Shown here piece after piece: positions 1 to 64,000 of a stretch of DNA of 64,000 bases. The translations under genes were made by a program, and so were the position numbers. The stretch spans positions 1 to 64,000 of IMG/VR virus record IMGVR_UViG_3300022725_000034; one strand, 5' to 3'. The notes beneath the pieces are model-generated. The model saw only the letters and a list, made by a program, of their open reading frames with translations. It made no database searches and was not told the origin of the DNA. Every line of letters starts with the position of its first letter. Positions within the stretch are counted from its first letter, which is position 1. The stretch is from a virus.

Positions 1-1
1 A

Positions 2-991
2 AACCCCGAAACCGAAGAGCAAGAATGGATCGCCCGGCCAATTGACCCATCGACGATAAGATACAACGCAGTTGCTTACTCCTACCTGCCGCTAGACGCT
101 GATCTGTTGGGCATCGACGCCGTGCGTCTGCCCAGCGATGGGCGCGTGCCAATATACCGACCCGGCAACGTTGTTATGATCATGCACCCGCAAGACACCG
201 CCCCCCAGACCGTGGCCAACGGCGACACCATCGCCACCCGCCCGCGCATCGGATGGGTTCGCGTCATGGACGCCAACGGGCAACAGGTAGCCGAGGGCTA
301 CAGCCTCGATAGAGCCACCGGCACCGTGACCTTTGACGATGTGACCGGCATTGCTATGCCCGTCACGGTCAAGCATACGGTCGGCGATTTGCGCCTCGTG
401 ACGGATGTGCAGATTACAGGAGACATCACGCTAAGCCGTCCGCTCACGCATGACTACCCCGCCAACGAAACCATCGTCGCCAGTTGCCTGATCCACGGCG
501 ACCGGCGCGCCAGGGTAGCTCAAACGTGGGACGAAAAAAGCTGGACCGGCGAGTGGAAAGACAGCATCGAAGGCGACGAGGCCACCGCCACGCTGAACCT
601 AATCGACCACCCGATCACCGTCACAAACGAGGGCTGCGACACCGACCGCTGGCTGTTCCGCTGCACCAACGCCGGCAGTAATGCCTGGGAGCTAATCAGC
701 GAAAAGCGTGGCCTCGTCTGGTCTGGCACATACACCCATACCGGTGACGACGTGGCCCCCATCAACCCTCGCACCCTGGGCGAAGATGGAGGCGGCGGCG
801 TGCCCTACATGACCATCCCGGCCGCAGCCAACGGCGGCGGGTGGAGCACCGGCAATGTGATCCGGATCAACACCGTCGGGGCGATTGCAGATTTCTGGAT
901 TGCCCGCGCGATCCAGCAGAGCGATGAACCGCTGGACGACGGCGCGGATGGTTGCGAAATCTACGCCCTCGGCAACATCGACAGACCGTAA
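2..991 (+). CDS. Phage structural (tail-region) protein, 5' end outside the window
   Basis: The reading frame is open from the first bases of the window, so the true start lies upstream and at least 330 residues are visible. The first in-frame start-like codon, TTG at 107, has no ribosome-binding site and is unlikely to be real. I recognise no enzyme motif and no membrane segment. The beta-rich, aspartate/threonine/glycine-rich composition and the position directly before other tail genes suggest a virion protein. The middle has repeated short beta-strand-like segments, as in tail or baseplate-associated proteins. Codon use is strongly GC-rich, like the next three genes and unlike the replication genes. 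Family unknown; the structural assignment is inference from context. Confidence 0.6.
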   Translation, partial: NPETEEQEWIARPIDPSTIRYNAVAYSYLPLDADLLGIDAVRLPSDGRVPIYRPGNVVMIMHPQDTAPQTVANGDTIATRPRIGWVRVMDANGQQVAEGYSLDRATGTVTFDDVTGIAMPVTVKHTVGDLRLVTDVQITGDITLSRPLTHDYPANETIVASCLIHGDRRARVAQTWDEKSWTGEWKDSIEGDEATATLNLIDHPITVTNEGCDTDRWLFRCTNAGSNAWELISEKRGLVWSGTYTHTGDDVAPINPRTLGEDGGGGVPYMTIPAAANGGGWSTGNVIRINTVGAIADFWIARAIQQSDEPLDDGADGCEIYALGNIDRP

Positions 992-1001
992 CGGAGACAC
1001 C

Positions 1002-1481
1002 ATGGACATATCACCAGCGCACCAGACCGCCGTGGAGGAAGCCACCCGAACTCCCGCCCTCCATGCTCGGCTGACCCTGCTACAGCAAACCGACACTGGC
1101 AGCACAGACCGGGGCAGCATCGCCCTGTTCGGCGGCACCCGGCCCGCCCCCGGCGAAGCACCGGCCAGCGGGGCCATCGTCACAATGCTAATGACCACCA
1201 CCGCCGGTGCCGTCGATGAGTCGCTATACCAGCTTGCCCTGGACGCGCCCCTTGAGGGCCAAAACACCGGGGCAGACCCGGACTCGGGCACCGTCCCGAC
1301 ATGGGCGCGAATTTACACCCCCGCCGGGGCGTGGTGGGCCGATGTGTCGGTTTCCGTTGAAGGCGCCGGCGGGGAGATTCAGATGGTCGCCACCGGCACC
1401 GAGGGTGATCCGGCAGAGCCCGTGGTTCGGCTTTTTAATGGGGCGTTTGCACGCCTTTCTTCAGCGACTTTTCAGGGGTGA
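1002..1481 (+). CDS. Small tail-region structural protein, unknown family
   Basis: A 159-residue protein. I chose ATG 1002 because GGAGAC lies just upstream; the frame is open further upstream but inside the preceding gene. It starts 10 nt after the previous stop and ends 3 nt before the next start, so the four tail genes look co-transcribed. The sequence is soluble, rich in Ala, Thr and Gly, with predicted beta strands (for example around the ARIYTPAGAWWADVSVSVEG segment) and no catalytic motif I can name. Small proteins at this place in siphovirus genomes are often tail assembly or tail-tip components; that role is inferred from position only. Confidence 0.55.
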   Translation: MDISPAHQTAVEEATRTPALHARLTLLQQTDTGSTDRGSIALFGGTRPAPGEAPASGAIVTMLMTTTAGAVDESLYQLALDAPLEGQNTGADPDSGTVPTWARIYTPAGAWWADVSVSVEGAGGEIQMVATGTEGDPAEPVVRLFNGAFARLSSATFQG

Positions 1482-1484
1482 TTT

Positions 1485-2240
1485 ATGGGCAACAATTTAC
1501 TCATCGCGGTCGGCGATTTTCGCGAAATTGTCGGGCTTCAAAGCGATAATCCGGTCTCGTTAATCACAGGGCTAGACTTGCCCGGCACCGGCTACGGCTG
1601 CGCCTTTTCGCCGGATGGTAGCCTGCTGGCGGTAGCGCATGTCAGCGGCAACCGCCTAACCGTCATCAACACTACGGACTGGACGGAAATCGCCGGGACA
1701 CCGAGCCTGCCCGGCACCGGCTACGGCTGCGCCTTTTCGCCGGGAGCTATAACGGTACCCACCAGAACGATAGAAACAAAAGACTCGGCAGGAAATGACC
1801 TGAGCACCAGCCTCGTGCTTGCTGACAGAAACTTGGCTGAGATCGGCCAGCTTGCGTCAAATGGATCTGTCGACATTCAGCTCCTTGTGTCCGGCGATTT
1901 TTGGCTGTTCATGAAAGACGACCGCCCCGGCGCCACCTCGGACGCTTTCGCCCGCATCACCCTGGACGCCACCAGCGGCGACCTACCCCCGCTGGTTTTG
2001 TCTCAGGGCTACATCGGCGATCTGGTCACCATCTCCAGCAACCTAACCACTCAAGCCGGCGCCCCCGGCGATGAGGTAGTGATCCGCAACTGGACCACCC
2101 GCGAACTGGTGGCGAAGGTCATCCCGGAAGCCAACGGCGACTGGAGCGCGGAGGTCCCGCCGGGCACCTACGATGTCAGCTACATCGCGGAGAACTGCGC
2201 CCCGGTGATTCATGGCCCCTACACCGTAGAGCTGCCGTGA
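1485..2240 (+). CDS. Tail-region protein with a contracted beta-propeller-like repeat
   Basis: A 251-residue protein. Its N-terminal third contains two copies of the peptide LPGTGYGCAFSP (about residues 31-42 and 74-85), the first followed by DGSLLAVAHVSGNRLTVINT, which is the strand pattern of a YncE/WD40-type propeller blade. The two copies are encoded by nearly identical DNA (from about 1578 and 1708). Only about one blade lies between them, too few for a closed propeller. The rest (from about residue 90) is a separate beta-rich domain resembling a carboxypeptidase-regulatory or Ig-like fold at its end. It sits between tail genes with 1-3 nt spacing. The likely role is a virion surface or receptor-contact protein (inference). 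Confidence 0.55.
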   Translation: MGNNLLIAVGDFREIVGLQSDNPVSLITGLDLPGTGYGCAFSPDGSLLAVAHVSGNRLTVINTTDWTEIAGTPSLPGTGYGCAFSPGAITVPTRTIETKDSAGNDLSTSLVLADRNLAEIGQLASNGSVDIQLLVSGDFWLFMKDDRPGATSDAFARITLDATSGDLPPLVLSQGYIGDLVTISSNLTTQAGAPGDEVVIRNWTTRELVAKVIPEANGDWSAEVPPGTYDVSYIAENCAPVIHGPYTVELP

Positions 2241-2241
2241 C

Positions 2242-4866
2242 ATGGGCTACCGCCCGCCGGAGTACACAACGCCGGTCACGCTGACGGTCGGCTATAAAAC
2301 CCCGGGGCTGTACCGGCCCCACGTGTTGACCGAGGACTACCAGCCCCCGGCGCTGGGCGAACCGCTTCGCCTGCCCGAACAGTATCAGGCCCCGGACATC
2401 ACCGACGGCCTGACCCTGCTCACGCACTACCAGCCGCCCGCGTTCGCCCCGGTGTCACTCGATACCCGGTACACCGCCCCGGCCAGTTTCGAGCCGGTCA
2501 TGCTTTACACCCCATATGACCCGCCGGCCCTGGGCAAGCCCATCGTCATCACCAAGGGCTACAAAGCCCCCGGGCTGGATCAGGCGCGGGTACTGGCCAC
2601 CGACTACACCCCGCCGGCCCTCACCGCCCGGGTAACGATTGCCGATTCGTATGCACCGCCGGAGCTATCACGCCCGCTGGTACTGACCAACGGCATCACC
2701 GACGACAGCGACGACCCGGACGCCGAAGGGCAACTGCTGGCAGATATTCCGAGCGCCGCCCCGGGGCTATCCCTGAGCGCCACCGGCGAAACCATCTCTG
2801 CCGGGGCATTGGCGGCCCAACTGCTAGGCGCCATCCCGGGGATTACGTTTGCGGCCCTCGGGGCACAAGACACCACGTACAACCCGCCGCCGATATTGAG
2901 CGATGTGATTCTTAGGGCGGGCTACGCCATGCCCCCGTTGGGCGATCCGGTGGAACTGTCCGAGCAAATCGAGCCGGAATCCTCGATCTACGGCAACCTG
3001 CGGGCCGATACCCCGGTGCCACAGCTCAGCCTGACGGCCACCGTCAGCGGCGAAATCATCCCCGCCGGGGCATTGGCTGCCCAACTACCCAGCGCAATCC
3101 CGGGGCTATCCCTGAGCGCCAGCGCGGCCATTATCAACACCGGTAACGCTACCGCGTTACTGCCCCAGCCGCCGAAGCACCCGGCGACCCTGGCCAGCAA
3201 CGCCGTGCAGATAATGGACCTGCCCGACAACGACGGCGCCAGCACTCGCACCCGCCACGGCACCCGCTACCCGGACGCCTGGCAGGGCCTGATCTTCCGC
3301 CAGCGCCACGGCCAGCCCACGGCGCTGCACCTGCAAGGCGACCACCAGGCCATGATCCAGCGGCGCAACCGGCTGGCCGCACCGCGAGCCGAGATGATCC
3401 GGTTCCAGCGCCCAATCCGCCAAGGCCACCAGCACGGCATCGACGCCAGCAGTCACATACAGGCCCCGTATGCCGAGGCCATCCGCACCCGGGCCAGCAA
3501 GCAGCAGGCGCACCAGCACGGCCCCGACCGCCACGGCAACACCGGCATGCCCCATGCCGACACCATAAAACGCCAGCCATCACTGCGCATGGCAGAAAGA
3601 CAGTCAAGGCCATCCGCCAACTCGCTCGGCATAGGGCACCATAACGCATGGCCCACCGGCACCCGGCTGGAAGTGCGCTGGACAAAGGCAGCTCACCCCG
3701 CACCGGGCTATTGGTGGCCCATCTACCAGCCCCCGGGCCTGCGGGCAGTTATCCCATGCGACGACTACCAGCCGCCAGCGCTGCGCTGCCCGGTCATGCT
3801 GGGCAAGGGCTATCCGCTGCAACCGTACTGCCCGCCCGATCCGGAACAGCCCACAACAATCATCCCCATCAGGGAGGAGTACCGAGTGATAAACACCCTG
3901 ACCATCACCGAGCTTGACGGCACCCCGCTGCCCGCCAAGGATTTCAGTGCCAGCATCGACGCCGACAGTTGGACCTGGAGCTGGTCAACCCGGATACCCG
4001 CCAGCGCCCTGGCACAAGTGCGGCCGGACAGCAGCACCCGGGTAGAGCTGATCGCCACCATCAACGGCGAACCCCTGCGGGTACTTGTGGAGAACATACA
4101 GCGGGAGCGCCGCTGGGGCGAAGCCTGGCTGCGCGTTTCAGGCCGTGGCCGCGCCGCGTTCCTGGCCGACCCCCTGGCACCGGTTACTCAGTACACCAAC
4201 ACCAGCGCCATGACAGCACAGCAGGCCCTGGCCGAAGCCCTGCAGGATAACGGCGTACCCATCGGCTGGAATCTGGACTGGCAGATCGAGGACTGGCAGA
4301 TCCCGGCGGGTATTTGGAGCCACAGCGGCACCTGGATCGACGCGGCCAAGCGCATCGCCGAAGCTGGCGGTGCCTATGTCCAGAGCCACGACACCGACCA
4401 GACCCTGCGCATCTTGCCCCGGTACCCGACCGCCCCCTGGAATTGGGGAGCCGCCACCCCGGGCATTGCCTTACCGGAAGACGTGGTGGAGGTCGAAGGC
4501 ATCGAGTGGCAGGAAAAGCCGAACTACAATGCGGTCTGGGTGCATGGCGGTGAGCAAGGCCGTCTGGATCGCATCATCACCGGAGTCAGTGGCGGTACTA
4601 ATCCAGCGCCCACCATCGTAGACGACCTAGCCACCGACCCGGCCATGACCCGGCAACGCGGCCTGGCGCTATTGGGCGACACCGGCAAACAAGCCAACAT
4701 CAACCTGCGCCTGCCGGTACTACCGGAGACGGGCCTGATCCGCCCCGGCGCGCTGATCGAGTACCACGAACAGGGCAACACCCGGCGCGGCCTTGTTCGC
4801 AGCCTGAGCATCAACCACAGCTGGCCGGAGCTATGGCAGACCATCGGAGTAGAAACCCATGAGTAA
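2242..4866 (+). CDS. Large tail hub/tip-like protein with N-terminal Tyr-Pro repeats
   Basis: An 874-residue protein in two parts. Residues 1-150 are tandem 16-20-residue repeats of the form YxPPALxxPVxL, with further copies near 215-245 and 490-530. Between them lie two copies of an IPGLSLSA-type repeat (about 175-300). Residues 330-480 are rich in His, Arg and Gln. The C-terminal part from about residue 545 is globular and resembles tail hub/baseplate proteins of the gpD/gp27 type: an ITELDG start, a trough-like beta domain, then a long helical and beta section ending in a LIRPGALIEYHE-like strand. It overlaps the next gene by 8 nt. The tail-hub role is inferred from this pattern and position. 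The repeats look like a flexible fibre or linker. Confidence 0.6.
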   Translation: MGYRPPEYTTPVTLTVGYKTPGLYRPHVLTEDYQPPALGEPLRLPEQYQAPDITDGLTLLTHYQPPAFAPVSLDTRYTAPASFEPVMLYTPYDPPALGKPIVITKGYKAPGLDQARVLATDYTPPALTARVTIADSYAPPELSRPLVLTNGITDDSDDPDAEGQLLADIPSAAPGLSLSATGETISAGALAAQLLGAIPGITFAALGAQDTTYNPPPILSDVILRAGYAMPPLGDPVELSEQIEPESSIYGNLRADTPVPQLSLTATVSGEIIPAGALAAQLPSAIPGLSLSASAAIINTGNATALLPQPPKHPATLASNAVQIMDLPDNDGASTRTRHGTRYPDAWQGLIFRQRHGQPTALHLQGDHQAMIQRRNRLAAPRAEMIRFQRPIRQGHQHGIDASSHIQAPYAEAIRTRASKQQAHQHGPDRHGNTGMPHADTIKRQPSLRMAERQSRPSANSLGIGHHNAWPTGTRLEVRWTKAAHPAPGYWWPIYQPPGLRAVIPCDDYQPPALRCPVMLGKGYPLQPYCPPDPEQPTTIIPIREEYRVINTLTITELDGTPLPAKDFSASIDADSWTWSWSTRIPASALAQVRPDSSTRVELIATINGEPLRVLVENIQRERRWGEAWLRVSGRGRAAFLADPLAPVTQYTNTSAMTAQQALAEALQDNGVPIGWNLDWQIEDWQIPAGIWSHSGTWIDAAKRIAEAGGAYVQSHDTDQTLRILPRYPTAPWNWGAATPGIALPEDVVEVEGIEWQEKPNYNAVWVHGGEQGRLDRIITGVSGGTNPAPTIVDDLATDPAMTRQRGLALLGDTGKQANINLRLPVLPETGLIRPGALIEYHEQGNTRRGLVRSLSINHSWPELWQTIGVETHE

Positions 4867-5080
4867 TCTTTATAAGCGCCTGCTCGGATTGCTGCCGAGC
4901 GAACCCAGGGACAAAGGGGAGGTGATAGCGACCACCCCGGACGGGGCCATCGTGGAGCTGGTGACCGGCGCCCGGGTACGGGTAAGGGGCGCTGCCAGCG
5001 TAGGGGATCACGTATTTATTCGGGGAGGTCGTATTGAAGGGCCGGCCCCGGCTCTTACTGGTGTTGACCAGATCATTTGA
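4859..5080 (+). CDS. Small baseplate/spike-like OB-fold protein
   Basis: A 73-residue protein whose ATG overlaps the end of the hub gene by 8 nt, suggesting translational coupling. Alternating beta strands (GEVIATTPDGAIVELVTG, then VRVRG, then GDHVFIRGG) look like a small OB-fold, as in tail-spike or baseplate hub accessory proteins. No catalytic residues are apparent. The link to the hub gene supports a tail-tip role. This is inference from fold-like pattern and position. Confidence 0.5.
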   Translation: MSNLYKRLLGLLPSEPRDKGEVIATTPDGAIVELVTGARVRVRGAASVGDHVFIRGGRIEGPAPALTGVDQII

Positions 5081-5091
5081 GGAGACTGTCC

Positions 5092-5580
5092 ATGGACAAC
5101 TACAAGCTGATATTACACCACTTCTCCCCGTCAGAGTTTGGGCCTACAGACTTCCGTTCTGAGGACTGGTTCCCTCAGATGGATCCAAGTCTTCTGGTTC
5201 GTGGCGATGTGTTCCGGACCTTGTGGGGAGCTCCTGTGGCAATCTCTGGAGCCAAGAGGGCTCTGGGTCGGCACAACGGGGCAAAGGGTAGCAAGTCGGA
5301 TCACAATGTTGATCGACGGGGATCTGTTCAGGGCATGGATGTGTTTCCGGAAGGCCTTGAGACCAAGCGGGATGCTGAGCGGGCTTTGGAGTGCGCCAAG
5401 ACTGCGGGTCTTTGTTCTATTGGCCTGTACCCGGAGTGGAACGGTGGCGTTGGCCTTCACCTCGGGGTGCGCGAGGGTAGCGGTGGCAGTAAGCCTCTCG
5501 CCATGTGGGGTGCCGTACAAGACCAAAAAGGGCAGGCCTACGTATCATGGGAAGAAGCCCTCGAAAGATTACCGGATTGA
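5092..5580 (+). CDS. Peptidase M15-like endolysin or tail-associated peptidase
   Basis: A 162-residue protein. I chose ATG 5092 over the in-frame TTG 5077 because AGGAGA sits 7 nt before it. The zinc-site pattern of M15 (D-Ala-D-Ala carboxypeptidase / L-Ala-D-Glu peptidase) enzymes is visible: SDHN, then GSVQGMDVFP (His ... Asp), then GVGLHLGV with the second His near the C-terminus. Such enzymes cut peptide crosslinks of peptidoglycan. No signal peptide or membrane segment is present, so export would need a holin; the next genes encode small membrane proteins. It could be the lysis endolysin or a virion lysin; position right after tail genes allows both. Confidence 0.72.
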   Translation: MDNYKLILHHFSPSEFGPTDFRSEDWFPQMDPSLLVRGDVFRTLWGAPVAISGAKRALGRHNGAKGSKSDHNVDRRGSVQGMDVFPEGLETKRDAERALECAKTAGLCSIGLYPEWNGGVGLHLGVREGSGGSKPLAMWGAVQDQKGQAYVSWEEALERLPD

Positions 5581-5629
5581 TGTTCGAGTAGGCTCAGGCG
5601 GGCTGTTTCTGCTATCCTCCATACCCATG

Positions 5630-5643
5630 TGAAATTAATTTCA
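5630..5643. repeat. 14-bp palindrome copy
   Basis: TGAAATTAATTTCA before the small membrane protein gene at 5656; no phage-type promoter follows. Confidence 0.7.
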
Positions 5644-5655
5644 ATGGGAGTGGTC

Positions 5656-5904
5656 GTGTCTGGAGAGTATCATCACACCGACCAAGGGACAGTCCCGCCA
5701 CCCATGCCACCGGCTCACCGGGAGGCTTCACTTACTGACGAGGAGATACGGGAGGTCCGAGAAATGCTCGAGGCTGATCGTCGCGTCAAGTGGTTATGGG
5801 CCGGGGCTCGTAGGATAGCTATTTGGGTGGCTGCTGTAGTCGGGGCCGCTGTTGTGAGTTGGGAGTTCTTTGTAAAAATTATCCGTAATATTGCAGGTGC
5901 ATAA
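5656..5904 (+). CDS. Small membrane protein, holin-like
   Basis: I prefer GTG 5656 (82 residues) because GGGAG lies 5 nt before it. GTG 5629 and ATG 5644 are in-frame alternatives, and the 5629 start would run through the palindrome at 5630-5643. The protein has a proline-rich N-terminus, a charged helix (LTDEEIREVREMLEADRRVK) and one hydrophobic segment near the C-terminus (about IAIWVAAVVGAAVVSWEFF). A single membrane helix beside a peptidoglycan peptidase fits a holin or holin accessory role, but nothing proves it. It is separated by 2 nt from the next membrane protein gene. Confidence 0.5.
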   Translation: MSGEYHHTDQGTVPPPMPPAHREASLTDEEIREVREMLEADRRVKWLWAGARRIAIWVAAVVGAAVVSWEFFVKIIRNIAGA

Positions 5905-5906
5905 TC

Positions 5907-6380
5907 ATGGTTTTACGCAGTGTCGTTCATCGTTGGATACGCACTCATGACCGTGACCGGAGATCCGGGCCACCACTCGGCACCAAGACCAAGTGGGCAC
6001 TCTATTTTGCAGTTATCTGTGCAGTCTGGATCGGGTTCAAGACTATCGAGCCTCATGTGTTCCCGGTCATCAAGGACTTCACCATCACCAAAGCCATACA
6101 CGTTGGGGAGAATGTGGCTATCAGTGGTGAATTAAATAAGGTGCGGGCTTGTCGGATCCTCGACATAGTTGGGTACTCGGGAAAACAATACATTACGGTC
6201 ATCTATCAAGATTACCCGGAAGCCCTAATATCTAATCGGTTGGTAAGGTCTCAGACGTATGGACCATGGATCCTGATACCGAATGTTCCTGAAGTTGAGC
6301 TCTATGCTCAGCACCTCTGCACAACAGGGGTAGTCACCACCAAGCTGTTTCAGGGGGCTATCGTGGGGGTTTCCCAGTGA
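5907..6380 (+). CDS. Single-pass membrane protein, unknown function
   Basis: A 157-residue protein. A basic N-terminus (residues 1-28) is followed by one membrane helix (about WALYFAVICAVWIGF) and a roughly 110-residue domain that would lie outside the cytoplasm. That domain contains two Cys residues (RACRIL and QHLCTT) that could form a disulfide. It lies in the endolysin/holin-like group, so a lysis or envelope role is plausible. I do not recognise the family. The stop overlaps the GTG of the next small ORF. Confidence 0.55.
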   Translation: MVLRSVVHRWIRTHDRDRRSGPPLGTKTKWALYFAVICAVWIGFKTIEPHVFPVIKDFTITKAIHVGENVAISGELNKVRACRILDIVGYSGKQYITVIYQDYPEALISNRLVRSQTYGPWILIPNVPEVELYAQHLCTTGVVTTKLFQGAIVGVSQ

Positions 6381-6478
6381 AGCTCTTACATGGCCTCAGC
6401 TACGCCTTCCACTGGCTCCTATGCCACCTCATAGCCTTCCTGCTGAGGCTGGTAGCCAAGATCCCCGGCATGTCCTAA
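6377..6478 (+). CDS. Very short hydrophobic ORF (33 aa)
   Basis: GTG 6377 overlaps the previous stop in the arrangement GTGA, a common sign of coupled translation. The 33 residues are mostly hydrophobic (segment AFHWLLCHLIAFLLRLVA), predicting one membrane helix. There is no independent ribosome-binding site. It may be a small lysis-related membrane peptide or a chance ORF. Confidence 0.35.
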   Translation: MKLLHGLSYAFHWLLCHLIAFLLRLVAKIPGMS

Positions 6479-6536
6479 GATGGTGTGGCCGGGGGTCGCT
6501 GTACCACCCTCATAATTCATAACTGAGGGAAACCGT

Positions 6537-6800
6537 ATGAGGGTAATCGTCACCCTTCTACTGGCCGTTCTGGCTATGCCGGCCTTGGCCGTAACCCTGT
6601 CTTGGGGACCACCCACCACCCGGGTAAGTGGGGAGGTGGAGCTACCGGTTGACACCGTGTTGTCTGACTACAAGCCGAGGCACTTCCGGATCCGGGTCTA
6701 CGATACTGACGGTCTTGTATCTGAGTGGAGTGATTCAGTCCGGGCAAAGCTCGTAGGCCCACCTACCGCCCCAACCTTGATGATATTACCCGATGGTTAG
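6537..6800 (+). CDS. Secreted small protein with fibronectin-like core
   Basis: An 87-residue protein starting at ATG 6537 after GAGGGAAA. Residues 1-18 (MRVIVTLLLAVLAMPALA) form a clear Sec signal peptide with an ALA cleavage motif. The mature part is a short beta sandwich-like sequence resembling a fibronectin III strand set (SWGPPTTRVSGEV, FRIRVYDTDGLVSEWS). It is the last gene before a terminator at 6844, so it closes the rightward late operon. It may act in the periplasm or host surface; function unknown. Confidence 0.6.
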   Translation: MRVIVTLLLAVLAMPALAVTLSWGPPTTRVSGEVELPVDTVLSDYKPRHFRIRVYDTDGLVSEWSDSVRAKLVGPPTAPTLMILPDG

Positions 6801-6826
6801 AGTGGGTCATGGGTCTGGGCCGAAAA

Positions 6827-6840
6827 TGAAATTAATTGCA
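6827..6840. repeat. 14-bp palindrome copy
   Basis: TGAAATTAATTGCA between the 6800 stop and the terminator, 53 bp before the 6880 promoter. Confidence 0.65.
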
Positions 6841-6843
6841 GAC

Positions 6844-6868
6844 AGGCGGGGTTAAGCCCCGCCTTTTT
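6844..6868 (+). terminator. Rho-independent terminator
   Basis: Stem AGGCGGGG / CCCCGCCT with loop TTAAG, followed by TTTTT. It ends the tail/lysis operon and directly precedes the promoter at 6880. Confidence 0.85.
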
Positions 6869-6879
6869 CATGGGCCTTA

Positions 6880-6907
6880 TTGACAAAACCTATAATTTAG
6901 GTAGAAT
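6880..6907 (+). promoter_or_regulatory. Phage promoter for 6942-9503
   Basis: TTGACA (6880-6885), 16-bp spacer, TAGAAT (6902-6907). A palindrome copy lies further upstream (6827-6840) but on the far side of the terminator. Confidence 0.85.
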
Positions 6908-6941
6908 ACTCGTATACTCGGGGAAATAAGGAGAACCCATC

Positions 6942-7199
6942 ATGACCACTGCAACCGCTATGATTCCTACCGATTCCTTTGAAACGAAATCCGCCAAGGT
7001 TCGCCGTCTGTTCAGCGAGGGTAACCGGGAAGAAGCCCTGAAGATTGCCAAGGGTTTCAAGATGGGTCTGTCTCGTAAGGATCGGGCGGTGCTGCAGCGT
7101 GGTTATGAATGCCTGTGGAACCCCGAGTTCTACCAGAAGCTGGGCTACGATCCCGAGAAGGAAGTAGCCAAAGCCATGATTGTCTGCTCAACCATCTGA
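6942..7199 (+). CDS. Small hypothetical protein, first gene of the replication region
   Basis: An 85-residue helical protein, soluble and charged. AAGGAG lies 7 nt before ATG 6942, between weakly pairing GGG and CCC triplets. Segments such as KVRRLFSEGNREEALKIAKGF suggest a helix-turn-helix-like or helical repeat arrangement. It is co-transcribed with the AAA+ ATPase gene 15 nt downstream. A similar small gene before an AAA+ protein could be a partner or regulator. No family recognised. Confidence 0.6.
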   Translation: MTTATAMIPTDSFETKSAKVRRLFSEGNREEALKIAKGFKMGLSRKDRAVLQRGYECLWNPEFYQKLGYDPEKEVAKAMIVCSTI

Positions 7200-7216
7200 T
7201 CCGAGGAGTTCCGGAT
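7199..7216 (+). promoter_or_regulatory. Ribosome-binding site in a hairpin loop (AAA+ gene)
   Basis: ATCCG / CGGAT, 5 bp, encloses the loop AGGAGTTC. The start codon of the 7215 gene is partly inside the 3' arm. Confidence 0.55.
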
Positions 7217-9503
7217 GTTGCAAGAAGCTATTGAGGCACGATTGCCTTTGATCTATGCCTTTGGGTCCGACCCGATTAACGACCTGTCCATCATTCAGGC
7301 CATGCTGTCCGAGAATGGGCTGTCGGTTGATGAGGCCTTATTCGATGTGGAGGAGGTTGTCGAGGATGCCCTGATCTCCAGCCTGTCGAAGGGCTACTGT
7401 GCGGTAGTGACCGACTCCCAGCTTGGATCATTCAACGTCAGTGCAGTCTACGAGGCGGCTAGTGACTGCGAGTTTGAGGAGGGCGGTATTCTGATCATCC
7501 TCTACTGCTCCGGTGAGGAACCTTCGGCCATGATCAAGGCCTCATTCTTCTGTGCCGGCAAAGTCCTTCCGGAGGAGAGGACAGTCAAGGAGGTTCTGAG
7601 TAACTACTACCCGGGCGACAAGTTGGAAGATGCGTTGCAGTATTACCGGGGGCTGACTCTCAACGAGATTGTCACCGTGGCGGCTATGTCCACCACCCTC
7701 CATGGGGATTGTTCTTTCTCGTCTGTCCTGAAGACTCGCAGGACCCTCATGGGGGAGACCCCGGGGTTGGAACTGGTGGATACGGCCATCGGCTTCTACA
7801 AGCCTGACATGAGCCTGAAGAACTACGCAGTGAAGGCCTCGAAGCTGTTTCATGTTGACCTGCCCGATTTCAGGCCGCGAGGGATCCTGCTGACCGGGTT
7901 GCCCGGGACCGGGAAGACCGAGGCCTCCAAGTATCTCGCCTCACTGCTTGAGGTGCCCCTGTTCCGGCTGGACATGGGTGGGATGATGACCAAGTGGCAG
8001 GGTGAGTGTCACTCCGCTGACACAGAGTATCTTACCCAGAGAGGATACCTGACTTTACCCGAGATCTTAGAAAATGACTTGTTGGCCACGGTCAACCCAG
8101 AGACGGGAGTCCTTGAATTTCAACCCTACTTGGAGAAAGTAGAGTACGATTTTGAAGGGGATTTGTTGCAGCTAGGTCAACATCGACCGTTAGGGCTTGT
8201 AACCCCCAATCATAGAATGTGGGTTTGTGGTTCAAAGCTTAGCAACCCCTCCTATGATTTTTGTGAGGCGGGCCTTTTAAGTACAGTGCCGTACAGAAAC
8301 TCTGATCGAGTTCGGATACCTACACCATTGCCTGTTGAGGGGAAGAAAGAGATATCCGACTTTAATGTGAGTCTAAAAACCGGAACTTCTTATAAGTTAA
8401 AGAAGACTGGTAAGTTTCCAATGAATGAGTTTCTTGAATTTCTTGGGTACTTTGTAACCGAGGGGTGTTGCCGCAAAGACAAACCGGGAATCATACTGCT
8501 GTCTCAAAACCCCGGACCTGTAGCTGATCGTATGATCACAGTAATGGAGGCTCTATTCGGAAAAGTCTGGACTATGGAGTCTCGGGGGTGCATTACACTT
8601 AAGTCTAGCCATTTGCTTGCTTGGGAATGGCTTGCCGACAACTGTGGTGGGTATAGTTATCAGAAAAGACTGCCAGAGTGGGTCTTTGACTGTCCCCCGT
8701 CTCAGCTAGAAATACTTTTAGAAGCCGCAATAGCTGGAGATGGGTCTTACGATTCTAAAGGTAGAGGTGGCGAATCGTTTGTCTTCAACCTGACAAGCTT
8801 TGAGTTGTCAGAGCAGATTGAGCGTATGGCTACTTTGTTAGGCTACTCCGTATCATCAAGGACTAGCCATCCTCCCGGAAACAGAAGACCGCAGCGCCAC
8901 ATCTATTGTAGCCCTAGAAAATCTAAAACCCTATCCGTGGCCGACATCACACCGGTAAAGTACTCAGGTAAAGTTGGATGCTTCACTGTCGCTAATGGGT
9001 TGCTCGTAACCCGGTATAAGGGGCAAACCTTAGTGTCTGGTAATAGCGAATCTAACCTGAAAAACGCTCTGCAGGTGGCTGTTAAGTCTGAGCCTTGTGT
9101 CCTGCTGCTGGATGAGGTGGAGAAGGTGCTTGGCAATGAATCGGACTCCGGCGGCTCTGTCTATCGGATGCTGTCTCAGCTTCTCTGGTGGCTTCAGTCT
9201 CACCAAAACAAGATCCTGACTGTTATGACCTGCAACGATATCAATAAGCTGCCTAAGGAGCTTTATCGTCAGGGTCGGGTGGATCAGGTAATCGAGTTCT
9301 ACGGCCTCAAAGGAAATGATGTAGACGACTTCGCCAATGATGTTCTGGACTACTTCTACAAATCCTCTGGACTCACGCTGGACGGTGGTGCTGTGGACGA
9401 GTTTGACCAGATGGTGAACAAGTGGGCAGGCGAGATCATTCACTTGTCTCAAGCCGAGATTATCCAAAGCGTGAAGGAGTTGATCATCAAGTCTAACTTT
9501 TGA
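7215..9503 (+). CDS. AAA+ ATPase interrupted by an intein
   Basis: A 762-residue precursor; removing the 346-residue intein leaves 416 residues. Residues 1-200 are an N-terminal domain of unknown family. The ATPase core follows: Walker A GLPGTGKT (about 229-236), a pore-type segment GGMMTKWQGE, then after the intein SESNLKNAL, Walker B VLLLDEVEK, sensor-1-like VMTCND, and RQGRVDQ as arginine-finger region. The intein splits the conserved GE-SE step of AAA+ proteins between Glu and Ser. ATP-driven remodelling near the replication fork is the likely role (clamp-loader-like or protein unfoldase); substrate unknown. Start at ATG 7215 behind AGGAG. The promoter at 9500 overlaps its stop codon. Confidence 0.8.
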   Translation: MLQEAIEARLPLIYAFGSDPINDLSIIQAMLSENGLSVDEALFDVEEVVEDALISSLSKGYCAVVTDSQLGSFNVSAVYEAASDCEFEEGGILIILYCSGEEPSAMIKASFFCAGKVLPEERTVKEVLSNYYPGDKLEDALQYYRGLTLNEIVTVAAMSTTLHGDCSFSSVLKTRRTLMGETPGLELVDTAIGFYKPDMSLKNYAVKASKLFHVDLPDFRPRGILLTGLPGTGKTEASKYLASLLEVPLFRLDMGGMMTKWQGECHSADTEYLTQRGYLTLPEILENDLLATVNPETGVLEFQPYLEKVEYDFEGDLLQLGQHRPLGLVTPNHRMWVCGSKLSNPSYDFCEAGLLSTVPYRNSDRVRIPTPLPVEGKKEISDFNVSLKTGTSYKLKKTGKFPMNEFLEFLGYFVTEGCCRKDKPGIILLSQNPGPVADRMITVMEALFGKVWTMESRGCITLKSSHLLAWEWLADNCGGYSYQKRLPEWVFDCPPSQLEILLEAAIAGDGSYDSKGRGGESFVFNLTSFELSEQIERMATLLGYSVSSRTSHPPGNRRPQRHIYCSPRKSKTLSVADITPVKYSGKVGCFTVANGLLVTRYKGQTLVSGNSESNLKNALQVAVKSEPCVLLLDEVEKVLGNESDSGGSVYRMLSQLLWWLQSHQNKILTVMTCNDINKLPKELYRQGRVDQVIEFYGLKGNDVDDFANDVLDYFYKSSGLTLDGGAVDEFDQMVNKWAGEIIHLSQAEIIQSVKELIIKSNF
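8007..9044 (+). other. Intein in the AAA+ ATPase (346 aa, LAGLIDADG type)
   Basis: Begins with Cys (CHSADTEYLTQRGYLTLPEI, block A) at codon 265 of the host protein and ends LVSGN before Ser+1. Block B is visible as VTPNHRMWV. Two LAGLIDADG-like motifs (FLGYFVTEG and LLEAAIAGDG) mark a homing endonuclease domain. The penultimate residue is Gly rather than the usual His, a known but less common variant. Base composition is visibly more AT-rich than the flanking exteins, as expected for a mobile insert. Confidence 0.9.
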
Positions 9504-9527
9504 CAAAACCATTAATTAAGGTAGAAT
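9500..9527 (+). promoter_or_regulatory. Phage promoter for 9563-10306
   Basis: TTGACA (9500-9505), 16-bp spacer, TAGAAT (9522-9527). It overlaps the stop codon of the AAA+ gene. Confidence 0.85.
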
Positions 9528-9562
9528 GAAGCTGTACCACAAACCCAAAGAAGGAATCTGAT

Positions 9563-10306
9563 ATGTCATTCGATACAGTTGAGCAAAACGGTAAAACCTA
9601 TGTGATGGGCGATCCCCGAGCCTATGTCGTGATCATGCGGGAGGAGGGGGTCACCCTCAGCATGAGCATGTTGGCCAACGTCAAGTTCCGGATGGACTGG
9701 GACGAGGATTCGACCTACGACGAAAAGCAGGTCATGACTGACGAGGTGGCCAAGGCCTTCAATGCCCTCAAGCCTTTCATGAAGTCTCCGCACGGCGGCT
9801 ACTCCACAACCAAGGAGTTCACCCCGGACACCATGAGCAAGGCCATTGAGTTGCTGGAAACGGCCAAGGATGTTCTGAAGCCGGTGATCCCGTTCGAGGA
9901 AGTGATCGGCCCCATCAAGGCGGTAAAGAGCTACCGGGACACTCTGAACGAAATGATCGAGGAGGGTCTGTCTCCGGAGAATGCTCAGAAGAAGAAGGAA
10001 CTGGAGGGGCTCAAGGGGCAGATGGAGAAACTGCAGGAGCAAATTAGTAAGCTCCATGCTGACGCCAGTAAACTGTCCGGGGCTATCAGCGAGGAATACC
10101 AGTCTGTGGCCAAGGAAGCTCAGGCCAAGCTGAAGGATGATGGTTTGGAGGAGGCCATGTTGTTCTCTACGGCTCCGTTCAATGCCACCACCCGCAGTAG
10201 CGTTTACTCTGCCATGCAGGCAAAGGAACACCCCGGCATTCTGGTAGGCCCTGAGGCCGCTGATAGCGAGGACTTTGACACTGACGATGGGGACGGGGAA
10301 GACTGA
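9563..10306 (+). CDS. Coiled-coil acidic protein, unknown function
   Basis: A 247-residue soluble protein with AAGGAA before ATG 9563. Residues 135-185 form a clear coiled coil (heptad-like KKKELEGLKGQMEKLQEQIS). The C-terminus is very acidic (DSEDFDTDDGDGED), a feature of several phage replication and DNA-mimic proteins. It stands alone between its own promoter and a hairpin at 10341. It lies between the AAA+ ATPase and the replication initiator, so a replication accessory role is possible. Family not recognised. Confidence 0.6.
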   Translation: MSFDTVEQNGKTYVMGDPRAYVVIMREEGVTLSMSMLANVKFRMDWDEDSTYDEKQVMTDEVAKAFNALKPFMKSPHGGYSTTKEFTPDTMSKAIELLETAKDVLKPVIPFEEVIGPIKAVKSYRDTLNEMIEEGLSPENAQKKKELEGLKGQMEKLQEQISKLHADASKLSGAISEEYQSVAKEAQAKLKDDGLEEAMLFSTAPFNATTRSSVYSAMQAKEHPGILVGPEAADSEDFDTDDGDGED

Positions 10307-10340
10307 GGTCTTGACTAAACCAATTAATACCAGTAAAAAG

Positions 10341-10370
10341 AAAGGCCCCTGTGCAAGAGGGGCCTTTGGG
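10341..10370 (+). terminator. Probable terminator hairpin
   Basis: Perfect 10-bp stem AAAGGCCCCT / AGGGGCCTTT with a 7-nt loop and a short T run. It separates 9563 from 10433. A degenerate copy of the phage promoter (TTGACT at 10311) lies just before it. Confidence 0.7.
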
Positions 10371-10432
10371 TATCAGATGGGGAATCTGATGCTCATTCAC
10401 CGAAGTCACTTTGCGAGTAGGAGCAGTAGCGA

Positions 10433-11332
10433 ATGAGCGTCCAGCATATAACAGCTTCTTGGGACATTCAACTACAACCAACCGAAAAATTACTGTTGGT
10501 TTTTCTTTCACATCACGCCAACAAAGCAGACGTTGCTTGGCCGGCTACCCGGACCATCCTGAAGGCAACCGGTCTGTCCAAGGCAACCTTTTACCGAGCC
10601 ATCGCCAAATTGAAGAACGCGGGGCTGGTGGTCCAGACTTACTGGAAGGGTCTCAAAGCCTACCGGGTCAATCTCACCGGGAGACAGGAACAGTCTCCCC
10701 CTGATACCGGGGAGTCTCACTGGGATACCGAAGCGTCTCACCATGAGACACATAACTGTAGTGAACTGTATTTGAACTGTAATAGAACTAAGGCCGAGCC
10801 TCCGGCGTCGGCTAATGTCATTTCGATTTTCAAGAATAAGGATCCCGGGATGAAACATGAGAAACCCAAGATGCCCGTGGGGGCACCGCTTTCCCAGACC
10901 ATGAAAACGAAGTTGGATAAGCCTCGCCGGAAGGCGGGTGGTCCAGACACTACCAGCATGGTTTACCGGCAGTACCGGGAACTGGTCAGATCTGAATTTA
11001 ATTTCAAATTGCCGGAGCCGGCAGCGAAAGATCTGGGGATCATGAAACACCTGATCAATCGTTGGGCCAGCCAGACTCCGGAATTGTTGTCTGTCATCAT
11101 CGAGAACTATACTGACTTCAGGGTGTACTTTGAGGAGATCGAAGGCGAGGCCCTGAAAGGTGCTTACCCGGCTTTGCCGATGCTACTCAAGTATCACCAC
11201 CTTGGACCCAACTTCTCCGAGTGGTTGAAGACCTCCGGGGACACCGGGCAAACCCACCAGCAACAGGGGCCGGTCAAGTTTGAAGTCGAAGATCCGGTGC
11301 ATCAGGAGATCAAAGTTACGGTGGTCCAGTGA
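10433..11332 (+). CDS. Winged-HTH replication initiator-like protein (lambda O / DnaD type)
   Basis: A 299-residue protein. TAGGAG precedes ATG 10433. Residues 15-80 form a winged helix-turn-helix: WPATRTILKATGLSKATFYR is the helix pair and LKNAGLVVQTYWKG the wing. A low-complexity linker (about 85-170) leads to a helical C-terminal domain (about 180-280). This two-domain layout is typical of phage O-like and DnaD-like proteins that bind the origin and recruit the helicase. It is followed at once by a loader-like gene and DnaB. A one-mismatch copy of the palindrome lies inside it at 10993. The origin may lie in or near this gene, as in lambda; I could not identify iterons. Confidence 0.7.
   Translation: MSVQHITASWDIQLQPTEKLLLVFLSHHANKADVAWPATRTILKATGLSKATFYRAIAKLKNAGLVVQTYWKGLKAYRVNLTGRQEQSPPDTGESHWDTEASHHETHNCSELYLNCNRTKAEPPASANVISIFKNKDPGMKHEKPKMPVGAPLSQTMKTKLDKPRRKAGGPDTTSMVYRQYRELVRSEFNFKLPEPAAKDLGIMKHLINRWASQTPELLSVIIENYTDFRVYFEEIEGEALKGAYPALPMLLKYHHLGPNFSEWLKTSGDTGQTHQQQGPVKFEVEDPVHQEIKVTVVQ
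10993..11006. repeat. Near-copy of the palindrome inside the initiator gene
   Basis: TGAATTTAATTTCA, one mismatch, within the 10433 coding sequence. Confidence 0.4.
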
Positions 11333-11943
11333 TGTTAACGGTAAACAACGGCCCCAACGGGCCAGTAGATGATTCAGGGGATAGTCCCCTCTACGCTCCC
11401 GGGGTGTTGAATCCCGAGGTACATGGTCGCCTTGTAGCCGAGATCGGGAATATCGTTCGGCAGACCAATGTGCCGGAGAAGTACATCGCCAACTCCCTTG
11501 GCCAGTGGCTCAGCCCTGACGAGGTTCAGCTTATCCGGTCCATGCCTCAATGGGATCAGTCCGGGTTGCGGGGCCTTGTGTACTCAGGGAGCTTTTCAGC
11601 CCATACCCGCCTGCTTGCCATTTGCGGGTGTATGATCCGGAATTTCACCGATGCCCGGTTCCTGACGGTGCATCAGTTGATTGACGGGGTGAAGGCGGAC
11701 TCGCACCTTCGGGATGTGAGTGTCATTGCCATACCGGATCTGTACGTGTCGCTGCAGAACGGGAAGTCTGGCATGTCTCCGTGGCAGGTCGCTGACCTCT
11801 ACGATATTCTGCAGACCCGGGTTTCATCTGATCTGGTGACCTTCGGTTATGTGGACAACATGCAAAGGCTGAAGTCTGACTATGGGGAGGCGTTTCACGC
11901 CCTCATGTCCAATTTCCGTATTTTGAAAATGGCAGGGGCTTGA
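11332..11943 (+). CDS. Helicase loader-like protein without a P-loop
   Basis: A 203-residue protein; ATG 11332 overlaps the previous stop (TGATG). The C-terminal half resembles the AAA+ core end of DnaC/DnaI loaders: a Walker B-like strand VSVIAIPDLY, then a helix WQVADLYDILQTRVSS, then LVTFGYVDNM and LKSDYGEAFHALMSNF. No Walker A is present, and the Walker B acidic pair is incomplete, so it should not hydrolyse ATP. Its place between the initiator and the DnaB gene is where phages normally carry the loader. Function is inferred from context and this weak similarity. Confidence 0.55.
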   Translation: MLTVNNGPNGPVDDSGDSPLYAPGVLNPEVHGRLVAEIGNIVRQTNVPEKYIANSLGQWLSPDEVQLIRSMPQWDQSGLRGLVYSGSFSAHTRLLAICGCMIRNFTDARFLTVHQLIDGVKADSHLRDVSVIAIPDLYVSLQNGKSGMSPWQVADLYDILQTRVSSDLVTFGYVDNMQRLKSDYGEAFHALMSNFRILKMAGA

Positions 11944-14231
11944 TGAATACACTTGGAATGCGGCTGATCGCCGCGATTATCGACAGTAAGGATTCCTCTC
12001 AATTTGTAACAACAGGCATTCGGCGGGAGCTCTTGACCGGGCAGGAGGCTCAGGTATTCGATTTCGTGTCGGATTACATCAAGAGTTATGCAGCGGTGCC
12101 AAGCCGGGAGGTGGTGAATCAGAAGTTCGCTGTCACCGGGGTTTCACTGCCTGTGGCGGCGGATCCGCCAAAGTTCTATGCTGACGAGGTGCGGAGGCGG
12201 TTCATCAATGATCAGTTGGTTGAGGCGTTTAACCAGTGCGCTCCCTTTGTCAGTTCTGCCGGCATCAACTCGGATCCTGAGAAGGCCCTGTCCATCCTGA
12301 CTGAGAAGTGCATGTCGCTGTCAGTCACAAACAAGATGGGGCAGATCCTCGACTTCCGGGAGGCTGGGCCTTTGGTGTTGAAGAACTACCATGAAGCGCA
12401 GTACGGGACCGGGCATGAGCCTATCTATTTCGGGTGGGACTCACTGGACAAGGAGAGCTCAGGCGCCAGACCCGGGGATCTCATTTCCATTATTGGACGA
12501 CCAGCGGCAGGTAAGGCCCAGCCACTGGACGAACCCGTTAAGACCATGACCGGATGGAAGAGAATGGGGGATCTTAAAATCGGGGATGAGTTAGCGTCTA
12601 TTGATGGTTCCCCCAGTCATGTCACAGGGCTTCACCCTCAGGGAGATTTACAGGTTTTTGAAATTAAATTCAAAGATGGACGTACTACTCGATGTTGTAA
12701 GGATCACCTATGGGAAGTCTTCTACCGAGACTGGGATGCCCCACGGGTTGTATCTACGGAAGATTTAAGGTCTATGCTGGGTAAGAAGCGATATCAGAGG
12801 AGACTTTCTGTCCCGTTATCGGAAGGGCACTTTGGCCACACCAACCCGCTGCCGTTAGACCCATGGCTGCTTGGCTATCTGCTCGGTAACGGATGTTTCC
12901 GTACCAGCCTGAAGGTGTCATGCTCGGACCCGGAAGCCGTGGATCGGATGAGCTCCTGCTTGCCCCTAGAGTACTCTCTAGTCAAGGCATCCGGCGTTGA
13001 CTGGCGAATAACCCACGGCGTTAAGAAACGCGAGAATGAATTAGCTACCGAGTTAAAGAGTCTCGGACTTTGGGAGCACAAGAGCGTTGAAAAGTTTATC
13101 CCGGAATCCTATCTTTTGGCGGATAGATCTAGGCGGGTGGAGCTGCTGCAGGGTCTTATGGATTCGGATGGTTGGGTCGATAACGGATCTCCCAACTTCG
13201 CAACGTCAAGTCCGAGGTTGTCACAGGATGTTCAATCCTTGGTCAGGTCCCTTGGGGGTGTATGTCGGGTAACAGAAAGGCAGACGACGCATAATCCGAG
13301 CTATAGAATGGTGGTCTGTCTTCAGAAAACGAATGAGGCTTTTTGGTTACCGCGGAAGAAGCAGCAAACCCGGGAGACCCATAGCCATTCAGGAAGGCCC
13401 AGCACTCTTAGGAATGTTATAGAGTCCGTTGATTATGTAGGCACCGAGCCGTGCCAGTGCATTACGGTAAGCCACCCGAGGAGGCTATACCTAACGAAGG
13501 ACTATGTGGTGACTCATAACACCTTTCTCAGCCTGTCTGTGGCTCTCCACAACTGGATCCGACAGCGCAAGGTCGTGGTATTCCTGTCCATGGAAATGCT
13601 GCCAGAGATTCTGGCCATGCGAGCCACGGCCATGTATTCCCGGGTTAACCTCGGGTATCTGCAGAAGGGCCAGTTGTCCACGCCATCCTTCGAGAAGGTG
13701 AAGGCCAATCTGACCAAGGTGAACACGGATGAGGTTCCGTTCTATATTATCGACGGGAACCTGACCGCCACGGTGGAGGATCTATGGAACCTTGCTCAGA
13801 CCTTGAACCCGGACCACATCATTGTGGATGGGGCCTACCTGCTCTCGCACCCCAACCCAAGGCTTAACCGGTTCGACCGGGTGGCGGAAAACTCCCGGCT
13901 TTTGAAGTCGGCGGTTGCCACCAACCTTGGTGTCCCTGTCACCTGCTCATGGCAGTTCAACCGGGAAGCCGCCAAGAAGGCGAAAGCCAAGAAGGGAGGT
14001 GACAAGGGGGATCTGGAGGATATCGGTTTTGCTGATGAGATTGGTCAGTTGTCCAGTCTGGCCCTTGGCCTGTACCAGCCGGATTCCGTGGAGACGCTTC
14101 ACCAGAGGCAGATCCAGATCATCAAGGGGCGGAATGGCGAGTGTTCCGGCTTCAACATCAACTGGGATTTCCGGACTATGGATTTCTCAGAGGTTGTCCC
14201 GGAAACGGTGCAAGAACTGAATTATATTTGA
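11943..14231 (+). CDS. dnaB: Replicative DnaB-family helicase interrupted by a class 3 intein
   Basis: A 762-residue precursor; without the 335-residue intein it is 427 residues, normal for a phage DnaB. ATG 11943 overlaps the previous stop. An N-terminal helical domain (1-140) precedes the RecA-like motor: Walker A GRPAAGK-T is split by the intein directly after Lys. Then come VVVFLSMEM (motif H1a), HIIVDGAYLL (Walker B), TCSWQFNREA (H3) and IQIIKGRNGE (H4). It unwinds DNA 5'-3' as a hexamer at the fork. The preceding two genes are the presumed initiator and loader. Splicing is required because the P-loop is interrupted. Confidence 0.93.
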   Translation: MNTLGMRLIAAIIDSKDSSQFVTTGIRRELLTGQEAQVFDFVSDYIKSYAAVPSREVVNQKFAVTGVSLPVAADPPKFYADEVRRRFINDQLVEAFNQCAPFVSSAGINSDPEKALSILTEKCMSLSVTNKMGQILDFREAGPLVLKNYHEAQYGTGHEPIYFGWDSLDKESSGARPGDLISIIGRPAAGKAQPLDEPVKTMTGWKRMGDLKIGDELASIDGSPSHVTGLHPQGDLQVFEIKFKDGRTTRCCKDHLWEVFYRDWDAPRVVSTEDLRSMLGKKRYQRRLSVPLSEGHFGHTNPLPLDPWLLGYLLGNGCFRTSLKVSCSDPEAVDRMSSCLPLEYSLVKASGVDWRITHGVKKRENELATELKSLGLWEHKSVEKFIPESYLLADRSRRVELLQGLMDSDGWVDNGSPNFATSSPRLSQDVQSLVRSLGGVCRVTERQTTHNPSYRMVVCLQKTNEAFWLPRKKQQTRETHSHSGRPSTLRNVIESVDYVGTEPCQCITVSHPRRLYLTKDYVVTHNTFLSLSVALHNWIRQRKVVVFLSMEMLPEILAMRATAMYSRVNLGYLQKGQLSTPSFEKVKANLTKVNTDEVPFYIIDGNLTATVEDLWNLAQTLNPDHIIVDGAYLLSHPNPRLNRFDRVAENSRLLKSAVATNLGVPVTCSWQFNREAAKKAKAKKGGDKGDLEDIGFADEIGQLSSLALGLYQPDSVETLHQRQIQIIKGRNGECSGFNINWDFRTMDFSEVVPETVQELNYI
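12516..13520 (+). other. Class 3 intein inserted in the DnaB P-loop (335 aa)
   Basis: Starts with Ala (AQPLDEPVKTMTGWKRMGDL) and ends VVTHN before Thr+1. The class 3 signature is present: Trp in block B (DHLWEV), Cys in block F (EPCQCITVSHP) and Thr in block G (VTHN). In this class the block F Cys, not residue 1, starts splicing. Two LAGLIDADG motifs (LLGYLLGNG and LLQGLMDSDG) show a homing endonuclease domain. The insertion point matches that of known DnaB inteins. Confidence 0.9.
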
Positions 14232-14255
14232 CAAACACTGAAATTTACGTAGAAT
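14228..14255 (+). promoter_or_regulatory. Phage promoter with no gene before the next terminator
   Basis: TTGACA (14228-14233), 16-bp spacer, TAGAAT (14250-14255), overlapping the dnaB stop codon. A terminator follows within about 60 bp, leaving room only for a tiny RNA. Confidence 0.75.
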
Positions 14256-14261
14256 AGTAGA

Positions 14262-14313
14262 TATAGCGAAGTACTTGCCCCGACTGACTCTCGTCTTCCT
14301 CGGGGCTTTTTTT
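14262..14313 (+). ncRNA. Candidate ~50-nt RNA between promoter and terminator
   Basis: The expected start is 6-7 bp after the TAGAAT at 14250 and the end is the T run at 14307-14313. No ORF fits. The 5' part is unstructured (TAGATATAGCGAAGTACTT) and the 3' part is the terminator stem. It could be a small regulatory RNA or simply promoter decay. Inferred from promoter plus terminator only. Confidence 0.35.
14277..14313 (+). terminator. Rho-independent terminator
   Basis: Stem GCCCCGA / TCGGGGC with a 16-nt loop, then TTTTTTT. Confidence 0.8.
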
Positions 14314-14322
14314 CGCAGGATG

Positions 14323-14350
14323 TTGACAAAACCATAAAATACTGCAAGAC
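14323..14350 (+). promoter_or_regulatory. Phage promoter for the primase operon, weak -10
   Basis: TTGACAAAACC (14323-14333) matches the phage set exactly, but the -10 position reads CAAGAC (14345-14350), a poor match. It is the only candidate for 14383 onward and may need an activator. Confidence 0.55.
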
Positions 14351-14382
14351 TTAATTGTAATCGGAGATAAGGAGCACATTCC

Positions 14383-14874
14383 ATGGCAATTCATATCAAC
14401 ACCACAGGCACCGCTACCAAGGCGAAGCCGAAGGCCAAACCCGGCACGAAGAATCAAACCCAGAAGGCAGATCCGTTTCAGGATTTCATTGACGATGTTG
14501 GCGTTGAGACCTTTGATCGTATGCTCGAGCTTCAGCATCAGATCGATCAACTCAAGCCTCAGATGGAAGAGCTCGAGGAGCTTCGCAGCCTGACCAGCAA
14601 CAAGGCCATGACCATGCTGGAGAAAGGCAAGAAATTCTATGTCAAGCGAGACATCGGCGTGGTCGAAGTCCCGGCCTGCTCCAACTCGACCGTTCTGGTG
14701 GATAAGGATCTGGCAGTCGAACGTCTCACAGAGATCAATCCTGAGTTGATAGACGAGTGCTTCACCCCGTCGATCAGCAAACTTAAGGGCTACTTGAGTG
14801 GTCCTATGGCTGCGGGTGTGTTCGATACCGTGTATGGCAAGTCACGCAAGCCAAAGGTCAAGTACGGCAAATGA
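14383..14874 (+). CDS. Hypothetical protein with basic tail and coiled coil
   Basis: A 163-residue protein; AAGGAG before ATG 14383. Residues 5-30 are a lysine/alanine-rich disordered tail, and residues 45-75 a coiled coil (LELQHQIDQLKPQMEELEEL). The C-terminus is a small globular part ending in basic residues. It begins MAIHI, close to the MALxI start shared by other genes here. It overlaps the primase gene by 4 nt (ATGA), so it is likely a replication-linked protein. No family recognised. Confidence 0.6.
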   Translation: MAIHINTTGTATKAKPKAKPGTKNQTQKADPFQDFIDDVGVETFDRMLELQHQIDQLKPQMEELEELRSLTSNKAMTMLEKGKKFYVKRDIGVVEVPACSNSTVLVDKDLAVERLTEINPELIDECFTPSISKLKGYLSGPMAAGVFDTVYGKSRKPKVKYGK

Positions 14875-15839
14875 ACCTGCACCAGTTGACACTGCTGGCT
14901 AACTCCCTCGGGGGCAGTTTGTCAGAGGGCACCAGTCGTTTTCACAAGACCAAGTGCCTTTTGGCTCACTGGAAGCATGATGGTGGGATAGATAATAACC
15001 CCTCCGCAGCAATATCCACTGACCAGCCTCATGTGTTTACCTGCTTCTCCTGTGGTTCCTCTTACCGGTTGTTTGAATTGGTTTACGAGATCCACCGGTT
15101 GAATCAGAAAGACCCGGCTCCGTTTGAAATTAATTTCACTCAGGCTTTGGATATTGCTATGGCCGAAGAAGATCCAGACCCCTCTGGGTTGGCTTTCGAC
15201 CCGGGTGCCCTAAAGGCTTATGAAGAGGCTCAAATGCAGGGACCTCAGCCATGGCCGGAGCAGCACTTGTCAAACTTCCAGCCAGCGTATGATCACTGGT
15301 ACGTTCAGAGTCGTGGGGTTCCCCGGATGTTGGCTCAATCTTATGACATTCGGTATGACCCGTATTACCAGAGGATCTGTTTCCCGATTCGGGATTTTGG
15401 GGGTCAGTTGATGGGCCTTCACGGTAGGGCACTCGACAGCAAGAATGAACTTCGGTACTTCTCTTATGGATTCATGGGTCAGAGGAATCCTGAGGTAATG
15501 ATCGGGGAGCATCTTGTCGATGCATCAAAACCTGTTATTGTCACTGAGGGGATGTTCGACATGACCCAGATTGCTCAGATCTATCCGAACGTCTTGGCCG
15601 TGAAATCCTGCCAGATCCAGAAGCGAATGATGCAACGGTTGTCGGAGTTCCCGGCGATCATAACGGCATTTGACACCGGGAAGGGAGGAAACATAGGACG
15701 ACAGGCTGTAGAGCTGGCGTATGACCACAAGAAGCCAATAGTCCACATGATCCCCGAGGTCAGATATGGGGACTACGGAGCAACCCCTCTCCCAAGTATC
15801 CAAGCCCAACTGGGCAAGGTATTCCAAGCACTGTCATGA
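14871..15839 (+). CDS. dnaG: DnaG-type primase
   Basis: A 322-residue protein, shorter than bacterial DnaG (about 580) because it lacks the helicase-binding C-terminal domain. The N-terminal zinc finger is visible (CLLAHWKH, then FTCFSCGSS about 25 residues on). The RNA polymerase core includes YQRICFPIRDFGGQLMGLHG and the Toprim strand PVIVTEGMFDMTQI with the catalytic Glu, followed by the ITAFDTG acidic site. It makes RNA primers for lagging-strand synthesis beside the DnaB helicase. A palindrome copy falls inside the coding sequence at 15125-15138, encoding FEINFT. Confidence 0.85.
   Translation: MNLHQLTLLANSLGGSLSEGTSRFHKTKCLLAHWKHDGGIDNNPSAAISTDQPHVFTCFSCGSSYRLFELVYEIHRLNQKDPAPFEINFTQALDIAMAEEDPDPSGLAFDPGALKAYEEAQMQGPQPWPEQHLSNFQPAYDHWYVQSRGVPRMLAQSYDIRYDPYYQRICFPIRDFGGQLMGLHGRALDSKNELRYFSYGFMGQRNPEVMIGEHLVDASKPVIVTEGMFDMTQIAQIYPNVLAVKSCQIQKRMMQRLSEFPAIITAFDTGKGGNIGRQAVELAYDHKKPIVHMIPEVRYGDYGATPLPSIQAQLGKVFQALS
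15125..15138. repeat. Palindrome copy inside the primase gene
   Basis: Exact TGAAATTAATTTCA in coding sequence. Confidence 0.65.
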
Positions 15840-15846
15840 GGTGAAT

Positions 15847-17274
15847 ATGGCGCTTAACATTCAAGCAAACGAGGGCGTAGATGCCGCACCTGCCCAAAAC
15901 GAACAGAAGGATCAACCTATGAACAACCAGAACACAGGATTCGGTGCACCCCCTCAGGACCAGAATCAAAACCAGAACAATCAGTATCAAGATCCGAACG
16001 GTAACTGGCAGTCTGGGCCGAATAACCAGCACCAACCTGATGCTGTAGGTGATCACAATCAGGCACCTCCTCAAAATCAGGGTGGCGGTTTCGGAGCCCC
16101 GAACCAGCAGCCAAATTATCAGCCTGACCCTCAGCCCACTCATCAGTCTGAGCCACAACCTCAGAACCCTCCGCAGAATCAGGGCGGTGGTTTTGCCAAT
16201 ACCTTTGGCGGACCAAACCCCGGAGGTAACCCGCCTATGAATAACGGTGGTTTTAATGGTAACCCTCAGAATCAGGGGGGCGGTTTCAATGCGCCTCAGA
16301 ACAATCAGGGTCACAACCAGCAACCTCAGTCTGGCGGTGCCGTACCTGCTAACCTGATGAAGACCGGTGCCGATGCGTATCAGGCCTTCCAGAGTGCTCA
16401 GCAGAATCAAGGGGGTGGTGATCGCCGGTTCTTCCTCAAGCAAGGTGAAGAGCGGACAGTCGTGTTTCTTGATGGGGATCTGGATGGTAATGGATTCTTC
16501 ACTAACCCGGTTACCCGGGAGCATACCGTCAAGATAGGTAACAAGTTCCAGAATATCCTTTGCCTGAATGAACAGGAGCCTTGCCCTCTGTGCCAGTTGG
16601 CCGGCGAGAACTCCCCGGTAGGTCGGGCGTCGTTTGTCTGCTACTTCACCGTACTGGATCGCACCGGTTACGTGGACCAGCAGGGCAACCGTCATTCTGA
16701 CTTCGTGGCAATCTATGTGGCCAAGACCAACACCCTGAAGCAACTCCAAGCCTTTGCTAAGAAACTGGGTGGACTGCGGGGTCAGGAAATGACCATCACC
16801 CGGACCAACAGCAACAATGCTCCCCGAGTTGGTGATATGTTCATCCCGGGTCAGAAGTGGGACATCCAGAACCAGATCATCCCTCACTTCGTCAGTCAGG
16901 GTCGTAAAGCTGAAGAGTTCCAGCCGTTCGACTATGCCAAGGCCATTACCTATTACTCAGCAGATCAGTTGCGGAGCATGGGTTTCAATGATGGTCACTT
17001 CTCTGGATCTCCGGCTGGCTTCAGTGGACCGGGCACCATGAACCAGTCACCGTCCCATCAGCAGGACCAGCAACCTCAGGGCGGCGGGTTTGGTAATCAG
17101 GGCGGCGGGTTTGGTAATCAGGGCAATCCTCCTAATCAAGGTGGCTTCCCGAATCAGCAGCCAAACCATAACCAAGGTAGTGGGTTCCCAAACCAGCAAC
17201 CGAACCAAGGCGGGGGTTTTGGGGGTAATCCGAGCCCAACACCACATACCCAAGATTTCAGTCAGGATATGTAA
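15847..17274 (+). CDS. Single-stranded DNA-binding protein-like, Gln/Asn/Gly-rich
   Basis: A 475-residue protein; I chose ATG 15847 after GAGGTG (the frame is open upstream inside the primase gene). Residues 1-180 are almost pure Gln, Asn, Pro and Gly repeats of the form PQNQGGGF, and residues 400-475 repeat the same theme. The folded core (about 190-390) has the OB-like pattern of phage SSBs with a CPLC knuckle (NEQEPCPLCQLAGE), plus FVCYFTVLDRTGY and FVAIYVAKT strands. Two long disordered arms of this kind could drive condensation of SSB on DNA. It starts MALNI. It sits between primase and a helicase. Identification is by pattern and context. Confidence 0.65.
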   Translation: MALNIQANEGVDAAPAQNEQKDQPMNNQNTGFGAPPQDQNQNQNNQYQDPNGNWQSGPNNQHQPDAVGDHNQAPPQNQGGGFGAPNQQPNYQPDPQPTHQSEPQPQNPPQNQGGGFANTFGGPNPGGNPPMNNGGFNGNPQNQGGGFNAPQNNQGHNQQPQSGGAVPANLMKTGADAYQAFQSAQQNQGGGDRRFFLKQGEERTVVFLDGDLDGNGFFTNPVTREHTVKIGNKFQNILCLNEQEPCPLCQLAGENSPVGRASFVCYFTVLDRTGYVDQQGNRHSDFVAIYVAKTNTLKQLQAFAKKLGGLRGQEMTITRTNSNNAPRVGDMFIPGQKWDIQNQIIPHFVSQGRKAEEFQPFDYAKAITYYSADQLRSMGFNDGHFSGSPAGFSGPGTMNQSPSHQQDQQPQGGGFGNQGGGFGNQGNPPNQGGFPNQQPNHNQGSGFPNQQPNQGGGFGGNPSPTPHTQDFSQDM

Positions 17275-18650
17275 TGCTACAGGCTTCTATAATAGCCGCA
17301 GCAGGTATTGTTCAGGATTCGCCCAGTATTAGGGCGAGTCTTGAGCGAACCTCTACTTTCGGTGATGAATATCGACTTTATAAAGATAACGGGGATGGCA
17401 CCCTTAGCGTCCCTAGAAATTTATGCCAGTCCGCTTCTGATCTTAGATCAAAAGGATATTCCTGTAGTCTAGGAGACTTGAGTTTTAAGCCGAGAAATGA
17501 AACTCAGATGAGGGTAATGTCTCGGGGGTCTGAGTTGATTGGTCAGGGGTGGTCTTTTGTTTTAGAGGCCGGCACTGGAGTTGGTAAGACCGTATTGTCT
17601 TTGGCTCTTGCTCATAGGCTGGGGGTTACAACCCTAGTTGTTGTGGATCAAGAGAATATCATGACTCAATGGATCAATCGTATTCGGGAGTTCTTGGGGT
17701 TACCGGATGAGAAAATTGGTCGGATACAGGGAGACACTTGCCGATACAAAGATTGCCCTATAACGATAGCCATGGTTCACAGTCTCTGCAAAGAAGGACG
17801 TTACCCTTCAGAGGTTTACAATCACTTTGGGTTTACCATTTTTGATGAAGTCCATGTAATGGGCGCTGAGACTTTTAATAATGCTGGATACCTTGTCAAT
17901 TCTTATTGGCGTATGGGTCTTTCTGCTACTCCAAACAGAAAAGACGGGAAAGACGAGCTTTTCAAGGCTCATATTGGGCCGATACTGATACAAGAGGGGT
18001 CTGCACCACTGGTTCCAAAGGTGATTTTGTCGGCTTCCGGTTGGAACTGTCCTACCAAAGCTAAGCAGAATCCAGACGGGAGTTGGTCTCGGGTTAAAGT
18101 ACCTCACAGTCCTAGCAAGTGCGCTCACATCGTAAAGTCTTTGACAAACTCCCAAATTAGGACTAGGCTTATAGCCAACTTTACATATCAGGCTTATCGC
18201 AAAAATAGAAACATTGTGATTTTTTCTGATCTAAAGGATGCGTACTTACCAAAGATAAAACAGGCTTTAATTGAGCGAGGTGTGAAATCTAAGGATATAG
18301 GTTTTTATGTCGGGGGCATGAAGTCAGAAGCCCTAGATAAGGCCTCACGCAGAAGCGTGGTTTTGACTACATATAAGATGACTGCAAAAGCTGTTGACTG
18401 CCCTTGGTGGGATACGGCTGTTCTGGCCACACCCAAGTCAGACGCTCGTCAGGTAATTGGTAGGATCTTGAGAGAGTATCCGGGAAAAGTGGATGCCTCT
18501 CAGATAGGGTCAGGGGTGATCCCAATAGTCTTTGATGTTGCAGACTTAGATAGCCCCATTTTCAAAAACTACTATAAAGCAAGACTTCGCTATTACCGGG
18601 AAATTGGTGTTCCCTTCGGGGGCGACACCAGACTACTTAACCTGAGGTAA
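17274..18650 (+). CDS. Superfamily II DNA helicase (UvsW-like)
   Basis: A 458-residue protein; ATG overlaps the previous stop (TAATG). Motif I AGTGVGKT, motif Ia TTLVVVDQ, motif II DEVH, motif III SATPNRKD and motif VI QVIGRILR are all visible in order. This is the set found in phage recombination helicases such as T4 UvsW. It would branch-migrate or unwind recombination intermediates and stalled forks, working with the RecA, RuvC and nuclease genes downstream. Codon use is more AT-rich than the flanking genes, suggesting a different recent history. Confidence 0.88.
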   Translation: MLQASIIAAAGIVQDSPSIRASLERTSTFGDEYRLYKDNGDGTLSVPRNLCQSASDLRSKGYSCSLGDLSFKPRNETQMRVMSRGSELIGQGWSFVLEAGTGVGKTVLSLALAHRLGVTTLVVVDQENIMTQWINRIREFLGLPDEKIGRIQGDTCRYKDCPITIAMVHSLCKEGRYPSEVYNHFGFTIFDEVHVMGAETFNNAGYLVNSYWRMGLSATPNRKDGKDELFKAHIGPILIQEGSAPLVPKVILSASGWNCPTKAKQNPDGSWSRVKVPHSPSKCAHIVKSLTNSQIRTRLIANFTYQAYRKNRNIVIFSDLKDAYLPKIKQALIERGVKSKDIGFYVGGMKSEALDKASRRSVVLTTYKMTAKAVDCPWWDTAVLATPKSDARQVIGRILREYPGKVDASQIGSGVIPIVFDVADLDSPIFKNYYKARLRYYREIGVPFGGDTRLLNLR

Positions 18651-18655
18651 TAGTA

Positions 18656-19048
18656 ATGAGTGAACGAGACGACAAGTGGGCAGACCGGTACGGTGAGACC
18701 CATAACAAGAAGCGCCGGGAGCGGTATCAAAACGATCCTGCCTACCGGGAGAAAATCAAGAAGCAGGCCCGGGAGTACAAGCGAAAGCGCAACCGCTACC
18801 GGGAGTACAATGGTAAGGAGTATCGGGTCTATCGGGCCGGGGATATCAAGGAGACCTTGGGAATCACCCAGAGCCAGTACCTTTGGATGCGTGAGCGGGG
18901 AGTCTTCCCGGCCTCTGTGTTTGAAGGTGAGCAACATCGTATCAGTGCGGGGCAGTTGAACTACCTGAAGAAACTTTGGGATCAGCACCCGGGCGAGTAC
19001 GACAAGCTGAAGACCGAGCTCCATGCTAACTGGATGAGCGTGTTGTAA
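18656..19048 (+). CDS. Basic protein with MerR/excisionase-like HTH
   Basis: A 130-residue protein, 5 nt after the helicase stop. Residues 1-50 are highly basic and helical (about one Arg/Lys in three), likely to touch nucleic acid. Residues 58-115 look like a MerR-type winged helix: YRAGDIKETLGITQSQYLWMR, then a wing and QLNYLKKLWDQH. It could be a transcriptional regulator or recombination accessory factor. It overlaps the next start (TAATG). Confidence 0.55.
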   Translation: MSERDDKWADRYGETHNKKRRERYQNDPAYREKIKKQAREYKRKRNRYREYNGKEYRVYRAGDIKETLGITQSQYLWMRERGVFPASVFEGEQHRISAGQLNYLKKLWDQHPGEYDKLKTELHANWMSVL

Positions 19049-19377
19049 TGATTCAGACCACGGTGATCGGCTGGGCTCGAGTTGAGGTAACCGATTCGAT
19101 CACCGGCCACGTTGACACAAAGGAGTACACGTTGATGAGTAATCAGGTGGGGATTCCGTTTGATGTGCCTCAGGCCAATGATAAGGCCGAGGTCGGGGTG
19201 ACTCTTGGAGGCACCTACAATATGGGCAATTTCAACATGGCCCGGGTGCAGGTGAATATCACTGTCCCCTGTCCTGTTGGGCAAGTGGAGGAGGCCTATC
19301 AGTTCTGCCAGTCTTTTGCAGAATCGAAGGTATCTCAGTACCACCAGATGTTGTTCAACCCGTACAACCCGCAGTAA
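19048..19377 (+). CDS. Hypothetical protein next to recA
   Basis: A 109-residue soluble beta-rich protein (VIGWARVEVTDSITG, ARVQVNITVPCP) ending in a helix with FCQSFAESKVSQYHQML. Conserved position between an HTH protein and the RecA-like gene suggests a recombination accessory role. No known family recognised. Confidence 0.55.
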   Translation: MIQTTVIGWARVEVTDSITGHVDTKEYTLMSNQVGIPFDVPQANDKAEVGVTLGGTYNMGNFNMARVQVNITVPCPVGQVEEAYQFCQSFAESKVSQYHQMLFNPYNPQ

Positions 19378-19387
19378 GGAGTAGGGT

Positions 19388-20461
19388 GTGGCTCTAAAGT
19401 TAAATAACGGAACGAAGTCTGGATCTGACGGCCTCCCATCTATCTCGAAAGTGATGGAGGCTCAGGTCAAGAAAAAGGGCAACAGTTCGGCATTTATCTC
19501 CTCGGCAGTCCAGAACGATAATGAGAAGTATGGGGATATGACCCGCCTGCCTTTCGGGGTCTTCCCTCTGGATTACATTCTCGGGGGCGGTATGCCTTAC
19601 AACCGGATCACCGAGATCTGGGGTAAGGAGTCCTCCGGGAAAACCATGCTGGCCCTCAAGGCTGCGAATCAGGCAATGCACAAGTGGCAGGACAAGAATG
19701 TGGTTCTGATCGACTTTGAGCAGGCATTCGACAAGGCGTGGTATGAGGCGTTCATCGACTTTCCGGACAGGCTGATCGTGTTCACCCCGGACACTACTGA
19801 GGAGGCTGCAGACATGATGGAGGCCTGCGTGTCTGCCGGCGATGTGTCCATGGTCATTTTCGATTCCCTTGGGGCATTGATATCAGGCAATGAGCTTGAG
19901 TCCTCAGCGGAGAAGATGGCGGTCGGCGGGCAGTCCATGATCATTGGTCGCCTCTGCCGGAAGATACTTGCCCGCCTGAAGACTCAGGAGGCTCACGGAA
20001 ACATCGTGAATGTCATCTTCATCAACCAGCTTCGGTTCAAGATCGGCCAAATGTTCGGGAATCCCGAGACTCGCCCGGGCGGTCAGGTACTCAAGCACCT
20101 CGTTAGTCTATCAATCAAGGTTTATGGCAAGGACAAGACAGACAAGGCTGGCTTCCCGTATGCGAAGAACATTTCTTGCACTATCGAGAAGCGAAAGATT
20201 CCTATCCTTTCACGTAGCACTGATTTTGATATGGCCGTGGTCAACGGCGAGTTCCGAATCGGCCACGTTGAATGCATGAACCAGTTTCTCGGATGGTGCA
20301 AAGATCTTGGCCAGTTGGAGAACACCGGCAAGGGCTTCAAGTTCTTTGGAGAGATTTACGAGAAGCAGAAGGACATTACCAACATGCTCCTGGCCTGCGA
20401 GGACGACTACATCAAGTATCAGGCCAAGCTGATCAATCTGGTTAAGGAGACCAATCTGTGA
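19388..20461 (+). CDS. RecA/UvsX-like recombinase
   Basis: A 357-residue protein; GTG 19388 follows AAGGAG. Walker A GKESSGKT (about 79-86), Walker B SMVIFDSLGAL, and the L2-like region INQLRFKIGQMFGNPETRPG with the typical ...NPETRPGG... ending are all visible. These define a RecA-fold strand-exchange protein. It starts MALKL. It lies in a recombination operon with SF2 helicase, two nucleases and a RuvC-like resolvase, so it probably drives recombination-dependent replication and break repair. It overlaps the next gene by 4 nt. Confidence 0.9.
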   Translation: MALKLNNGTKSGSDGLPSISKVMEAQVKKKGNSSAFISSAVQNDNEKYGDMTRLPFGVFPLDYILGGGMPYNRITEIWGKESSGKTMLALKAANQAMHKWQDKNVVLIDFEQAFDKAWYEAFIDFPDRLIVFTPDTTEEAADMMEACVSAGDVSMVIFDSLGALISGNELESSAEKMAVGGQSMIIGRLCRKILARLKTQEAHGNIVNVIFINQLRFKIGQMFGNPETRPGGQVLKHLVSLSIKVYGKDKTDKAGFPYAKNISCTIEKRKIPILSRSTDFDMAVVNGEFRIGHVECMNQFLGWCKDLGQLENTGKGFKFFGEIYEKQKDITNMLLACEDDYIKYQAKLINLVKETNL

Positions 20462-20856
20462 GGAAGAAGCGACACCAGCCAAACCCGTATTTGGATGATG
20501 GCCCGCCTCGCCATGGAACCAAGTCGGAACGGCGTATCGCCAAGGAGGTCGGTGGTCGGGAGACCATCGGCTCCGGGAACTTGGAGTTCCAGAAGGGTGA
20601 CTCCTACTTCACAGCCAAGCCGGCAGAAATTGAAATTAATTTCATGCTCGAGTCGAAAGCCACCATCCACCAGTCGATCAGCCTGAAGAAGGCATGGCTG
20701 GATAAGGTGTATCTGGATGCCAGAAACAAGAACATGACACCGGGGCTGACTCTGAGTTTTGTGGATGAAAGTGGAAACCCTCAGGACCTGACCAGCGAGT
20801 ATGTGGTCATTCCGATGAGTGTGTTCCGAGAGCTTACAGGAGGCTCTGATGGTTAA
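20458..20856 (+). CDS. Putative PD-(D/E)XK nuclease
   Basis: A 132-residue protein; GTG 20458 overlaps the recA stop. An N-terminal basic stretch and KSERRIAKEVGGRETIGSGN are followed by a strand carrying FMLESKAT (the E-x-K half of a PD-(D/E)XK site) and a helix with SLKKAWLDKVYLDARNKN. This resembles archaeal/phage Hjc-type and VRR-like nucleases. A palindrome copy lies inside the gene at 20631-20644 (encoding EIEINF). Its partners suggest processing of recombination intermediates. The family assignment is from motif pattern only. Confidence 0.55.
   Translation: MRKKRHQPNPYLDDGPPRHGTKSERRIAKEVGGRETIGSGNLEFQKGDSYFTAKPAEIEINFMLESKATIHQSISLKKAWLDKVYLDARNKNMTPGLTLSFVDESGNPQDLTSEYVVIPMSVFRELTGGSDG
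20631..20644. repeat. Palindrome copy inside the nuclease gene
   Basis: Exact TGAAATTAATTTCA in coding sequence (20458 gene). Confidence 0.65.
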
Positions 20857-21760
20857 GCTAAAGAGTCATGGGGAGGCCTCAGCAGACCTTCTGGATAGTG
20901 CAAAGATGATCCTCCACCATGCGATGAGAGAAAGTCAGGATCACCGGGGCTGGCTACCGATTCACGCCTCGGATATCACGAAAGAGGGTAACGAGGAGTT
21001 CTGCCCCCGGCAGGTGGCTCTTCACCTGATTGACGATGACATCCCGAACAAGCAAAGCATCCCGGCCTGCAACCAGTACATGTTCGATCTGGGGCGTTTC
21101 ATTGAATCTCTGGTTCGGGACAAGTACCTCAAGGACTATGTGTTTGGCCATTGGAAGTGCAATAGCTGTGGTGCCGAAACCCCAACTCCAAGGATGAACC
21201 CGGGAAACTGCGGTTGTGGGTCAACGGATATCGAGTACAAGGAATTGAACTTGAAGCGGTATGGTCTCGCTTCCTGTGGTATCGACATGCTTCTCAAGAT
21301 TCCGGGGCAGGATAAGTACACCCTCTACGAAATCAAGTCGCTTGAACGAAAGCACTTCGAGGAGCTGATGGGGCCGAAGTCTGAGCACCTGAACAGAACC
21401 CGGTTCTATCTGGGTTTCATCGCTGACGATCCTCAGTTGAAAGGTCTGGTTCACCTTGATCATGCTCGTATTCTCTATGTCTGCAAGGGCTGGGGGCGAA
21501 AGGAGAAGATCAACTTGATAGACGGGACTCGGGAGAACACCACTCCGTTCATCGAGTTCAAAATCACGGCCAGTCCGGAGACGGTTGCCTACTACGATAA
21601 GAGGATCATCCCGGTCAAGAAATTCAAGGAGGAGAAAGTCATGCCCAAAGGGCTCTGTAAGACTCCCAACAGTCCCCGGGCGAAATATTGCCCGAAGAAA
21701 TCCCAGTGCTTTAGCTCATATCCGGCAGGGGAGGTTTACGATGCTGATCATGGGGCTTGA
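20849..21760 (+). CDS. Cas4/RecB-like exonuclease with iron-sulfur cysteines
   Basis: A 303-residue protein; ATG 20849 behind ACAGGAGG overlaps the previous gene by 8 nt. FCPRQVALH near residue 50 and the C-terminal set CKTPNSPRAKYCPKKSQC match the four cysteines that hold the 4Fe-4S cluster in Cas4 and AddB nucleases. In between, CGIDMLLKIPG and TLYEIKSLER give the Asp and the E-x-K of the RecB-type active site. There is an extra zinc ribbon (CNSCG ... CGCGS). This enzyme would trim DNA ends for recombination. No CRISPR array is near, so it is a stand-alone phage nuclease. Confidence 0.8.
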   Translation: MVKLKSHGEASADLLDSAKMILHHAMRESQDHRGWLPIHASDITKEGNEEFCPRQVALHLIDDDIPNKQSIPACNQYMFDLGRFIESLVRDKYLKDYVFGHWKCNSCGAETPTPRMNPGNCGCGSTDIEYKELNLKRYGLASCGIDMLLKIPGQDKYTLYEIKSLERKHFEELMGPKSEHLNRTRFYLGFIADDPQLKGLVHLDHARILYVCKGWGRKEKINLIDGTRENTTPFIEFKITASPETVAYYDKRIIPVKKFKEEKVMPKGLCKTPNSPRAKYCPKKSQCFSSYPAGEVYDADHGA

Positions 21761-22301
21761 TATAAGCACGAAGACTGGCCTTGCCTTTGTCACGGATGTC
21801 GATGGTCACGTTGAGATCATTCGGGGCGTAGAGGTGACCTCACCCCTGAAGAACGGTCAATCGGAAGTGGAACGGTGGGAGCAGTACATGGAAAAGCTGT
21901 TTCTTCAGATCGATCAGGTCCAGCAGGAGTACGGATCTATCGACCGGTGCTTCATGGAGGGCTATGCGTTCACCCCTCACCAAGGCCGTGACACTATCGT
22001 TACTCAGGTGGCTCATGGGACTTCGGCTCGGATGATGGTTGAGCACATGGACATCCCATACCATCAGGTATCTCCGGGCAACTGGAAGCAGTTTCTCACT
22101 GGTAGTGGGACCCTCAAGAAAGACCAGATTATGATGGCCCTGTTCAAGCACTTCGGATATGAGGCCAAGACGGACAACATTGCGGACGCCATGGTGATAG
22201 CATTGTTTGGCTTATATGCCAGTGCTAGTATCTCTGGCCCTGCATACAGGATGGACGCTATCAGCAAGTGGCGTAAGTCCAAATTCGGTGAGGTTTTTTG
22301 A
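21741..22301 (+). CDS. RuvC-like Holliday junction resolvase
   Basis: A 186-residue protein; ATG 21741 behind GGGGAGG overlaps the nuclease gene by 20 nt. The RuvC fold is plain: MGLDISTKTGLA (first Asp), CFMEGYAF (Glu), and DNIADAMVIALFG (paired Asp). It cuts four-way junctions after recombination and before packaging. It is the last gene of the recombination operon; the next promoter starts 20 bp after its stop. Confidence 0.87.
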   Translation: MLIMGLDISTKTGLAFVTDVDGHVEIIRGVEVTSPLKNGQSEVERWEQYMEKLFLQIDQVQQEYGSIDRCFMEGYAFTPHQGRDTIVTQVAHGTSARMMVEHMDIPYHQVSPGNWKQFLTGSGTLKKDQIMMALFKHFGYEAKTDNIADAMVIALFGLYASASISGPAYRMDAISKWRKSKFGEVF

Positions 22302-22349
22302 AATTAATTTCAGAAACCTTTTGACAAAACCTAATAATACTGTCAGTAT
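22299..22349 (+). promoter_or_regulatory. Palindrome plus phage promoter for 22403-23326
   Basis: TGAAATTAATTTCA (22299-22312), then TTGACA (22321-22326), 17-bp spacer and CAGTAT (22344-22349). The -10 is weaker than in the other copies. Confidence 0.75.
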
Positions 22350-22402
22350 TAACTTGTAGCCTAAACAAAACGGCAGTCAAAACGACAGTAAGGAGATATA
22401 TC

Positions 22403-23326
22403 ATGGCTGAATCCAAAGCAACTACCCCGGCAGCAAAAGCAGCATCTAAGGCCAAAGCTGCTCCCAAGAATCAAGAAGCTGAGACTCAGACCGAGACTCA
22501 GGAAACCGCAACCGTTAAGACCGGCACCAAAAAGGTGACCAAGGCGCAGGCCAAAAAGCTTGTCTCCGGTACTGACATCAAGACCTTCGATCTGAGCCAG
22601 ACCGCAACCGCTATTGAAATGTTGGGCGAAGCGGACATTATGAACATGATCCCGGACTTGGTCGATGAGACCGGTGTCAATGACTTCAAGCTGGGCGGTG
22701 CACTGGCCCGGGTACAGGAAAACAAGTGGTGGAAAGACGAAGACTACGAGAGCTTCAACGCCTACTGTGATGACCTGTTCTCTGGTGGCTACCGCAAGGC
22801 GATGTACCTGATCACGATCTACAAGAATCTGGTCGAGAAGGAAATCCCTTGGGATTCCGTGAAGGATATCGGTTGGTCCAAGCTGAAAGAACTCCTGCAA
22901 GTTATCACCAAGGATAACGTGGAAGACTGGGCGGCCAAGGCCAAGTCAATGACTCTGGTCCAGTTGGGTCAGTACGTGAAGGACTACCTCGCTTCTCAGA
23001 AGGAGGAAGGTGCAGGTGCTCCGACAGGGGACTCAGGCACCATGTCCACTCTGGCCTTCCGCCTCTTCAAGGATCAGCGGGACATCGTTGAGGCCACTCT
23101 GGAAACCGTTAAGACTCAGGCCGGCGATCCAGACATGAAGAAGGAAATGGCACTGGTTACCCTGTGTGATGAGATCTCCTCCGGATCATCTACAGGTCCA
23201 AAGAGTTCAGAGACTCCTCAGCAGGCTCTTGCTGGGGCGGCTAAGAAGCTGGGCTGGCAGGAAACGCTGACCCTTCTGGCTGAGCTCTTTGACGATGAGA
23301 TCGACATCAACGTCACTCAGAAGTAA
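22403..23326 (+). CDS. Hypothetical protein with Ala/Lys-rich disordered tail
   Basis: A 307-residue protein; AAGGAGAT before ATG 22403. Residues 1-52 are a low-complexity basic Ala/Lys/Thr/Gln tail. The rest is helical with two possible domains (LGGALARVQENKWWKDEDYESFNAYCDDLF; LAGAAKKLGWQETLTLLAELF). It forms a one-gene operon with its own promoter and terminator, implying substantial expression. A DNA-binding or nucleoid-like role is possible from the tail, but no family is recognised. Confidence 0.6.
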   Translation: MAESKATTPAAKAASKAKAAPKNQEAETQTETQETATVKTGTKKVTKAQAKKLVSGTDIKTFDLSQTATAIEMLGEADIMNMIPDLVDETGVNDFKLGGALARVQENKWWKDEDYESFNAYCDDLFSGGYRKAMYLITIYKNLVEKEIPWDSVKDIGWSKLKELLQVITKDNVEDWAAKAKSMTLVQLGQYVKDYLASQKEEGAGAPTGDSGTMSTLAFRLFKDQRDIVEATLETVKTQAGDPDMKKEMALVTLCDEISSGSSTGPKSSETPQQALAGAAKKLGWQETLTLLAELFDDEIDINVTQK

Positions 23327-23343
23327 GACCGGAATCCAAGACT

Positions 23344-23366
23344 GGGGCTGAGGCCCCCTTTCTTTT
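23344..23366 (+). terminator. Probable terminator
   Basis: Short stem GGGGC / GCCCC with loop TGAG, then CTTTCTTTT. Weak stem, good T run. Confidence 0.55.
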
Positions 23367-23374
23367 ACCTGATA

Positions 23375-23402
23375 TTGACAAAACCTCAAACTATAGTATA
23401 CT
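23375..23402 (+). promoter_or_regulatory. Phage promoter for the ParB/methyltransferase cassette
   Basis: TTGACA (23375-23380), 16-bp spacer, TATACT (23397-23402). The start of transcription would fall at about 23409, so the 23425 gene would have almost no leader. Confidence 0.8.
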
Positions 23403-23424
23403 GTAAAAAACAGTGGATAGATTC

Positions 23425-24303
23425 ATGATTAAGCAGTTTGCTTCCAAATCTAGTTCTGATATTTATCAGTGTGATACGGATAAGAAAACCTGCACTTGTC
23501 CGGGATTCAAGTTCAGTAACTGGTGTTGTCATCTTCAGGAAGCTGTAGGACCAAAACCACAAAGCCCTCAGTCTGATATGTTTGGGCCTCATCCAACAGA
23601 TGCTCCTGCTTTCGGTAGCTCAAAGCCGGTCAAACCCGCTTCGCCTGCTACCAAGAGTCAAGACTTTTACGATAAAGTTGATGAGCTAGAGGCGTTCTCT
23701 CGGACTCGACTTTCCAAAAATTTTATTATGCGCGATTTCCTATTTAGTGGGGTTGGGTCTATGGCTGGTATACCCGCTATGCCTGATGATCCAGATCATG
23801 TAATTGCGTCAGGTCGGGCGCTGTGTGAGAAAGTTCTTGAGCCTCTGAAAGCAGCGGGACTCAGGTTTTCTATCACTTATGGGTATATCAATCGAGAGAC
23901 CATGGATTTAGAAAGCCCTCACAGTGCCAGCAAGCCGAGATCTTCACGACCCCATCATTGGGATCGCAAGACTTTTGGAGACGGGATTTACTGCCGGGTA
24001 GATATACTCCCCTACAATGTTGAAGACAAAGAGCTAGATCGCTACGAGCTTGGCCGGTGGATCATGTACAACCTAGATGTTGACATGCTGATGCAATGGT
24101 GGAAGTCCAATGTTTATTGCATTACGATCAGTCCTAAGCCCCGCCGTGTATGGTTAGAGTGGTGTCCAAAAGGAGAGGGCGATGGGAACTCTAACAAGCG
24201 CACCTACATGGGCGAATACTACTGGAATAAAGTCTATCCAAACGAGCATCAACCCCCGAAGTTCGGACCATCCGCAAGCGGTGGCCGGATGTTTTGGAAT
24301 TAA
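23425..24303 (+). CDS. SWIM zinc-finger protein with M15-like domain
   Basis: A 292-residue protein from ATG 23425, or 296 from GTG 23413; neither has a clear ribosome-binding site and the leader is only 5-17 nt, so translation may be leaderless. Residues 20-40 match a SWIM zinc finger (CTCPGFKFSNWCCHL, the C-x-C ... C-x-H pattern). The C-terminal half resembles peptidase M15-type folds: LCEKVLEPLKAAG, ITYGYI, then PHHWDRKTFGDGIYCRVDIL, where the His and Asp could bind metal. It heads the ParB/methyltransferase/CmoA cassette. It might recognise DNA through the SWIM finger. Function unknown. Confidence 0.55.
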   Translation: MIKQFASKSSSDIYQCDTDKKTCTCPGFKFSNWCCHLQEAVGPKPQSPQSDMFGPHPTDAPAFGSSKPVKPASPATKSQDFYDKVDELEAFSRTRLSKNFIMRDFLFSGVGSMAGIPAMPDDPDHVIASGRALCEKVLEPLKAAGLRFSITYGYINRETMDLESPHSASKPRSSRPHHWDRKTFGDGIYCRVDILPYNVEDKELDRYELGRWIMYNLDVDMLMQWWKSNVYCITISPKPRRVWLEWCPKGEGDGNSNKRTYMGEYYWNKVYPNEHQPPKFGPSASGGRMFWN

Positions 24304-24313
24304 AGGAGCATTC

Positions 24314-25024
24314 ATGACTAACCTGTCAGACCTTAAAGAAGTACCGCTTTCTGAAATCAAACCCTACAGTAATAACCCAAGAATTAATGAGGCTGCTGTT
24401 TCTGATATAGCAGAATCTATCGAGGCTTTTGGATTTGTTGTTCCTATTCTTCTGGATGAGAAGAATACTATCATTGCCGGCCATACTCGTTGGGAAGCGG
24501 CAAAGACCTTAGATCTTGAATCCGCTCCTTGTCTCTATGCTAAAGGGCTCTCAGACGATCAGGTAAAAGCTTTTCGTATTGCCGACAACCGGTTGGCCGA
24601 AAACTCCAGTTGGAATATGGATCTTCTGGCGGAAGAAATGCAGGGCCTTGAGAAGTCTGGATTTCAATTGGGAGTGTTGGGCTTTTCTCGGGAAGAGTTA
24701 GACTGCATTCTCGAGCCAGTATCCGCAGATTGTCTGGATGACCTTAACCATGAATCTGTCTGTGGGGATGTTGAAAAAGTAGATCCCAATTCAGGACAGA
24801 GAACCACAGTTCGGATCAGTCTAGGCGAGTTCTCTTGGGTCATTCCTCTGAGCCAGTACAATGAGTGGGCATCTAACATGCGGGCCAGCTACTCAAGTGC
24901 TTCTGATGTAGTTGCTCACCTACAGAAAATTCTTGACCTCACTCCTGTCCATACAAGCAAAGAGGAAGAAACCGAGCCTACTTCAGAAACAGACGATAAA
25001 GTGGGGGATGGTTTTGATGAGTAA
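24314..25024 (+). CDS. ParB/Srx-domain protein
   Basis: A 236-residue protein; ATG 24314 behind AAAGGAG. Residues 10-100 are a ParB N-terminal domain: PLSEIKPYSNNPRIN, then ILLDEKNTIIAGHTRWEAAK (ParB box) and FRIADNRLAENSSWN, the form found at the start of phage modification methyltransferases. The usual DPPY methyltransferase part is absent; instead a short domain of about 110 residues and an acidic tail follow. ParB-fold proteins can bind DNA or nucleotides and some are kinases. It is translationally coupled to the next gene (8-nt overlap), which also has a ParB domain, so the two probably act together. Confidence 0.75.
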   Translation: MTNLSDLKEVPLSEIKPYSNNPRINEAAVSDIAESIEAFGFVVPILLDEKNTIIAGHTRWEAAKTLDLESAPCLYAKGLSDDQVKAFRIADNRLAENSSWNMDLLAEEMQGLEKSGFQLGVLGFSREELDCILEPVSADCLDDLNHESVCGDVEKVDPNSGQRTTVRISLGEFSWVIPLSQYNEWASNMRASYSSASDVVAHLQKILDLTPVHTSKEEETEPTSETDDKVGDGFDE

Positions 25025-26576
25025 TGGTGGGAAGTATGCCAAGTGCAAGATCAAACTGGTCCCCACAGAAACAGTAGTGGGGGCATCCTACAACCCACGA
25101 AAAACCGACCTTGACCGTCTTGAGCATGTGAAATCCTCACTAGAGCATCTGGGGTTTGTTCTTCCACTCTACGCCCAGTCGAAGACCGGGATACTATTGT
25201 CTGGTCACCAGCGTAGCAAAGCCGCTCATCTTCTCGGGTACACAAATCTCCCTGTGATGCACTTGAATGTTCCGGCCAAAGATGAGAAAGGTCTGAACCT
25301 CACATTCAACAAGGCAACCAACGACCTTGATGTGTCCAAGATTAACGCTAAAGCTGCGTATCAGGAGTTTGTTGAAAAGACTGCGGGGGAAGTAGATAAA
25401 GGAGATCCAGTCCCTCCAGATAGCTTCCCTTGTATGGAAACTGAGAAGATCGAAGTCAACACACTACTACACAGCCTCAGTCAGTTTGACGAGCTAACTG
25501 AGTACCATTTCAAGGTAGGATTGCCTCTCATTGTCCATAAGGCTTTTATGCCTCTTGTGGTTACAGAGTCTGGCGATCTGGTGAACGGTGCTTTCAGACT
25601 CTACGCCTATTGGAAAAAGGGCTTTGAGTTTTGCGACGTAGTGACTATCCCAGATAATAAGTACGAGTTCGCCAACTACAGTCTGAACCTCCTTGCCATG
25701 GACTTCGATGTTCAGGATCATTTCAAAGAAGAGCTTCGATATAACGCCTACAGAAGGTTATCAACCAGTAATCAGATTGTAGGCCTGTCTCGGACATTCT
25801 CTTACTTTCCCATGGGACGCACGATGCGTAACAGTCGTGGAACCTCCAAGATGCGTGATGGGCAAGTAGACGATCTGGATATGCTTCCCGACCGCAATCC
25901 GGAGGCAAGACGTAAATACCATGAATGCTATGGTAAAACCGTTGTCGATTTTGGGGCCGGAACTTTCCACGATAGTGAGCTTATGGAGAATGCTGGGTTC
26001 AACGTCTTGTCTTTCGAGCCGTATTATGTGAGAGAGACGGGGGAGCCGAGTTCCGACTTGTCTCGTCAATATGGGAAAGCCTTCCTCGACAAATTGCGTG
26101 AGACGAAGCGGGTGGATTCGGTAATCTCCAGTTTTACCCTGAACTCAATACCTCACCATAAGGATCGCATGGCGGTTCTATGCATCATTGCGGCATTGTG
26201 CCGGGTAGATTCAAAAGCTTTCCTTGGAACCCAGCCGGTTAGCCGAAGATCTCGGGGGGACGCTAGAAATAAGATGGATGCCAACATGGAGCCAAACATG
26301 GTCATTGGCCACTCCATGAACTTCAAGTCTCAGAAGTACTATCACAAGGAGGAGCTAGAGAAGATGGTGGGGGTGTTCTTCAACGATGTTAAAGTCACCA
26401 AACACTCTGGGACTCTTTACGTGAGAGCCCAGTACCCCAAGAGAGTACGGCCAGAACTTCTGGGGGAGGCACTAGAGATAGAGTTCAACATGCCCTACTC
26501 AGACGGAACAACCATGGATCTGGTAGACGAGGCTAAAGAGTCTTTCTCAAAATATCTGGGGGTGAAGATACCCTGA
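25017..26576 (+). CDS. ParB domain fused to a class I methyltransferase
   Basis: A 519-residue protein from ATG 25017. Residues 10-90 are ParB-like (VVGASYNPRKTDLDRLEHVK, LLSGHQRSKAAHLLGY). Residues 130-260 hold a second segment that again reads like a ParB core (LVVTESGDLVNGAFRLYAYW). From about residue 295 a Rossmann methyltransferase follows: VVDFGAGTFHDSELM (SAM-binding motif I), VLSFEPYY (acidic strand 2), VISSFTLNSIPHHKDR (motif IV position). No DPPY or PCQ motif is present, so it is not a standard DNA N6/N4 or C5 methylase. With the CmoA-like gene downstream it could use carboxy-SAM. Substrate unknown; DNA is my preferred guess. Confidence 0.7.
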   Translation: MSNGGKYAKCKIKLVPTETVVGASYNPRKTDLDRLEHVKSSLEHLGFVLPLYAQSKTGILLSGHQRSKAAHLLGYTNLPVMHLNVPAKDEKGLNLTFNKATNDLDVSKINAKAAYQEFVEKTAGEVDKGDPVPPDSFPCMETEKIEVNTLLHSLSQFDELTEYHFKVGLPLIVHKAFMPLVVTESGDLVNGAFRLYAYWKKGFEFCDVVTIPDNKYEFANYSLNLLAMDFDVQDHFKEELRYNAYRRLSTSNQIVGLSRTFSYFPMGRTMRNSRGTSKMRDGQVDDLDMLPDRNPEARRKYHECYGKTVVDFGAGTFHDSELMENAGFNVLSFEPYYVRETGEPSSDLSRQYGKAFLDKLRETKRVDSVISSFTLNSIPHHKDRMAVLCIIAALCRVDSKAFLGTQPVSRRSRGDARNKMDANMEPNMVIGHSMNFKSQKYYHKEELEKMVGVFFNDVKVTKHSGTLYVRAQYPKRVRPELLGEALEIEFNMPYSDGTTMDLVDEAKESFSKYLGVKIP

Positions 26577-26577
26577 G

Positions 26578-26591
26578 TGAAATTAATTGCA
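26578..26591. repeat. Palindrome copy after the ParB-methyltransferase gene
   Basis: TGAAATTAATTGCA 2 bp after the stop codon, just before a terminator. Confidence 0.65.
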
Positions 26592-26599
26592 AAAATCAC

Positions 26600-26624
26600 A
26601 AGGCTCCTTCGGGGGCCTTTTTAT
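26600..26624 (+). terminator. Rho-independent terminator after the ParB-methyltransferase gene
   Basis: Stem AAGGCTCC / GGGGCCTT closed by a TTCG tetraloop, followed by TTTTTAT. The palindrome copy at 26578-26591 lies between the stop codon and this hairpin. Confidence 0.8.
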
Positions 26625-26866
26625 GTCGTGTAAAAAGTGGGGGAGCAGGTCTACCCAGAGAGTCTATACCTAGAGAACTCTTTGACATTAATTGCAAAAA
26701 TTTTGGGGGATCCGGGGGAGCAATAACACCACTTCCCAGAGAGCTACTAAGAGACCTTAACGGGATCCCTATTGGCGACAACCCAATACCCGTAGTAGAC
26801 TCATCAGCACACGTGTAGAAAACTCTATACTTCACCTAAACCTCTTTAATACTTAAAGGATTTCCC
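26625..26866. other. 242-bp intergenic stretch without a convincing gene
   Basis: Holds a second palindrome copy, TGACATTAATTGCA at 26683-26696, and two loosely similar GGGGGAGCA ... CCCAGAGAG segments (about 26640 and 26715) that read like imperfect direct repeats. No phage-type promoter with a usable -10 is visible, so how the CmoA-like gene is transcribed is unclear. A 79-codon minus-strand ORF here has no supporting evidence. Confidence 0.4.
26683..26696. repeat. Palindrome copy in the 26.6-26.9 kb gap
   Basis: TGACATTAATTGCA; the preceding T makes TTGACA, but no -10 follows. Confidence 0.6.
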
Positions 26867-27592
26867 ATGCAAGATAGTCTTAGTCATAAGCCGCCCTCTA
26901 AGTGGCAGTTTGATGAAGAGGTAACTCGTTGTTTTGATGACATGTTGTTGAGGTCTATCCCCAATTATGAGCAAGCCCAGACCCTTATGGCTAAGCTTAC
27001 AGTTAAGGCGTTGGAGCAGATGTCCGGGGGTACTGTTCTGGATCTCGGAGTGTCACTGGCAAACTCGTTCAAACTCATTGAGCACTACGCCAAAAACAAA
27101 CCCTCGTTATTCGTGAACTATGTTGGTCTCGATAATTCAGAGCCCATGGTGAAGTCCGCAAAAGAGCAATTCACCAATGCTCGATACTTCCATGCCAATG
27201 TTCAAGATTTTATGAAGTTCTATAAAGACCCTATCGGGGTGGCCATCCTTTCCCTGACTCTCCAGTTCATACCTGTGGAGCATCGGCAAGAGCTTTTGTC
27301 TCAGATTTTTCAGCGCCTGAAGAAGGGCGGCTGTGTCTTCTTGTTTGAAAAGTGTCTTGGGGCAGATAGCACAGAAGAGGATCTGTTCACTGAGATGTAC
27401 TACGACTTTAAGCAGTCCAATGGGTATACCATGGACTCCATATTGGCCAAGCGAAAATCTCTGGAAAACGTACTTGTACCCCTAGACCAAACCAGAAATC
27501 GAGAAATGCTGGAGCGTGAGGGCTTTCGTGTTCATTTGCTCTCTCACTGGTGCAACTTCTCCCTTATGGTGGGTTACAAAGATACGGAGTAA
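26867..27592 (+). CDS. cmoA: CmoA-like carboxy-S-adenosylmethionine synthase
   Basis: A 241-residue protein, the same length as bacterial CmoA (about 247). It aligns along its whole length: WQFDEEVTRCFDDMLLRSIPNY (CmoA WTFDERV...DMIQRSVPGY), LDLGVSLANSF (DLGCSLGAAT), VGLDNSEPMV, ILSLTLQFI, YDFKQSNGYT and KRKSLENVLVP. The KR-x-x-LENV segment, which carries the Arg that grips the carboxylate of Cx-SAM in CmoA, is kept; the glycine-rich loop is altered (C to V, G to N). CmoA makes Cx-SAM from SAM and prephenate; CmoB uses it on tRNA U34. No CmoB is visible here, but a ParB-methyltransferase is. AAAGGA precedes ATG 26867. Confidence 0.85.
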   Translation: MQDSLSHKPPSKWQFDEEVTRCFDDMLLRSIPNYEQAQTLMAKLTVKALEQMSGGTVLDLGVSLANSFKLIEHYAKNKPSLFVNYVGLDNSEPMVKSAKEQFTNARYFHANVQDFMKFYKDPIGVAILSLTLQFIPVEHRQELLSQIFQRLKKGGCVFLFEKCLGADSTEEDLFTEMYYDFKQSNGYTMDSILAKRKSLENVLVPLDQTRNREMLEREGFRVHLLSHWCNFSLMVGYKDTE

Positions 27593-27594
27593 GC

Positions 27595-28524
27595 ATGGCT
27601 CTCAAGATCGACCAGAAGTCCGCCGAAAAGGTGGAGGTTGATCCGTCTCTCTCCGCTAATGCACAGAAGCGTTTGTCTGAACGTCTCAAGAAGGAGCAGC
27701 GACGGGTCATTGCCGCCAATGCGCGGGAAGCCAAAGCCCAGAAGAAAGCCAGAGATGCTTCAGAGAAAGTAGAATCTTTGGAGTCTCGGCTTAAGAGGTT
27801 GGAGGCTGAGCTAAAAGCTCATAAATCCCCAAAGCCTAAAGACCCGAGCAATCGTCTGGGGGCAAAAAAGAATAACCCCTACCCAAAAGATTTACCCAGA
27901 GAGGAAATAGATCGCTTAGCTAATACAGACCCCACATCTGAAGAGGTTCCGGATCAAAGACTGACAGAATACTCAGCAGAGATTGATCTTCGCCGTAAGC
28001 AGGTAGCAAGGTTGATGCTCCGGGGTGTTCCTATATACACGATTGCCAGCTATCTGAAAGTCAGTCATAGAACTGTAATGAGGGATGCTGAGGTAGTTCG
28101 TAAGCAGTGGTCAGAGTCTATTGGATCCTTTGACATCAGCACGGCTCTGGGCGAATCCATGGCGTTTTATAGGGAGGCTCGAAATATAGCTCTCAGGACA
28201 GCAACTGACACTACAGACAAAGGCATAAAGATGAGTGACAAACTCAACGCCCTGAAGACTGCAATTACTTCAGAATCTGATATGCATAAATTCCTACAAG
28301 CGGTTGGAGTTTACGACTTGTTTGATCTGAAAGCTTTGACCCGAGGGGAAGAGATGACAGATGACGGGACAGATTTTGAAAACTTTTTGGGTGACCTGTC
28401 TCAGGCTATTGATGTGGATCGGGATCCAGTCAGTGGGGACTTTGGTCTGGCGGCGGAAGACTCTCATCAAGATTTGAATCAGGACTTCACTGTAGATGAT
28501 GACTTTACGGATACCGATATATGA
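27595..28524 (+). CDS. Terminase small subunit-like protein
   Basis: A 309-residue protein from ATG 27595, which begins 2 nt after the previous stop; it starts MALKI. Residues 50-90 are a coiled coil (ASEKVESLESRLKRLEAELK). Residues 130-165 form a helix-turn-helix (VARLMLRGVPIYTIASYLKVSHRTVMRDAEVV). The C-terminus is acidic. Coiled coil plus HTH directly before and overlapping the large terminase by 4 nt is the normal arrangement for the subunit that recognises the packaging site. Assignment rests on context and domain layout. Confidence 0.72.
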   Translation: MALKIDQKSAEKVEVDPSLSANAQKRLSERLKKEQRRVIAANAREAKAQKKARDASEKVESLESRLKRLEAELKAHKSPKPKDPSNRLGAKKNNPYPKDLPREEIDRLANTDPTSEEVPDQRLTEYSAEIDLRRKQVARLMLRGVPIYTIASYLKVSHRTVMRDAEVVRKQWSESIGSFDISTALGESMAFYREARNIALRTATDTTDKGIKMSDKLNALKTAITSESDMHKFLQAVGVYDLFDLKALTRGEEMTDDGTDFENFLGDLSQAIDVDRDPVSGDFGLAAEDSHQDLNQDFTVDDDFTDTDI

Positions 28525-30353
28525 TCCGCCACCCACAAGTAGAGCAATTGTTGTTACAGACTGAGAGAGGACTTAGCGGAATACGCAACCCTCGCTTCCG
28601 CAAATTCTTAAGGCAGGCCCTTGAAGAGGCGGCAGAAGGTGATCTGGAAAAGCTCAGGGCAGCGCAGAACTACAAACGGTTCCCGGTTCCTGTTGAAGAG
28701 TTTTTGCTGAGTGATGTGTACATGGACGCCAAAAAGTTCCTGTACCCTGCGGTGGTAGACGAGTTGATTGAGGTCAACAGTGGGAAGTACGTTGAAGCTC
28801 TTTTTGTGGGGGGCATTGGTTCAGCCAAGACTACTTCAGCCTTGTACACCAATGCCTATCAGATATACCTGTTAAGCTGCCTCAAGAGCCCTCATAAGCC
28901 ATTTGGGCTGGACCCCAGTTCGGAGATGCTGTTTGCCTTCCAGAACAGGACAGAGACGCTTGCAAAGACGGTATCCTATAACCGTTTCCGTGCCATGATC
29001 AGGCACAGCCCCTATTTCCAGAAGCACTTCATGTTTGACAAGCGCATGGAGAGTCGAATGCTGTTCCCTTACAGGATCGAAGTGGTTCCTTGTGGTGCAA
29101 GCCAGTTTGGAACCATCGGCCAGAACGTCATTGGAGGGGTCATTGACGAGTTGAACTTCATGGATGTGACTAGCAATTCTAAGCGTAGTGTGGATGGCGG
29201 AACTTACGACCAAGCGCAAACCACCTACAACTCGATAGCTACTCGTCGTAAGACCCGATTCTCGTCACAGGGTAAACTTCCGGGGATCCTGTGTCTGGTT
29301 TCTTCTCGTCGCTATCCGGGGCAGTTTACTGATCATAAAGAAATGGAAGCCAAGACTGACCCGACGATTTACATCTATGATAAGCGGGTGTGGGAGATAA
29401 AACCCGATAGCTTCAAAGAGCCCAAGTTCCCGGTATTCATCGGTGACGTTAGCCGTAAGCCTCGCATTGTAGAAGATCCGGATGAGTTGGAGGAAGTGGA
29501 TGAAGAAGATTTGAATCTCTACGACTTCATACCGGAAACATTCAGACAGGATTTCCAAAACGACATCTATCAGTCTCTCCGGGATGTGGCTGGTGTAAGC
29601 ACCTTGGCCCTAACTCCGTTTATTACTAACGTGGCTGCGGTGAACGAGTGCTTCGGAAAAAGGCCTTCACTTCTGACACTCGATAAAGCAGACATGATAA
29701 CCAAACGGCCTAATGCAGATCCTAAGGCTGTCAGTAATCCCCACCTTCCAAGATTCGTTCATGGGGATTTTTCTATTAATGGAGATAGCACCGGGGTGGT
29801 AATGGGGCATGTCTCCGGGTTTAAGGCTGTACCTCGGGGGGACACGGTTGAAGTACTTCCGATCATTGAGATCGATTTTGCTTTTGAGATTGTGGCTCCT
29901 AAGAATGGGGAGGTTGAGTTCCACCGGATAAGGACAATGCTATACAACCTCAGGGACAAAATGGGGATCAACATCAAGTGGGCGACCTTTGATAGTTTCC
30001 AATCCAGAGACTCTATTCAGACGCTGAGGCAGCAGGGGATCCGCACCGGTCTCCAATCTATGGATACCAAGGTTACTCCCTACGTGGTGCTTAAACAGGC
30101 GTTGTATGATGAAAGGGTGAGGATCCCTGAGAATCAGAAGCTGAAGCTGGAACTACTCTCCCTTGAGTACGATACAAGGAAGGACAAAATAGACCACCCT
30201 TCAACAGGGTCCAAGGATATAGCTGACTCACTGGCCGGGGTGGTGTTCGGGTTGACTAATAGACGTGAGATCTGGACTTCATTCGATATCTCGCCCAGTC
30301 GTATACCTGAAGAGTTGAAAGAAAGGCTTAAGAAGGACAACACAAAAGAGTGA
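28521..30353 (+). CDS. terL: Terminase large subunit
   Basis: A 610-residue protein; ATGA overlap with the small subunit. ATPase: Walker A-like GGIGSAKTT (about 97-105), coupling region, and Walker B GGVIDELNF. Nuclease: HGDFSINGDSTG (first Asp), ATFDSFQSRDS (second), GSKDIADSLAG (third), the RNase H-like triad of TerL proteins. It cuts the concatemer and drives DNA into the prohead through the portal (59866). Its stop codon TGA forms the first bases of the palindrome at 30351. Confidence 0.92.
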   Translation: MIRHPQVEQLLLQTERGLSGIRNPRFRKFLRQALEEAAEGDLEKLRAAQNYKRFPVPVEEFLLSDVYMDAKKFLYPAVVDELIEVNSGKYVEALFVGGIGSAKTTSALYTNAYQIYLLSCLKSPHKPFGLDPSSEMLFAFQNRTETLAKTVSYNRFRAMIRHSPYFQKHFMFDKRMESRMLFPYRIEVVPCGASQFGTIGQNVIGGVIDELNFMDVTSNSKRSVDGGTYDQAQTTYNSIATRRKTRFSSQGKLPGILCLVSSRRYPGQFTDHKEMEAKTDPTIYIYDKRVWEIKPDSFKEPKFPVFIGDVSRKPRIVEDPDELEEVDEEDLNLYDFIPETFRQDFQNDIYQSLRDVAGVSTLALTPFITNVAAVNECFGKRPSLLTLDKADMITKRPNADPKAVSNPHLPRFVHGDFSINGDSTGVVMGHVSGFKAVPRGDTVEVLPIIEIDFAFEIVAPKNGEVEFHRIRTMLYNLRDKMGINIKWATFDSFQSRDSIQTLRQQGIRTGLQSMDTKVTPYVVLKQALYDERVRIPENQKLKLELLSLEYDTRKDKIDHPSTGSKDIADSLAGVVFGLTNRREIWTSFDISPSRIPEELKERLKKDNTKE

Positions 30354-30410
30354 AATTAATTTCAAAAAGTGGTCTCAGGTGTTTGACTAAACTCTAAATT
30401 GTGGTATTAT
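30351..30410 (+). promoter_or_regulatory. Palindrome plus phage promoter for 30456-30653
   Basis: TGAAATTAATTTCA (30351-30364), then TTGACT (30383-30388), 16-bp spacer, TATTAT (30405-30410). Confidence 0.85.
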
Positions 30411-30436
30411 AAGTACATAGAGTTAAGAAATCACAC

Positions 30437-30451
30437 GAATTAAGGAGATTC
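30437..30451 (+). promoter_or_regulatory. Ribosome-binding site in a hairpin loop
   Basis: GAAT / ATTC stem with heptaloop TAAGGAG, 4 nt before ATG 30456. Confidence 0.6.
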
Positions 30452-30455
30452 ACCA

Positions 30456-30653
30456 ATGAACATTAAGACTGCAAGAACCTTGAAGCCGGGGTCGAAAGTA
30501 AAGTACCCGCCTGACCGGGGATCTCCCGGAGGTGTAGGCACTGTGCGATCCGCCAGTGTTGATCGAGTCCACAAGAATATCCGTGGGGAAGAATACATCT
30601 GGGTCGGCCTGAAAGAAGGTGGTGTCTGGCCCTCTAACCGATTGATGTGGTGA
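30456..30653 (+). CDS. Small hypothetical protein
   Basis: A 65-residue protein in a one-gene operon. Beta-rich with a KOW/SH3-like feel (LKPGSKVKYPPDRGSPGGVG then YIWVGLKEGGVWPSNRL), as in small barrel proteins that bind nucleic acid or partners. No family recognised. Confidence 0.55.
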   Translation: MNIKTARTLKPGSKVKYPPDRGSPGGVGTVRSASVDRVHKNIRGEEYIWVGLKEGGVWPSNRLMW

Positions 30654-30662
30654 GACTATTTT

Positions 30663-30710
30663 TGAAATTAATTGCAAAGTATTTGACAAAACTCCTAATT
30701 ATGGTAGTCT
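30663..30710 (+). promoter_or_regulatory. Palindrome plus phage promoter for 30766-31124
   Basis: TGAAATTAATTGCA (30663-30676), TTGACA (30683-30688), 16-bp spacer, TAGTCT (30705-30710). Confidence 0.85.
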
Positions 30711-30765
30711 ATAGGGACACTCAGGAGCATTACCGATCTGATGAACATGCTGGAGGAGAAAGAAG

Positions 30766-31017
30766 ATGGCGAATAAAAAATCAAGAACAGTTGAGGGGGT
30801 TCTGAAGACCCTGATCCGGGAGAAGTCGAGCCCCTCTGGTAATCCCAGATACACCATGGCCATTCTGACCGATGACGAAGAGATCTATCATGTGACTACC
30901 CGTCCGGATTCAGACCACGCCTACGGGATGACTAACCACCTCGACAAGCGGTTGAGGGTGGACTTCAGTATGTACCGTAATCGCTTTGCACTGGATTCCC
31001 TTGAGGAGCTGTCATGA
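30766..31017 (+). CDS. Small hypothetical protein
   Basis: An 83-residue basic protein; GGAGGAG lies about 12 nt before ATG 30766. Sequence suggests a short beta barrel (VEGVLKTLIREKSS, YTMAILTDDEEIYHVTTRP). It overlaps the next ORF by 4 nt. Function unknown. Confidence 0.55.
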   Translation: MANKKSRTVEGVLKTLIREKSSPSGNPRYTMAILTDDEEIYHVTTRPDSDHAYGMTNHLDKRLRVDFSMYRNRFALDSLEELS

Positions 31018-31124
31018 ATAACGCGGATACCCAGTACTTGCTCCAACAGACTCAAGACCTGAGACACAGGGTTGGAGACTTGCAGAAACGCATTCGGCGC
31101 CGTTCAGGTAGCGGACTTCCATGA
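31014..31124 (+). CDS. Very small helical protein (36 aa)
   Basis: ATGA overlap with the previous gene supports coupled translation. The 36 residues form one amphipathic, likely coiled-coil helix with a basic end (LLQQTQDLRHRVGDLQKRIR). No family recognised. Confidence 0.45.
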   Translation: MNNADTQYLLQQTQDLRHRVGDLQKRIRRRSGSGLP

Positions 31125-31193
31125 GAAATCTCAAGTGGATAGCAGTCCTTTGATCACCCGACCCGATGGACCCGGAGGCCACGGCGTCTAATT

Positions 31194-31244
31194 TGAAATT
31201 AATTTCAAAAAGTACTTTGACAAAACTCTAAACTTTGGTAGACT
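31194..31244 (+). promoter_or_regulatory. Palindrome plus phage promoter for 31285-32629
   Basis: TGAAATTAATTTCA (31194-31207), TTGACA (31217-31222), 16-bp spacer, TAGACT (31239-31244). Confidence 0.85.
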
Positions 31245-31269
31245 ATAAGGGTAGAGAAATTCATTGAGA

Positions 31270-31280
31270 CTTAAGGAAAG
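31270..31280 (+). promoter_or_regulatory. Ribosome-binding site in a short hairpin loop
   Basis: CTT / AAG stem (3 bp) around loop AAGGA, before ATG 31285. Short stem, so weak on its own. Confidence 0.4.
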
Positions 31281-31284
31281 CAAA

Positions 31285-31530
31285 ATGGACATCAAAGCCG
31301 GAACCGAGATCAGAGCCTACGACTTCCCTCACCTGAACGACTGCTACATGGAAGGTCGGGTGTTCAAGATTGAAGATGGGATGATCCATTGCACCTGCAC
31401 CACCATTGTTCGTGACGGGGTGGATGTCCCAGTGAATGAGCTGCCCGAAACCTTCTGCACACCTGAAGTCGGGAACGCCTTGTTTGATGATAAGACTACC
31501 CGGATCACCGAAGCCGGCACTGACCGGTAA
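31285..31530 (+). CDS. Small hypothetical protein
   Basis: An 81-residue protein; ATG 31285 chosen over the TTG at 31264 because AAGGAA sits before it. Beta-rich with a CTC pair (MIHCTCTTIV). First gene of a run of five or six tiny genes with 10-25 nt spacing. Function unknown. Confidence 0.55.
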   Translation: MDIKAGTEIRAYDFPHLNDCYMEGRVFKIEDGMIHCTCTTIVRDGVDVPVNELPETFCTPEVGNALFDDKTTRITEAGTDR

Positions 31531-31534
31531 CTGG

Positions 31535-31551
31535 CAACGTAAGGAGAGTTG
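31535..31551 (+). promoter_or_regulatory. Ribosome-binding site in a hairpin loop
   Basis: CAAC / GTTG stem with loop GTAAGGAGA, 3 nt before ATG 31555. Confidence 0.5.
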
Positions 31552-31554
31552 ACC

Positions 31555-31677
31555 ATGAATATCCAAGTCACTCGGGAGAGCTACGAAGACATGGGCGGGG
31601 TGGATAATCCTCGCCTGTATGTTCAAATCTCTGTCACCGCTACCGGCAAGACCACGACCTACTGGCTGATCCGATAA
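31555..31677 (+). CDS. Small hypothetical protein (40 aa)
   Basis: Strong AAGGAG before ATG 31555. The 40 residues look like a beta hairpin protein (RLYVQISVTATGKTTTYWLIR). Real coding is supported by the ribosome-binding site and tight spacing to neighbours. Confidence 0.5.
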   Translation: MNIQVTRESYEDMGGVDNPRLYVQISVTATGKTTTYWLIR

Positions 31678-31688
31678 GGAGAGGAACC

Positions 31689-31910
31689 ATGGAAATCGCA
31701 GCTTATATCGAAGTCGCCAAGAAGCACCAAGCCACCATGCGACAATACCTGAAGGGCGGCCCCGTCACCGTCAGGGATCTCGATGATATTGTAGCCATCC
31801 AAGATGAGTTCGCGGGGGCGGTTGACGCAATGTACTCCAAACCCATCGGAGAGGTACGGGCTGCAGAGAAGGCCGCCAACATCCACCCTGACTACCGCGC
31901 CTTTGCGTAA
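31689..31910 (+). CDS. Small hypothetical helical protein
   Basis: A 73-residue protein; AAGGAGAG before ATG 31689. Two or three helices (EIAAYIEVAKKHQATMRQYL, VRDLDDIVAIQDEFAGAVDA). Function unknown. Confidence 0.55.
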   Translation: MEIAAYIEVAKKHQATMRQYLKGGPVTVRDLDDIVAIQDEFAGAVDAMYSKPIGEVRAAEKAANIHPDYRAFA

Positions 31911-31921
31911 GGATAAGGATC

Positions 31922-32110
31922 ATGAGCCATAAGCAAAATGCCCGAGCTGCCCTGACCAATCACGGGGTTCCCCTGAACCGGGATTACCACACCCTACCCT
32001 CAGCCACCGTGGAGGATATTGTCGAGGCCGCCAAGGCCCACCGCTACCGCAAGCCCAAGAACGCCAACGGCAGCACTGCCCGCTGCTTCTATGAATACGC
32101 CAACCGTTGA
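31922..32110 (+). CDS. Small hypothetical protein
   Basis: A 62-residue basic protein. AAGGATC before ATG 31922; GAT / ATC flank AAGG. Contains VEDIVEAAKAHRYRKPKN, possibly nucleic-acid binding. Function unknown. Confidence 0.5.
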   Translation: MSHKQNARAALTNHGVPLNRDYHTLPSATVEDIVEAAKAHRYRKPKNANGSTARCFYEYANR

Positions 32111-32118
32111 GGGGCGTC

Positions 32119-32316
32119 ATGAGAACCCAGCACAACTATCACCAACAGATATGCAGCCACACTCACCTGTACGGGGTCAGGAAGTACCACCGCCATCATG
32201 TATGTAGCCACACCAGAATGCCGGCCTCAGGGGTACGTGATGCTCATTACATCGTGAGCCGGGGAGCCGACAAAGATCGAGTTCACGGTACTGAATGTGG
32301 AGGCTCTGGTGTCTAA
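32119..32316 (+). CDS. Doubtful small ORF, His-rich
   Basis: Starts at ATG 32119 after GAGGGG, 65 residues, rich in His and Arg with two copies of CSHTH/CSHTR. The reading frame composition is odd compared with neighbours and a shorter ORF overlaps in another frame. It may be a real small zinc-binding protein or only fill the gap before 32309. Confidence 0.3.
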   Translation: MRTQHNYHQQICSHTHLYGVRKYHRHHVCSHTRMPASGVRDAHYIVSRGADKDRVHGTECGGSGV

Positions 32317-32629
32317 GGTAGTGCAAGAGCAAGAGGCCAACTTTCTCCTTGATGAGATAGCCCCGGATCGAATGACTCAGGAGATCTGTGATAATTACAA
32401 TGAGCGGTGCCCACTGGGGTATGAACTCGAGTTGGAGTTTGACTGGAAAGACGAGGGCTTTTGGCTGGAGCGCCGATTCCTGAAACCTGTCAATGGACAG
32501 TGGGAGCTTTTCTTGGCCCGGTACGCTAACTGGGATGACATCGGGTGGGGTCTCATCATCCTCGACATTGAGGGTTGGGAGTGCATGTCAGTTAAGGCTC
32601 GGGAAGTCCAGATGCCCACGGAGCACTGA
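32309..32629 (+). CDS. Hypothetical acidic protein
   Basis: A 106-residue protein. GTG 32309 is preferred over GTG 32297 because GGAGG lies 5 nt before it. Acidic, with many Trp (FDWKDEGFWLERRF, YANWDDIGWGLIILDIEGWE). Last gene before the 32643 palindrome/promoter. No family recognised. Confidence 0.55.
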   Translation: MSKVVQEQEANFLLDEIAPDRMTQEICDNYNERCPLGYELELEFDWKDEGFWLERRFLKPVNGQWELFLARYANWDDIGWGLIILDIEGWECMSVKAREVQMPTEH

Positions 32630-32642
32630 CTTCCAGATTTTT

Positions 32643-32693
32643 TGAAATTAATTGCAGATCAGTCTTTGACAAAACCCTAAATTTTGGTAGTAT
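32643..32693 (+). promoter_or_regulatory. Palindrome plus phage promoter for 32735-35028
   Basis: TGAAATTAATTGCA (32643-32656), TTGACA (32666-32671), 16-bp spacer, TAGTAT (32688-32693). Confidence 0.85.
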
Positions 32694-32717
32694 ATACATA
32701 TAGGCAATAAACACCGA

Positions 32718-32732
32718 GACTTAAGGAGAGTC
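32718..32732 (+). promoter_or_regulatory. Ribosome-binding site in a hairpin loop
   Basis: GACT / AGTC stem with heptaloop TAAGGAG, 2 nt before ATG 32735. Confidence 0.6.
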
Positions 32733-32734
32733 GC

Positions 32735-32902
32735 ATGTATTACCACGAGCTTGTCAGTATGATCGCCAAAGCAATGTCCGAGAAGAACGAAGACGCTCTG
32801 TACGAAGTCCACTCCAAGGTTCGAGATCTGCTCCTGAGTGATGATGAGCGGGAAGCCATGGAGCAACTTCTGGAAGCCGCCATCGAGAGCGTCATCGAGT
32901 AA
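32735..32902 (+). CDS. Small helical protein (55 aa)
   Basis: Amphipathic helices (LVSMIAKAMSEKNEDALYEV, LLLSDDEREAMEQLLEAAIE). Strong ribosome-binding site and promoter-proximal position make it a real gene. Function unknown. Confidence 0.6.
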   Translation: MYYHELVSMIAKAMSEKNEDALYEVHSKVRDLLLSDDEREAMEQLLEAAIESVIE

Positions 32903-32927
32903 TCCAAGTTTGAGTCAAGGAGACCCC

Positions 32928-33236
32928 ATGAAGCAGTACAAAAGTAATCCGATGAAATTCCTCCGCTGGTACGTCCGGTTCGCAGCCCTCCTGCTGTTGG
33001 TGTTCCTGTTCGGTCTAGGACTGTTTCTCTGGGAAGCGTACCAAGCCCTTCAGGCATCAGACGGGACGTTCGGTAGCGTGGTTCTGGTTGTCGCCATGGT
33101 CTTCGCTTCTTTCTTTTGCTGGAAGCAGGTGAAGTCTCTGGGGACGGTTATTGCGGAGATTGTGGATAACAAGGACGCTTATGCTCAAAGCCTGCAGGAA
33201 CGTCAGGAGACTTCACGAGACAACGAGGATGGGTAA
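32928..33236 (+). CDS. Two-helix membrane protein
   Basis: A 102-residue protein; ATG 32928 after AAGGAG (loop AAGGA between GTC and GAC). Two membrane segments (FAALLLLVFLFGLGLFLWEA; SVVLVVAMVFASFFCW) followed by a charged tail predicted to be cytoplasmic. It could be a holin-like or superinfection-exclusion protein; no proof. Overlaps the next start (TAATG). Confidence 0.6.
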   Translation: MKQYKSNPMKFLRWYVRFAALLLLVFLFGLGLFLWEAYQALQASDGTFGSVVLVVAMVFASFFCWKQVKSLGTVIAEIVDNKDAYAQSLQERQETSRDNEDG

Positions 33237-33400
33237 TGCTTGAATTTATCTGGCTATTTTGGGGGAGTGAGCGGTCTGGCTTTCATTGCCCTCTGGGTTT
33301 TGATCAGTTGGGTGATTATAGTGGCCACGATCCCGAGCACTTCGAGTTCAGTGATACGGTTCCGGAAGATGAGATAGGAATGGGGGGAGTTCATGGCTGA
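33236..33400 (+). CDS. Small acidic hypothetical protein (54 aa)
   Basis: ATG overlaps the previous stop. The 54 residues are aromatic at the start (MLEFIWLFWG) and acidic at the end (HDPEHFEFSDTVPEDE). Coupled translation is the main support. Function unknown. Confidence 0.45.
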   Translation: MLEFIWLFWGSERSGFHCPLGFDQLGDYSGHDPEHFEFSDTVPEDEIGMGGVHG

Positions 33401-33420
33401 GTTTTTGGGTATGGAAGTGG

Positions 33421-33534
33421 GTGAACCTGAAGACTCGATTCACAAGCGACAATCAGGCCCGCAACTGGCTTAAAGATCAGAACGCCGACCAGATGGTCAA
33501 GTACCTCAACATCGTCTGTCCTGACGATTACTGA
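33421..33534 (+). CDS. Possible very small protein (37 aa)
   Basis: GTG 33421 opens a frame with normal-looking composition (SDNQARNWLKDQNADQMVKY). The ribosome-binding site is weak. A competing ORF of 26 codons from ATG 33393 overlaps it. At most one is real. Confidence 0.3.
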   Translation: MNLKTRFTSDNQARNWLKDQNADQMVKYLNIVCPDDY

Positions 33535-33554
33535 AACCCGTAAGGAGAATTTCA
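33532..33554 (+). promoter_or_regulatory. Ribosome-binding site in a hairpin loop
   Basis: TGAAA / TTTCA, 5 bp, around a loop containing TAAGGAG; the last stem base is the A of ATG 33554. Confidence 0.45.
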
Positions 33555-34186
33555 TGGCTTTGAACATAGCAGGCAACAAGCCGAAAGAAGAGAAACCCGT
33601 AACACCCTCACCAAAAGAAACCAAATCTGAGCCTGTTGTCACTGAGGAGAAGGACTCCAAGGCTGAGGTGGAGAAGGTTGAGGCTGCTGAATCCACTCCT
33701 CCCAAAGTACCCTTTGATGAGTGGGGTCTGAAGATCACCGACCGGTTCAGCGTGGTCCGCCAGCGGGAGTCGTTCATGCTTATTGAGCATCGGCCTAGTG
33801 AGGATAAGGACGGCAACAAGACCACCAAAGCCATCAAGACCTACCACCCCACGGTGGAGCAGGTACTTGGTAAGATGGCCAAGGTGCACACTCTGGATCT
33901 TCTGGAGCAGGAGGAGGTGGATAAGTTCGCTGATGCCCTGTCTCACCTGACCACCACCCTCAGAGAAACTGTAGGCCCTCTTCTGGACGCTGCCGATGGA
34001 AACCACAAGCAGGCTTCGACTCTGGGCGGGAACGTCTACCTAGACTTTATGGGGCGCCTCAAGACCGGCTTGAAGGTGGCTGAAAAATCCGAAGCCTTCG
34101 AGGTTGATGGACAACAGGTGATGCCGGTAGAAGCTGTCTATAAAGCCATCGAGACCGAGTTCCCCGGAGGTAAGGATGAATCATGA
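33554..34186 (+). CDS. Hypothetical protein with MALxI start and disordered N-terminus
   Basis: A 210-residue protein. It starts MALNI, then about 45 residues of Lys/Glu/Pro-rich disorder, then a folded part (DEWGLKITDRFSVVRQRESFMLIEH and a helical C-terminal half). It overlaps the next gene by 11 nt. Function unknown. Confidence 0.6.
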   Translation: MALNIAGNKPKEEKPVTPSPKETKSEPVVTEEKDSKAEVEKVEAAESTPPKVPFDEWGLKITDRFSVVRQRESFMLIEHRPSEDKDGNKTTKAIKTYHPTVEQVLGKMAKVHTLDLLEQEEVDKFADALSHLTTTLRETVGPLLDAADGNHKQASTLGGNVYLDFMGRLKTGLKVAEKSEAFEVDGQQVMPVEAVYKAIETEFPGGKDES

Positions 34187-34616
34187 TCCGGACACCCTCG
34201 ACTACGTGTGTGAGCACAACCGGCTTGGGTGCCACTGCAGCTTTGACAAGTTGAAGCCTGAGCAGAAAGCCTTTCAGATGGGCGCCATGCATCGGGGTTA
34301 TGGCTGGGCCCCGAAACCGAAGCACTACTACTCGCCTGAGGAGCTTACTGCCTACACCCTTGGCTTCAAGCAGGGAGATCAGGACACGCTGATCAAGGTG
34401 GGGACTCGAGTGAGGGTGGACCATGGCACCGGAGTAGTCCGAAAGTATGAAGTCCTCGGTTCCCGCCATGCTGTGGAGTACGAAAAGCTGGAGTCTCTCG
34501 GGCATTACCGGCTGATGATTGAACTGGATCCGGGGCATACGTGGCAGACTGCCCGACCGGAGCTTCTGTATTGTGAGTGGCCTGATAAGGTGGAGGTGCT
34601 TGATGGAGACGCCTGA
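34176..34616 (+). CDS. Hypothetical protein with Cys/His-rich N-terminus
   Basis: A 146-residue protein. The N-terminus (YVCEHNRLGCHCSFD) could bind a metal. The C-terminal half is a small beta-barrel-like segment (LIKVGTRVRVDHGTGVVRKYEV). It overlaps both neighbours. Function unknown. Confidence 0.55.
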   Translation: MNHDPDTLDYVCEHNRLGCHCSFDKLKPEQKAFQMGAMHRGYGWAPKPKHYYSPEELTAYTLGFKQGDQDTLIKVGTRVRVDHGTGVVRKYEVLGSRHAVEYEKLESLGHYRLMIELDPGHTWQTARPELLYCEWPDKVEVLDGDA

Positions 34617-35028
34617 AGGTTGGAACCCAATGGAGACCGCGCCAAAGGATCGACCTATCTTGGTGCTACATTGTCATGAAGCCGACCCCTACCATTTGGG
34701 TTCCGGGGCTGGACCAGACCACCTAACGCCCTACGGGTCTCATGTCGAAGCCTTGTCCCATTCTGAAGATGGACCTTATGTGGCCGCTTGGGGAGGTGAT
34801 GACTCCGAGTGGTGTGAATGGAAGCAGATGACTCTGGAGTGGCCGGCATGGTGGTTCATTAACGATGGAGACTGGGAATCCCCCTTGTCACCGATTGGAT
34901 GGTTACCGATTCCCGGATTCACGAAAGCTCAGCATGAGAAGTGCAAGGGGTGTGGGGCTCAGGGGTTTCACCAGAGTAATCGTAAGCCATACGCCTGTGA
35001 CTTTTGCGACAACCCGGATGCAGATTGA
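34603..35028 (+). CDS. DUF551-like protein with C-terminal zinc ribbon
   Basis: A 141-residue protein from ATG 34603. WNPMETAPKDRPILVL is the typical start of DUF551-type phage proteins, and WPAWWFINDGD with IGWLPIPGF completes it. A zinc ribbon (CKGCGAQGF ... YACDFCDN) is added at the C-terminus. Biochemical role unknown. Its stop codon lies in the palindrome at 35026. Confidence 0.65.
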   Translation: METPEGWNPMETAPKDRPILVLHCHEADPYHLGSGAGPDHLTPYGSHVEALSHSEDGPYVAAWGGDDSEWCEWKQMTLEWPAWWFINDGDWESPLSPIGWLPIPGFTKAQHEKCKGCGAQGFHQSNRKPYACDFCDNPDAD

Positions 35029-35076
35029 AATTAATTGCACGGCATATTTGACAAACCTTTAAACTTATGCGAGAAT
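35026..35076 (+). promoter_or_regulatory. Palindrome plus phage promoter with attenuator-like hairpin
   Basis: TGAAATTAATTGCA (35026-35039, includes the previous stop), TTGACA (35048-35053), 17-bp spacer, GAGAAT (35071-35076). A terminator begins at about +1. Confidence 0.75.
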
Positions 35077-35080
35077 GAGG

Positions 35081-35113
35081 GGGTAGGATAAAAAATCATC
35101 CTGCCCTTTTTTT
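35081..35113 (+). terminator. Terminator or attenuator directly at the promoter
   Basis: Stem GGGTAGGAT / ATCCTGCCC with an A-rich loop, then TTTTTTT. Because it starts at the expected transcript end, RNA from 35048 would stop after about 30 nt unless readthrough is allowed, for example by an anti-termination factor. Confidence 0.7.
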
Positions 35114-35143
35114 CGTTCTTTAACATCACATAAGGATATTGAT

Positions 35144-35482
35144 ATGGCTTACGTAGTAATTACTGCTGCAGGCAACTGGGGTAAAGGTGAAACCCTTAAT
35201 GAGGCAGCCAAAACCGCCAAAGTTCGATCTCAGACTGTCCGAGGATTGGTCATCAAATTAGACCCTCGTCTCTATGAGAAAGTAGAAGTAGATGATCACG
35301 GAGGTATTACGTGGTACGGAACTGATGACCTCAAGCGGTGTTCTTTGTCAATAAGGTCAGCAGCCAAGGAAGTCAGTTATTTCGGCCACTTCAATCTGAA
35401 GATGACCAAAGGCAACCTGTCGATGACCACCATTGACAAATACCCATCAACCCTCCGGCCTTCGGGCCGGGGGAAGCTATAA
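35144..35482 (+). CDS. Hypothetical protein
   Basis: A 112-residue protein; TAAGGATA before ATG 35144, with ATCA / TGAT able to pair around it (35125-35143). The middle (LNEAAKTAKVRSQTVRGLVIKL) is HTH-like. It lies behind the attenuator-like hairpin. Function unknown. Confidence 0.5.
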   Translation: MAYVVITAAGNWGKGETLNEAAKTAKVRSQTVRGLVIKLDPRLYEKVEVDDHGGITWYGTDDLKRCSLSIRSAAKEVSYFGHFNLKMTKGNLSMTTIDKYPSTLRPSGRGKL

Positions 35483-35492
35483 GGATAGGCTT
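35474..35492 (+). promoter_or_regulatory. Ribosome-binding site in a hairpin loop
   Basis: AAGC / GCTT stem around a loop with TATAAGGATAG, ending at the base before ATG 35493. Confidence 0.4.
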
Positions 35493-35585
35493 ATGGAAAC
35501 CATCATTGAGCAGGACGACGTCATTTACTGTTGCGCGGCTAACGATACCTCCGTTGAGGTCGGCCGCATCATCGGGGAAGAATAA
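35493..35585 (+). CDS. Very small protein (30 aa)
   Basis: AAGGAT before ATG 35493 and a 2-nt gap to the next gene. Contains CC (VIYCCAAND). Short, but spacing supports it. Confidence 0.4.
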   Translation: METIIEQDDVIYCCAANDTSVEVGRIIGEE

Positions 35586-35587
35586 CC

Positions 35588-36040
35588 ATGAAATCATCGA
35601 TAACGGATACTCTGTATCACTTGTCATTCAATCGCTCACTCCCCGAGACGTTGACCCCACGCCTCCCCGATGGATGGGAAGACGGCAACGGGGAGTTTAC
35701 GACGCCTCGGGTATCGTTCTCCACTAACATCCTAGGCGCGGTTCGAGCCATCTGGCCTAACATCGATCACATCTGGCGGGGGTCGCCCGATGGATGGCTG
35801 ACGATTCACGTCTACCAGGGACAACTGCAGACCCAACGAGTATTGTGGACACAAGACCTGGTCAAGGATCGTCTGGTGTTTGATGCCCACATGACCGATG
35901 AGGTCTGTGTACTGGATCCGATTGAGGTCCAGTACGTGAAAACCATCCGTATCAGACCTAAAGGTCGCCCTCAGTCATTTCGGGAATACAACGACCCACG
36001 AGGAGCTAACCCATGTTTGACCCAGACCCCAACGATGTAG
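35588..36040 (+). CDS. Hypothetical protein
   Basis: A 150-residue soluble protein. Sequence features (LYHLSFNRSLPETLTPRLPD, GWLTIHVYQGQ) resemble small phage proteins of the ADP-ribosyl-transferase-like or RES-like look, but the active-site pattern is not clear enough to claim. It overlaps the next ORF by 28 nt. Confidence 0.5.
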   Translation: MKSSITDTLYHLSFNRSLPETLTPRLPDGWEDGNGEFTTPRVSFSTNILGAVRAIWPNIDHIWRGSPDGWLTIHVYQGQLQTQRVLWTQDLVKDRLVFDAHMTDEVCVLDPIEVQYVKTIRIRPKGRPQSFREYNDPRGANPCLTQTPTM

Positions 36041-36183
36041 CTGAACTCAAAGCCGAGGCTGCTGCAGAGCGGCGGTATCGGAGAATACTCGCCAGACACC
36101 CGGACTGCCGGGATCCGGATCACCCGGGCTGTGAACTGTGCGAAGATCAAGACGACGAAGAAATGGAAGGCGAAGAAGAATGA
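36013..36183 (+). CDS. Small acidic protein with Cys/His cluster (56 aa)
   Basis: GAGGAG before ATG 36013. A possible zinc site (HPDCRDPDHPGCELC) precedes a Glu/Asp-rich end. Overlaps the next gene by 4 nt. Function unknown. Confidence 0.5.
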   Translation: MFDPDPNDVAELKAEAAAERRYRRILARHPDCRDPDHPGCELCEDQDDEEMEGEEE

Positions 36184-36410
36184 CTGAGAAAGACCTGTAC
36201 CAAAAAATGGAAGATGCCGGCGTTGTCAGTGGGAACCACGCCTCGGACCTGTATGTGTTCGACACCCATGCGGCCCGCGAGATCCTGAATCAGTACCCAC
36301 TTGAGAAGGCGAACTCCAGCCGGTTCAGGTGCAACGTCACTGAGCGGCGGGGTATCGAGATCCCGTTTGCCTACTCACCCCATTTTGGCAAGGCGTTTGC
36401 TGCGCTATAA
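36180..36410 (+). CDS. Small hypothetical protein (76 aa)
   Basis: ATGA overlap with the previous gene. Soluble, with YQKMEDAGVVSGNHASDLYV resembling an N-terminal helix-turn unit. It ends the operon before the terminator at 36430. Function unknown. Confidence 0.5.
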   Translation: MTEKDLYQKMEDAGVVSGNHASDLYVFDTHAAREILNQYPLEKANSSRFRCNVTERRGIEIPFAYSPHFGKAFAAL

Positions 36411-36429
36411 TCACCCCAAGCACGATCAT

Positions 36430-36453
36430 GGCCCCAAACTCGGGGCCTTTTTT
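36430..36453 (+). terminator. Rho-independent terminator
   Basis: Stem GGCCCC / GGGGCC with loop AAACTC, then TTTTTT. Its T run provides the TTTAT (36451-36455) that precedes the mini-element. Confidence 0.85.
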
Positions 36454-36455
36454 AT

Positions 36456-36528
36456 CAAAGCGCGAAAAACCCCGTCCTTTCCGCCTAACGGCGGCAAACC
36501 GTAGGTTTGAGGGCGGGGTGGATGTCAA
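36456..36528 (+). mobile_element. 73-bp IS200/IS605-type mini-element without transposase
   Basis: Preceded by TTTAT and beginning CAAAGCGCGAAAAACCCC, close to the left end of the complete element at 44852. Its last 59 bp (36470-36528) are identical to the right end 46449-46507, ending GATGTCAA. It folds as an outer 8-bp stem (CCCCGTCC / GGGCGGGG) with two inner hairpins (CCGCC / GGCGG; AAACC / GGTTT). It carries no ORF, so it depends on TnpA in trans. Confidence 0.85.
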
Positions 36529-36540
36529 GGAGCAGTATTC

Positions 36541-36849
36541 ATGGCGATGAGTCCAGAAGAACAGGAGTTCACGGTTCGTAAGCTGATGCGGGGTATTGAG
36601 TATCGAGTAAAAGCGAACCTGTTGACCAACGATAAGATTGCCGAGATTACCAAGCAGAGCAAAAACACCGTGAAGAAAGTGACTGGGCCGGGAGGTAAGG
36701 ATCATCCCGCCTACCCCTTGGTGATGCCGTACATCAAGGATCGAGACCGATACCGGTCCAAGGCCTATGAGTTGGAGCCTGAGCAGGTGGCGAGGTCTAT
36801 GGGGCACCCTTTGGATGAAGTGCTGGAGTTGTATCACAATCTCATTTGA
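36541..36849 (+). CDS. Small DNA-binding-like protein
   Basis: A 102-residue protein. Its ribosome-binding site AAGGAG is formed across the right edge of the mini-element. Helices in EFTVRKLMRGIEYRVKANLL and NDKIAEITKQSKNTVKKVTG suggest an HTH. The stop lies next to the palindrome at 36847. Function unknown; a regulator is plausible. Confidence 0.55.
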   Translation: MAMSPEEQEFTVRKLMRGIEYRVKANLLTNDKIAEITKQSKNTVKKVTGPGGKDHPAYPLVMPYIKDRDRYRSKAYELEPEQVARSMGHPLDEVLELYHNLI

Positions 36850-36894
36850 CATTAATTTCAAATTCTTTGACAAAACCCGACACTATGGTAGACT
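36847..36894 (+). promoter_or_regulatory. Palindrome plus phage promoter for 36936 onward
   Basis: TGACATTAATTTCA (36847-36860), TTGACA (36867-36872), 16-bp spacer, TAGACT (36889-36894). Confidence 0.85.
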
Positions 36895-36901
36895 GTGAAT
36901 C

Positions 36902-36932
36902 AGGAAATCAATTTCCTTGTAGGAGATAGGAA
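36902..36932 (+). promoter_or_regulatory. Two competing leader hairpins around the ribosome-binding site
   Basis: AGGAAAT / ATTTCCT (36902-36917) and TTCCT / AGGAA (36913-36932, loop TGTAGGAGAT) share the TTCCT strand, so only one can form. The second puts AGGAG in a loop before ATG 36936. Confidence 0.4.
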
Positions 36933-36935
36933 GCC

Positions 36936-37019
36936 ATGACAGGTGTCAGGAAAGACGAACTGGAATACCAGATCCTTGAAAACCCAAACCAGACCTTGAC
37001 GAGGAGGAGTGATGGCTGA
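36936..37019 (+). CDS. Small protein (27 aa), related to a remnant at 39675
   Basis: AGGAG before ATG 36936. The peptide VRKDELEYQILENP resembles HRKDGADYQILANP encoded at 39684, at both protein and DNA level. Here it stops early (RRSDG), so it may be a shortened copy. Overlaps the next gene by 8 nt. Confidence 0.4.
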   Translation: MTGVRKDELEYQILENPNQTLTRRSDG

Positions 37020-37257
37020 TCCACAATTCATTGAAGTGAAGCTCTACAGCCATTGGGCTTCAGCCCTGATCAACGGGGATTACTCAGGCCTTGAGGATGA
37101 GGAGGAGGGGGATCTTAACGAGTACCTGAGTGAGGAGGCTCCCAAGCATGACATGTTCTACTGCGTGGGCAAGGATGACGACAATCACTTTGGCCGTCCG
37201 GATATCCCTGCAGGGTTGCCGGGGGACATATCCACCTACACCTTTCAAATAGCTTGA
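37012..37257 (+). CDS. Acidic hypothetical protein (81 aa)
   Basis: GAGGAGGAG directly before the GTG-ATG pair at 37009/37012. Very acidic middle (LEDEEEGDLNEYLSEEAPKH). Acidic small phage proteins can mimic DNA, but no specific family is recognised. Confidence 0.55.
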   Translation: MADPQFIEVKLYSHWASALINGDYSGLEDEEEGDLNEYLSEEAPKHDMFYCVGKDDDNHFGRPDIPAGLPGDISTYTFQIA

Positions 37258-37265
37258 GGGGGACT

Positions 37266-37430
37266 ATGAAGACGAACTTGAGCACCGACCGCAACGGGGA
37301 GGGCGAGTGGATGGAAGAAGCGTTCCCGAACCGTCAGGGCGCTGGTATCGACTCACCTGCATCCAACAACATGCAGCTGATCTACCGGCTGGCCTGCCAG
37401 CAAGCCGAGCCGGCGGGAGGTGAGAAGTGA
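37266..37430 (+). CDS. Small hypothetical protein (54 aa)
   Basis: Begins 8 nt after the previous stop and ends AEPAGGEK, a tail that recurs in modified form at the end of the 37969 gene (AERAGGDQ). From here to about 39.5 kb, genes start with GTG, overlap by 4 nt and differ in style from the surroundings, suggesting an imported block. Confidence 0.45.
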   Translation: MKTNLSTDRNGEGEWMEEAFPNRQGAGIDSPASNNMQLIYRLACQQAEPAGGEK

Positions 37431-37972
37431 CCGACACACCAGAGACCATCTATTTGATCCCCGGAGAGGACGTAGACGGCGCGCCCTGTATGGTCTGGTG
37501 TGACGATCCAGCGCCGTCCTATGCCTGTGATCCCGCCGAGGCAGTGAAGTACATCCGGGCGGATAAGCACCTGGGCTGGAATGCCCGAGCCAGCCATGGC
37601 AACTGTCAAGGAATCCTTGATAGCTCAGCATGCGAAGTATCTATCACCCCGGAAATGATCGAAGCCGGAGCCCAGCGCCTGGTGGCCTGGGAAGATGGCA
37701 GTGTATGGCCGGATAGCTGGGACAGCATGACTGTTGCGGCTGCACGGAATGATTCGGAGCGGGTGATTCGTTCGGCGTTGGGTGCGACAGACCATATTGC
37801 TGACGCCAGCGAAATGGTTCACGGCAACGTCCAGGCCATGGGAAACCTGAATTTCAATGACGAGGACGATTATCAGAACGCCGTGGTTATTGAGTTTGCC
37901 AGCCATGATGAGCTGGTTGGGGCTCTGGAGTCTGGCCAGTGCAAGTTTTCAGTGTTTGGGGGTGATGCGTGA
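37427..37972 (+). CDS. Hypothetical protein, DUF551-neighbour type
   Basis: A 181-residue protein from GTG 37427 (GTGA overlap, GGGAGG before it). The N-terminus (ETIYLIPGEDVDGAPCMVWCDDPAP) and YIRADKH resemble phage accessory proteins that list Gly/Asp-rich strands followed by AVKYIRAD. A middle segment (ITPEMIEAGAQRLVAWEDG) is a common phage helix unit. Function unknown. Confidence 0.55.
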   Translation: MTDTPETIYLIPGEDVDGAPCMVWCDDPAPSYACDPAEAVKYIRADKHLGWNARASHGNCQGILDSSACEVSITPEMIEAGAQRLVAWEDGSVWPDSWDSMTVAAARNDSERVIRSALGATDHIADASEMVHGNVQAMGNLNFNDEDDYQNAVVIEFASHDELVGALESGQCKFSVFGGDA

Positions 37973-38379
37973 GCAGGGATATTGACGAAATTGCTTTGAT
38001 GACGGCGAAGGCCATTGGCAACATAGATCCAGACAAACTGCCGGGAGGACGAACGCAAGCGAATGCACAGGCGCAGATATTGGTGCGTGATGCCATTGAA
38101 AAGCAGCTCGAACAGGCCGAAGCGAAAGCGGACTTGTTCAGGCGGGCATGCGAAGACCTGCTTGATGATCGACCGATTGCGCGGGCGTTCATCCTCCGCA
38201 AGCAGGCAGGGGCGGTGGAGTCTGCCGTCGAGCGGTCACGCGACCACTTAAATGAATGCGCATGGCCGTTAGGCGGAATCCCTGATGATGCAGAACATGC
38301 ACTGCAAGAAGTCGAAGGTCACGCCCAACGGCTCCGGAACCAAGCCGACGAAGCCGAGCGGGCGGGAGGTGATCAGTGA
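37969..38379 (+). CDS. Helical/coiled-coil hypothetical protein
   Basis: A 136-residue protein from GTG 37969, 4-nt overlap on both sides. Mostly alpha-helical with long charged heptad-like stretches (IEKQLEQAEAKADLFRRACE; ALQEVEGHAQRLRNQADEAE). Ends AERAGGDQ. Function unknown. Confidence 0.5.
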   Translation: MSRDIDEIALMTAKAIGNIDPDKLPGGRTQANAQAQILVRDAIEKQLEQAEAKADLFRRACEDLLDDRPIARAFILRKQAGAVESAVERSRDHLNECAWPLGGIPDDAEHALQEVEGHAQRLRNQADEAERAGGDQ

Positions 38380-38609
38380 GTGGATACAGAAACGAATGGC
38401 CGTGCTGTGGCGATGAAACCTACACCCAGGCGTGGGAGCCGGAACGGTGCCCGTTTTGCGAGCTGAACGAGGCGGAAGACCGCATTGAAGAACTGGAAAC
38501 CATGCTCAAAGTGTTCCTGGGCTGCATTGAAACAGGCCTGATGCCGGAGCCTGGCAGCCCCTGCCAACGGAAAATCATCCAACTAGTTAGGGAGCCTGGA
38601 GATGACTGA
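38376..38609 (+). CDS. Zinc-ribbon-like small protein
   Basis: A 77-residue protein from GTG 38376. CCGDE and CPFCE near residues 10-30 form a likely zinc ribbon, followed by a coiled coil (EAEDRIEELETMLKVFL). Overlaps the next gene by 8 nt. Function unknown. Confidence 0.5.
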   Translation: MSGYRNEWPCCGDETYTQAWEPERCPFCELNEAEDRIEELETMLKVFLGCIETGLMPEPGSPCQRKIIQLVREPGDD

Positions 38610-38832
38610 CTACAAAATCCGGACAACCCGAATCATGGTACATCCGGCCAATAACCCAACGATCCTGAGCGAGATGGTAACGACGGTCAGCATCGATGAC
38701 GAGGGCGGCGGCGAGTACGTCAAAGCCGAGCAGGTGAATACCGGCTCGATACTCATCAACCCCGACGAGTGGCCGGAGTTGCGGGCGGCGATTGATCGGA
38801 TGATTGCGGAGTGCGAGGGAGGTGAGGAGTGA
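38602..38832 (+). CDS. Small hypothetical protein (76 aa)
   Basis: Beta-rich start (YKIRTTRIMVHPANNPTILS) and helical end (ELRAAIDRMIAEC). GGAG before ATG 38602. Function unknown. Confidence 0.45.
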   Translation: MTDYKIRTTRIMVHPANNPTILSEMVTTVSIDDEGGGEYVKAEQVNTGSILINPDEWPELRAAIDRMIAECEGGEE

Positions 38833-38837
38833 AACTC

Positions 38838-38954
38838 ATGAAAGCGACACAATTCCGGACACGCTTTTTCGAGAAAGGCAGTGAGCCGGACATGAACACG
38901 CTGAAAAAGTGCAATAATTTAAAAATATACACACAAAAGTATTGCAATCCTTAG
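38838..38954 (+). CDS. Very small basic protein (38 aa)
   Basis: ATG 38838 after GAGTGAAAC. Basic, ending in an AT-rich codon run that coincides with a sharp drop in GC around 38900. The next promoter starts inside its 3' end. Weakly supported. Confidence 0.3.
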   Translation: MKATQFRTRFFEKGSEPDMNTLKKCNNLKIYTQKYCNP

Positions 38955-38969
38955 TTATGTGTGTATAAT
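38942..38969 (+). promoter_or_regulatory. Sigma70 promoter of a different type
   Basis: TTGCAA (38942-38947), 16-bp spacer, TATAAT (38964-38969), preceded by TG. It lacks the conserved AAAACC...GG spacer of the phage set and sits in an AT-rich island, so it probably came with the local gene block. Confidence 0.7.
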
Positions 38970-39037
38970 ACTAATCATGGAGTTGAGGAAATCAACCCAC
39001 CGACCCGGCGGAACCGGAGACCGAAAGGAGAAATACG

Positions 39038-39250
39038 ATGAAAACTGAATTCACTTTTCTGCACGCAGCGCACAAAGAAGTAACCGCTACCCCAGAGAAA
39101 GTTATTATGAACGGCCAAAGCGGCAACATTTGGACGTTTTACGGCTTCGACCCGCTGACTGAAAACAACAATGTCCATCTAACTAAAACTTTCATGAAAG
39201 ACCGGTCAACTGAAGCGGACATCGTAGAGCAGTTCAGATTAATGATGTGA
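39038..39250 (+). CDS. Small hypothetical protein with an in-frame stop before a coding-like extension
   Basis: A 70-residue protein; AAAGGAG before ATG 39038. Beta-rich (FTFLHAAHKEVTATPEKVIM, IWTFYGFDPL). After its TGA at 39248 the same frame stays open for another 33 codons with normal composition. It shares a promoter with the next regulator-like gene. Function unknown. Confidence 0.5.
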   Translation: MKTEFTFLHAAHKEVTATPEKVIMNGQSGNIWTFYGFDPLTENNNVHLTKTFMKDRSTEADIVEQFRLMM

Positions 39251-39352
39251 ACGGAGTATGTCCGGCACGACACCCGAAAACCGGGCTGGTACGAAATCAG
39301 AGACTGGGGTGCCCTGAATGAAAAAGAAATCATCCGAAGATACGGAAATTAA
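39251..39352 (+). pseudogene. In-frame extension after the TGA of 39038
   Basis: Reads TEYVRHDTRKPGWYEIRDWG and on to RRYGN before TAA. It has no start codon. Either the TGA is a recent nonsense change, or it is read through, or this is a stray fragment. Confidence 0.35.
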
Positions 39353-39503
39353 GCGGCCCGCACACCGACCACAGGAGATGGAGGGCGGCAAAAGGCGGAA
39401 CATATATATCGACAACGCAAGCTGGGAAATTGCCCAAAAACTGGGCGGCGGCAAGGCCAGTGAGGGTATTCGAATCGCCCTGCAAATGACCGCCGGCAAA
39501 TAA
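39318..39503 (+). CDS. Ribbon-helix-helix-like small regulator
   Basis: A 61-residue protein from ATG 39318. A basic N-terminal third is followed by a strand (RRNIYIDNASW) and two helices (EIAQKLGGGKASEGIRIALQ), the Arc/CopG pattern of DNA-binding regulators and antitoxins. It overlaps the previous frame. With the 39038 protein it could form a small regulatory or toxin-antitoxin-like pair; only the arrangement suggests this. Confidence 0.5.
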   Translation: MKKKSSEDTEIKRPAHRPQEMEGGKRRNIYIDNASWEIAQKLGGGKASEGIRIALQMTAGK

Positions 39504-39554
39504 AGGTTTTGGATATATATTGGATTTGTTTTTGATGGGCCAGAAACGAAAGAA

Positions 39555-39579
39555 GCCAGACACCGTGTAAGTGTCTGGC
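39555..39579 (-). terminator. Terminator downstream of the tRNA (minus strand)
   Basis: Stem GCCAGACAC / GTGTCTGGC with a 7-nt loop, followed on the minus strand by TTCTTTCGTTT. It ends the tRNA transcript. Confidence 0.7.
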
Positions 39580-39594
39580 CTCTCTGGGGAATTC

Positions 39595-39672
<78 letters not shown>

Positions 39673-39674
39673 AA

Positions 39675-39851
39675 ACTGCTGGCCACCGAAAGGACGGGGC
39701 TGATTACCAGATCCTCGCAAACCCGGCAGGAGGAACACCCTCCCCCTTTATTGCGGTGTATGAGAAGACTACTCCGGATGGTGGGGTGGAGATAGAGGTC
39801 AAGGGGTGTCAGACATTGCCTGAAGCAAAGCACTGGATTGTTCGTCGCTGA
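39675..39851 (+). pseudogene. 5'-truncated gene remnant beside the tRNA
   Basis: The frame reads HRKDGADYQILANPAGGT and on to EAKHWIVRR before TGA 39849, with good coding character but no start codon: a TAA at 39672 lies right at the tRNA edge. The start of this frame resembles the small gene at 36936. It looks like the 3' part of a gene whose beginning was lost when the tRNA segment arrived. Confidence 0.5.
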
Positions 39852-39911
39852 CCGCCTACACTGAAGATCCCGGAATAGTCCGGCCTTGCTCTTAACCGAA
39901 GGGGGTTCACT

Positions 39912-40190
39912 ATGAGCATCAAGCGTGTTTCCAAAGACACTGTGAAGGGTAAAGCCATTCACGCACTGGCCTCTCCGAAGGTCGCTGTGGTTGACGGCGG
40001 TGCCGCTGAGACTGACCTTACTGCTACTGGCCTGAGTGCTGGGGATCATGTAGTAAGTGCCCTCATGTACGCTGGTGGAGTTCCCAGTGACGTGACCGGT
40101 GAAGTGACTGTCACTGCAGACGATACCGTTCAACTGTCTACCACTGACAGCACCGGTAACAAGATTGTGATCAACGCCGTCCCGGCCTGA
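39912..40190 (+). CDS. Small beta-rich protein, possibly virion decoration
   Basis: A 92-residue protein; AGGGGGT before ATG 39912. Small, Thr/Val/Gly/Ala-rich with Ig-like strand repeats (GEVTVTADDTVQLSTTDSTG). This composition is common in head decoration or fibre-like proteins and the compact gene has its own terminator, but it lies away from the head genes. Function unsure. Confidence 0.5.
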   Translation: MSIKRVSKDTVKGKAIHALASPKVAVVDGGAAETDLTATGLSAGDHVVSALMYAGGVPSDVTGEVTVTADDTVQLSTTDSTGNKIVINAVPA

Positions 40191-40198
40191 TCCATCTG

Positions 40199-40227
40199 AA
40201 AAGCCCTCCAAGTGAGGGTTTTCTTTT
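40199..40227 (+). terminator. Rho-independent terminator
   Basis: Stem CCCTC / GAGGG with loop CAAGT, flanked by A and T runs (TTTTCTTTT). Confidence 0.75.
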
Positions 40228-40235
40228 GCCCGCTA

Positions 40236-40263
40236 TTGACAAAACCCTAAATTAACGTAGAAT
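40236..40263 (+). promoter_or_regulatory. Phage promoter for 40294-41172
   Basis: TTGACA (40236-40241), 16-bp spacer, TAGAAT (40258-40263). No palindrome upstream. Confidence 0.88.
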
Positions 40264-40276
40264 ACCTGAAAGTACG

Positions 40277-40291
40277 CGATTAAGGAGATCG
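40277..40291 (+). promoter_or_regulatory. Ribosome-binding site in a hairpin loop
   Basis: CGAT / ATCG stem with heptaloop TAAGGAG, 2 nt before GTG 40294. Confidence 0.6.
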
Positions 40292-40293
40292 AA

Positions 40294-40602
40294 GTGGAAG
40301 TTCAGCAAAACCTCAAAGACGTTATCCGCAAGGCCAATCAGGCAGCTTCCGACAAGGGGACGGCAGTCGGGGTGGCATGGGTTACCAGCCCCGGGGAGTG
40401 GGTGATCTATGACCTGCAGGACGGGTTGCCGGAAGGCCATGAGCCAGAGCTTGTCTGTTTCTCCCAAGGGGTCATGCCGTTGGCCGTCACCAAGACCGCA
40501 CTGGAGTCCCTGCACTGTGCGATTCAGGAAGTGGTGAACGATTGGGACAGAAAATCGGATCTTACCAAGGAGCAGACATGCCTGTTGAAGAAAAGCATCT
40601 GA
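40294..40602 (+). CDS. Hypothetical protein (102 aa)
   Basis: GTG 40294. Mixed alpha/beta (LKDVIRKANQAASDKGTAVG, EWVIYDLQDG) with a helical C-terminus. First gene of a three-gene operon; overlaps the next by 25 nt. Function unknown. Confidence 0.55.
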   Translation: MEVQQNLKDVIRKANQAASDKGTAVGVAWVTSPGEWVIYDLQDGLPEGHEPELVCFSQGVMPLAVTKTALESLHCAIQEVVNDWDRKSDLTKEQTCLLKKSI

Positions 40603-40844
40603 CGAAAGACCTTGGGCCTTATGGGTGCCGGAACCGGCCACACCCGAACGATGCCGAGCCGAGGTTGGTTCAGGATGGTTGGTTTGATGTATTCGACCAC
40701 GATGATCAAGTTTGGACCCGGGCACCGAACATGGTGCTCAGGAAGACAGAGTGGAAGCCTATAGTCTGCGGCCATACCGGGAGGTTTGAGGATCCCCGAT
40801 GTGCCGGCTGCAAGTGGCGACTGTTCAAAAACGATGGCGAGTAA
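40578..40844 (+). CDS. Small protein with possible zinc site (88 aa)
   Basis: ATG 40578 after AAGGAGC. Contains VCGHTGRFEDPRCAGCKW, a plausible Cys/His metal site. Function unknown. Confidence 0.5.
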   Translation: MPVEEKHLTKDLGPYGCRNRPHPNDAEPRLVQDGWFDVFDHDDQVWTRAPNMVLRKTEWKPIVCGHTGRFEDPRCAGCKWRLFKNDGE

Positions 40845-40854
40845 GGAGATCCCT

Positions 40855-41172
40855 ATGAAGACGACAAAGATGGCCGGTGTATTGATGTGCGAGGCTGACG
40901 ATCACCAGCGCACTGTTGAAGCCATGACAAACCTTCTCCGGGTTGGGCAGACCGTTCGAGGGTTCCCTTATGATGACGAGTTGGTGGGTCCGGAGGGGAT
41001 ACTGGCAACGGCCTTCCTTCCATCTTCAGAGATTCGGGAGGTGGTGTTCAGTGAGCTTGCCTGCATGAGGGACGTGTCTTCTACAAAGGTGGTCGTAGTC
41101 CCCCTCTCATGGATCTCTGAGGCCTACAAGGCTGCGTTCGGGCAGGAATCCGGTGCCCGAGATACAGACTGA
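40855..41172 (+). CDS. Hypothetical protein (105 aa)
   Basis: AAGGAGAT before ATG 40855, 10 nt after the previous stop. Soluble alpha/beta protein (TNLLRVGQTVRGFPYDDEL, VVVVPLSWISEAYKAAF). Function unknown. Confidence 0.5.
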   Translation: MKTTKMAGVLMCEADDHQRTVEAMTNLLRVGQTVRGFPYDDELVGPEGILATAFLPSSEIREVVFSELACMRDVSSTKVVVVPLSWISEAYKAAFGQESGARDTD

Positions 41173-41188
41173 CTTTGACGTTATTCTT

Positions 41189-41239
41189 TGAAATTAATTG
41201 CAGTCGGGTATTTGACGAAACCTCTAATTATGGTATTAT
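41189..41239 (+). promoter_or_regulatory. Palindrome plus phage promoter for 41283-42304
   Basis: TGAAATTAATTGCA (41189-41202), TTGACG (41212-41217), 16-bp spacer, TATTAT (41234-41239). Confidence 0.85.
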
Positions 41240-41264
41240 TAGGGTACAGGGTAACGAAACGAGC

Positions 41265-41279
41265 CGATTAAGGAGATCG
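41265..41279 (+). promoter_or_regulatory. Ribosome-binding site in a hairpin loop
   Basis: CGAT / ATCG stem with heptaloop TAAGGAG, 3 nt before ATG 41283. Confidence 0.6.
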
Positions 41280-41282
41280 ACT

Positions 41283-41498
41283 ATGAGCCTCAAGCAAGCA
41301 CCAATCTCAACCTACTATGTAGACCACGCCCTCTACGCCCGTAAGCTGGCCTATGCTGGGGAGTTCGATGCAGCCTTCGACAGCCTGAGTCAAGCAGTTG
41401 ACTTGACAGACGAGGGTGACGATGAGGCCATGGCCTTCATTGATCGGGAATATGCAGCAGTGAAATCCATTGAGTGGTTTGCGAGGAACGCAGCATGA
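41283..41498 (+). CDS. Small helical protein (71 aa)
   Basis: Helix-rich with a TPR-like segment (LYARKLAYAGEFDAAFDSLSQA). Overlaps the next gene by 4 nt. Function unknown. Confidence 0.55.
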   Translation: MSLKQAPISTYYVDHALYARKLAYAGEFDAAFDSLSQAVDLTDEGDDEAMAFIDREYAAVKSIEWFARNAA

Positions 41499-41842
41499 GT
41501 CAGGAAGTCGAGTGGCGCTACCAGAGTGGAGCGGAAATTGGGACGATGGTTGGACAGCAGGCCTACGACGAGGAGGGAGACTGCCTCGGGATGTTCTTGT
41601 TTGACCTGTCCGACCCGGGCACACCGGAGGCCGAGAAGGTCATGAGGGATCTGGTTGAAGGCCCGCCGATTGGCCTCTACCCTCAGTATGCCGGTCAGCG
41701 CCGAGAGCATCAGGTTCGAGTCTTCTCTGTCCGAGTCGTCTGCACCCCGAAGCACAGTCGGGTCCGGCAGGCACTGATTCGCTCTATCGACGGTACCCCG
41801 GCTTGGGTAAATGCACCGGATCTGAAATTGGGGAGCATGTGA
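41495..41842 (+). CDS. Hypothetical protein (115 aa)
   Basis: ATGA overlap with the previous gene, GTGATG junction with the next. Begins with a beta-rich part (VEWRYQSGAEIG) and ends with basic strands (HQVRVFSVRVVCTPKHSRVR). Function unknown. Confidence 0.5.
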   Translation: MSQEVEWRYQSGAEIGTMVGQQAYDEEGDCLGMFLFDLSDPGTPEAEKVMRDLVEGPPIGLYPQYAGQRREHQVRVFSVRVVCTPKHSRVRQALIRSIDGTPAWVNAPDLKLGSM

Positions 41843-42123
41843 TGCAGAAAGTATCGAAGATTCAATTCATGGATGGGATGGCGAAGCTGGAGAGGATGGT
41901 CGAATCTGCTACTGATAGGCACACCCCGGTTGTCCGGGGATACCTTGAGAGGCTGGTTGCCGTGGCACCTCCCGGATCCGCAGAGTTGTTCCTGAAATTC
42001 GACAAACCCTTGCGAAGGCTCAACCTGTACCCCATAGTCGAGAATACATTGGACGGTGGCCATAGCATTGCCATCTTCACCCCACCACAACCATCAGTAA
42101 GGAGAGGCCGCAGTAATGGGTAA
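41842..42123 (+). CDS. Hypothetical basic protein (93 aa)
   Basis: ATG 41842. A helical first half (DGMAKLERMVESATDRHTPV) and a basic C-terminus (SVRRGRSNG). Overlaps the next gene by 8 nt. Function unknown. Confidence 0.5.
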   Translation: MQKVSKIQFMDGMAKLERMVESATDRHTPVVRGYLERLVAVAPPGSAELFLKFDKPLRRLNLYPIVENTLDGGHSIAIFTPPQPSVRRGRSNG

Positions 42124-42304
42124 GACCTACGCCATTGTTCGCTACGATCAGAACCGCATGGATGAGTACTATGATCCTCAGGCGGGGGAGTTCGTGGAGA
42201 CCTTACCGAATACCGGGTATGAGTCCCGGGAACAGGCAGAGGACGTAATGTTCAGTCTTGAGAAAGACAGTGCTTACGACTACTCTGTGGAAAGGGTCGG
42301 CTGA
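42116..42304 (+). CDS. Small hypothetical protein (62 aa)
   Basis: AAGGAGAG before ATG 42116. Alpha/beta fold-like (TYAIVRYDQNRMDEYYDPQ). Last gene before the terminator at 42327. Function unknown. Confidence 0.5.
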   Translation: MGKTYAIVRYDQNRMDEYYDPQAGEFVETLPNTGYESREQAEDVMFSLEKDSAYDYSVERVG

Positions 42305-42326
42305 CGACCCGGCATCGTTGGAACTT

Positions 42327-42352
42327 GCCTCGGGACTTCCCGGGGCTTTTTT
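42327..42352 (+). terminator. Rho-independent terminator
   Basis: Stem GCCTCGGG / CCCGGGGC (one wobble) with loop ACTT, then TTTTTT. Confidence 0.82.
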
Positions 42353-42396
42353 AGCACCTACCGCTACGAAACCAATTTATACTGTAAGGAAGAAGG

Positions 42397-43011
42397 ATGG
42401 GACGTGTTCTCTGTAAGCTGTGTGAGAGCGGCGACTATGATCTTCAGTCGGTCAAGGTGGCCGGCGATGTAACCCACACCCTCAGGCATGAGTGCTTCCC
42501 AGATTCGGAAGACTTGTCAAACGTGCTTCTGCTTCGAGGCCCCTCACCGTCTCACTGCAAGGCGCAATGGCGGGAGTTGATGATCAAACGGGTGAAGACC
42601 CAGAACCCGAGGCCAGTGTCAGACTCTGAGACGCACGATCTGCTGATGAAATGGACTGATGCGCAGGGTAAGGATTGGATTGAGCATATTCGGGACAGGG
42701 CTGCAGCCGGCTATACGTGGAAGGACGTGGCTGACGACTTTGGCATGAAGCGGGAGAGGGTGAGGAACTTCTGTTGCCGGCGGGGTTACTACTTCAAATG
42801 GTCCGGAAAGAACTCACCACGCAACGAGGTTAAGCGGGGGCATTACAAGCAGTACACGGCCTTCGGGGTCACTGAGACCCTGCCGAAACTGGTTGAGCAA
42901 TTCGGGGAGCCCAACGGACTGACCTACAGCATGGTCCATCGGCGCATGTTCAAGAGGAAGGTTCCCATGGATATTGAGGACGCCCTGACCAAACCCTCTC
43001 AGAAAAGGTAA
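42397..43011 (+). CDS. Putative DNA-binding protein
   Basis: A 204-residue basic protein; AAGGAAG before ATG 42397. It begins with a knuckle-like CKLCESGDYD. The middle holds an HTH (AAAGYTWKDVADDFGMKRERVR) like those of sigma/resolvase-type proteins. A second helical pair sits near the C-terminus (LPKLVEQFGEPNGLTYSMVHRR). No standard phage promoter is visible; an AAACCAATTTATACTG stretch at 42369 may be a degenerate one. It may regulate transcription or bind replication DNA. Confidence 0.55.
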   Translation: MGRVLCKLCESGDYDLQSVKVAGDVTHTLRHECFPDSEDLSNVLLLRGPSPSHCKAQWRELMIKRVKTQNPRPVSDSETHDLLMKWTDAQGKDWIEHIRDRAAAGYTWKDVADDFGMKRERVRNFCCRRGYYFKWSGKNSPRNEVKRGHYKQYTAFGVTETLPKLVEQFGEPNGLTYSMVHRRMFKRKVPMDIEDALTKPSQKR

Positions 43012-43020
43012 GGAGATTTC

Positions 43021-43212
43021 ATGGTATACAAGATCTTGTGGAAAGAACGCTACAAGCCCGCCTCCTACTTCGCTACCCGGGATGGAAAGGTGACTCAGGT
43101 GAGCACCAAGGCGATTGAGCATTTCAAGCTGAGAGACATTTATGGCATCACAGAATTGCTGGATGAGCTTGGAGCCACCATGTCATGCATCAGCGACAGA
43201 ACAACCATTTGA
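43021..43212 (+). CDS. Small hypothetical protein (63 aa)
   Basis: AAGGAGAT before ATG 43021. Beta hairpin start (YKILWKERYKPASYFATRDG) and helical end. Its stop overlaps the -35 of the next promoter. Function unknown. Confidence 0.5.
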   Translation: MVYKILWKERYKPASYFATRDGKVTQVSTKAIEHFKLRDIYGITELLDELGATMSCISDRTTI

Positions 43213-43236
43213 CAAAACTTATAAATCAGGTATGAT
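43209..43236 (+). promoter_or_regulatory. Phage promoter for 43287-44565
   Basis: TTGACA (43209-43214), 16-bp spacer, TATGAT (43231-43236). No palindrome upstream. Confidence 0.85.
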
Positions 43237-43241
43237 GTGAG

Positions 43242-43259
43242 GTGAGGCTAACGCCTCAC
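43242..43259 (+). promoter_or_regulatory. 5' leader hairpin
   Basis: Perfect 7-bp stem GTGAGGC / GCCTCAC with loop TAAC at the transcript start and no T run; probably a stabilising 5' stem. Confidence 0.55.
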
Positions 43260-43267
43260 TTCGCTAA

Positions 43268-43285
43268 CCGATAAAAGGAAATCGG
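43268..43285 (+). promoter_or_regulatory. Ribosome-binding site in a hairpin loop
   Basis: CCGAT / ATCGG, 5 bp, around loop AAAAGGAA, 1 nt before ATG 43287. Confidence 0.55.
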
Positions 43286-43286
43286 C

Positions 43287-43586
43287 ATGAAATATAAGTC
43301 CCAAGACGTGGATCTGCTCATGATCAATGTGGCAGCCAACCTGATTAACCAGAACCTGAATCATATCTCACGCCAAACCGGTCCCTGTGCCTCGACGTTG
43401 AAGCGGTATCGAGATCTGGATGTGAAGCGTCCAAGCGCCCACGTTCTTTTCGTACTCGCCGGGTACTTCGGGATCAAGGTTCAATTCACCGGCCTGATCA
43501 AAGGTCTTCAGGAGCGGGAGACCCGTCTTCGGGTTGTCCAAGCTATCGGTAGACCTTATCGGGGGAAGAAGAAGGCCTCTGCCTGA
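43287..43586 (+). CDS. XRE-like HTH regulator
   Basis: A 99-residue protein. Residues 20-65 fit an XRE/Cro helix-turn-helix (LNHISRQTGPCASTLKRYRD; PSAHVLFVLAGYFGIKV), a fold typical of phage repressors. The C-terminus is basic. It overlaps the RNase HI gene by 1 nt. A regulator of phage operons is likely. Confidence 0.6.
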   Translation: MKYKSQDVDLLMINVAANLINQNLNHISRQTGPCASTLKRYRDLDVKRPSAHVLFVLAGYFGIKVQFTGLIKGLQERETRLRVVQAIGRPYRGKKKASA

Positions 43587-44143
43587 TGCACCGACTCGTC
43601 TTCACTGACGGGGCCTGCAGCCCTAATCCCGGAATAGGGGGTTGGGGCGCAGTTGTCCTCCACGCAGAAAGTGAGCAGCCCCTGTACTACCTGTCCGGGG
43701 GCGTTGATCAAACCACCAATAACGAAATGGAGTTGATGGCCATTGTTGCGGCGATAGCCAGTACCCCTCCCGGATACACGGTGGAGGTGGTGACGGATTC
43801 CAAGTATGCCGTGACCAATTTCCAGAAGTGGCTCCTTACGTGGGCCAAGTACGGCTGGAAAACGAAGTCCGGATCCAAGGTGAAGAATATCGACCTGTGG
43901 AAGTATCTGTTCAAGCTGTCCTGCCACCGGAAGATCACGCTGCATTGGGTGAAGGGGCACGATGGCAACATGTTCAATGAAATGGCTGACCAGTTGGCCG
44001 TTCGAGCCCGAATGCTGGTAGCCGAGGGAGGCCAGCACTACCCGGAAGATACGGCATTCGACCTGTTCGACTCCCTCAACCTGTATGAGAGCGTGAATAG
44101 CGTTGTGATCGGGAAAGGCCCTGAAGTAGGAGGTCAGAAGTGA
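43586..44143 (+). CDS. rnhA: Ribonuclease HI
   Basis: A 185-residue protein; ATG overlaps the previous stop. The RNase HI site is complete: FTDGACSPNPG (first Asp), NNEMELMAIVAAI (Glu), VVTDSKYAV (second Asp), and WVKGHDGNMFNEMADQLA with the His and last Asp. A C-terminal tail of about 35 residues is extra. It removes RNA primers from Okazaki fragments, complementing the phage primase and Pol A. Overlaps the next gene by 4 nt. Confidence 0.92.
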   Translation: MHRLVFTDGACSPNPGIGGWGAVVLHAESEQPLYYLSGGVDQTTNNEMELMAIVAAIASTPPGYTVEVVTDSKYAVTNFQKWLLTWAKYGWKTKSGSKVKNIDLWKYLFKLSCHRKITLHWVKGHDGNMFNEMADQLAVRARMLVAEGGQHYPEDTAFDLFDSLNLYESVNSVVIGKGPEVGGQK

Positions 44144-44565
44144 AGAAGGCAGCAAAGCAGAAAAAACCCAAAGCCCAAAAGAAGCGCAACAAAAAGTATC
44201 AGGGCATCATCCCCAAGCGCCACCAGTTCATCGGATTCACCATCGAGCACTGGAAGGGTTGGGGAAAAGATCAAGACCACGATGGCATGGCCGAGCTTAG
44301 AAACCAGAGAGGGTTGCTGAAAGGGCCCGACTACTGGGACGCCATGTGCAAGTTCGAGTATCGGTGGAGGGTGCTTGCCCGGGTTAAGATGCAGACCAGT
44401 CCGGACGCCGATATCATGTTCAAGGACTACGAGATCACCACCAAGGAAGTCTGCAAGCTGAACGACCTTGAGGAGATCTACAAGGAGCTTGAGGCGGAAC
44501 TGATCAGCAAGACTCAGGAGCGGCATATTCTGGACACTGGTTGGTGGGCCTGTGCCATCGAGTGA
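44140..44565 (+). CDS. Hypothetical basic protein (141 aa)
   Basis: GTG 44140 after GGAGG, 4-nt overlap with rnhA. The first 25 residues are almost all Lys/Ala/Pro (nucleic-acid binding tail), the rest is soluble alpha/beta with TIEHWKGWGKDQDHDGMAEL and a helical end. A nucleic-acid role in replication is possible. Family unknown. Confidence 0.5.
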   Translation: MKKAAKQKKPKAQKKRNKKYQGIIPKRHQFIGFTIEHWKGWGKDQDHDGMAELRNQRGLLKGPDYWDAMCKFEYRWRVLARVKMQTSPDADIMFKDYEITTKEVCKLNDLEEIYKELEAELISKTQERHILDTGWWACAIE

Positions 44566-44567
44566 TT

Positions 44568-44617
44568 TGAAATTAATTGCAAACCTGCTTTGACCAAACC
44601 CTTAATTTAGGTAGAAT
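44568..44617 (+). promoter_or_regulatory. Palindrome plus phage promoter for the interrupted gene
   Basis: TGAAATTAATTGCA (44568-44581), TTGACC (44590-44595), 16-bp spacer, TAGAAT (44612-44617). Confidence 0.85.
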
Positions 44618-44633
44618 ACAGATTCAGGCAAAC

Positions 44634-44648
44634 GAATTAAGGAGATTC
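44634..44648 (+). promoter_or_regulatory. Ribosome-binding site in a hairpin loop
   Basis: GAAT / ATTC stem with heptaloop TAAGGAG, 2 nt before ATG 44651. Confidence 0.6.
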
Positions 44649-44927
44649 TGATGGCCACGGTAACCAAGTCCAAAAAAGCATGTATCCTCAGCCACGCCCT
44701 ATGGAAGCTGGGCATCGTCACGTTCTACCGGAACTGCTTGCAGCAAGCATGGGTGATCGTGAAGAAATGGGAGAGCCATGATATGGCGTACCTGCTGGCC
44801 TACTGCCGGATGGTTCAAGCCGGTGAGGAGGCGAAAGCCATGCTGCTTTATGAGAGCGTGAAAAACCCCGTCCTTCAGGTCGGGGATGGATAGCGCTGAT
44901 TTTCGAAGGCTCAATGCCTGAGAAAAT

Positions 44928-45329
44928 CTATTCTGGTCTTTGCTGGTTCTGAATGTAGTCCTTCAGAACTTCTATCGGCGCACCGCCAACACTTCCTGCA
45001 AAATAACTCGGACTCCAAAGCACGCCTTTGTAGAAGAAACGATGGAGACGTCCATATTTTTTGGCAAGCTGTCTTGAGCTGACACCTTTCAGGCTGTTCA
45101 CCAGCTTTGAGACCTGCACCTTAGGCGGGTAATTCACCATCAGGTGAACGTGGTCATCCTCGCCATTGAACTCGGCCAGCTCACATTCGAAGTCCTCGCA
45201 CACTGACCGAAACACCTGTTCCAGGAAGTCGAGATGCTCTGAGTCAAAGACATTTCTTCGGTATTTCGTCACAAATATCAGGTGTGCGTGCATTGCATAG
45301 ACGACATGCCTGCCTTTTCGTATATCCAT
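44928..45329 (-). CDS. tnpA: IS200/IS605 TnpA Y1 transposase
   Basis: A 133-residue protein; the ATG at 45329 (MDIRKGRHVVYAMHAHL) is preferred over an upstream ATG at 45362. The HUH pair is clear (DDHVHLMVNYPP), as is YAMHAHLIFVTKYRR near the N-terminus and the catalytic Tyr in LKDYIQNQ. It excises and inserts single-stranded DNA using the end hairpins and would act at the lagging strand of the replicating phage. It lies 70 bp from the divergent tnpB, with the shared control region between. It appears intact, so it could also mobilise the mini-element at 36456. Confidence 0.95.
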   Translation of the reverse strand: MDIRKGRHVVYAMHAHLIFVTKYRRNVFDSEHLDFLEQVFRSVCEDFECELAEFNGEDDHVHLMVNYPPKVQVSKLVNSLKGVSSRQLAKKYGRLHRFFYKGVLWSPSYFAGSVGGAPIEVLKDYIQNQQRPE

Positions 45330-45399
45330 AATTTGACCAAGTTTGCAAAAGTGATATAACATGCTATAATAGAAGAAATAATACCACTAAAGACCAATT

Positions 45400-46467
45400 A
45401 TGGCAAAAACGAAAACATTGAAAGTTCGAGTCAAGGATAAACACGCGAAGGTGCTTGCAAGACAAGCGGCCTCGGTGAACCTTGTCTGGAACTACATCAA
45501 TGAGCTGAGTTCGCGGGCGATCCGTGAGCGTGGCCAATTTTTGTCAGCGTTCGATATCCATAAATACACCACGGGAGCTTCCAAAGAGCTTGGGCTTCAC
45601 AGCCAGACTCCTCAGGTGGTGGCCAAGGAATACATCACCCGCCGAAAACAATTCAAGAAGCAAAGACTGGCCTGGAGAAAAACCTTTGGTGTGCGCCGAT
45701 CCCTTGGTTGGATCCCAGTGAATACTGGCATGGCGAAGTGGAAAAATGGCCAGGTCTATTTCAACGGCCAATACTACGGCGTCTGGGATAGCTACGGCCT
45801 GTCTCAATACAAATTCCGATCCGCGAGTTTTAATGAGGATTCACGCGGTCGCTGGTATTTCAACGTGGCCGTTGATGTGCCGGAGCAAGAAACGACGAAA
45901 GGAAAGTCAGCGGTTGGAATAGATCTTGGCTGTAAAGATGCAGCCACCTGCTCCAACGGCGATAAGCTTTCAGGTCGCTGGTATCGAGGGATGGAAGAAA
46001 AGCTCGGAAAAGCCCAGCGAGCCAAAAATAAAAAAGAAGTGAAGACTATTCACGCAAAGATCGCGAATCGTCGAAAGGACGAAATGCACAAGTTCAGCCG
46101 GAAACTGGTGAATGAGAATGCAGCGATCTTTGTTGGAAATGTAAACTCCCTGGCCATGACAAAAACGAAGCTTGCCAAGTCCACCTTGGACGCAGGCTGG
46201 GGAATACTGAAAACCATGCTGGAATACAAGTGCGATCACGCAGGCGTGGTTTTCGAAGAAGTGAATGAAGCATACACCTCCCAAACCTGTTCGAGTTGCG
46301 GTGCAAAACCCGATTCGAGGCCGAAAGGTATCGCAGGCTTAGGAATAAGAGAGTGGGCCTGTGACAGCTGTGGTGAGCGTCACGACCGCGATATTAACGC
46401 GGCCAGGAACATTCTCGCGGTCGGACATGGCCGTCTTGCAGAAGGAATCCCCGTCCTTTCCGCCTAA
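45400..46467 (+). CDS. tnpB: TnpB RNA-guided nuclease homologue
   Basis: A 355-residue protein. RuvC motif I (GIDLGCKDAA) and motif III (HDRDINAARNIL) are present, as is the zinc finger (CSSCGAKPDSR ... CDSCGERHD). At the canonical motif II position the Glu is missing: the strand reads IFVGNVNSLAM instead of I-x-x-E-x-L. This substitution is typical of a whole branch of TnpB in gammaproteobacteria, where another Glu (perhaps in FEEVNEAYTSQ) may take its place. Whether it cleaves is therefore uncertain. The 3' end of the gene overlaps the right-end structure that would form the guide RNA. Confidence 0.93.
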   Translation: MAKTKTLKVRVKDKHAKVLARQAASVNLVWNYINELSSRAIRERGQFLSAFDIHKYTTGASKELGLHSQTPQVVAKEYITRRKQFKKQRLAWRKTFGVRRSLGWIPVNTGMAKWKNGQVYFNGQYYGVWDSYGLSQYKFRSASFNEDSRGRWYFNVAVDVPEQETTKGKSAVGIDLGCKDAATCSNGDKLSGRWYRGMEEKLGKAQRAKNKKEVKTIHAKIANRRKDEMHKFSRKLVNENAAIFVGNVNSLAMTKTKLAKSTLDAGWGILKTMLEYKCDHAGVVFEEVNEAYTSQTCSSCGAKPDSRPKGIAGLGIREWACDSCGERHDRDINAARNILAVGHGRLAEGIPVLSA

Positions 46468-46507
46468 CGGCGGCAAACCGTAGGTTTGAGGGCGGGGTGG
46501 ATGTCAA
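46449..46507 (+). ncRNA. Candidate omega RNA scaffold at the element's right end
   Basis: Outer stem CCCCGTCC / GGGCGGGG encloses hairpins CCGCC / GGCGG and AAACC / GGTTT, forming a three-way junction that ends at GTCAA. In TnpB systems the guide is the sequence right after this end, here starting CGGGACTCGG, which is the 3' half of the interrupted gene. Inferred from family knowledge; no expression evidence. Confidence 0.55.
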
Positions 46508-46635
46508 CGGGACTCGGTTGCTCGGGGTGTCGGAGAGGATTTCAGGAAAGTTGTTCACCTGTTGGGGATCTGATACTGGCCACACTGGAAGCTGACGTAT
46601 AAGATTGGGTGACATTCCATCTGAAAGAGCTTTCC

Positions 46636-46950
46636 ATGTTGGACCAGATTGCAGGCATTATTGCCCACTCCCTCGTTCTCCTCACCTTGGGGATTTTGTT
46701 GAACCTGCTGGCGGTGCTGATGGATGAAAGCGCCAAGGCGGGGAAACCGGTTCACCCTATACAGCATTTCAAAGCCAAGCCTTATCGGACAGCACTGGCT
46801 GTGATTGCCTCCTTTGCCGGCTATGGGGCTCTGGCCTCTCAGGGGCCTGTGGAACCACTGACCGCTTTGGTGCTTGGATACGCGGGGTCTGATGTGCTGA
46901 ATCGCCTGATCTCGGCTACCACTGAAAAGATGGCCCGAGGAGCGGCGTAA
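46636..46950 (+). CDS. Holin-like membrane protein
   Basis: A 105-residue protein from ATG 46636 (GTG 46609 is an upstream in-frame alternative). Two to three hydrophobic segments (IAGIIAHSLVLLTLGILLNLL; TALAVIASFAGYGALA; PLTALVLGYAGSDVL) with a charged loop. It is followed directly by the Rz/Rz1 spanin pair, the usual lysis arrangement. It would form membrane holes that release the endolysin. Holin identity is inferred from topology and context. Confidence 0.6.
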   Translation: MLDQIAGIIAHSLVLLTLGILLNLLAVLMDESAKAGKPVHPIQHFKAKPYRTALAVIASFAGYGALASQGPVEPLTALVLGYAGSDVLNRLISATTEKMARGAA

Positions 46951-46953
46951 CCA

Positions 46954-47397
46954 ATGGCTATCGGTGCGGTGGTAGGAGGATTCCTCCGGGCAAACCTCCT
47001 GAGGATTCTGGCAGGGGCCCTGATCGCCGGGGCTGGTTGGTACATCGTCAGCATGATTCAGGAGAATGGCCGCCTGGAGACTAAGCTGGAGCAGGAGGAG
47101 GACAAGGTTGAGGCGTGGGAGTCCCGCTTCGACCAACTCCAGAAGGATCGGAAGACGATTGCCAAGTGGGACAACTGGCTTGCTGAGCAGCGGGCCCTTG
47201 TCCAATCTCAGAACCGGGAGTACAGCCGGCAACTAGAGGAGTTACGGGATGAGGTTACTGGCCTCAAAGACTATCTTGATATGCAGCCTCCCGCTGATTT
47301 TAGGGAGTTCCTGTGCAACTCTGGACTTGTTCTCGGAGAAGCCTGCGAGGACGGTAGCGGAGAGGTATCTTATCGACTGCAAGAAGATTCAGGCTGA
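46954..47397 (+). CDS. Rz-like inner-membrane spanin
   Basis: A 147-residue protein starting 3 nt after the holin-like gene. An N-terminal membrane anchor (LLRILAGALIAGAGWYIVSM) is followed by a long charged coiled coil (about 30-120: LETKLEQEEDKVEAWESRFD) facing the periplasm. This is the i-spanin plan. The Rz1 lipoprotein gene starts inside it in another frame. Together they span the periplasm and fuse the membranes at lysis. Confidence 0.75.
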   Translation: MAIGAVVGGFLRANLLRILAGALIAGAGWYIVSMIQENGRLETKLEQEEDKVEAWESRFDQLQKDRKTIAKWDNWLAEQRALVQSQNREYSRQLEELRDEVTGLKDYLDMQPPADFREFLCNSGLVLGEACEDGSGEVSYRLQEDSG

Positions 47398-47530
47398 CGG
47401 GTTCACCCCCGGCGATGCATGGGATGCCCTGAAACTGCAGCATTCCGAGATAGATCTTTGCAACAATCGACTGAAGTGCGCCCGGGCGGCCAACTCTGCG
47501 GAAGGTGATCTGCCCGAAGATTGCAATTAA
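47249..47530 (+). CDS. Rz1-like outer-membrane spanin lipoprotein
   Basis: A 93-residue protein whose ATG 47249 lies inside the Rz gene in a different frame, the hallmark of Rz/Rz1 pairs. Residues 1-23 (KTILICSLPLILGSSC) form a lipoprotein signal ending in Cys. It is longer than lambda Rz1 and carries extra Cys residues (LIDCKK, LCNNRLKC). Confidence 0.72.
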   Translation: MRLLASKTILICSLPLILGSSCATLDLFSEKPARTVAERYLIDCKKIQADGFTPGDAWDALKLQHSEIDLCNNRLKCARAANSAEGDLPEDCN

Positions 47531-47535
47531 TTTCA
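47522..47535. repeat. Palindrome copy before the thymidylate kinase gene
   Basis: TGCAATTAATTTCA, overlapping the end of Rz1 and ending 5 bp before the AAGGAG of 47550. Confidence 0.65.
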
Positions 47536-47549
47536 AAAAGGAGACAGGT

Positions 47550-48212
47550 GTGGCGGGATTGATTATAGCGGTGGAGGGGTTACCCGGTACCGGCAAGACA
47601 AGCCTTTGCAAGGTGGTTGCTCAAGAGCTTGGAGTTCAGTACACCAAGGAGCCCTACACCCGGGGAGACTGGGGTGGTCACCGAGACCTGCTGTATAACC
47701 CGAATCATTCCCAACGCACCCGAGCCTTTCTGATGATGGCCCAGCGTTCGAGCCATCTTGAAGAATTTGAGGCCATCCCTCGGGCCCACTTTGAGCCCGT
47801 CATCTTTGACCGCTACATCCTCACCACCGTAGGCCATCAGGCCGAGAGCCTTGGTGATGCCCACATGCTTTACAAGTACCAGACCATGGTCGGATTCCGG
47901 AAGCCGGATCTGCAGGTGTACCTGACGGCGCCCCGGGATGTTCGCCTGTCCCGCATGGAGGATCGGGGCGAGAACGATGAACTGGATGAAATGAACACCG
48001 AGTCCTTGGAGGAGCACTTTCACCATGGACTGAAGCTGATGGTTGAGGACGGTGTGCCGGTGACCATCATTGACACCTCGAAGTCCTCTTTCGAGCAATG
48101 CCTGAATATGCTTCTCTCTGACATTAAGGAGATAGTCGATGGAAACCGAGACATTGATACTGTTAATCATAGTAACCGCTCTGACACTGGCCGTAGCCTC
48201 CCTTTGGCTTGA
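47550..48212 (+). CDS. tmk: Thymidylate kinase-like
   Basis: A 220-residue protein; GTG 47550 after AAGGAGAC. P-loop VEGLPGTGKTS (residues 8-18), the DRY-type motif FDRYILTTVG, and the ARxxxR-like lid region RLSRMEDRGEND. These define the dTMP/nucleoside monophosphate kinase family. It would phosphorylate dTMP to dTDP and works with the dUTPase downstream to raise dTTP supply, or handles modified thymidylates. A palindrome copy at 47522 lies just before its ribosome-binding site. Confidence 0.82.
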   Translation: MAGLIIAVEGLPGTGKTSLCKVVAQELGVQYTKEPYTRGDWGGHRDLLYNPNHSQRTRAFLMMAQRSSHLEEFEAIPRAHFEPVIFDRYILTTVGHQAESLGDAHMLYKYQTMVGFRKPDLQVYLTAPRDVRLSRMEDRGENDELDEMNTESLEEHFHHGLKLMVEDGVPVTIIDTSKSSFEQCLNMLLSDIKEIVDGNRDIDTVNHSNRSDTGRSLPLA

Positions 48213-48390
48213 AGTCCAAAAGCTCCGGGGCCGAGCCCTCAGATCGGAGATTCTGCTCAAGAACCTGTACCTTGAGGCAGAAGTTGAGACGACCCCTGAT
48301 GAGGGGCAGGTACAGGAAACCTTCAATTATGGCAACCTGAAAGGAATGTTTGCCCATGGCACTGAACATCGAGAAGAATCCCAAGGCTGA
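48139..48390 (+). CDS. Small membrane protein (83 aa)
   Basis: AAGGAGAT before ATG 48139; it overlaps the tmk end by 74 nt in another frame. One N-terminal membrane helix (LILLIIVTALTLAVASLWLE) and an acidic cytoplasmic tail. Function unknown. Confidence 0.5.
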   Translation: METETLILLIIVTALTLAVASLWLEVQKLRGRALRSEILLKNLYLEAEVETTPDEGQVQETFNYGNLKGMFAHGTEHREESQG

Positions 48391-48652
48391 TAGTCCGAGC
48401 AAATCCGGAGAAGGCCTGCATATCCCCGCCCTGAAGAAGAATCCGGCATGGCCGAAGCTACGGGACCGCCTGAGGGAGTACCTTGAGTGCGTGTACCTGT
48501 ACGACACCGTGAAGTCTTACATACTCGGGTTCGGCAAGGTTGGGTTGAGTAAGGACGAAGCCTTTGACTTGTCACTGTTAACGCAGGAACTGGTCAGAGT
48601 CCACCAATCGGGCAAGCCAGCCCAGAAACTGAGAGACACGCTGTATGACTGA
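48356..48652 (+). CDS. Hypothetical protein with MALxI start (98 aa)
   Basis: ATG 48356 chosen (TTG 48350 is upstream). Starts MALNI, then a disordered Lys/Ser/Pro stretch, then helices (LRDRLREYLECVYLYDTVKS; FDLSLLTQELVRVHQSG). Overlaps both neighbours. Function unknown. Confidence 0.55.
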   Translation: MALNIEKNPKADSPSKSGEGLHIPALKKNPAWPKLRDRLREYLECVYLYDTVKSYILGFGKVGLSKDEAFDLSLLTQELVRVHQSGKPAQKLRDTLYD

Positions 48653-49085
48653 CATGAAGTTTGAACTGATAGCGGAAGGTTTCACCCCGGAATATGCCGA
48701 TGATGGTGATGCCGGCATGGATTGTCGGGCGAGACTGGATGAGGAGTTGATCGTCTTCCCGGGGCAGGCGGAGTTGGTACCTCTCGGGTTCAAGATTGAG
48801 ATCCCGAACAATCAGATTGGCGGGTTCCTGTTCCCGAAGTCTGGCCGGGGCCACAAAGAAGGGCTGATTTTGGGCAACTGCATTGGCGTCATTGATTCCG
48901 GATATCGAGGTGAGGTGATGGCCTCTATCTGGAACCGGAACAGCAACGAGGCCTTGAGGATCAAGCCGGGGCAGAAGGTCTGCCAGATTGTGTTCCTGCC
49001 GATTATCCGGGCGGACCTGTATCACGGCGCCGTTGGCCACACCACTCGGGGAGAAGGCGGTTTCGGTAGCACCGGCATTTCCTGA
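48645..49085 (+). CDS. dut: dUTPase
   Basis: A 146-residue protein with the five trimeric dUTPase motifs: DAGMDCRA, PKSGRGHKEGLI, GVIDSGYRGEV, RIKPGQKVCQI and TRGEGGFGSTG. It converts dUTP to dUMP and pyrophosphate, lowering uracil incorporation and feeding dTMP synthesis. No thymidylate synthase is seen in this window. Last gene of its operon; the next promoter is 9 nt after the stop. Confidence 0.95.
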   Translation: MTDMKFELIAEGFTPEYADDGDAGMDCRARLDEELIVFPGQAELVPLGFKIEIPNNQIGGFLFPKSGRGHKEGLILGNCIGVIDSGYRGEVMASIWNRNSNEALRIKPGQKVCQIVFLPIIRADLYHGAVGHTTRGEGGFGSTGIS

Positions 49086-49093
49086 AAAACTAT

Positions 49094-49121
49094 TTGACTA
49101 AACCTCTAACTTTGGTAGACT
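49094..49121 (+). promoter_or_regulatory. Phage promoter for 49159-52131
   Basis: TTGACT (49094-49099), 16-bp spacer, TAGACT (49116-49121). Confidence 0.85.
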
Positions 49122-49140
49122 AAGAGGGTGGCAAAAATAC

Positions 49141-49157
49141 CGACCTAAGGAGAGTCG
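49141..49157 (+). promoter_or_regulatory. Ribosome-binding site in a hairpin loop
   Basis: CGAC / GTCG stem with loop CTAAGGAGA, 1 nt before ATG 49159. Confidence 0.55.
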
Positions 49158-49158
49158 A

Positions 49159-50943
49159 ATGCTGGAATACATAACCACGGTCTTCACAGACCCTGAAAAG
49201 ATGACCCCTGACCTTCTCGGGGGTAAGGGTTACCACCTCGCCAAAATGGTCTCCATGGGATTGCCGGTGCCACATGCCGGCATTCTCACCACTGCGTTTT
49301 TTGCTAAGCACTTCCATCCGGAAGACGTGAAGTCGAAGAAGACCCTCATTGATGATGTGATGATGGACGAGCTTCGGACCATGCTGGATTCGATCATCTG
49401 GACTATCGAGAATGACCACACCCTGATCTCTGTCCGCTCCGGCGCCAAGATCTCGATGCCGGGGATGATGGATACCATCTTGAACGTGGGCATCACTTCA
49501 AAGACTCGACCGGGCCTGATCGCCAAATACGGTGAGGAGCTTGTCGATGCCTTGGAGATACGCCTGATTCGGATGTATGCCGATGTGGTGTTCGGGGTAG
49601 ACGTTCTGGATTACCCGACCCCGACTCTGGTCAGGGATGAATACCAGCACAAGGTTGGCATCCCGTTCTTCGACACGGTTGAGGAGCAGGTGCTGAATGC
49701 GGTGGTGGCTGTCTTCGAGTCTTGGTACAACGAACGGGCGGTGAAGTACCGGGAGATCAACAACATCCCACACGATATCGGGACCGCCGTTGTACTGCAG
49801 AAGATGGTGTTCGGCAATAAGGACTCCGCCTCCTGCACTGGCGTCTACTTCACTGGAAACCCGAACACCGGAGACACCAAGCACACCGGGGAGTTTCTGG
49901 TGGGCGCTCAGGGTGAGGATGTGGTTTCTGGTGAGGTGACCCCAGACAACGTGGAAGACCTCGACTTTGACGGCCCCCACAAAGGCATGACCCACGCTTT
50001 CAAGCAGTTGGCCGGATACGCCCACTACCTCACCGAGGAGTTCCGGGACATGCAGGATATCGAGTTCACCATTGAATCTGGTGAGCTTTACATCCTCCAG
50101 ACCCGCAGTGCCAAGCGCACGGATCGGGCGGCCCTGAGGTTCGTAACTGAGAAGATCAAGAAGGGGTGGTCCTTTCAAGAAGGCGACAAGGCCCTGAGCT
50201 ACGTCACACCTGAACTGATTGGTCGCATGTTCCGGGAGACGATTCACCCTGACAGCTTGAAGGATCTGCAGGAGGTCTGCTCTGGTCTGGCGGTTGGTGG
50301 GGGCCTTGTCCAAGGCAAGCCGGTATTCGACCGGGAGGACGCCGTGGCCGGGACTATCTTCATGACCGAGTACACGACCCCTGACGATCTGGATGCCATG
50401 TTGGCCTCGGAGGGTGTGGTCACTCGCACCGGAGGTGCTACCAGCCATGCTGCCATCGTTGCCCGGTCACTGGGTAAGCCTGCGGTGGTTGGCTGTGGCG
50501 ACTCTGTGGGTAACGTGATTGGGAACGACTGGATAGTGATCGACGGGGATGCTGGCAAGGTCTACAAGACTCTCGGAGGACAGCCGGTGGTCATGGTGCA
50601 GGGTGAGGCCACCCCGGAGTTCCTTGAGTTCGCCAAAATGGTGTGGGGAAAAGACCTCGACACCAAGACGAACTACGTCAGACCGTTCTCGAACTTGGAG
50701 GAGTCGTCCTGCATTGCCCGAATCTTCGGAGTGGAGTCTACCGTCGCTGGCACCAACACCCCGAAAGACCCGGTGGAGGAAACGGATATTCCTGAGGAGG
50801 TGCTGGCCTTCTTGGAATCCGTGAACATCAAGGAGGAGACGATAAAAGTAATCACCTCCAAGGGGTTCAAGATTTCAGAATCCTGCTATGATAGAGACCC
50901 AGTAGTTGTGGCGTTGAACGAGATTCTGAAGGATAAGGACTGA
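49159..50943 (+). CDS. PEP-synthase/PPDK-like ATP-grasp and phosphohistidine protein without PEP domain
   Basis: A 594-residue protein. Residues 1-330 match the ATP-grasp part of pyruvate phosphate dikinase (LLGGKGYHLAKM, VRSGAKISMPGMMDTILNVG, QKMVFGNKDSASCTG, LYILQTRSAKRT). Residues 390-480 hold the swivelling domain with its catalytic His (TRTGGATSHAAIVARSLGKP). The large TIM barrel that binds PEP/pyruvate in PPDK (about 350 residues) is absent; a short unknown C-terminal domain (about 500-594) replaces it. The protein could phosphorylate its own His from ATP and pass the phosphate to an unknown acceptor, as in rifampicin phosphotransferases. The CsrA-like gene follows after 4 nt. Confidence 0.82.
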   Translation: MLEYITTVFTDPEKMTPDLLGGKGYHLAKMVSMGLPVPHAGILTTAFFAKHFHPEDVKSKKTLIDDVMMDELRTMLDSIIWTIENDHTLISVRSGAKISMPGMMDTILNVGITSKTRPGLIAKYGEELVDALEIRLIRMYADVVFGVDVLDYPTPTLVRDEYQHKVGIPFFDTVEEQVLNAVVAVFESWYNERAVKYREINNIPHDIGTAVVLQKMVFGNKDSASCTGVYFTGNPNTGDTKHTGEFLVGAQGEDVVSGEVTPDNVEDLDFDGPHKGMTHAFKQLAGYAHYLTEEFRDMQDIEFTIESGELYILQTRSAKRTDRAALRFVTEKIKKGWSFQEGDKALSYVTPELIGRMFRETIHPDSLKDLQEVCSGLAVGGGLVQGKPVFDREDAVAGTIFMTEYTTPDDLDAMLASEGVVTRTGGATSHAAIVARSLGKPAVVGCGDSVGNVIGNDWIVIDGDAGKVYKTLGGQPVVMVQGEATPEFLEFAKMVWGKDLDTKTNYVRPFSNLEESSCIARIFGVESTVAGTNTPKDPVEETDIPEEVLAFLESVNIKEETIKVITSKGFKISESCYDRDPVVVALNEILKDKD

Positions 50944-50947
50944 AGTT

Positions 50948-51544
50948 ATGGCATTAATGATCGGAAGAAAAGAAGGCGAAGACCTGTTTATCGAGGACAC
51001 CCGAGTTGAGGTTCTTCAGATCACTTCGTCCCGGCTGTTCACCCTCCGGGTCCATGAAGAATCCGGGCCGGTGGACTATGAGATTGATGATCGGAAGGAG
51101 TACCCGATTTACTTCGAGAAGGAGCACTCGAAAGACTTTGGCAAGGTGGATCGACCTGTGGTGTTCGTGAGTGCCCGACCAAACGGATCGTCTCACTTCG
51201 CCATCATCGGATTGAAGGCGCCTCGCCGGGTGGCCATCATGAGGGGTGAGCTTTATCGCCAGTCCGGAGGAGAGTACCGATTCTCCGATAAGGCCCGAGA
51301 TCAGATCGAGCAAGGGCTTGTTGGCGTATCACTGGACAGCATTACTGAAATCCTGCCGAGGACTACGGTCTACTCGCATCCGAGGGCGAACAGAAGGTTT
51401 GACGACCTGCTATTCCGGATGAACGGCAAGATCGTGGAGGAGGTGTTCACCCTTTCGACCTCTCCCACGCTGGTACGGTCGGAGTGTGTGGCTCCACTGT
51501 ACGAATCAGACAAGGGTCTTGGTTTTGAAATTAATTGCAATTAA
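50948..51544 (+). CDS. CsrA-like RNA-binding regulator with an insertion
   Basis: A 198-residue protein. The start LMIGRKEGEDLFIEDTRVEV matches CsrA strands 1-3 (LILTRRVGETLMIGD...VTVL). Residues 84-104 (FAIIGLKAPRRVAIMRGELY) match CsrA strands 4-5 and the start of the helix (VRIGVNAPKEVSVHREEIY), keeping the Arg that contacts GGA. About 55 extra residues separate the two halves, and about 95 follow. CsrA dimers bind GGA in hairpin loops and block or expose ribosome-binding sites. This phage has many ribosome-binding sites in just such loops. It begins MALMI. The stop region is a palindrome copy (51526). Confidence 0.75.
   Translation: MALMIGRKEGEDLFIEDTRVEVLQITSSRLFTLRVHEESGPVDYEIDDRKEYPIYFEKEHSKDFGKVDRPVVFVSARPNGSSHFAIIGLKAPRRVAIMRGELYRQSGGEYRFSDKARDQIEQGLVGVSLDSITEILPRTTVYSHPRANRRFDDLLFRMNGKIVEEVFTLSTSPTLVRSECVAPLYESDKGLGFEINCN
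51526..51539. repeat. Palindrome copy at the end of the CsrA-like gene
   Basis: TGAAATTAATTGCA, encoding the last residues FEINCN and abutting the loop-type ribosome-binding site of 51556. Confidence 0.65.
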
Positions 51545-51552
51545 GGAGATTG
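51538..51552 (+). promoter_or_regulatory. Ribosome-binding site in a hairpin loop, inside an operon
   Basis: CAAT / ATTG stem with heptaloop TAAGGAG, 3 nt before GTG 51556. It overlaps the end of the CsrA-like gene. Confidence 0.6.
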
Positions 51553-51555
51553 GGC

Positions 51556-52131
51556 GTGAAGCAACTACTGAGCAGTATCCGTGAATGGTTCCGAGGAGCT
51601 TTTACTTTTGCAGAAGGAGAGCCTGCAGCGGAAGGGACGGAGTCTTTCTTTGATGTGGCCCCGAGGGATTTGTTTACCGGGCGGGCCGGCAATGGAAAGG
51701 TGATCCTGCCGCACCCGTATCAATCGGGACCTTTGGTGCTTCACGGTGGACCCTACCGGAGTAAGCCCCATGAATTGCTGGGCGTTCGGCTGGAAATGTC
51801 GGCGCCGGCAGATGACACTATGGTTGTGGACTTCCCGATTGTTGATTTCGGGGTTCCCGATTACGAGGATCTGGTGACCGCTGTCCATAAGGCGTATGAG
51901 CGGGCGCTTGGGGCCAGAGAGCTTTACATCGGATGTACCGGAGGGTTCGGACGCACCGGGTTGTTCATGACCTGCCTGATGGCCCGAGTCATGTTTGAAA
52001 ACGGATTCCCCTTCCCGGATGCCAAGGCCGCCGTCACCTACCTGCGGGCCCTGTATGTCCCGAACGCAGTTGAGACTGCAGATCAGATGGATATGGTTGA
52101 GCGGTATATCAGCGACCTGAACGCCGCATGA
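51556..52131 (+). CDS. Dual-specificity/tyrosine phosphatase-like protein
   Basis: A 191-residue protein; GTG 51556. The signature IGCTGGFGRTGLFMTCL is the P-loop C-(X)5-R-T of cysteine phosphatases, preceded by the general acid region FPIVDFGVPDYED. It would remove phosphate from protein, nucleotide or lipid via a cysteinyl-phosphate. Unusual N-terminal 90 residues of unknown role. With the PPDK-like kinase two genes upstream and a second phosphatase at 53231, it forms a phospho-transfer group. Confidence 0.8.
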   Translation: MKQLLSSIREWFRGAFTFAEGEPAAEGTESFFDVAPRDLFTGRAGNGKVILPHPYQSGPLVLHGGPYRSKPHELLGVRLEMSAPADDTMVVDFPIVDFGVPDYEDLVTAVHKAYERALGARELYIGCTGGFGRTGLFMTCLMARVMFENGFPFPDAKAAVTYLRALYVPNAVETADQMDMVERYISDLNAA

Positions 52132-52134
52132 TTT

Positions 52135-52154
52135 GGGGCCTTCGGGCCCTTTTT
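52135..52154 (+). terminator. Rho-independent terminator
   Basis: Stem GGGCC / GGCCC with TTCG loop, then TTTTT. Confidence 0.75.
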
Positions 52155-52157
52155 CAT

Positions 52158-52185
52158 TTGACAAAACCTATAATTTAGGTAGAAT
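52158..52185 (+). promoter_or_regulatory. Phage promoter for 52213-53914
   Basis: TTGACA (52158-52163), 16-bp spacer, TAGAAT (52180-52185). Core is base-identical to the 6880 promoter. Confidence 0.88.
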
Positions 52186-52194
52186 GAGAGCATA

Positions 52195-52209
52195 ACCTAA
52201 AGGAGAGGT
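52195..52209 (+). promoter_or_regulatory. Ribosome-binding site in a hairpin loop
   Basis: ACCT / AGGT stem with heptaloop AAAGGAG, 3 nt before ATG 52213. Confidence 0.6.
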
Positions 52210-52212
52210 GAA

Positions 52213-53220
52213 ATGTTCTTCAAAGACTACAAGCTGGCTTTCCGAACTCCCCACGATTTATCCGAAGTTCCGTTCAAGGCGGTTAAGGGGAGTCTCGATC
52301 TGCATCACAGCAAGGCCCACCAAGTAGAAGAAGATATCGTCAGCTTCTACAACCTCGTTGCATTGGTGAATCATCAGATCCGGGGCGACTACCACGTAAT
52401 GACCAGCCGTGACGCTGACATTCTCCGGAGAGTTGATGAATTGATGGAGCCGATACTTCGGCGCATGATCAACTACCTGACGGTGGTCTGCATTCGGGAG
52501 TGCCGGCACTACAAGAAGTTCCCAGTGAAGGGAGCGTCGGACAACTGGAACGAGGCCGTTTCCGGGGTAAAGGGTACCAGTGGCTTCGACTGTGTTGAGA
52601 AGGTCTACGCCACGCCAGACCTCAATACCATGAGCCTCCGAGAATTGTTGGAAGGGGCTTCGGCCTGCTTCGGATCCTCGTACTGGGGCGGAGCCTTTGG
52701 AGGTAAGGCTTGGAAGACGATCTCGGACCACACTCTGAAGTTCGTAGCCGGAGAGATCTCGGCGGAAGTCTTCATTGATCAGGCGTTCTCGCTACAGCAC
52801 AACACGACGACCGTCTTCAACAAGTCCGTGATTTACAAGTATGACACTGTGGACAACATCACCACCCTGCTTGATATGCAGGCCCATGGCATCATCGGAC
52901 TTGCTTTCGAGGCCTATGACAGTGGAAAGTGTGACGCCACAAAAAAGCTGATGGAGGAGTTCTACCCGGAGTTCCTGAATCCGGACCTGACCGGTGTGGA
53001 TAAGCCTCTGCTCTCAAAGGTTCCGATGATCGGCGTCAATCTGGGGGCCAAGTCGAAGACTGCCAGCCCCACTCATAAAGCCTTGTGGACCTACCAGAAG
53101 CTGACCGAGGCTGAGGCCAAAAAGATGCTGACGTTCATGAAGTCCACATTGACCATCACCAAAAAGCAACGCTCGGCAGGCAATCACGCTGCCAAGGTTC
53201 AAGTTCTCACTAGCCAGTAA
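52213..53220 (+). CDS. Hypothetical protein (335 aa) in the phosphatase operon
   Basis: Soluble, mostly helical. The first two thirds include conserved-looking His/Asp clusters (LDLHHSKAHQVEEDIVSFYN; YWGGAFGGKAWKTI), which could be a catalytic site, but no family motif is recognised. It lies between two cysteine-phosphatase genes with an 11-nt gap to the second. A substrate or partner of the phospho-transfer group is possible. Confidence 0.6.
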   Translation: MFFKDYKLAFRTPHDLSEVPFKAVKGSLDLHHSKAHQVEEDIVSFYNLVALVNHQIRGDYHVMTSRDADILRRVDELMEPILRRMINYLTVVCIRECRHYKKFPVKGASDNWNEAVSGVKGTSGFDCVEKVYATPDLNTMSLRELLEGASACFGSSYWGGAFGGKAWKTISDHTLKFVAGEISAEVFIDQAFSLQHNTTTVFNKSVIYKYDTVDNITTLLDMQAHGIIGLAFEAYDSGKCDATKKLMEEFYPEFLNPDLTGVDKPLLSKVPMIGVNLGAKSKTASPTHKALWTYQKLTEAEAKKMLTFMKSTLTITKKQRSAGNHAAKVQVLTSQ

Positions 53221-53230
53221 GGAGATTGCT

Positions 53231-53914
53231 ATGTGCCGATGCACACCTAAGCCGGTGCCTTTCCAGATAGGGCACCACACGATTTACGGTACCGGATTCG
53301 GATTCAGCAAGACTGCCTCCGTGTCTGTGAAAGGGTTTGATCTGGGTGTACTGCTGGACTGGAGTGCCGGGTCGGAGTTTCTTCGGGCGGCCAAGCCGTG
53401 GAAGTCCCCCAAAGTGTTCAGCTATGAGATCCGGGATATGAGTGTTCCGGACAACATGGCCGAGTTCCAGAAGCTGCTGGATTATCTGGGGCAGGCCCTC
53501 AAAGATGAGAAGAAGGTGATCGTCGGATGCATCGGCGGACATGGACGCACAGGGCTCTTACTGGCGGCTTTGCACCACCACCTAACCCAGTCCCCAGATG
53601 GGATGAAACAAGTCCGCCAACAGTACTGCAAGAAGGCCATTGAGACCCAGAAACAGATCGACTGGCTGCATGACAATTTTGGACTCGAGAAGGTGGAGCC
53701 CTCCAAGAAGTATGGCCGTGGCAAGGGTAACCAGATCGACTGGTTTGGAGACTCCACGCCCGGGTTCGGAAGCACTGAGTTTGAGAGGCCCGGATTCTAC
53801 AAGGGACGCAAGCAGGCCAACTCCGGAGGTAAGAAGCGGGAGAAGCCTATCGAATTTGAGGAAGGCACTTCGTCACTATTTGACAAAACCCCAATTTCTG
53901 GTAGACTGTGGTAA
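53231..53914 (+). CDS. Second cysteine phosphatase-like protein
   Basis: A 227-residue protein; AAGGAG before ATG 53231. IVGCIGGHGRTGLLLAAL is the C-(X)5-R P-loop, and YEIRDMSVPDN the acid-loop position. The N-terminus has CRC close to the start. The C-terminal third is basic and low-complexity. It is clearly related in plan to the 51556 gene but not a close duplicate. The 53880 promoter sits in its last codons. Confidence 0.8.
   Translation: MCRCTPKPVPFQIGHHTIYGTGFGFSKTASVSVKGFDLGVLLDWSAGSEFLRAAKPWKSPKVFSYEIRDMSVPDNMAEFQKLLDYLGQALKDEKKVIVGCIGGHGRTGLLLAALHHHLTQSPDGMKQVRQQYCKKAIETQKQIDWLHDNFGLEKVEPSKKYGRGKGNQIDWFGDSTPGFGSTEFERPGFYKGRKQANSGGKKREKPIEFEEGTSSLFDKTPISGRLW
53880..53907 (+). promoter_or_regulatory. 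Phage promoter for 53942-59838 (and probably head genes)
   Basis: TTGACA (53880-53885), 16-bp spacer, TAGACT (53902-53907), inside the end of the phosphatase gene. Confidence 0.85.
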
Positions 53915-53921
53915 CAGAATT

Positions 53922-53940
53922 AGGTTTTAAGGAGAAACCT
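53922..53940 (+). promoter_or_regulatory. Ribosome-binding site in a hairpin loop, strongest example
   Basis: AGGTTT / AAACCT, 6 bp, with heptaloop TAAGGAG, 1 nt before ATG 53942. Confidence 0.7.
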
Positions 53941-53941
53941 C

Positions 53942-54706
53942 ATGGCATTGAAGATCAACCAATCCAAGCCCAAAATGCAGATCAACCTGTACCTGCTGAC
54001 TTCAGCCGGCGGGGCCAGTCAGGCGGTACTGTCCAACTGTCCGGCCCATGCCGTTTACGATGGCACCAACATCACCTTTGACTTTGCCGGCGAGGAGATC
54101 ATCGTTGGCCCGATCAAGGACATTAACTACTTCCTTGAGAACGTGTCGAAGGGGGAGGCTGGGTCGATCAAGTTGTGTCAGTCCATCTGTGAACAGCTTG
54201 AAACCCACCTGAAGGATAGTGGCTTGGCCAACTCGTTTGAGCAAACCACCCCGCAGGCCCAAATGCCGGCCTACGAGGGCAACACGACTGTCAATGGCCT
54301 GCAGCCACGGCACAAGTCCCCGGCGGAAATCAGTGCTACCGATCACCCGGCGCTGGCCCTGTACGATTACGTGCCCGGTACCAGCGAGACCAATTATCGG
54401 GCGATTGGCCGGACCATGTGCTTCCTGTTTTCGGTGAAACTGAGCAACGAGAAAAGCGGATCTATCCGGGTGGAGGCCCTGCCGGAGTATGATATTGACT
54501 CGACCGGCAAGGAGCGTCTGGATGCCCTCGGGTTCTCAATCAAAAATGGTGTCAACAGTGCCGGTAAGCACTGTCAGTATGCAACGCTGCATGGCGGGCT
54601 CGGACCTGATGACATGGCCAACATGTTCGACCTGATTGGAGCCCTCCTTGCCCGGTTCAACATGCGCCTGCCAGTCGGGGTGACTCTGGAGGATCTGCAG
54701 CCATGA
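53942..54706 (+). CDS. Hypothetical protein with MALxI start (254 aa)
   Basis: Starts MALKI. The first 90 residues are beta-rich, then a linker and a second alpha/beta domain (GRTMCFLFSVKLSNEKSGSI; GLGPDDMANMFDLIGALLAR). First gene of the polymerase operon; 4-nt overlap with the next. Function unknown. Confidence 0.55.
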   Translation: MALKINQSKPKMQINLYLLTSAGGASQAVLSNCPAHAVYDGTNITFDFAGEEIIVGPIKDINYFLENVSKGEAGSIKLCQSICEQLETHLKDSGLANSFEQTTPQAQMPAYEGNTTVNGLQPRHKSPAEISATDHPALALYDYVPGTSETNYRAIGRTMCFLFSVKLSNEKSGSIRVEALPEYDIDSTGKERLDALGFSIKNGVNSAGKHCQYATLHGGLGPDDMANMFDLIGALLARFNMRLPVGVTLEDLQP

Positions 54707-54906
54707 AAAACCTGACTCTCGACGCCACCCGATACCAGAAGGTGAGGGATGGTCACTCTGTCAAGCTGGGTCGATTGATCCCCGGCCTTGGCACTGACTC
54801 TATCGAATGGTCCCCGGTGGAGGTGCAACCTGACTGCGTTATCTGTGAGGGACGTTATGCCGGGGCGGTTGTGGTTAAGGTTCGGATGCGAGGTGAGCCG
54901 AAATGA
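54703..54906 (+). CDS. Small hypothetical protein (67 aa)
   Basis: ATGA overlaps on both sides. Basic beta-rich protein (LDATRYQKVRDGHSVKLGRL). Function unknown. Confidence 0.5.
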   Translation: MKNLTLDATRYQKVRDGHSVKLGRLIPGLGTDSIEWSPVEVQPDCVICEGRYAGAVVVKVRMRGEPK

Positions 54907-55325
54907 AGCTGACCAATAGACAGGCAGAATTGATCAACGCTCTCCTCGGGGTGAAGGTGACTCACTCGAAGAACGGACACTCGCAGATCCACCCGAGAAA
55001 GCTGGCCGGTGTAGCTGGACGACTCGGACTGAAGCTGGAGAAGGCTTCTATGGTTCGATCTTCTACCGGTGGAGTGATTGTCAATTTTCGGATTGGCGAG
55101 GACTTGGGGTTGTCGGTGGAGATTGCCAGCGATCAACACGTAAGGCTTTTCCTTGGAAGTCTGGTCCTACTGTTATCGGCAGGGCCGGATTCCGAGAATT
55201 TGAAATCAATTTCAAACCAGTACTACGAGGTCATTGATGGGAAAATTATACATAGTCGCAAAAGGGAATCAGCAGCACATGGAGCACTCGGTTGGGGTGG
55301 CCCTGAGGAGGTTCCAAGCGACTGA
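54903..55325 (+). CDS. Hypothetical protein overlapping the polymerase start
   Basis: A 140-residue protein overlapping the polymerase gene by 89 nt in another frame. Contains a basic HTH-like start (TNRQAELINALLGVKVTHSK). A one-mismatch palindrome lies at 55201. The last third may be non-essential tail given the overlap. Function unknown. Confidence 0.5.
   Translation: MKLTNRQAELINALLGVKVTHSKNGHSQIHPRKLAGVAGRLGLKLEKASMVRSSTGGVIVNFRIGEDLGLSVEIASDQHVRLFLGSLVLLLSAGPDSENLKSISNQYYEVIDGKIIHSRKRESAAHGALGWGGPEEVPSD
55201..55214. repeat. Near-copy of the palindrome before the polymerase start
   Basis: TGAAATCAATTTCA, one mismatch, 23 bp before ATG 55237. Confidence 0.45.
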
Positions 55326-58300
55326 CGTTGTACTGTGGAAATTCATCGAAGCCCAACCCTCATTCCCCCAGCTACAGGCTGGGGATGTTGCTTTGTGCAT
55401 GGGCAAAGCGGTTTATAAGTTTCTCGCCTCTCACTCCATAGTCCCGAAGAACAAGAGTCACGCCAGCAACCGCATGAAGATGATTCCGTGCGGAGAAGGC
55501 AACCTGATTTTCACCTTTGACCCGTATGAGGGATGGAACGATTACGCCCGCCGAGTCGATATCATGACGGACGCGACCTTGGCCCTGAGAGTTCAGCGAA
55601 CGGGGAGCTTGAAGGTTCAGTACGGGGAGTATCAGTTCGTTGAGCATTATGGCCACATTGTTGACCGGATCAAAGACTGCCCCAACGATCAGTTTGTGGA
55701 TATCTCACTGGATCTTGAAACGGTGGGGCTGGACGAATGGGATCCGGAGAAGTGGATCGTCAGCATATCCCTGACTGTGGATGAAGGGACTGCCGATCTG
55801 GTGTATTTCACCAAGGATTTCCAGCCAGACCGGACCCAACCAGAGGGAATGATACAGCGGACTCTTTGGGAGCAGCTTCAATTCATCCTGAATCACCCGA
55901 GGGTGAAGATCCGTGGCGCAAACCTGAAGTTCGACTGTCGCTGGATCCGGGTGAAGTGGCAGATGCTGGTAACCCGATTCGTGTTCGACTGTATCCTTGC
56001 TGGATCACTGCTTGATGAGAATCGCAGTAATTCCCTGAACATTCTGACCAAGATCTATGAGCCTCAGCTTGGCGGTTACGATGATTGCGTGGCTCCCCAT
56101 GTCCGGGTACTCACCAGTGATCTTCGATGGATTCCAGTCGGAGATGTAGTAGCCGGGGATAAGTTGCTGGGCTTTGATGAGCACTCAGGGTCCGGCAAGG
56201 GTAAGCGCAGAAGGATGAGAATATCCGAGGCTGTCTCCACCAAGAGGATTACCAAGCCGGGGGTGAGGATAACCCTCTCGAATGGCGTGGAGATTGAATG
56301 TAGCTCCGACCATGGTTTCCTTAGCCCGAGAGGGACCAACGGCGGTAGTACCCTTTGGAAGAGAGCTTACCAGTTGAAGGTTGGGGATCGTCTCCTCCAA
56401 GTGTGTTCAGTGAAAGATCCAGCCCAAGACTGGGATGCTGGGTATATCAGCGGACTCTATGATGGGGAGGGGTACGTTTCTTATCAGGGAGGAGGGCTGA
56501 CCTCGGGCATATCCCAACGTCCGGGCAAAGTTTGGGACAAGTACTGTGAAGTGATGGAGGCCCATGGGTTCTCTGGCTTCTATGCTGGGCAGAAGAACAC
56601 GGACGGGGTTATGACCAGTAAGCACTCAGGAGCCCAAACTTTGGAAATCCTGCAGGTGTTCCGACCCCGGCGACTCCTTGAAAAAGAATGCTTCGATGGG
56701 AAGTGCATCCCCTCGGGAACAGAAAAGGTCTGGATAACCGATATTAAGCAGATTGGTGATATCGAGGTGGTCAGTCTGGAAACCAGCACCCACACCTTTG
56801 TTGCGGAAGGGATTGCCTCGCACAATTCGTTCAACCTGAAGTATGACAAGAGCCGGATGGATCTGGTGCCAAAGGAAGACATGTTGGGCTATGCCGGTGG
56901 CGATACCGATGCCTGCCAGCGAGTCTCCACCAAAGTCAGGAATGACCTCCTGCAGGATAAGCAGCTTTCCCGGTTCTATGTGAAACTGCTTCACCCGGCT
57001 TCCCGAGCCTTCGAGGAAATGGAGTGCGGCGGGGTACTGGTTGACAAGGATCGGTATGAAGATCTCCGGGGTAAGCTGGAGGCCGAGCTTAAACGCTGTC
57101 AGGCGGAAGCCAACGAGATACTGCCGGCACGATTGAAGGCCAAGCACAACTGGGACACATCACTCACAAAGGCAAAGGTGATAACGGACTTCCTGTTCTC
57201 CCCGCTTGGCCTGAATTTGAAGCCTCTTGAGGTCACAGGTAAGACCGGGGCTCCGAGTTCAGCGAAATCCCACATCATGAAGTTCATCGACCACCCGGAC
57301 GTAAAGGAGTTCATGGATGTGTACTCCGATTTTCTGGGGGCAAAGAAAACCCTGTCTACCTACGTCGAGGGGTTCCTGAAGCACCTGCGTAGTGATGGCC
57401 GGTACCACCCCAGTTACATAATGCACAGGTCCGATGATGGCGGTACGAACTGTCTTCCAGCCGATCAGTTGGTTCTTACAGAGCAGGGGTACAAGCCTAT
57501 TGTTGAAGTCAAGGTTGGTGCCAAGGTTCTCAGCCACACAGGGTACTGGTCTGAAGTGACCGACTTTATAAACAACGGCAGAAAGCCAGTTTTCCGAGTC
57601 ATTATGAGTGATGGTAGGAGTATCAGGGCTACCGAGAATCACCCACTTCTAACTGTCAACGGTTGGGCCACTGTAGGAGACCTCAACTCAGGAGACACGG
57701 TTATTGGGTACAGTGGCGAAGAGATCTGGACCCGAGAGGCTATTGAGTCTGAGAAGGCCACGTTCGATGCCTGCACAGTTGTATCTGTAGAGTATTGCGG
57801 AGTAGAGCCGACCTATGACATCACTGTGGAAGGTAGTCATTCCTTTGTTGCGGAGGGTTTGGTGGTTCACAACACGGGTCGATTGTCAGCTAAAGATCCT
57901 GCAATACAGTGCGTCACAGGGGAGACCATTGTGTGGGCCCCTGATGGACTTCATCGGATAGACAGTCTGGTTGATGGTGTGGGGTTCATCGAAAAGAAAA
58001 TAGACCTGATCACGGAGTCAGGAGTTGAGGAGACATCGTACACCTTCAAGAAGTGGGCGGATGCTTTAGTTAGGGTGACTCTCAGGAACGGTATCCAGTT
58101 CAGATGCACACCAGACCACCCGTTCCGAGTAGCCACGGGGGAGATGGTACAGGCTAAAGACCTGACCCCGGGCCAACAGGTGAAGAACCAAACCCACCTT
58201 CCAGATTTCTCTCGGGAGACCGAACTTCCCACTGCCGGGTATATCGACCGGGACAAGATTAAGGATCTGACCCTGCCCGAGAAGATGACCGGGGATCTGG

Positions 58301-59838
58301 CGTGGCTCATTGGCTTCTGGCTGGGTGAGGGCTCTATCTGTAAAAGACTGGGCCTGATTGTTACTGCCACCTCGAAGCCTATGTATCAGAACAGAGTTGC
58401 AAGCACATTTGAGTCCTTCGGGTTAAATCCGGGGACAAGACCAGACCGAGTGTACGTTTACTCCAACGCCTTCTACCGGTGGTGGACTGAGGTTCTTGGG
58501 CTGGGGGAGAAGTCTTACGCCCACACCAAAACCGTGCCTGAGTTTATGATGTCCGACAAACATCTCAAGAGCCTTATTCGAGGGCTGATGGATGCCGATG
58601 GGAGTGTCCATATTGCGAAGAGTGGTCACCGAGGCAAACGCCTTGTCCTGTCCTTCAGCAGCAACAGCCGATACCTGATCGAGCAAGTACAGCAGGCGGT
58701 ACTGGCTTTCGGGTTCGGGGCCGGCAGTGTCGGAGTGGATAAGCGGACTGAAAACTACCTACTGCAGTGGTCTACAAAGCAAGCCCTACCGCTTCTGAAT
58801 TTCCTTGAGATAGAGCATGACTTCGAGGGGGATGTTCGATCAGGGGGACGATCACCGTCTCTGGGGTATCAGGTGAAATCGGTGGTTCCATGTGAAGGGG
58901 ATTACGTCTATGATGTGACTGTTCCCGGCTCCCACACCTTCACCCCGAATGGGGTTGTAACCTCAAACACCGTTCCGAAACACACCAAATGGGCGAAGGC
59001 TTTGCGGGCCTGCTACATAGCCCCTCCCGGGTACAAGTGTTTCGAGGTGGACTTCTCTCAGGGTGAACTCCGGATCGCTGCTTGTGTGGCCAATGAGCCC
59101 ACGATGATCAAGTATTACCTTCAGGGTATGGACCTTCACCTAGTAGCAGCTTGCAACGCTATGGGGATCAGCATTGAAGAGGTCCTGCAAATGAAGGGGA
59201 CTGACAATGTGATTCTGGATAGTCACGGGGTTCCCCAGACTTTCAAGTCGATTCGTCAAAACGGAAAGGCGGCTAACTTCGGACTGATCTATGGCATGAG
59301 TGCCGATGGCTATCAGATCTATGCGGAGGATAGTTACGGTGTGAAGCTGACTTCTGCTCAGTGTCATGCTCAGCGAAACGCCTTCTTTGATCTCTATTCA
59401 AGACTCGGACCTTGGCACGATAGCTACAAGGGGCTGGCCAGACAGCAGGGATTCATCCGGTCACCGTTGGGACGGGTACGCCACCTGCCTCTTATCAGAC
59501 ACCCCTCCTCTGAGATACGATCCAAGGAAGAGCGGAGGGCCATCAACGCCCCGGTTCAGTCAACCCTGTCGGACCTCACCCAGTATTCTCTGGTCAAGTT
59601 TCAGGAGTACTACGGATTCGGGACTACCAACCCGGAAGTACAATTCGCTATGATGACCCATGACTCCCTGTCTGGTTATGTCCGGGAAGATAAGGCTGAG
59701 GAGTGGCTTGGCAAGCTGGTTGAGCTGATGTCCAACCTTCCACTGGAGCAGGAGTTCGGCTGGAGACCTCAAGTGCCGTTTGTAGCAGAAGCTGAATTGG
59801 GCGACGATATGGCTACACTTGAAGAGATCGAAGTCTGA
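55237..59838 (+). CDS. polA: Family A DNA polymerase with three inteins
   Basis: A 1533-residue precursor from ATG 55237; three inteins (247, 141 and 353 aa) leave a 792-residue enzyme. The 3'-5' exonuclease keeps SLDLETVG (Exo I), GANLKFDCRW (Exo II) and YAGGDTDAC (Exo III). In the polymerase domain, TGRLS, motif A FEVDFSQGELRIA, motif B RQNGKAANFGLIYG (Phe at the 762-equivalent position) and motif C THDSL are present; motif C has Ser where most family members have Glu. No 5'-3' exonuclease domain. It would copy the genome with the phage DnaB and primase. Intein 1 sits in the exonuclease domain; inteins 2 and 3 flank a 12-residue extein piece. The stop codon is part of the palindrome at 59836. 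Confidence 0.93.
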   Translation: MGKLYIVAKGNQQHMEHSVGVALRRFQATDVVLWKFIEAQPSFPQLQAGDVALCMGKAVYKFLASHSIVPKNKSHASNRMKMIPCGEGNLIFTFDPYEGWNDYARRVDIMTDATLALRVQRTGSLKVQYGEYQFVEHYGHIVDRIKDCPNDQFVDISLDLETVGLDEWDPEKWIVSISLTVDEGTADLVYFTKDFQPDRTQPEGMIQRTLWEQLQFILNHPRVKIRGANLKFDCRWIRVKWQMLVTRFVFDCILAGSLLDENRSNSLNILTKIYEPQLGGYDDCVAPHVRVLTSDLRWIPVGDVVAGDKLLGFDEHSGSGKGKRRRMRISEAVSTKRITKPGVRITLSNGVEIECSSDHGFLSPRGTNGGSTLWKRAYQLKVGDRLLQVCSVKDPAQDWDAGYISGLYDGEGYVSYQGGGLTSGISQRPGKVWDKYCEVMEAHGFSGFYAGQKNTDGVMTSKHSGAQTLEILQVFRPRRLLEKECFDGKCIPSGTEKVWITDIKQIGDIEVVSLETSTHTFVAEGIASHNSFNLKYDKSRMDLVPKEDMLGYAGGDTDACQRVSTKVRNDLLQDKQLSRFYVKLLHPASRAFEEMECGGVLVDKDRYEDLRGKLEAELKRCQAEANEILPARLKAKHNWDTSLTKAKVITDFLFSPLGLNLKPLEVTGKTGAPSSAKSHIMKFIDHPDVKEFMDVYSDFLGAKKTLSTYVEGFLKHLRSDGRYHPSYIMHRSDDGGTNCLPADQLVLTEQGYKPIVEVKVGAKVLSHTGYWSEVTDFINNGRKPVFRVIMSDGRSIRATENHPLLTVNGWATVGDLNSGDTVIGYSGEEIWTREAIESEKATFDACTVVSVEYCGVEPTYDITVEGSHSFVAEGLVVHNTGRLSAKDPAIQCVTGETIVWAPDGLHRIDSLVDGVGFIEKKIDLITESGVEETSYTFKKWADALVRVTLRNGIQFRCTPDHPFRVATGEMVQAKDLTPGQQVKNQTHLPDFSRETELPTAGYIDRDKIKDLTLPEKMTGDLAWLIGFWLGEGSICKRLGLIVTATSKPMYQNRVASTFESFGLNPGTRPDRVYVYSNAFYRWWTEVLGLGEKSYAHTKTVPEFMMSDKHLKSLIRGLMDADGSVHIAKSGHRGKRLVLSFSSNSRYLIEQVQQAVLAFGFGAGSVGVDKRTENYLLQWSTKQALPLLNFLEIEHDFEGDVRSGGRSPSLGYQVKSVVPCEGDYVYDVTVPGSHTFTPNGVVTSNTVPKHTKWAKALRACYIAPPGYKCFEVDFSQGELRIAACVANEPTMIKYYLQGMDLHLVAACNAMGISIEEVLQMKGTDNVILDSHGVPQTFKSIRQNGKAANFGLIYGMSADGYQIYAEDSYGVKLTSAQCHAQRNAFFDLYSRLGPWHDSYKGLARQQGFIRSPLGRVRHLPLIRHPSSEIRSKEERRAINAPVQSTLSDLTQYSLVKFQEYYGFGTTNPEVQFAMMTHDSLSGYVREDKAEEWLGKLVELMSNLPLEQEFGWRPQVPFVAEAELGDDMATLEEIEV
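56086..56826 (+). other. Intein 1 of DNA polymerase (247 aa)
   Basis: Begins CVAPHVRVLTSDLRWIPVGD after GYDD, ends IASHN before Ser+1 (SFNLKYD). Block B SSDHGFLSP. One LAGLIDADG-like motif (YISGLYDGEG) is visible and a second is not, so the endonuclease may be decayed. Confidence 0.88.
57451..57873 (+). other. Intein 2 of DNA polymerase, mini-intein (141 aa)
   Basis: Begins CLPADQLVLTEQGYKPIVEV after DGGTN, ends LVVHN before Thr+1 (TGRLS). Block B ATENHPLLTV. No endonuclease domain: a compact splicing-only intein, so it cannot home by itself. Confidence 0.9.
57910..58968 (+). other. Intein 3 of DNA polymerase (353 aa, LAGLIDADG type)
   Basis: Begins CVTGETIVWAPDGLHRIDSL after DPAIQ, ends VVTSN before Thr+1 (TVPKHTK). 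Two LAGLIDADG motifs (LIGFWLGEG and LIRGLMDADG). The penultimate residue is Ser instead of His. Confidence 0.9.
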
Positions 59839-59849
59839 AATTAATTTCA
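59836..59849. repeat. Palindrome copy between polymerase and portal genes
   Basis: Exact TGAAATTAATTTCA; its TGA is the polymerase stop. Confidence 0.7.
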
Positions 59850-59865
59850 AAAGAGAGGATCGAAC

Positions 59866-61626
59866 ATGGCGTCCAACGATCAGGCCAACGATGAGGCCAA
59901 AGTGATGCTTGGAGGCACGGTGACCAAAATTGAGGGTGAGCGTCCTGACTCGGATGCGGCCCTTCTTGGCACCAATGCCCTTGAGGTCGATGATGAGTTT
60001 GTAGCCCTGTATGAGGGGGCCAATGGCGAGGGGACCGTTCTGGCTCCTCCCTATAATCCAAAGCAACTGAAGAAACTGGTAGAGCAGAACAACACGCTTG
60101 GCCAGTGCGTTGATGCGTATGAATCCAGTATCGATGGCACCGGGTTCCTCTTGCAACCGAAAGACGGGACAGAATCAGACGACTCTCAGAAAGACGAGAT
60201 CGCCGGCATCATGGAGTTCTTTGATGAGCCTTACCCGGGAGAGTCATTCCTGAGCCAACGGAAGGGACTTCGCCGGGATCTTGAGTCCACTGGCGTTGCC
60301 TACCTTGAGGTTATCCGGAATCCTCAGAAGGAGATCGTGTTCACCCGCCGAATGGAATCCGAGTACGTTCGCAAGATGCGTCTCGGACAGGCTGTACCTA
60401 CGACCTTGACCTTGCGCCGTAACGGGACTGAGAAGTCTGTCCGCACTACCGTTCGGTATCGCCGGTACATTCAGAAGGTGGGTAATGTGACCACCTACTT
60501 CAAAGAGTTTGGCTGTGAGTTGGACCTGAATAAGCGAACTGGTGAGTGGGCTGAATCTGGTAAGCAACTCCCGTACAACCAGAGGGCCAGTGAGATCATC
60601 GAGTTCGGGGTGAACGAAAGTGTTGGCACGGCTTACCATGTGCCTCGCTGGATCAACCAGCTCCCTTCTGTTCTGGGCTCTCGTCAGGCGGAAGAGTTCA
60701 ACTTGGATTTCTTCTATGCTGGGGGTATGCCGCCTGCCTTGATTATGATCTCAGGCGGGTCCATGCATAGTGACACGAGGAAAGCCCTTGAGGCTCACTT
60801 CCACGGAAAGAAGAATCAGTCCCGGGCTGCTATTGTCGAACTGTTCTCTACTGGGGGATCTCTCGACAAGGACTCTGTTCCGAGCGTCAAGGTGGAGCGT
60901 TTTGGCTCTGAGCAACAGAAAGACTCCATGTTCGAGAACTATGACATGCGCTGCGAGGAGCGGGTTCGCCGGGGGTTCCGCCTTCCTCCTCTTTTTGCGG
61001 GGAAAGCTGATGCTTACAACTATGCTACAGCGGTAATCTCCTACGTGGTGGCAGAGCAGCAGGTCTTTGCACCGGAGCGGATTGAGTTTGATCAGACCAT
61101 CAATAACACCCTGATGCGGGAGATTGCCCCGGGCTACGAGTTCAAGTCTAAAGGCCTGACCTTGAAAGACATCCAGACCCAGATGAAAGCCATCGGTATT
61201 GCGGCTGATAAAGGGGTCATCAGCGGGGGTCAACTGGTCACCTCTCTTAACGAGACGGCAGGCACCAATCTTAATGTCCATGAGGATATTGAGGATCAGC
61301 CTTTGGCCCAATCGAGGCCTGCTTCTCAGACCACTCCGGCTGAGGGAGAGGGTGACGACGAGGGTGACACTGCTACCAAGTCCGAAGGCACTGATGTCGA
61401 TCTCCCTCGGCTTGTCCGGGACTGGTCAAACTACATGACCGGGTATCGTGATTTTGAGCTGTATGAGGTCGCTGAAATGGAATCGACCCTGAAGTCTCTG
61501 TCTGGCAAGGACAAGGACATGTTCGAGTCGGCTCTTGCGGCAAGCATGATGGATCTGGACTACGACCCAGAGGGTATGTCTGAACTGATCGGATGCCTCT
61601 GTAGTGGAGGTACTCATGCCCATTAG
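59866..61626 (+). CDS. Portal protein
   Basis: A 586-residue protein; AGAGAGGATC precedes ATG 59866. The central region (VALYEGANGEG; LRRDLESTGVAYLEVIRN; IIEFGVNESVGTAYHVPRWI; LPPLFAGKADAYNYATAV) matches the PBSX/SPP1-like phage portal family. The C-terminus is acidic and disordered. It forms the ring through which TerL packages DNA. It is followed by the MuF-like gene as in many siphoviruses. No phage promoter directly precedes it. Confidence 0.85.
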   Translation: MASNDQANDEAKVMLGGTVTKIEGERPDSDAALLGTNALEVDDEFVALYEGANGEGTVLAPPYNPKQLKKLVEQNNTLGQCVDAYESSIDGTGFLLQPKDGTESDDSQKDEIAGIMEFFDEPYPGESFLSQRKGLRRDLESTGVAYLEVIRNPQKEIVFTRRMESEYVRKMRLGQAVPTTLTLRRNGTEKSVRTTVRYRRYIQKVGNVTTYFKEFGCELDLNKRTGEWAESGKQLPYNQRASEIIEFGVNESVGTAYHVPRWINQLPSVLGSRQAEEFNLDFFYAGGMPPALIMISGGSMHSDTRKALEAHFHGKKNQSRAAIVELFSTGGSLDKDSVPSVKVERFGSEQQKDSMFENYDMRCEERVRRGFRLPPLFAGKADAYNYATAVISYVVAEQQVFAPERIEFDQTINNTLMREIAPGYEFKSKGLTLKDIQTQMKAIGIAADKGVISGGQLVTSLNETAGTNLNVHEDIEDQPLAQSRPASQTTPAEGEGDDEGDTATKSEGTDVDLPRLVRDWSNYMTGYRDFELYEVAEMESTLKSLSGKDKDMFESALAASMMDLDYDPEGMSELIGCLCSGGTHAH

Positions 61627-62914
61627 TAACGAGGCTTTCATTGACATCGAGAACGCACTGTCAAAGAAGCTTCGCCGGGGTTGGAGGGGCAAGGTAGAGA
61701 CTGTCCTACGGGATGTGGAGACGGCTCTGAGGAAAGGGAACTTCGCCCAAGCCCATTCTGCACTGGATAATCTGGATCTGTCGGATCTGGTGGATAAAGC
61801 GGAGGCTTATCTGAAGACCATGTTCAGGGCCTCTTACCTGTTCGGGGTTTCCGGAGTTGGAGATCCTAAGCAGGCGCTGGCCCCGGATGATGAGGTGATG
61901 CCGATTATCGAGGCGGCAGTGCGGCAACTCAGGAGCATGGTCCGGGCTACCGTTGAAGACTCTGTTCGGGATATCGGGAAGGGACTGATTGCTGAGGCTG
62001 AGATCGAGCAGTCCGCTGTTAAGTCTGATGGTAAGTCGAAGGTGACAAAGGCCGCTGTCTCCATGGACACCATCGAAGCTTTTAATCGGAAGATGCGTCA
62101 GGAGGGTGATGCGAGGATCGCTGCCATCGCTGGACTTCAGAACTCCCGGATTGCGAACTGGGGGTTCACCGTAGAGGCTACCCTTCGTGGCGTCAGCACT
62201 TATGAAGTGAATGAAGTGATGGACTCCCTCACTTGCCCAGTGTGCCGGGAAATGCATGGCCGCACCTTTGAGGTGGAGCACGCCAAGCAGAAGCTGGAGA
62301 GACAGCTATCTGTAGACAACCCTCAGGAGCTGAAGGAAATGGCTCCGTGGCCGAAGCAGACCAAGGATTCTATCGAGGAGTTGAAGAGTCTATCCAAGGA
62401 GGAGATTCAGGACCGGGGTTGGGATACTCCTCCGTATCATCCGGGGTGCCGTGGAGTCCTGAGATACAAATCCAGCTCTACCCGTATCGAAGATCAGGAA
62501 GTCACCCTGAATGAGGTTCTACCCAACACCGAGGCCAGTGTCGCCAGTGCCGTCAAAGCTCTGGACAGGCAGAAGGTAGTGGATGCTCAGGGCAAGGAGT
62601 CTGATGAGGGACGGTACATCGTTCTGCCTTTTGGGGTGGCTACTCCGAAGATGGCGGAAAAGGTGGAGTCTCTGAGGGAAAAGGCTCTTAACGGGGACAC
62701 CTCTATCCAGAATGTCAGGCTTACTCGAATCCAAGGACTTGAGAAGATCGTAGACAAGGACAGGGTAAAGACTATGATCGAGTCAGGATCGACACAACCT
62801 CCTCTTGTAGTGAAGCGTAGTGGGCGCTACTATGTTCTGGACGGGATCGAGGTTTTGGTTGCGGCCAAGCTTGCGGGAAGTGAGACCTCACCTGTCCGGG
62901 TTTACAAGCCATGA
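61616..62914 (+). CDS. MuF-like head morphogenesis protein fused to a ParB-like domain
   Basis: A 432-residue protein; ATG 61616 behind GGAGG (loop between AGT and ACT), overlapping the portal by 11 nt. Residues 190-285 carry the Phage Mu F motif: LTCPVCREMHGRTFEVEH, then PYHPGCRGVLRY. The last 85 residues look like a ParB core (VRLTRIQGLEKIV, VKTMIESG, PPLVVKRSGRYYVLDGIE, VLVAAKLAGSE). MuF proteins act in capsid assembly or are injected. The ParB-type extension is the third such domain in the window. Confidence 0.8.
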   Translation: MPISNEAFIDIENALSKKLRRGWRGKVETVLRDVETALRKGNFAQAHSALDNLDLSDLVDKAEAYLKTMFRASYLFGVSGVGDPKQALAPDDEVMPIIEAAVRQLRSMVRATVEDSVRDIGKGLIAEAEIEQSAVKSDGKSKVTKAAVSMDTIEAFNRKMRQEGDARIAAIAGLQNSRIANWGFTVEATLRGVSTYEVNEVMDSLTCPVCREMHGRTFEVEHAKQKLERQLSVDNPQELKEMAPWPKQTKDSIEELKSLSKEEIQDRGWDTPPYHPGCRGVLRYKSSSTRIEDQEVTLNEVLPNTEASVASAVKALDRQKVVDAQGKESDEGRYIVLPFGVATPKMAEKVESLREKALNGDTSIQNVRLTRIQGLEKIVDKDRVKTMIESGSTQPPLVVKRSGRYYVLDGIEVLVAAKLAGSETSPVRVYKP

Positions 62915-62934
62915 ATCTCATTGTTGCATGTTCC

Positions 62935-62961
62935 AGCCTCGCTTTTGCGGGGCTTTTTTTT
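62935..62961 (+). terminator. Rho-independent terminator
   Basis: Stem AGCCTCGC / GCGGGGCT (one wobble), TTTT loop, then a long T run. Confidence 0.85.
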
Positions 62962-63011
62962 GACATTAATTTCAAAAAGCCCTTTGACAAAACCCCAACT
63001 TTTGGTAGTAT
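62961..63011 (+). promoter_or_regulatory. Palindrome plus phage promoter for 63054-63652
   Basis: TGACATTAATTTCA (62961-62974, partly in the terminator T run), TTGACA (62984-62989), 16-bp spacer, TAGTAT (63006-63011). Confidence 0.85.
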
Positions 63012-63036
63012 ATACATAACGGCAACCGAATATCAC

Positions 63037-63051
63037 GACCTAAGGAGAGTC
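63037..63051 (+). promoter_or_regulatory. Ribosome-binding site in a short hairpin loop
   Basis: GAC / GTC stem (3 bp) around CTAAGGAGA, 2 nt before ATG 63054. Confidence 0.4.
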
Positions 63052-63053
63052 TG

Positions 63054-63356
63054 ATGGAACACGCCAAAGTTACTTCCGCCAAGCAAGAAGTTTCTGAGAT
63101 CCGCCTTGAGATCTATGCCCTCGAAGTTCAGCGCGAAGCCTTCCGAAAAGAGACCCATCATCGCCTGTATCAGGAGGGCCGCACAGTAAACCCACGCCAC
63201 GAGATTGTTCGACTGAACAGCCTGATCCGTAAGCTGAAGCGTCGTCTGGATAATGAGTGGAGGCTGGTGGCTGCGGCGGCCATTATGGAAGCTGAAGAAA
63301 TCGAGTGGGAAGAGTATCGCCGTCAGGTCCAGTCACGTAACACCGCTAAGGCATAA
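63054..63356 (+). CDS. Helical hypothetical protein (100 aa)
   Basis: Strong AAGGAG. Long amphipathic helices with Arg/Glu heptads (VSEIRLEIYALEVQREAF; LNSLIRKLKRRLDNEWRL). Inserted between MuF and protease genes with its own promoter, so it is probably not a core head gene. Function unknown. Confidence 0.55.
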   Translation: MEHAKVTSAKQEVSEIRLEIYALEVQREAFRKETHHRLYQEGRTVNPRHEIVRLNSLIRKLKRRLDNEWRLVAAAAIMEAEEIEWEEYRRQVQSRNTAKA

Positions 63357-63367
63357 GGAGATCTATC

Positions 63368-63652
63368 ATGTATATTCGCTGCTCCATCCGTAAAGTAGGC
63401 AACAGCTTTCACGCAGAGACCCGCACAAAGTCGGTCTACAGCATCCACAGTACACCGGTAAAAGCGGTTCAGTGCATCGCGGATCACGAGCATCCTGCTT
63501 TGGGCGACAGCATCATTGTGGCTCACCCTCAGGAAAACGGGTACATCATCTGCCCGGTGAACCAACTCCTGTTCCGGGGTCAACCTATGTGGCAACACAC
63601 TGACATCGGAAAGATGATTCTTGAACAACAGGCTCAGATCACTCACGCCTGA
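63368..63652 (+). CDS. Hypothetical protein (94 aa)
   Basis: AAGGAGAT before ATG 63368, 11 nt after the previous stop. Beta-rich (MYIRCSIRKVGNSFHAETRT). Ends before the terminator at 63676. Function unknown. Confidence 0.55.
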   Translation: MYIRCSIRKVGNSFHAETRTKSVYSIHSTPVKAVQCIADHEHPALGDSIIVAHPQENGYIICPVNQLLFRGQPMWQHTDIGKMILEQQAQITHA

Positions 63653-63675
63653 ACCCCTCCAAAATAACCCTCAAG

Positions 63676-63700
63676 GCCTCGCAACTCGCGGGGCTTTTTT
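63676..63700 (+). terminator. Rho-independent terminator
   Basis: Stem GCCTCGC / GCGGGGC with loop AACTC, then TTTTTT. Confidence 0.85.
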
Positions 63701-63712
63701 ACGTCTTGATGT

Positions 63713-63754
63713 TTGCAAGTTCTGATTCATGGTGTACGATTGCAATTAATTTCA
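63713..63754 (+). promoter_or_regulatory. Promoter with downstream palindrome for the head protease
   Basis: TTGCAA (63713-63718), 16-bp spacer ending GG-TG, TACGAT (63735-63740). The palindrome TGCAATTAATTTCA (63741-63754) lies directly after the -10, at the transcription start, where a bound protein would repress. This is opposite to its upstream place elsewhere. Confidence 0.55.
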
Positions 63755-63782
63755 AATTTGCGGCTGAGGTTTCTCTCGCACC

Positions 63783-64000
63783 ATGATCATCAGGAAAGCC
63801 GACAAAGAGCGTCAGGTAGTTTACGGGGAGGTTTACGCCCCGGGGATTCCCGACTCTGACGGCGAGTACATGACCGAAGATGAAATCTGGAAAGCCGCGT
63901 ACAAATATCTTCAGTCTGGAAACCTTCAAGCTATCGACCGGGAACACGACAACGCCGAAACAGGTGCCTTTGTTGTTGAGTCCTTTATAGCCCGAGAGGC
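63783..64000 (+). CDS. XkdF-like prohead serine protease, 3' end outside the window
   Basis: 73 residues visible from ATG 63783, running off the window. IIRKADKERQVVYGEVYAPG, then DSDGEYMTEDEIWKAAYK and AIDREHDN ... FVVESFIA match the start of the PBSX XkdF-type prohead protease family, which also contains a conserved H-x(n) site later in the protein. Position after portal and MuF agrees. It would process scaffold during head maturation. Confidence 0.78.
   Translation, partial: MIIRKADKERQVVYGEVYAPGIPDSDGEYMTEDEIWKAAYKYLQSGNLQAIDREHDNAETGAFVVESFIARE

Follow-up and report, generated by a model that had tools for sequence, protein, structure and literature searches.

A ParB-methyltransferase fusion linked to CmoA in phages, a candidate second class of carboxy-SAM-dependent DNA carboxymethyltransferase

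Computational analysis of a phage genome fragment and its relatives established a conserved module of three genes, encoding a ParB protein, a ParB-methyltransferase fusion and a CmoA homologue, in which the fusion is linked to CmoA, excludes the cytosine enzyme CmoX and has been exchanged with it as the partner of CmoA. From sequence comparisons, we consider it fairly probable that the module is a DNA-modification pathway of phages built on the rare donor carboxy-SAM (Cx-SAM), and that the fusion is a DNA carboxymethyltransferase of a second, non-C5 kind, dependent on Cx-SAM. The general idea of carboxy-SAM-dependent DNA carboxymethylation in phages is already known, and to our knowledge CmoX is the only natural Cx-SAM-dependent DNA enzyme described; the transferase found here is not CmoX. 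The known pathway, CmoA-CmoX-CmoY, was demonstrated experimentally in Synechococcus phage S-B43 (Yang et al., Nat Commun, December 2025; PMC12783734): the phage CmoA makes Cx-SAM, CmoX carboxymethylates cytosine at C5 and CmoY ligates glycine, yielding 5-carboxymethylcytosine and its glycine amide. The hallmarks of CmoX, a C5-methyltransferase, are SPPC and R350, and no N6A or N4C carboxymethyltransferase linked to CmoA was found in that study (PMC12783734).

A three-gene module directly 5' of the terminase genes

The window analysed here is a stretch of 64,000 nucleotides (positions 1 to 64,000 of IMG/VR record IMGVR_UViG_3300022725_000034); the source record has 67,152 bases and carries tailed-phage genes. 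Four consecutive genes had been predicted to form a cassette right before the terminase, and a sequence check confirmed that all four reading frames are open and that terminase genes follow (Table 1). The fusion start at 25017 overlaps the 3' end of the ParB gene, and good ribosome-binding sites precede both the ParB gene (AAAGGAG) and cmoA (AAAGGA). In the gap between the fusion and cmoA, two exact copies of a repeat, 105 bases apart, flank a terminator-like hairpin. No RNA elements were found with Rfam between 22200 and 30500. PADLOC gave no more than a generic methyltransferase match and matches of ParB domains to a model for a type II methyltransferase.

Table 1. Features of the module and its surroundings (positions in the window)
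Feature	Position	Strand	Basis or remark
Terminator-like hairpin	23344-23357		Directly 5' of the promoter-like site
Sigma-70-like promoter, TTGACA-16-TATACT, 11/12 consensus	23375..23402	+	Precedes the gene run; consensus match alone, regional promoter matches being near the chance number
SWIM-like Cys/His motif and M15-like region; outside the conserved module	23425..24303	+	Pfam SWIM E 0.46
Stand-alone ParB_N protein; opens the core module	24314..25024	+	Pfam PF02195 2e-8; phrog_620 2e-51
ParB-methyltransferase fusion, phrog_5475	25017..26576	+	Pfam, phrog, alignment, AlphaFold, Foldseek
Stretch with an exact ATTAATTGCAAAAAT copy at each end (26582-26596, 26687-26701)	26582..26701	+	None expected by chance
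Intrinsic-terminator-like hairpin in the fusion/cmoA gap	26600..26619	+	AAGGCTCCTTCGGGGGCCTT then TTT
CmoA homologue, predicted carboxy-SAM synthase	26867..27592	+	TIGR00740 145.6 bits; conserved residues; PDB matches
HTH protein, probable small terminase subunit (context)	27595..28524	+	HTH_23 5e-4; equivalent place in SM1-type loci
Large terminase subunit (context)	28521..30353	+	phrog_2 4e-6; order shared with about 20 loci

The first gene of the run stands apart from the others. It had been called a SWIM zinc-finger protein with an M15-like domain, a call that was not upheld: the Pfam match is below the cut-off and the M15-like region is recognized by eye only. Relatives of its product (residues 69-245) occur in the phage collection solely in SM1-type Pseudomonas phages, where the homologous gene lies about 36 kb away from the ParB, fusion and CmoA genes, and the gene was not found in the other module loci compared. 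On these grounds we ruled it out as a cassette member, which leaves a cassette of three genes and not of four. The remainder of the predicted cassette stood, both in the reading frames and in the co-occurrence of the genes. In 28 loci a gene for a HAD-like protein (LLDLNYTL...TARP), for which no informative family match was found, sits between the fusion and cmoA; it is absent from the window.

The CmoA homologue and the fusion protein

As predicted, the last gene of the module encodes a full-length CmoA homologue that keeps the KR-x-x-LENV segment. The protein matches the CmoA model TIGR00740 over residues 11-238 (E 2e-42) and also matches PDB entries 4gek, 1im8 and 4iwn. Its AKRKSLENV segment aligns with SQKRSMLENV, the Lys198 and Arg199 positions (E. 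coli numbering) being conserved; Arg199 of E. coli CmoA contacts the carboxylate of Cx-SAM. The SAM motif is altered, with DLGVSLANS against DLGCSLGAA, so that the last Gly is gone.

All phage CmoA-like proteins tested score less than the curated TIGR00740 cut-off of 193.3 bits, and many carry E, T, N or A at the Arg199 position, as could be expected if they were plain methyltransferases and not Cx-SAM synthases. We regard this as very improbable. Indeed, SpCmoA, a proven maker of Cx-SAM (PMC12783734), carries Glu at that position and reaches no more than 115.6 bits; the cut-off thus excludes a known active phage enzyme and Arg199 is not universal, while in the window protein, with 145.6 bits, the Arg is conserved. 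The loss of Arg199 in the CmoA homologues of phages SM1, HJ05 and Evaa was set aside as a sign of inactivity for the same reason. By homology with the proven phage enzyme, the window CmoA is predicted to make Cx-SAM.

The other two proteins of the module were also correctly predicted. The ParB-only protein stands 5' of the fusion in nearly all loci. A check for features of ParB partition proteins showed the ParB_N domain and a GHxR-type motif. The fusion has weak Pfam matches to ParB_N and Methyltransf_23 and a full-length match to phrog_5475 (6.6e-77 over residues 12-515). It is composed of a ParB_N domain (about residues 9-106), a second ParB-like segment (about 175-212) and a class I methyltransferase domain (about 295-475); one homologue (locus L010) has two ParB stretches. 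DPPY-type and PCQ/SPPC motifs are absent from its sequence. In place of the motif IV pattern (D/N/S)PP(Y/F/W) it reads L-N-S-I-P-H (family consensus LNSVPF), a stretch that resembles its counterpart in UbiG- and CmoA-like class I enzymes.

In an alignment of 71 fusion sequences, NPR, SGHQR and FNRxTND are invariant or nearly so in the first ParB domain, and the second ParB-like segment carries NGxxRL. Within or after the methyltransferase domain, the same holds for DFGAG, E334-P335, N376-S377-x-P379, D383-R384, E425, K437, Q439, K440 and E489-F490. Bacteroides phage BS-TP3 encodes a distant relative whose gene lies near ParB and terminase genes; this protein retains DFGAG and E334 and has lost R384, E425, K437 and K440. 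The comparison concerns one phage only, and the alignment at these positions is weak. Because they are lost in a phage that is not among the CmoA matches, these four residues are candidate contacts to the carboxylate.

The AlphaFold model of the fusion is good (pLDDT 85, pTM 0.82). In Foldseek, the closest neighbours of its ParB half are ParB-CTP structures, and those of its methyltransferase domain are small-molecule methyltransferases rather than enzymes of a known DNA type. The argument of the original prediction that ParB-methyltransferase fusions are usually DNA enzymes cannot, given these neighbours, be transferred directly. Like the phage ParB-DNA methyltransferase fusions of the phrog_498 type, the window protein joins an N-terminal ParB_N to a methyltransferase, but it matches phrog_498 through the ParB part only, and the phages matched by the ParB domain alone come from groups outside those that the CmoA search listed. 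Phrog_5475 and gp2 of Gordonia phage Evaa, named 'ParB-N-terminal-like domain methyltransferase', are of the same family as the fusion over the full length. No function was assigned to them in the sources searched, and their link to CmoA is described here.

The structural neighbours, which are small-molecule or peptide enzymes such as glycine sarcosine N-methyltransferase, would suit a fusion that uses Cx-SAM on a protein or a small molecule rather than on DNA, as would the use of Cx-SAM in bacterial natural-product synthesis (cited in PMC12783734). Such an acceptor appears improbable to us, considering that the fusion takes the CmoX-equivalent position beside ParB and terminase genes and has ParB domains within the same chain.

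Linkage of the fusion to CmoA and exchange with CmoX

Scanning IMG/VR with the fusion alignment yielded 196 relatives, 80 of which were retrieved for locus analysis; a single-sequence scan of viral contigs with the window fusion recovered no close relatives. Of the 66 viral loci with at least 2.5 kb downstream of the fusion, 65 carry a CmoA homologue in that stretch; the sole exception (L057) has other reading frames instead. A scan of GTDB genomes added 67 loci from Clostridia, Verrucomicrobia, Alphaproteobacteria, Vibrionaceae, Bacteroidales, Desulfovibrionaceae and others. CmoA was present in 45 of the 47 bacterial loci that were independently retrieved and testable, and an SPPC enzyme in none. 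The CmoA profile behind these figures was derived from CmoA homologues in similar loci; an independent match to TIGR00740 was obtained in all 13 records tested. In the phage collection, the fusion was matched at a coverage of at least 80% in 14 records, from 12 Pseudomonas phages, Aeromonas phage HJ05 and Gordonia phage Evaa. CmoA adjoins the fusion in each of the three inspected (SM1, HJ05 and Evaa), and a CmoA search of the collection returned the same groups as the full-length fusion matches. These co-occurrence counts show that the pairing of fusion and CmoA exceeds chance. Co-occurrence in other phages had been named beforehand as a test that could refute the prediction, which survived it.

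The reverse scan, from CmoA, gave 368 relatives, of which 80 loci were retrieved. A C5-methyltransferase was found in 58 of these and the fusion in 15, both in none and neither in 7 (Fisher p 3e-11, a figure that is indicative only, being uncorrected for relatedness among loci that are not independent). The published CmoX criteria, SPPC and R350, are present in 57 of the 58 aligned C5 sequences, the exception being a Staphylococcus phage enzyme. Conversely, any C5-methyltransferase occurs in only 3 of 50 fusion records, none of the three with SPPC.

The partners of CmoA have also been swapped. Mapped onto a tree of 89 CmoA homologues, the partner switches at least 10 times (this is a quick tree with long branches, and no more than two switches are forced by its starred branches alone), and a single clade for all fusion-linked CmoAs was rejected (p-AU 2.9e-6). 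Moreover, CmoA pairs that are 51-65% identical have different partners: L165 with the fusion and L147 with CmoX (64.7%), L040 and L115 (63.0%), L098 and L175 (60.0%), and Evaa and TurkishDelight (51.1%). Such swaps suggest that both transferases need one common CmoA product.

These observations bear on a simpler view, namely that the fusion methylates DNA with SAM in the ordinary way and that CmoA acts separately, for instance by lowering SAM against SAM-dependent defences. The fold of the fusion is that of a general class I methyltransferase, SAM depletion by CmoA has been raised as a possibility (PMC12783734), and a terminator-like site splits the two genes in this record. A near-obligate pairing with CmoA together with the exclusion of CmoX is, however, hard to explain without a shared metabolite, and we judge this view unlikely.

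Known Cx-SAM users and follow-up enzymes were also searched for. The CmoX hallmark PF00145 was not matched in the window record, SM1, HJ05 or Evaa. A CmoY-like ligase (PF00733) was matched in none of the window record, SM1, Evaa and 50 further records, and weakly in HJ05. CmoB (PF08003) was found in 0 of 13 records, including the 67,152-base record, as originally noted. No hidden CmoX, CmoY or CmoB was thus found in the window record, and it is the fusion that occupies the place of CmoX there. The module resembles CmoA-CmoX-CmoY in having a phage CmoA homologue, often a ParB gene beside it, one adjoining predicted transferase and no CmoB. Unlike CmoX, the fusion is without PF00145, SPPC and R350 and has ParB domains of its own; moreover, unlike in the known pathway, the CmoY-type ligase is missing from most fusion records.

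A proposed route to carboxymethylated DNA

CmoB, which acts on tRNA, is the classical user of Cx-SAM, and with the CmoA-CmoB pathway to cmo5U34 the module shares CmoA, presumably Cx-SAM, and the class I transferase fold. The module could accordingly serve tRNA or other RNA, either through a CmoA that feeds Cx-SAM to the host CmoB or through a fusion that acts on RNA. Phrog_4752 and RefSeq label the cmoA-type gene a tRNA methyltransferase, the methyltransferase domain of the fusion is of no known DNA type, and the window has one tRNA gene. We nevertheless find an RNA role rather improbable. CmoB is absent from the 13 records searched, and the module also occurs in clostridial genomes and in the actinobacterial phage Evaa, settings that are not known for making cmo5U: Gram-positive bacteria, Clostridia included, use TrmR/mo5U instead (PMC6599085). 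In addition, the phage tRNA is a Pro(GGG) tRNA without U34, the ParB domains and the proximity of the terminase suggest DNA, and the fusion interchanges with CmoX, a proven DNA enzyme. The earlier proposal that Cx-SAM is used on phage DNA and not on tRNA is therefore well supported in outline, by the S-B43 precedent (PMC12783734), the linkage, the exclusion and the swapping; its chemistry is a prediction.

In the DNA-modification pathway that we favour, the CmoA homologue would turn SAM and host prephenate into carboxy-SAM, as its homology to the proven phage CmoA suggests. The fusion would take carboxy-SAM and transfer the carboxymethyl group, a step to which gene linkage, CmoX exclusion and partner swapping point. 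Phage DNA would be the acceptor, with the ParB domains and the companion ParB protein helping to hold it. The invariant residues E425, K437, Q439 and K440, lying between methyltransferase strands 5 and 6, are candidate contacts to the donor carboxylate or to the acceptor. Because the fusion is without the PCQ/SPPC catalytic cysteine, the acceptor is probably not cytosine C5, and an exocyclic amine or hydroxyl would be more likely. The carboxymethyl group is perhaps the final mark, since a CmoY-like ligase is missing from most records, and the negatively charged base may confer protection from restriction. Against the pathway stand the small-molecule-like methyltransferase domain, which makes a non-DNA acceptor possible, the altered SAM motif of the window CmoA and the terminator-like hairpin between the fusion and cmoA in this record.

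More tentatively, the fusion may form a new enzyme class, spread among the phages and prophages of numerous bacterial phyla, that uses carboxy-SAM to carboxymethylate DNA at an exocyclic nitrogen (or at a hydroxyl) and makes a carboxymethylated base so far undescribed in natural DNA; the literature searched contained no relevant report of N6-carboxymethyladenine in phage DNA. If the pathway is real, a second transferase, unrelated to CmoX and exchanged with it beside one and the same CmoA, would extend the known DNA chemistry, the label 'tRNA methyltransferase' on many phage genes would need correction, and the enzyme could serve to label DNA with carboxyl groups. All together, the module is probably a second, chemically different route by which viral DNA is disguised, through acidic carboxymethyl groups.

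Junction between the fusion and cmoA

The terminator-like hairpin that separates the ParB-methyltransferase fusion gene from cmoA is flanked on either side by exact copies of a 15-base repeat, ATTAATTGCAAAAAT, and a third copy with one mismatch lies on the opposite strand. In one lineage of the comparison loci, a conserved HAD-like gene is sited between the fusion and cmoA (locus L039 and 27 further loci). Its protein sequence, LLDLNYTLVENS...TARP, carries DxNxT in place of DxDxT, and the members tested gave no informative match in Pfam and NCBIfam.

Fusion-type loci in Aeromonas and Bacteroides phages

Aeromonas phage HJ05 (locus L003) carries an Asn_synthase-like ATP-ligase gene, possibly a CmoY-type partner of the fusion system. 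In Bacteroides phage BS-TP3 (locus L006), ParB and a distant ParB-methyltransferase relative lie upstream of the terminase. This phage was absent from the CmoA search matches, and its ParB-methyltransferase relative is possibly a SAM-using cousin.

Further genes and elements in the window

Features of the window and comparison loci
Feature	Position	Strand	Basis
ATTAATTGCAAAAAT, exact	26582-26596, 26687-26701
ATTAATTGCAAAAAT, one mismatch	30658-30672	opposite
HAD-like	L039:2353-2772
Asn_synthase-like ligase	L003:10287-11504
ParB + ParB-methyltransferase relative	L006:7378-9386
Intein-like inserts	7215-9503, 11940-14231, 55234-59838		Pfam, by eye
TSTPPSNLRFAAVRRKGRGF-type strings	36337-36873, 46394-46615	minus
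tRNA-Pro(GGG)	39595-39671	minus
TnpA-like	44928-45362	minus	by eye
TnpB-like	45400-46467		by eye
PPDK_N + PEP-utilizers	49159-50943		Pfam
DSP/PTP-type phosphatase-like (n=2)	51535-52131, 53231-53914

LAGLIDADG-type intein-like inserts were detected by Pfam in one AAA ATPase and one DnaB-like helicase, and the PolA-type DNA polymerase apparently contains three intein-like inserts, as judged by eye. The phage-borne PPDK-like gene, an uncommon phage cargo, encodes a protein of 594 aa in which Pfam matched no C-terminal PEP/pyruvate barrel; the two phosphatase-like genes lie close to it. The tRNA-Pro gene is the window's single tRNA gene. By eye, the adjoining TnpA-like and TnpB-like genes (44928-46467) resemble an IS200/IS605 transposase pair. 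The two TSTPPSNLRFAAVRRKGRGF-like places are alike when translated, which suggests a repeated element.
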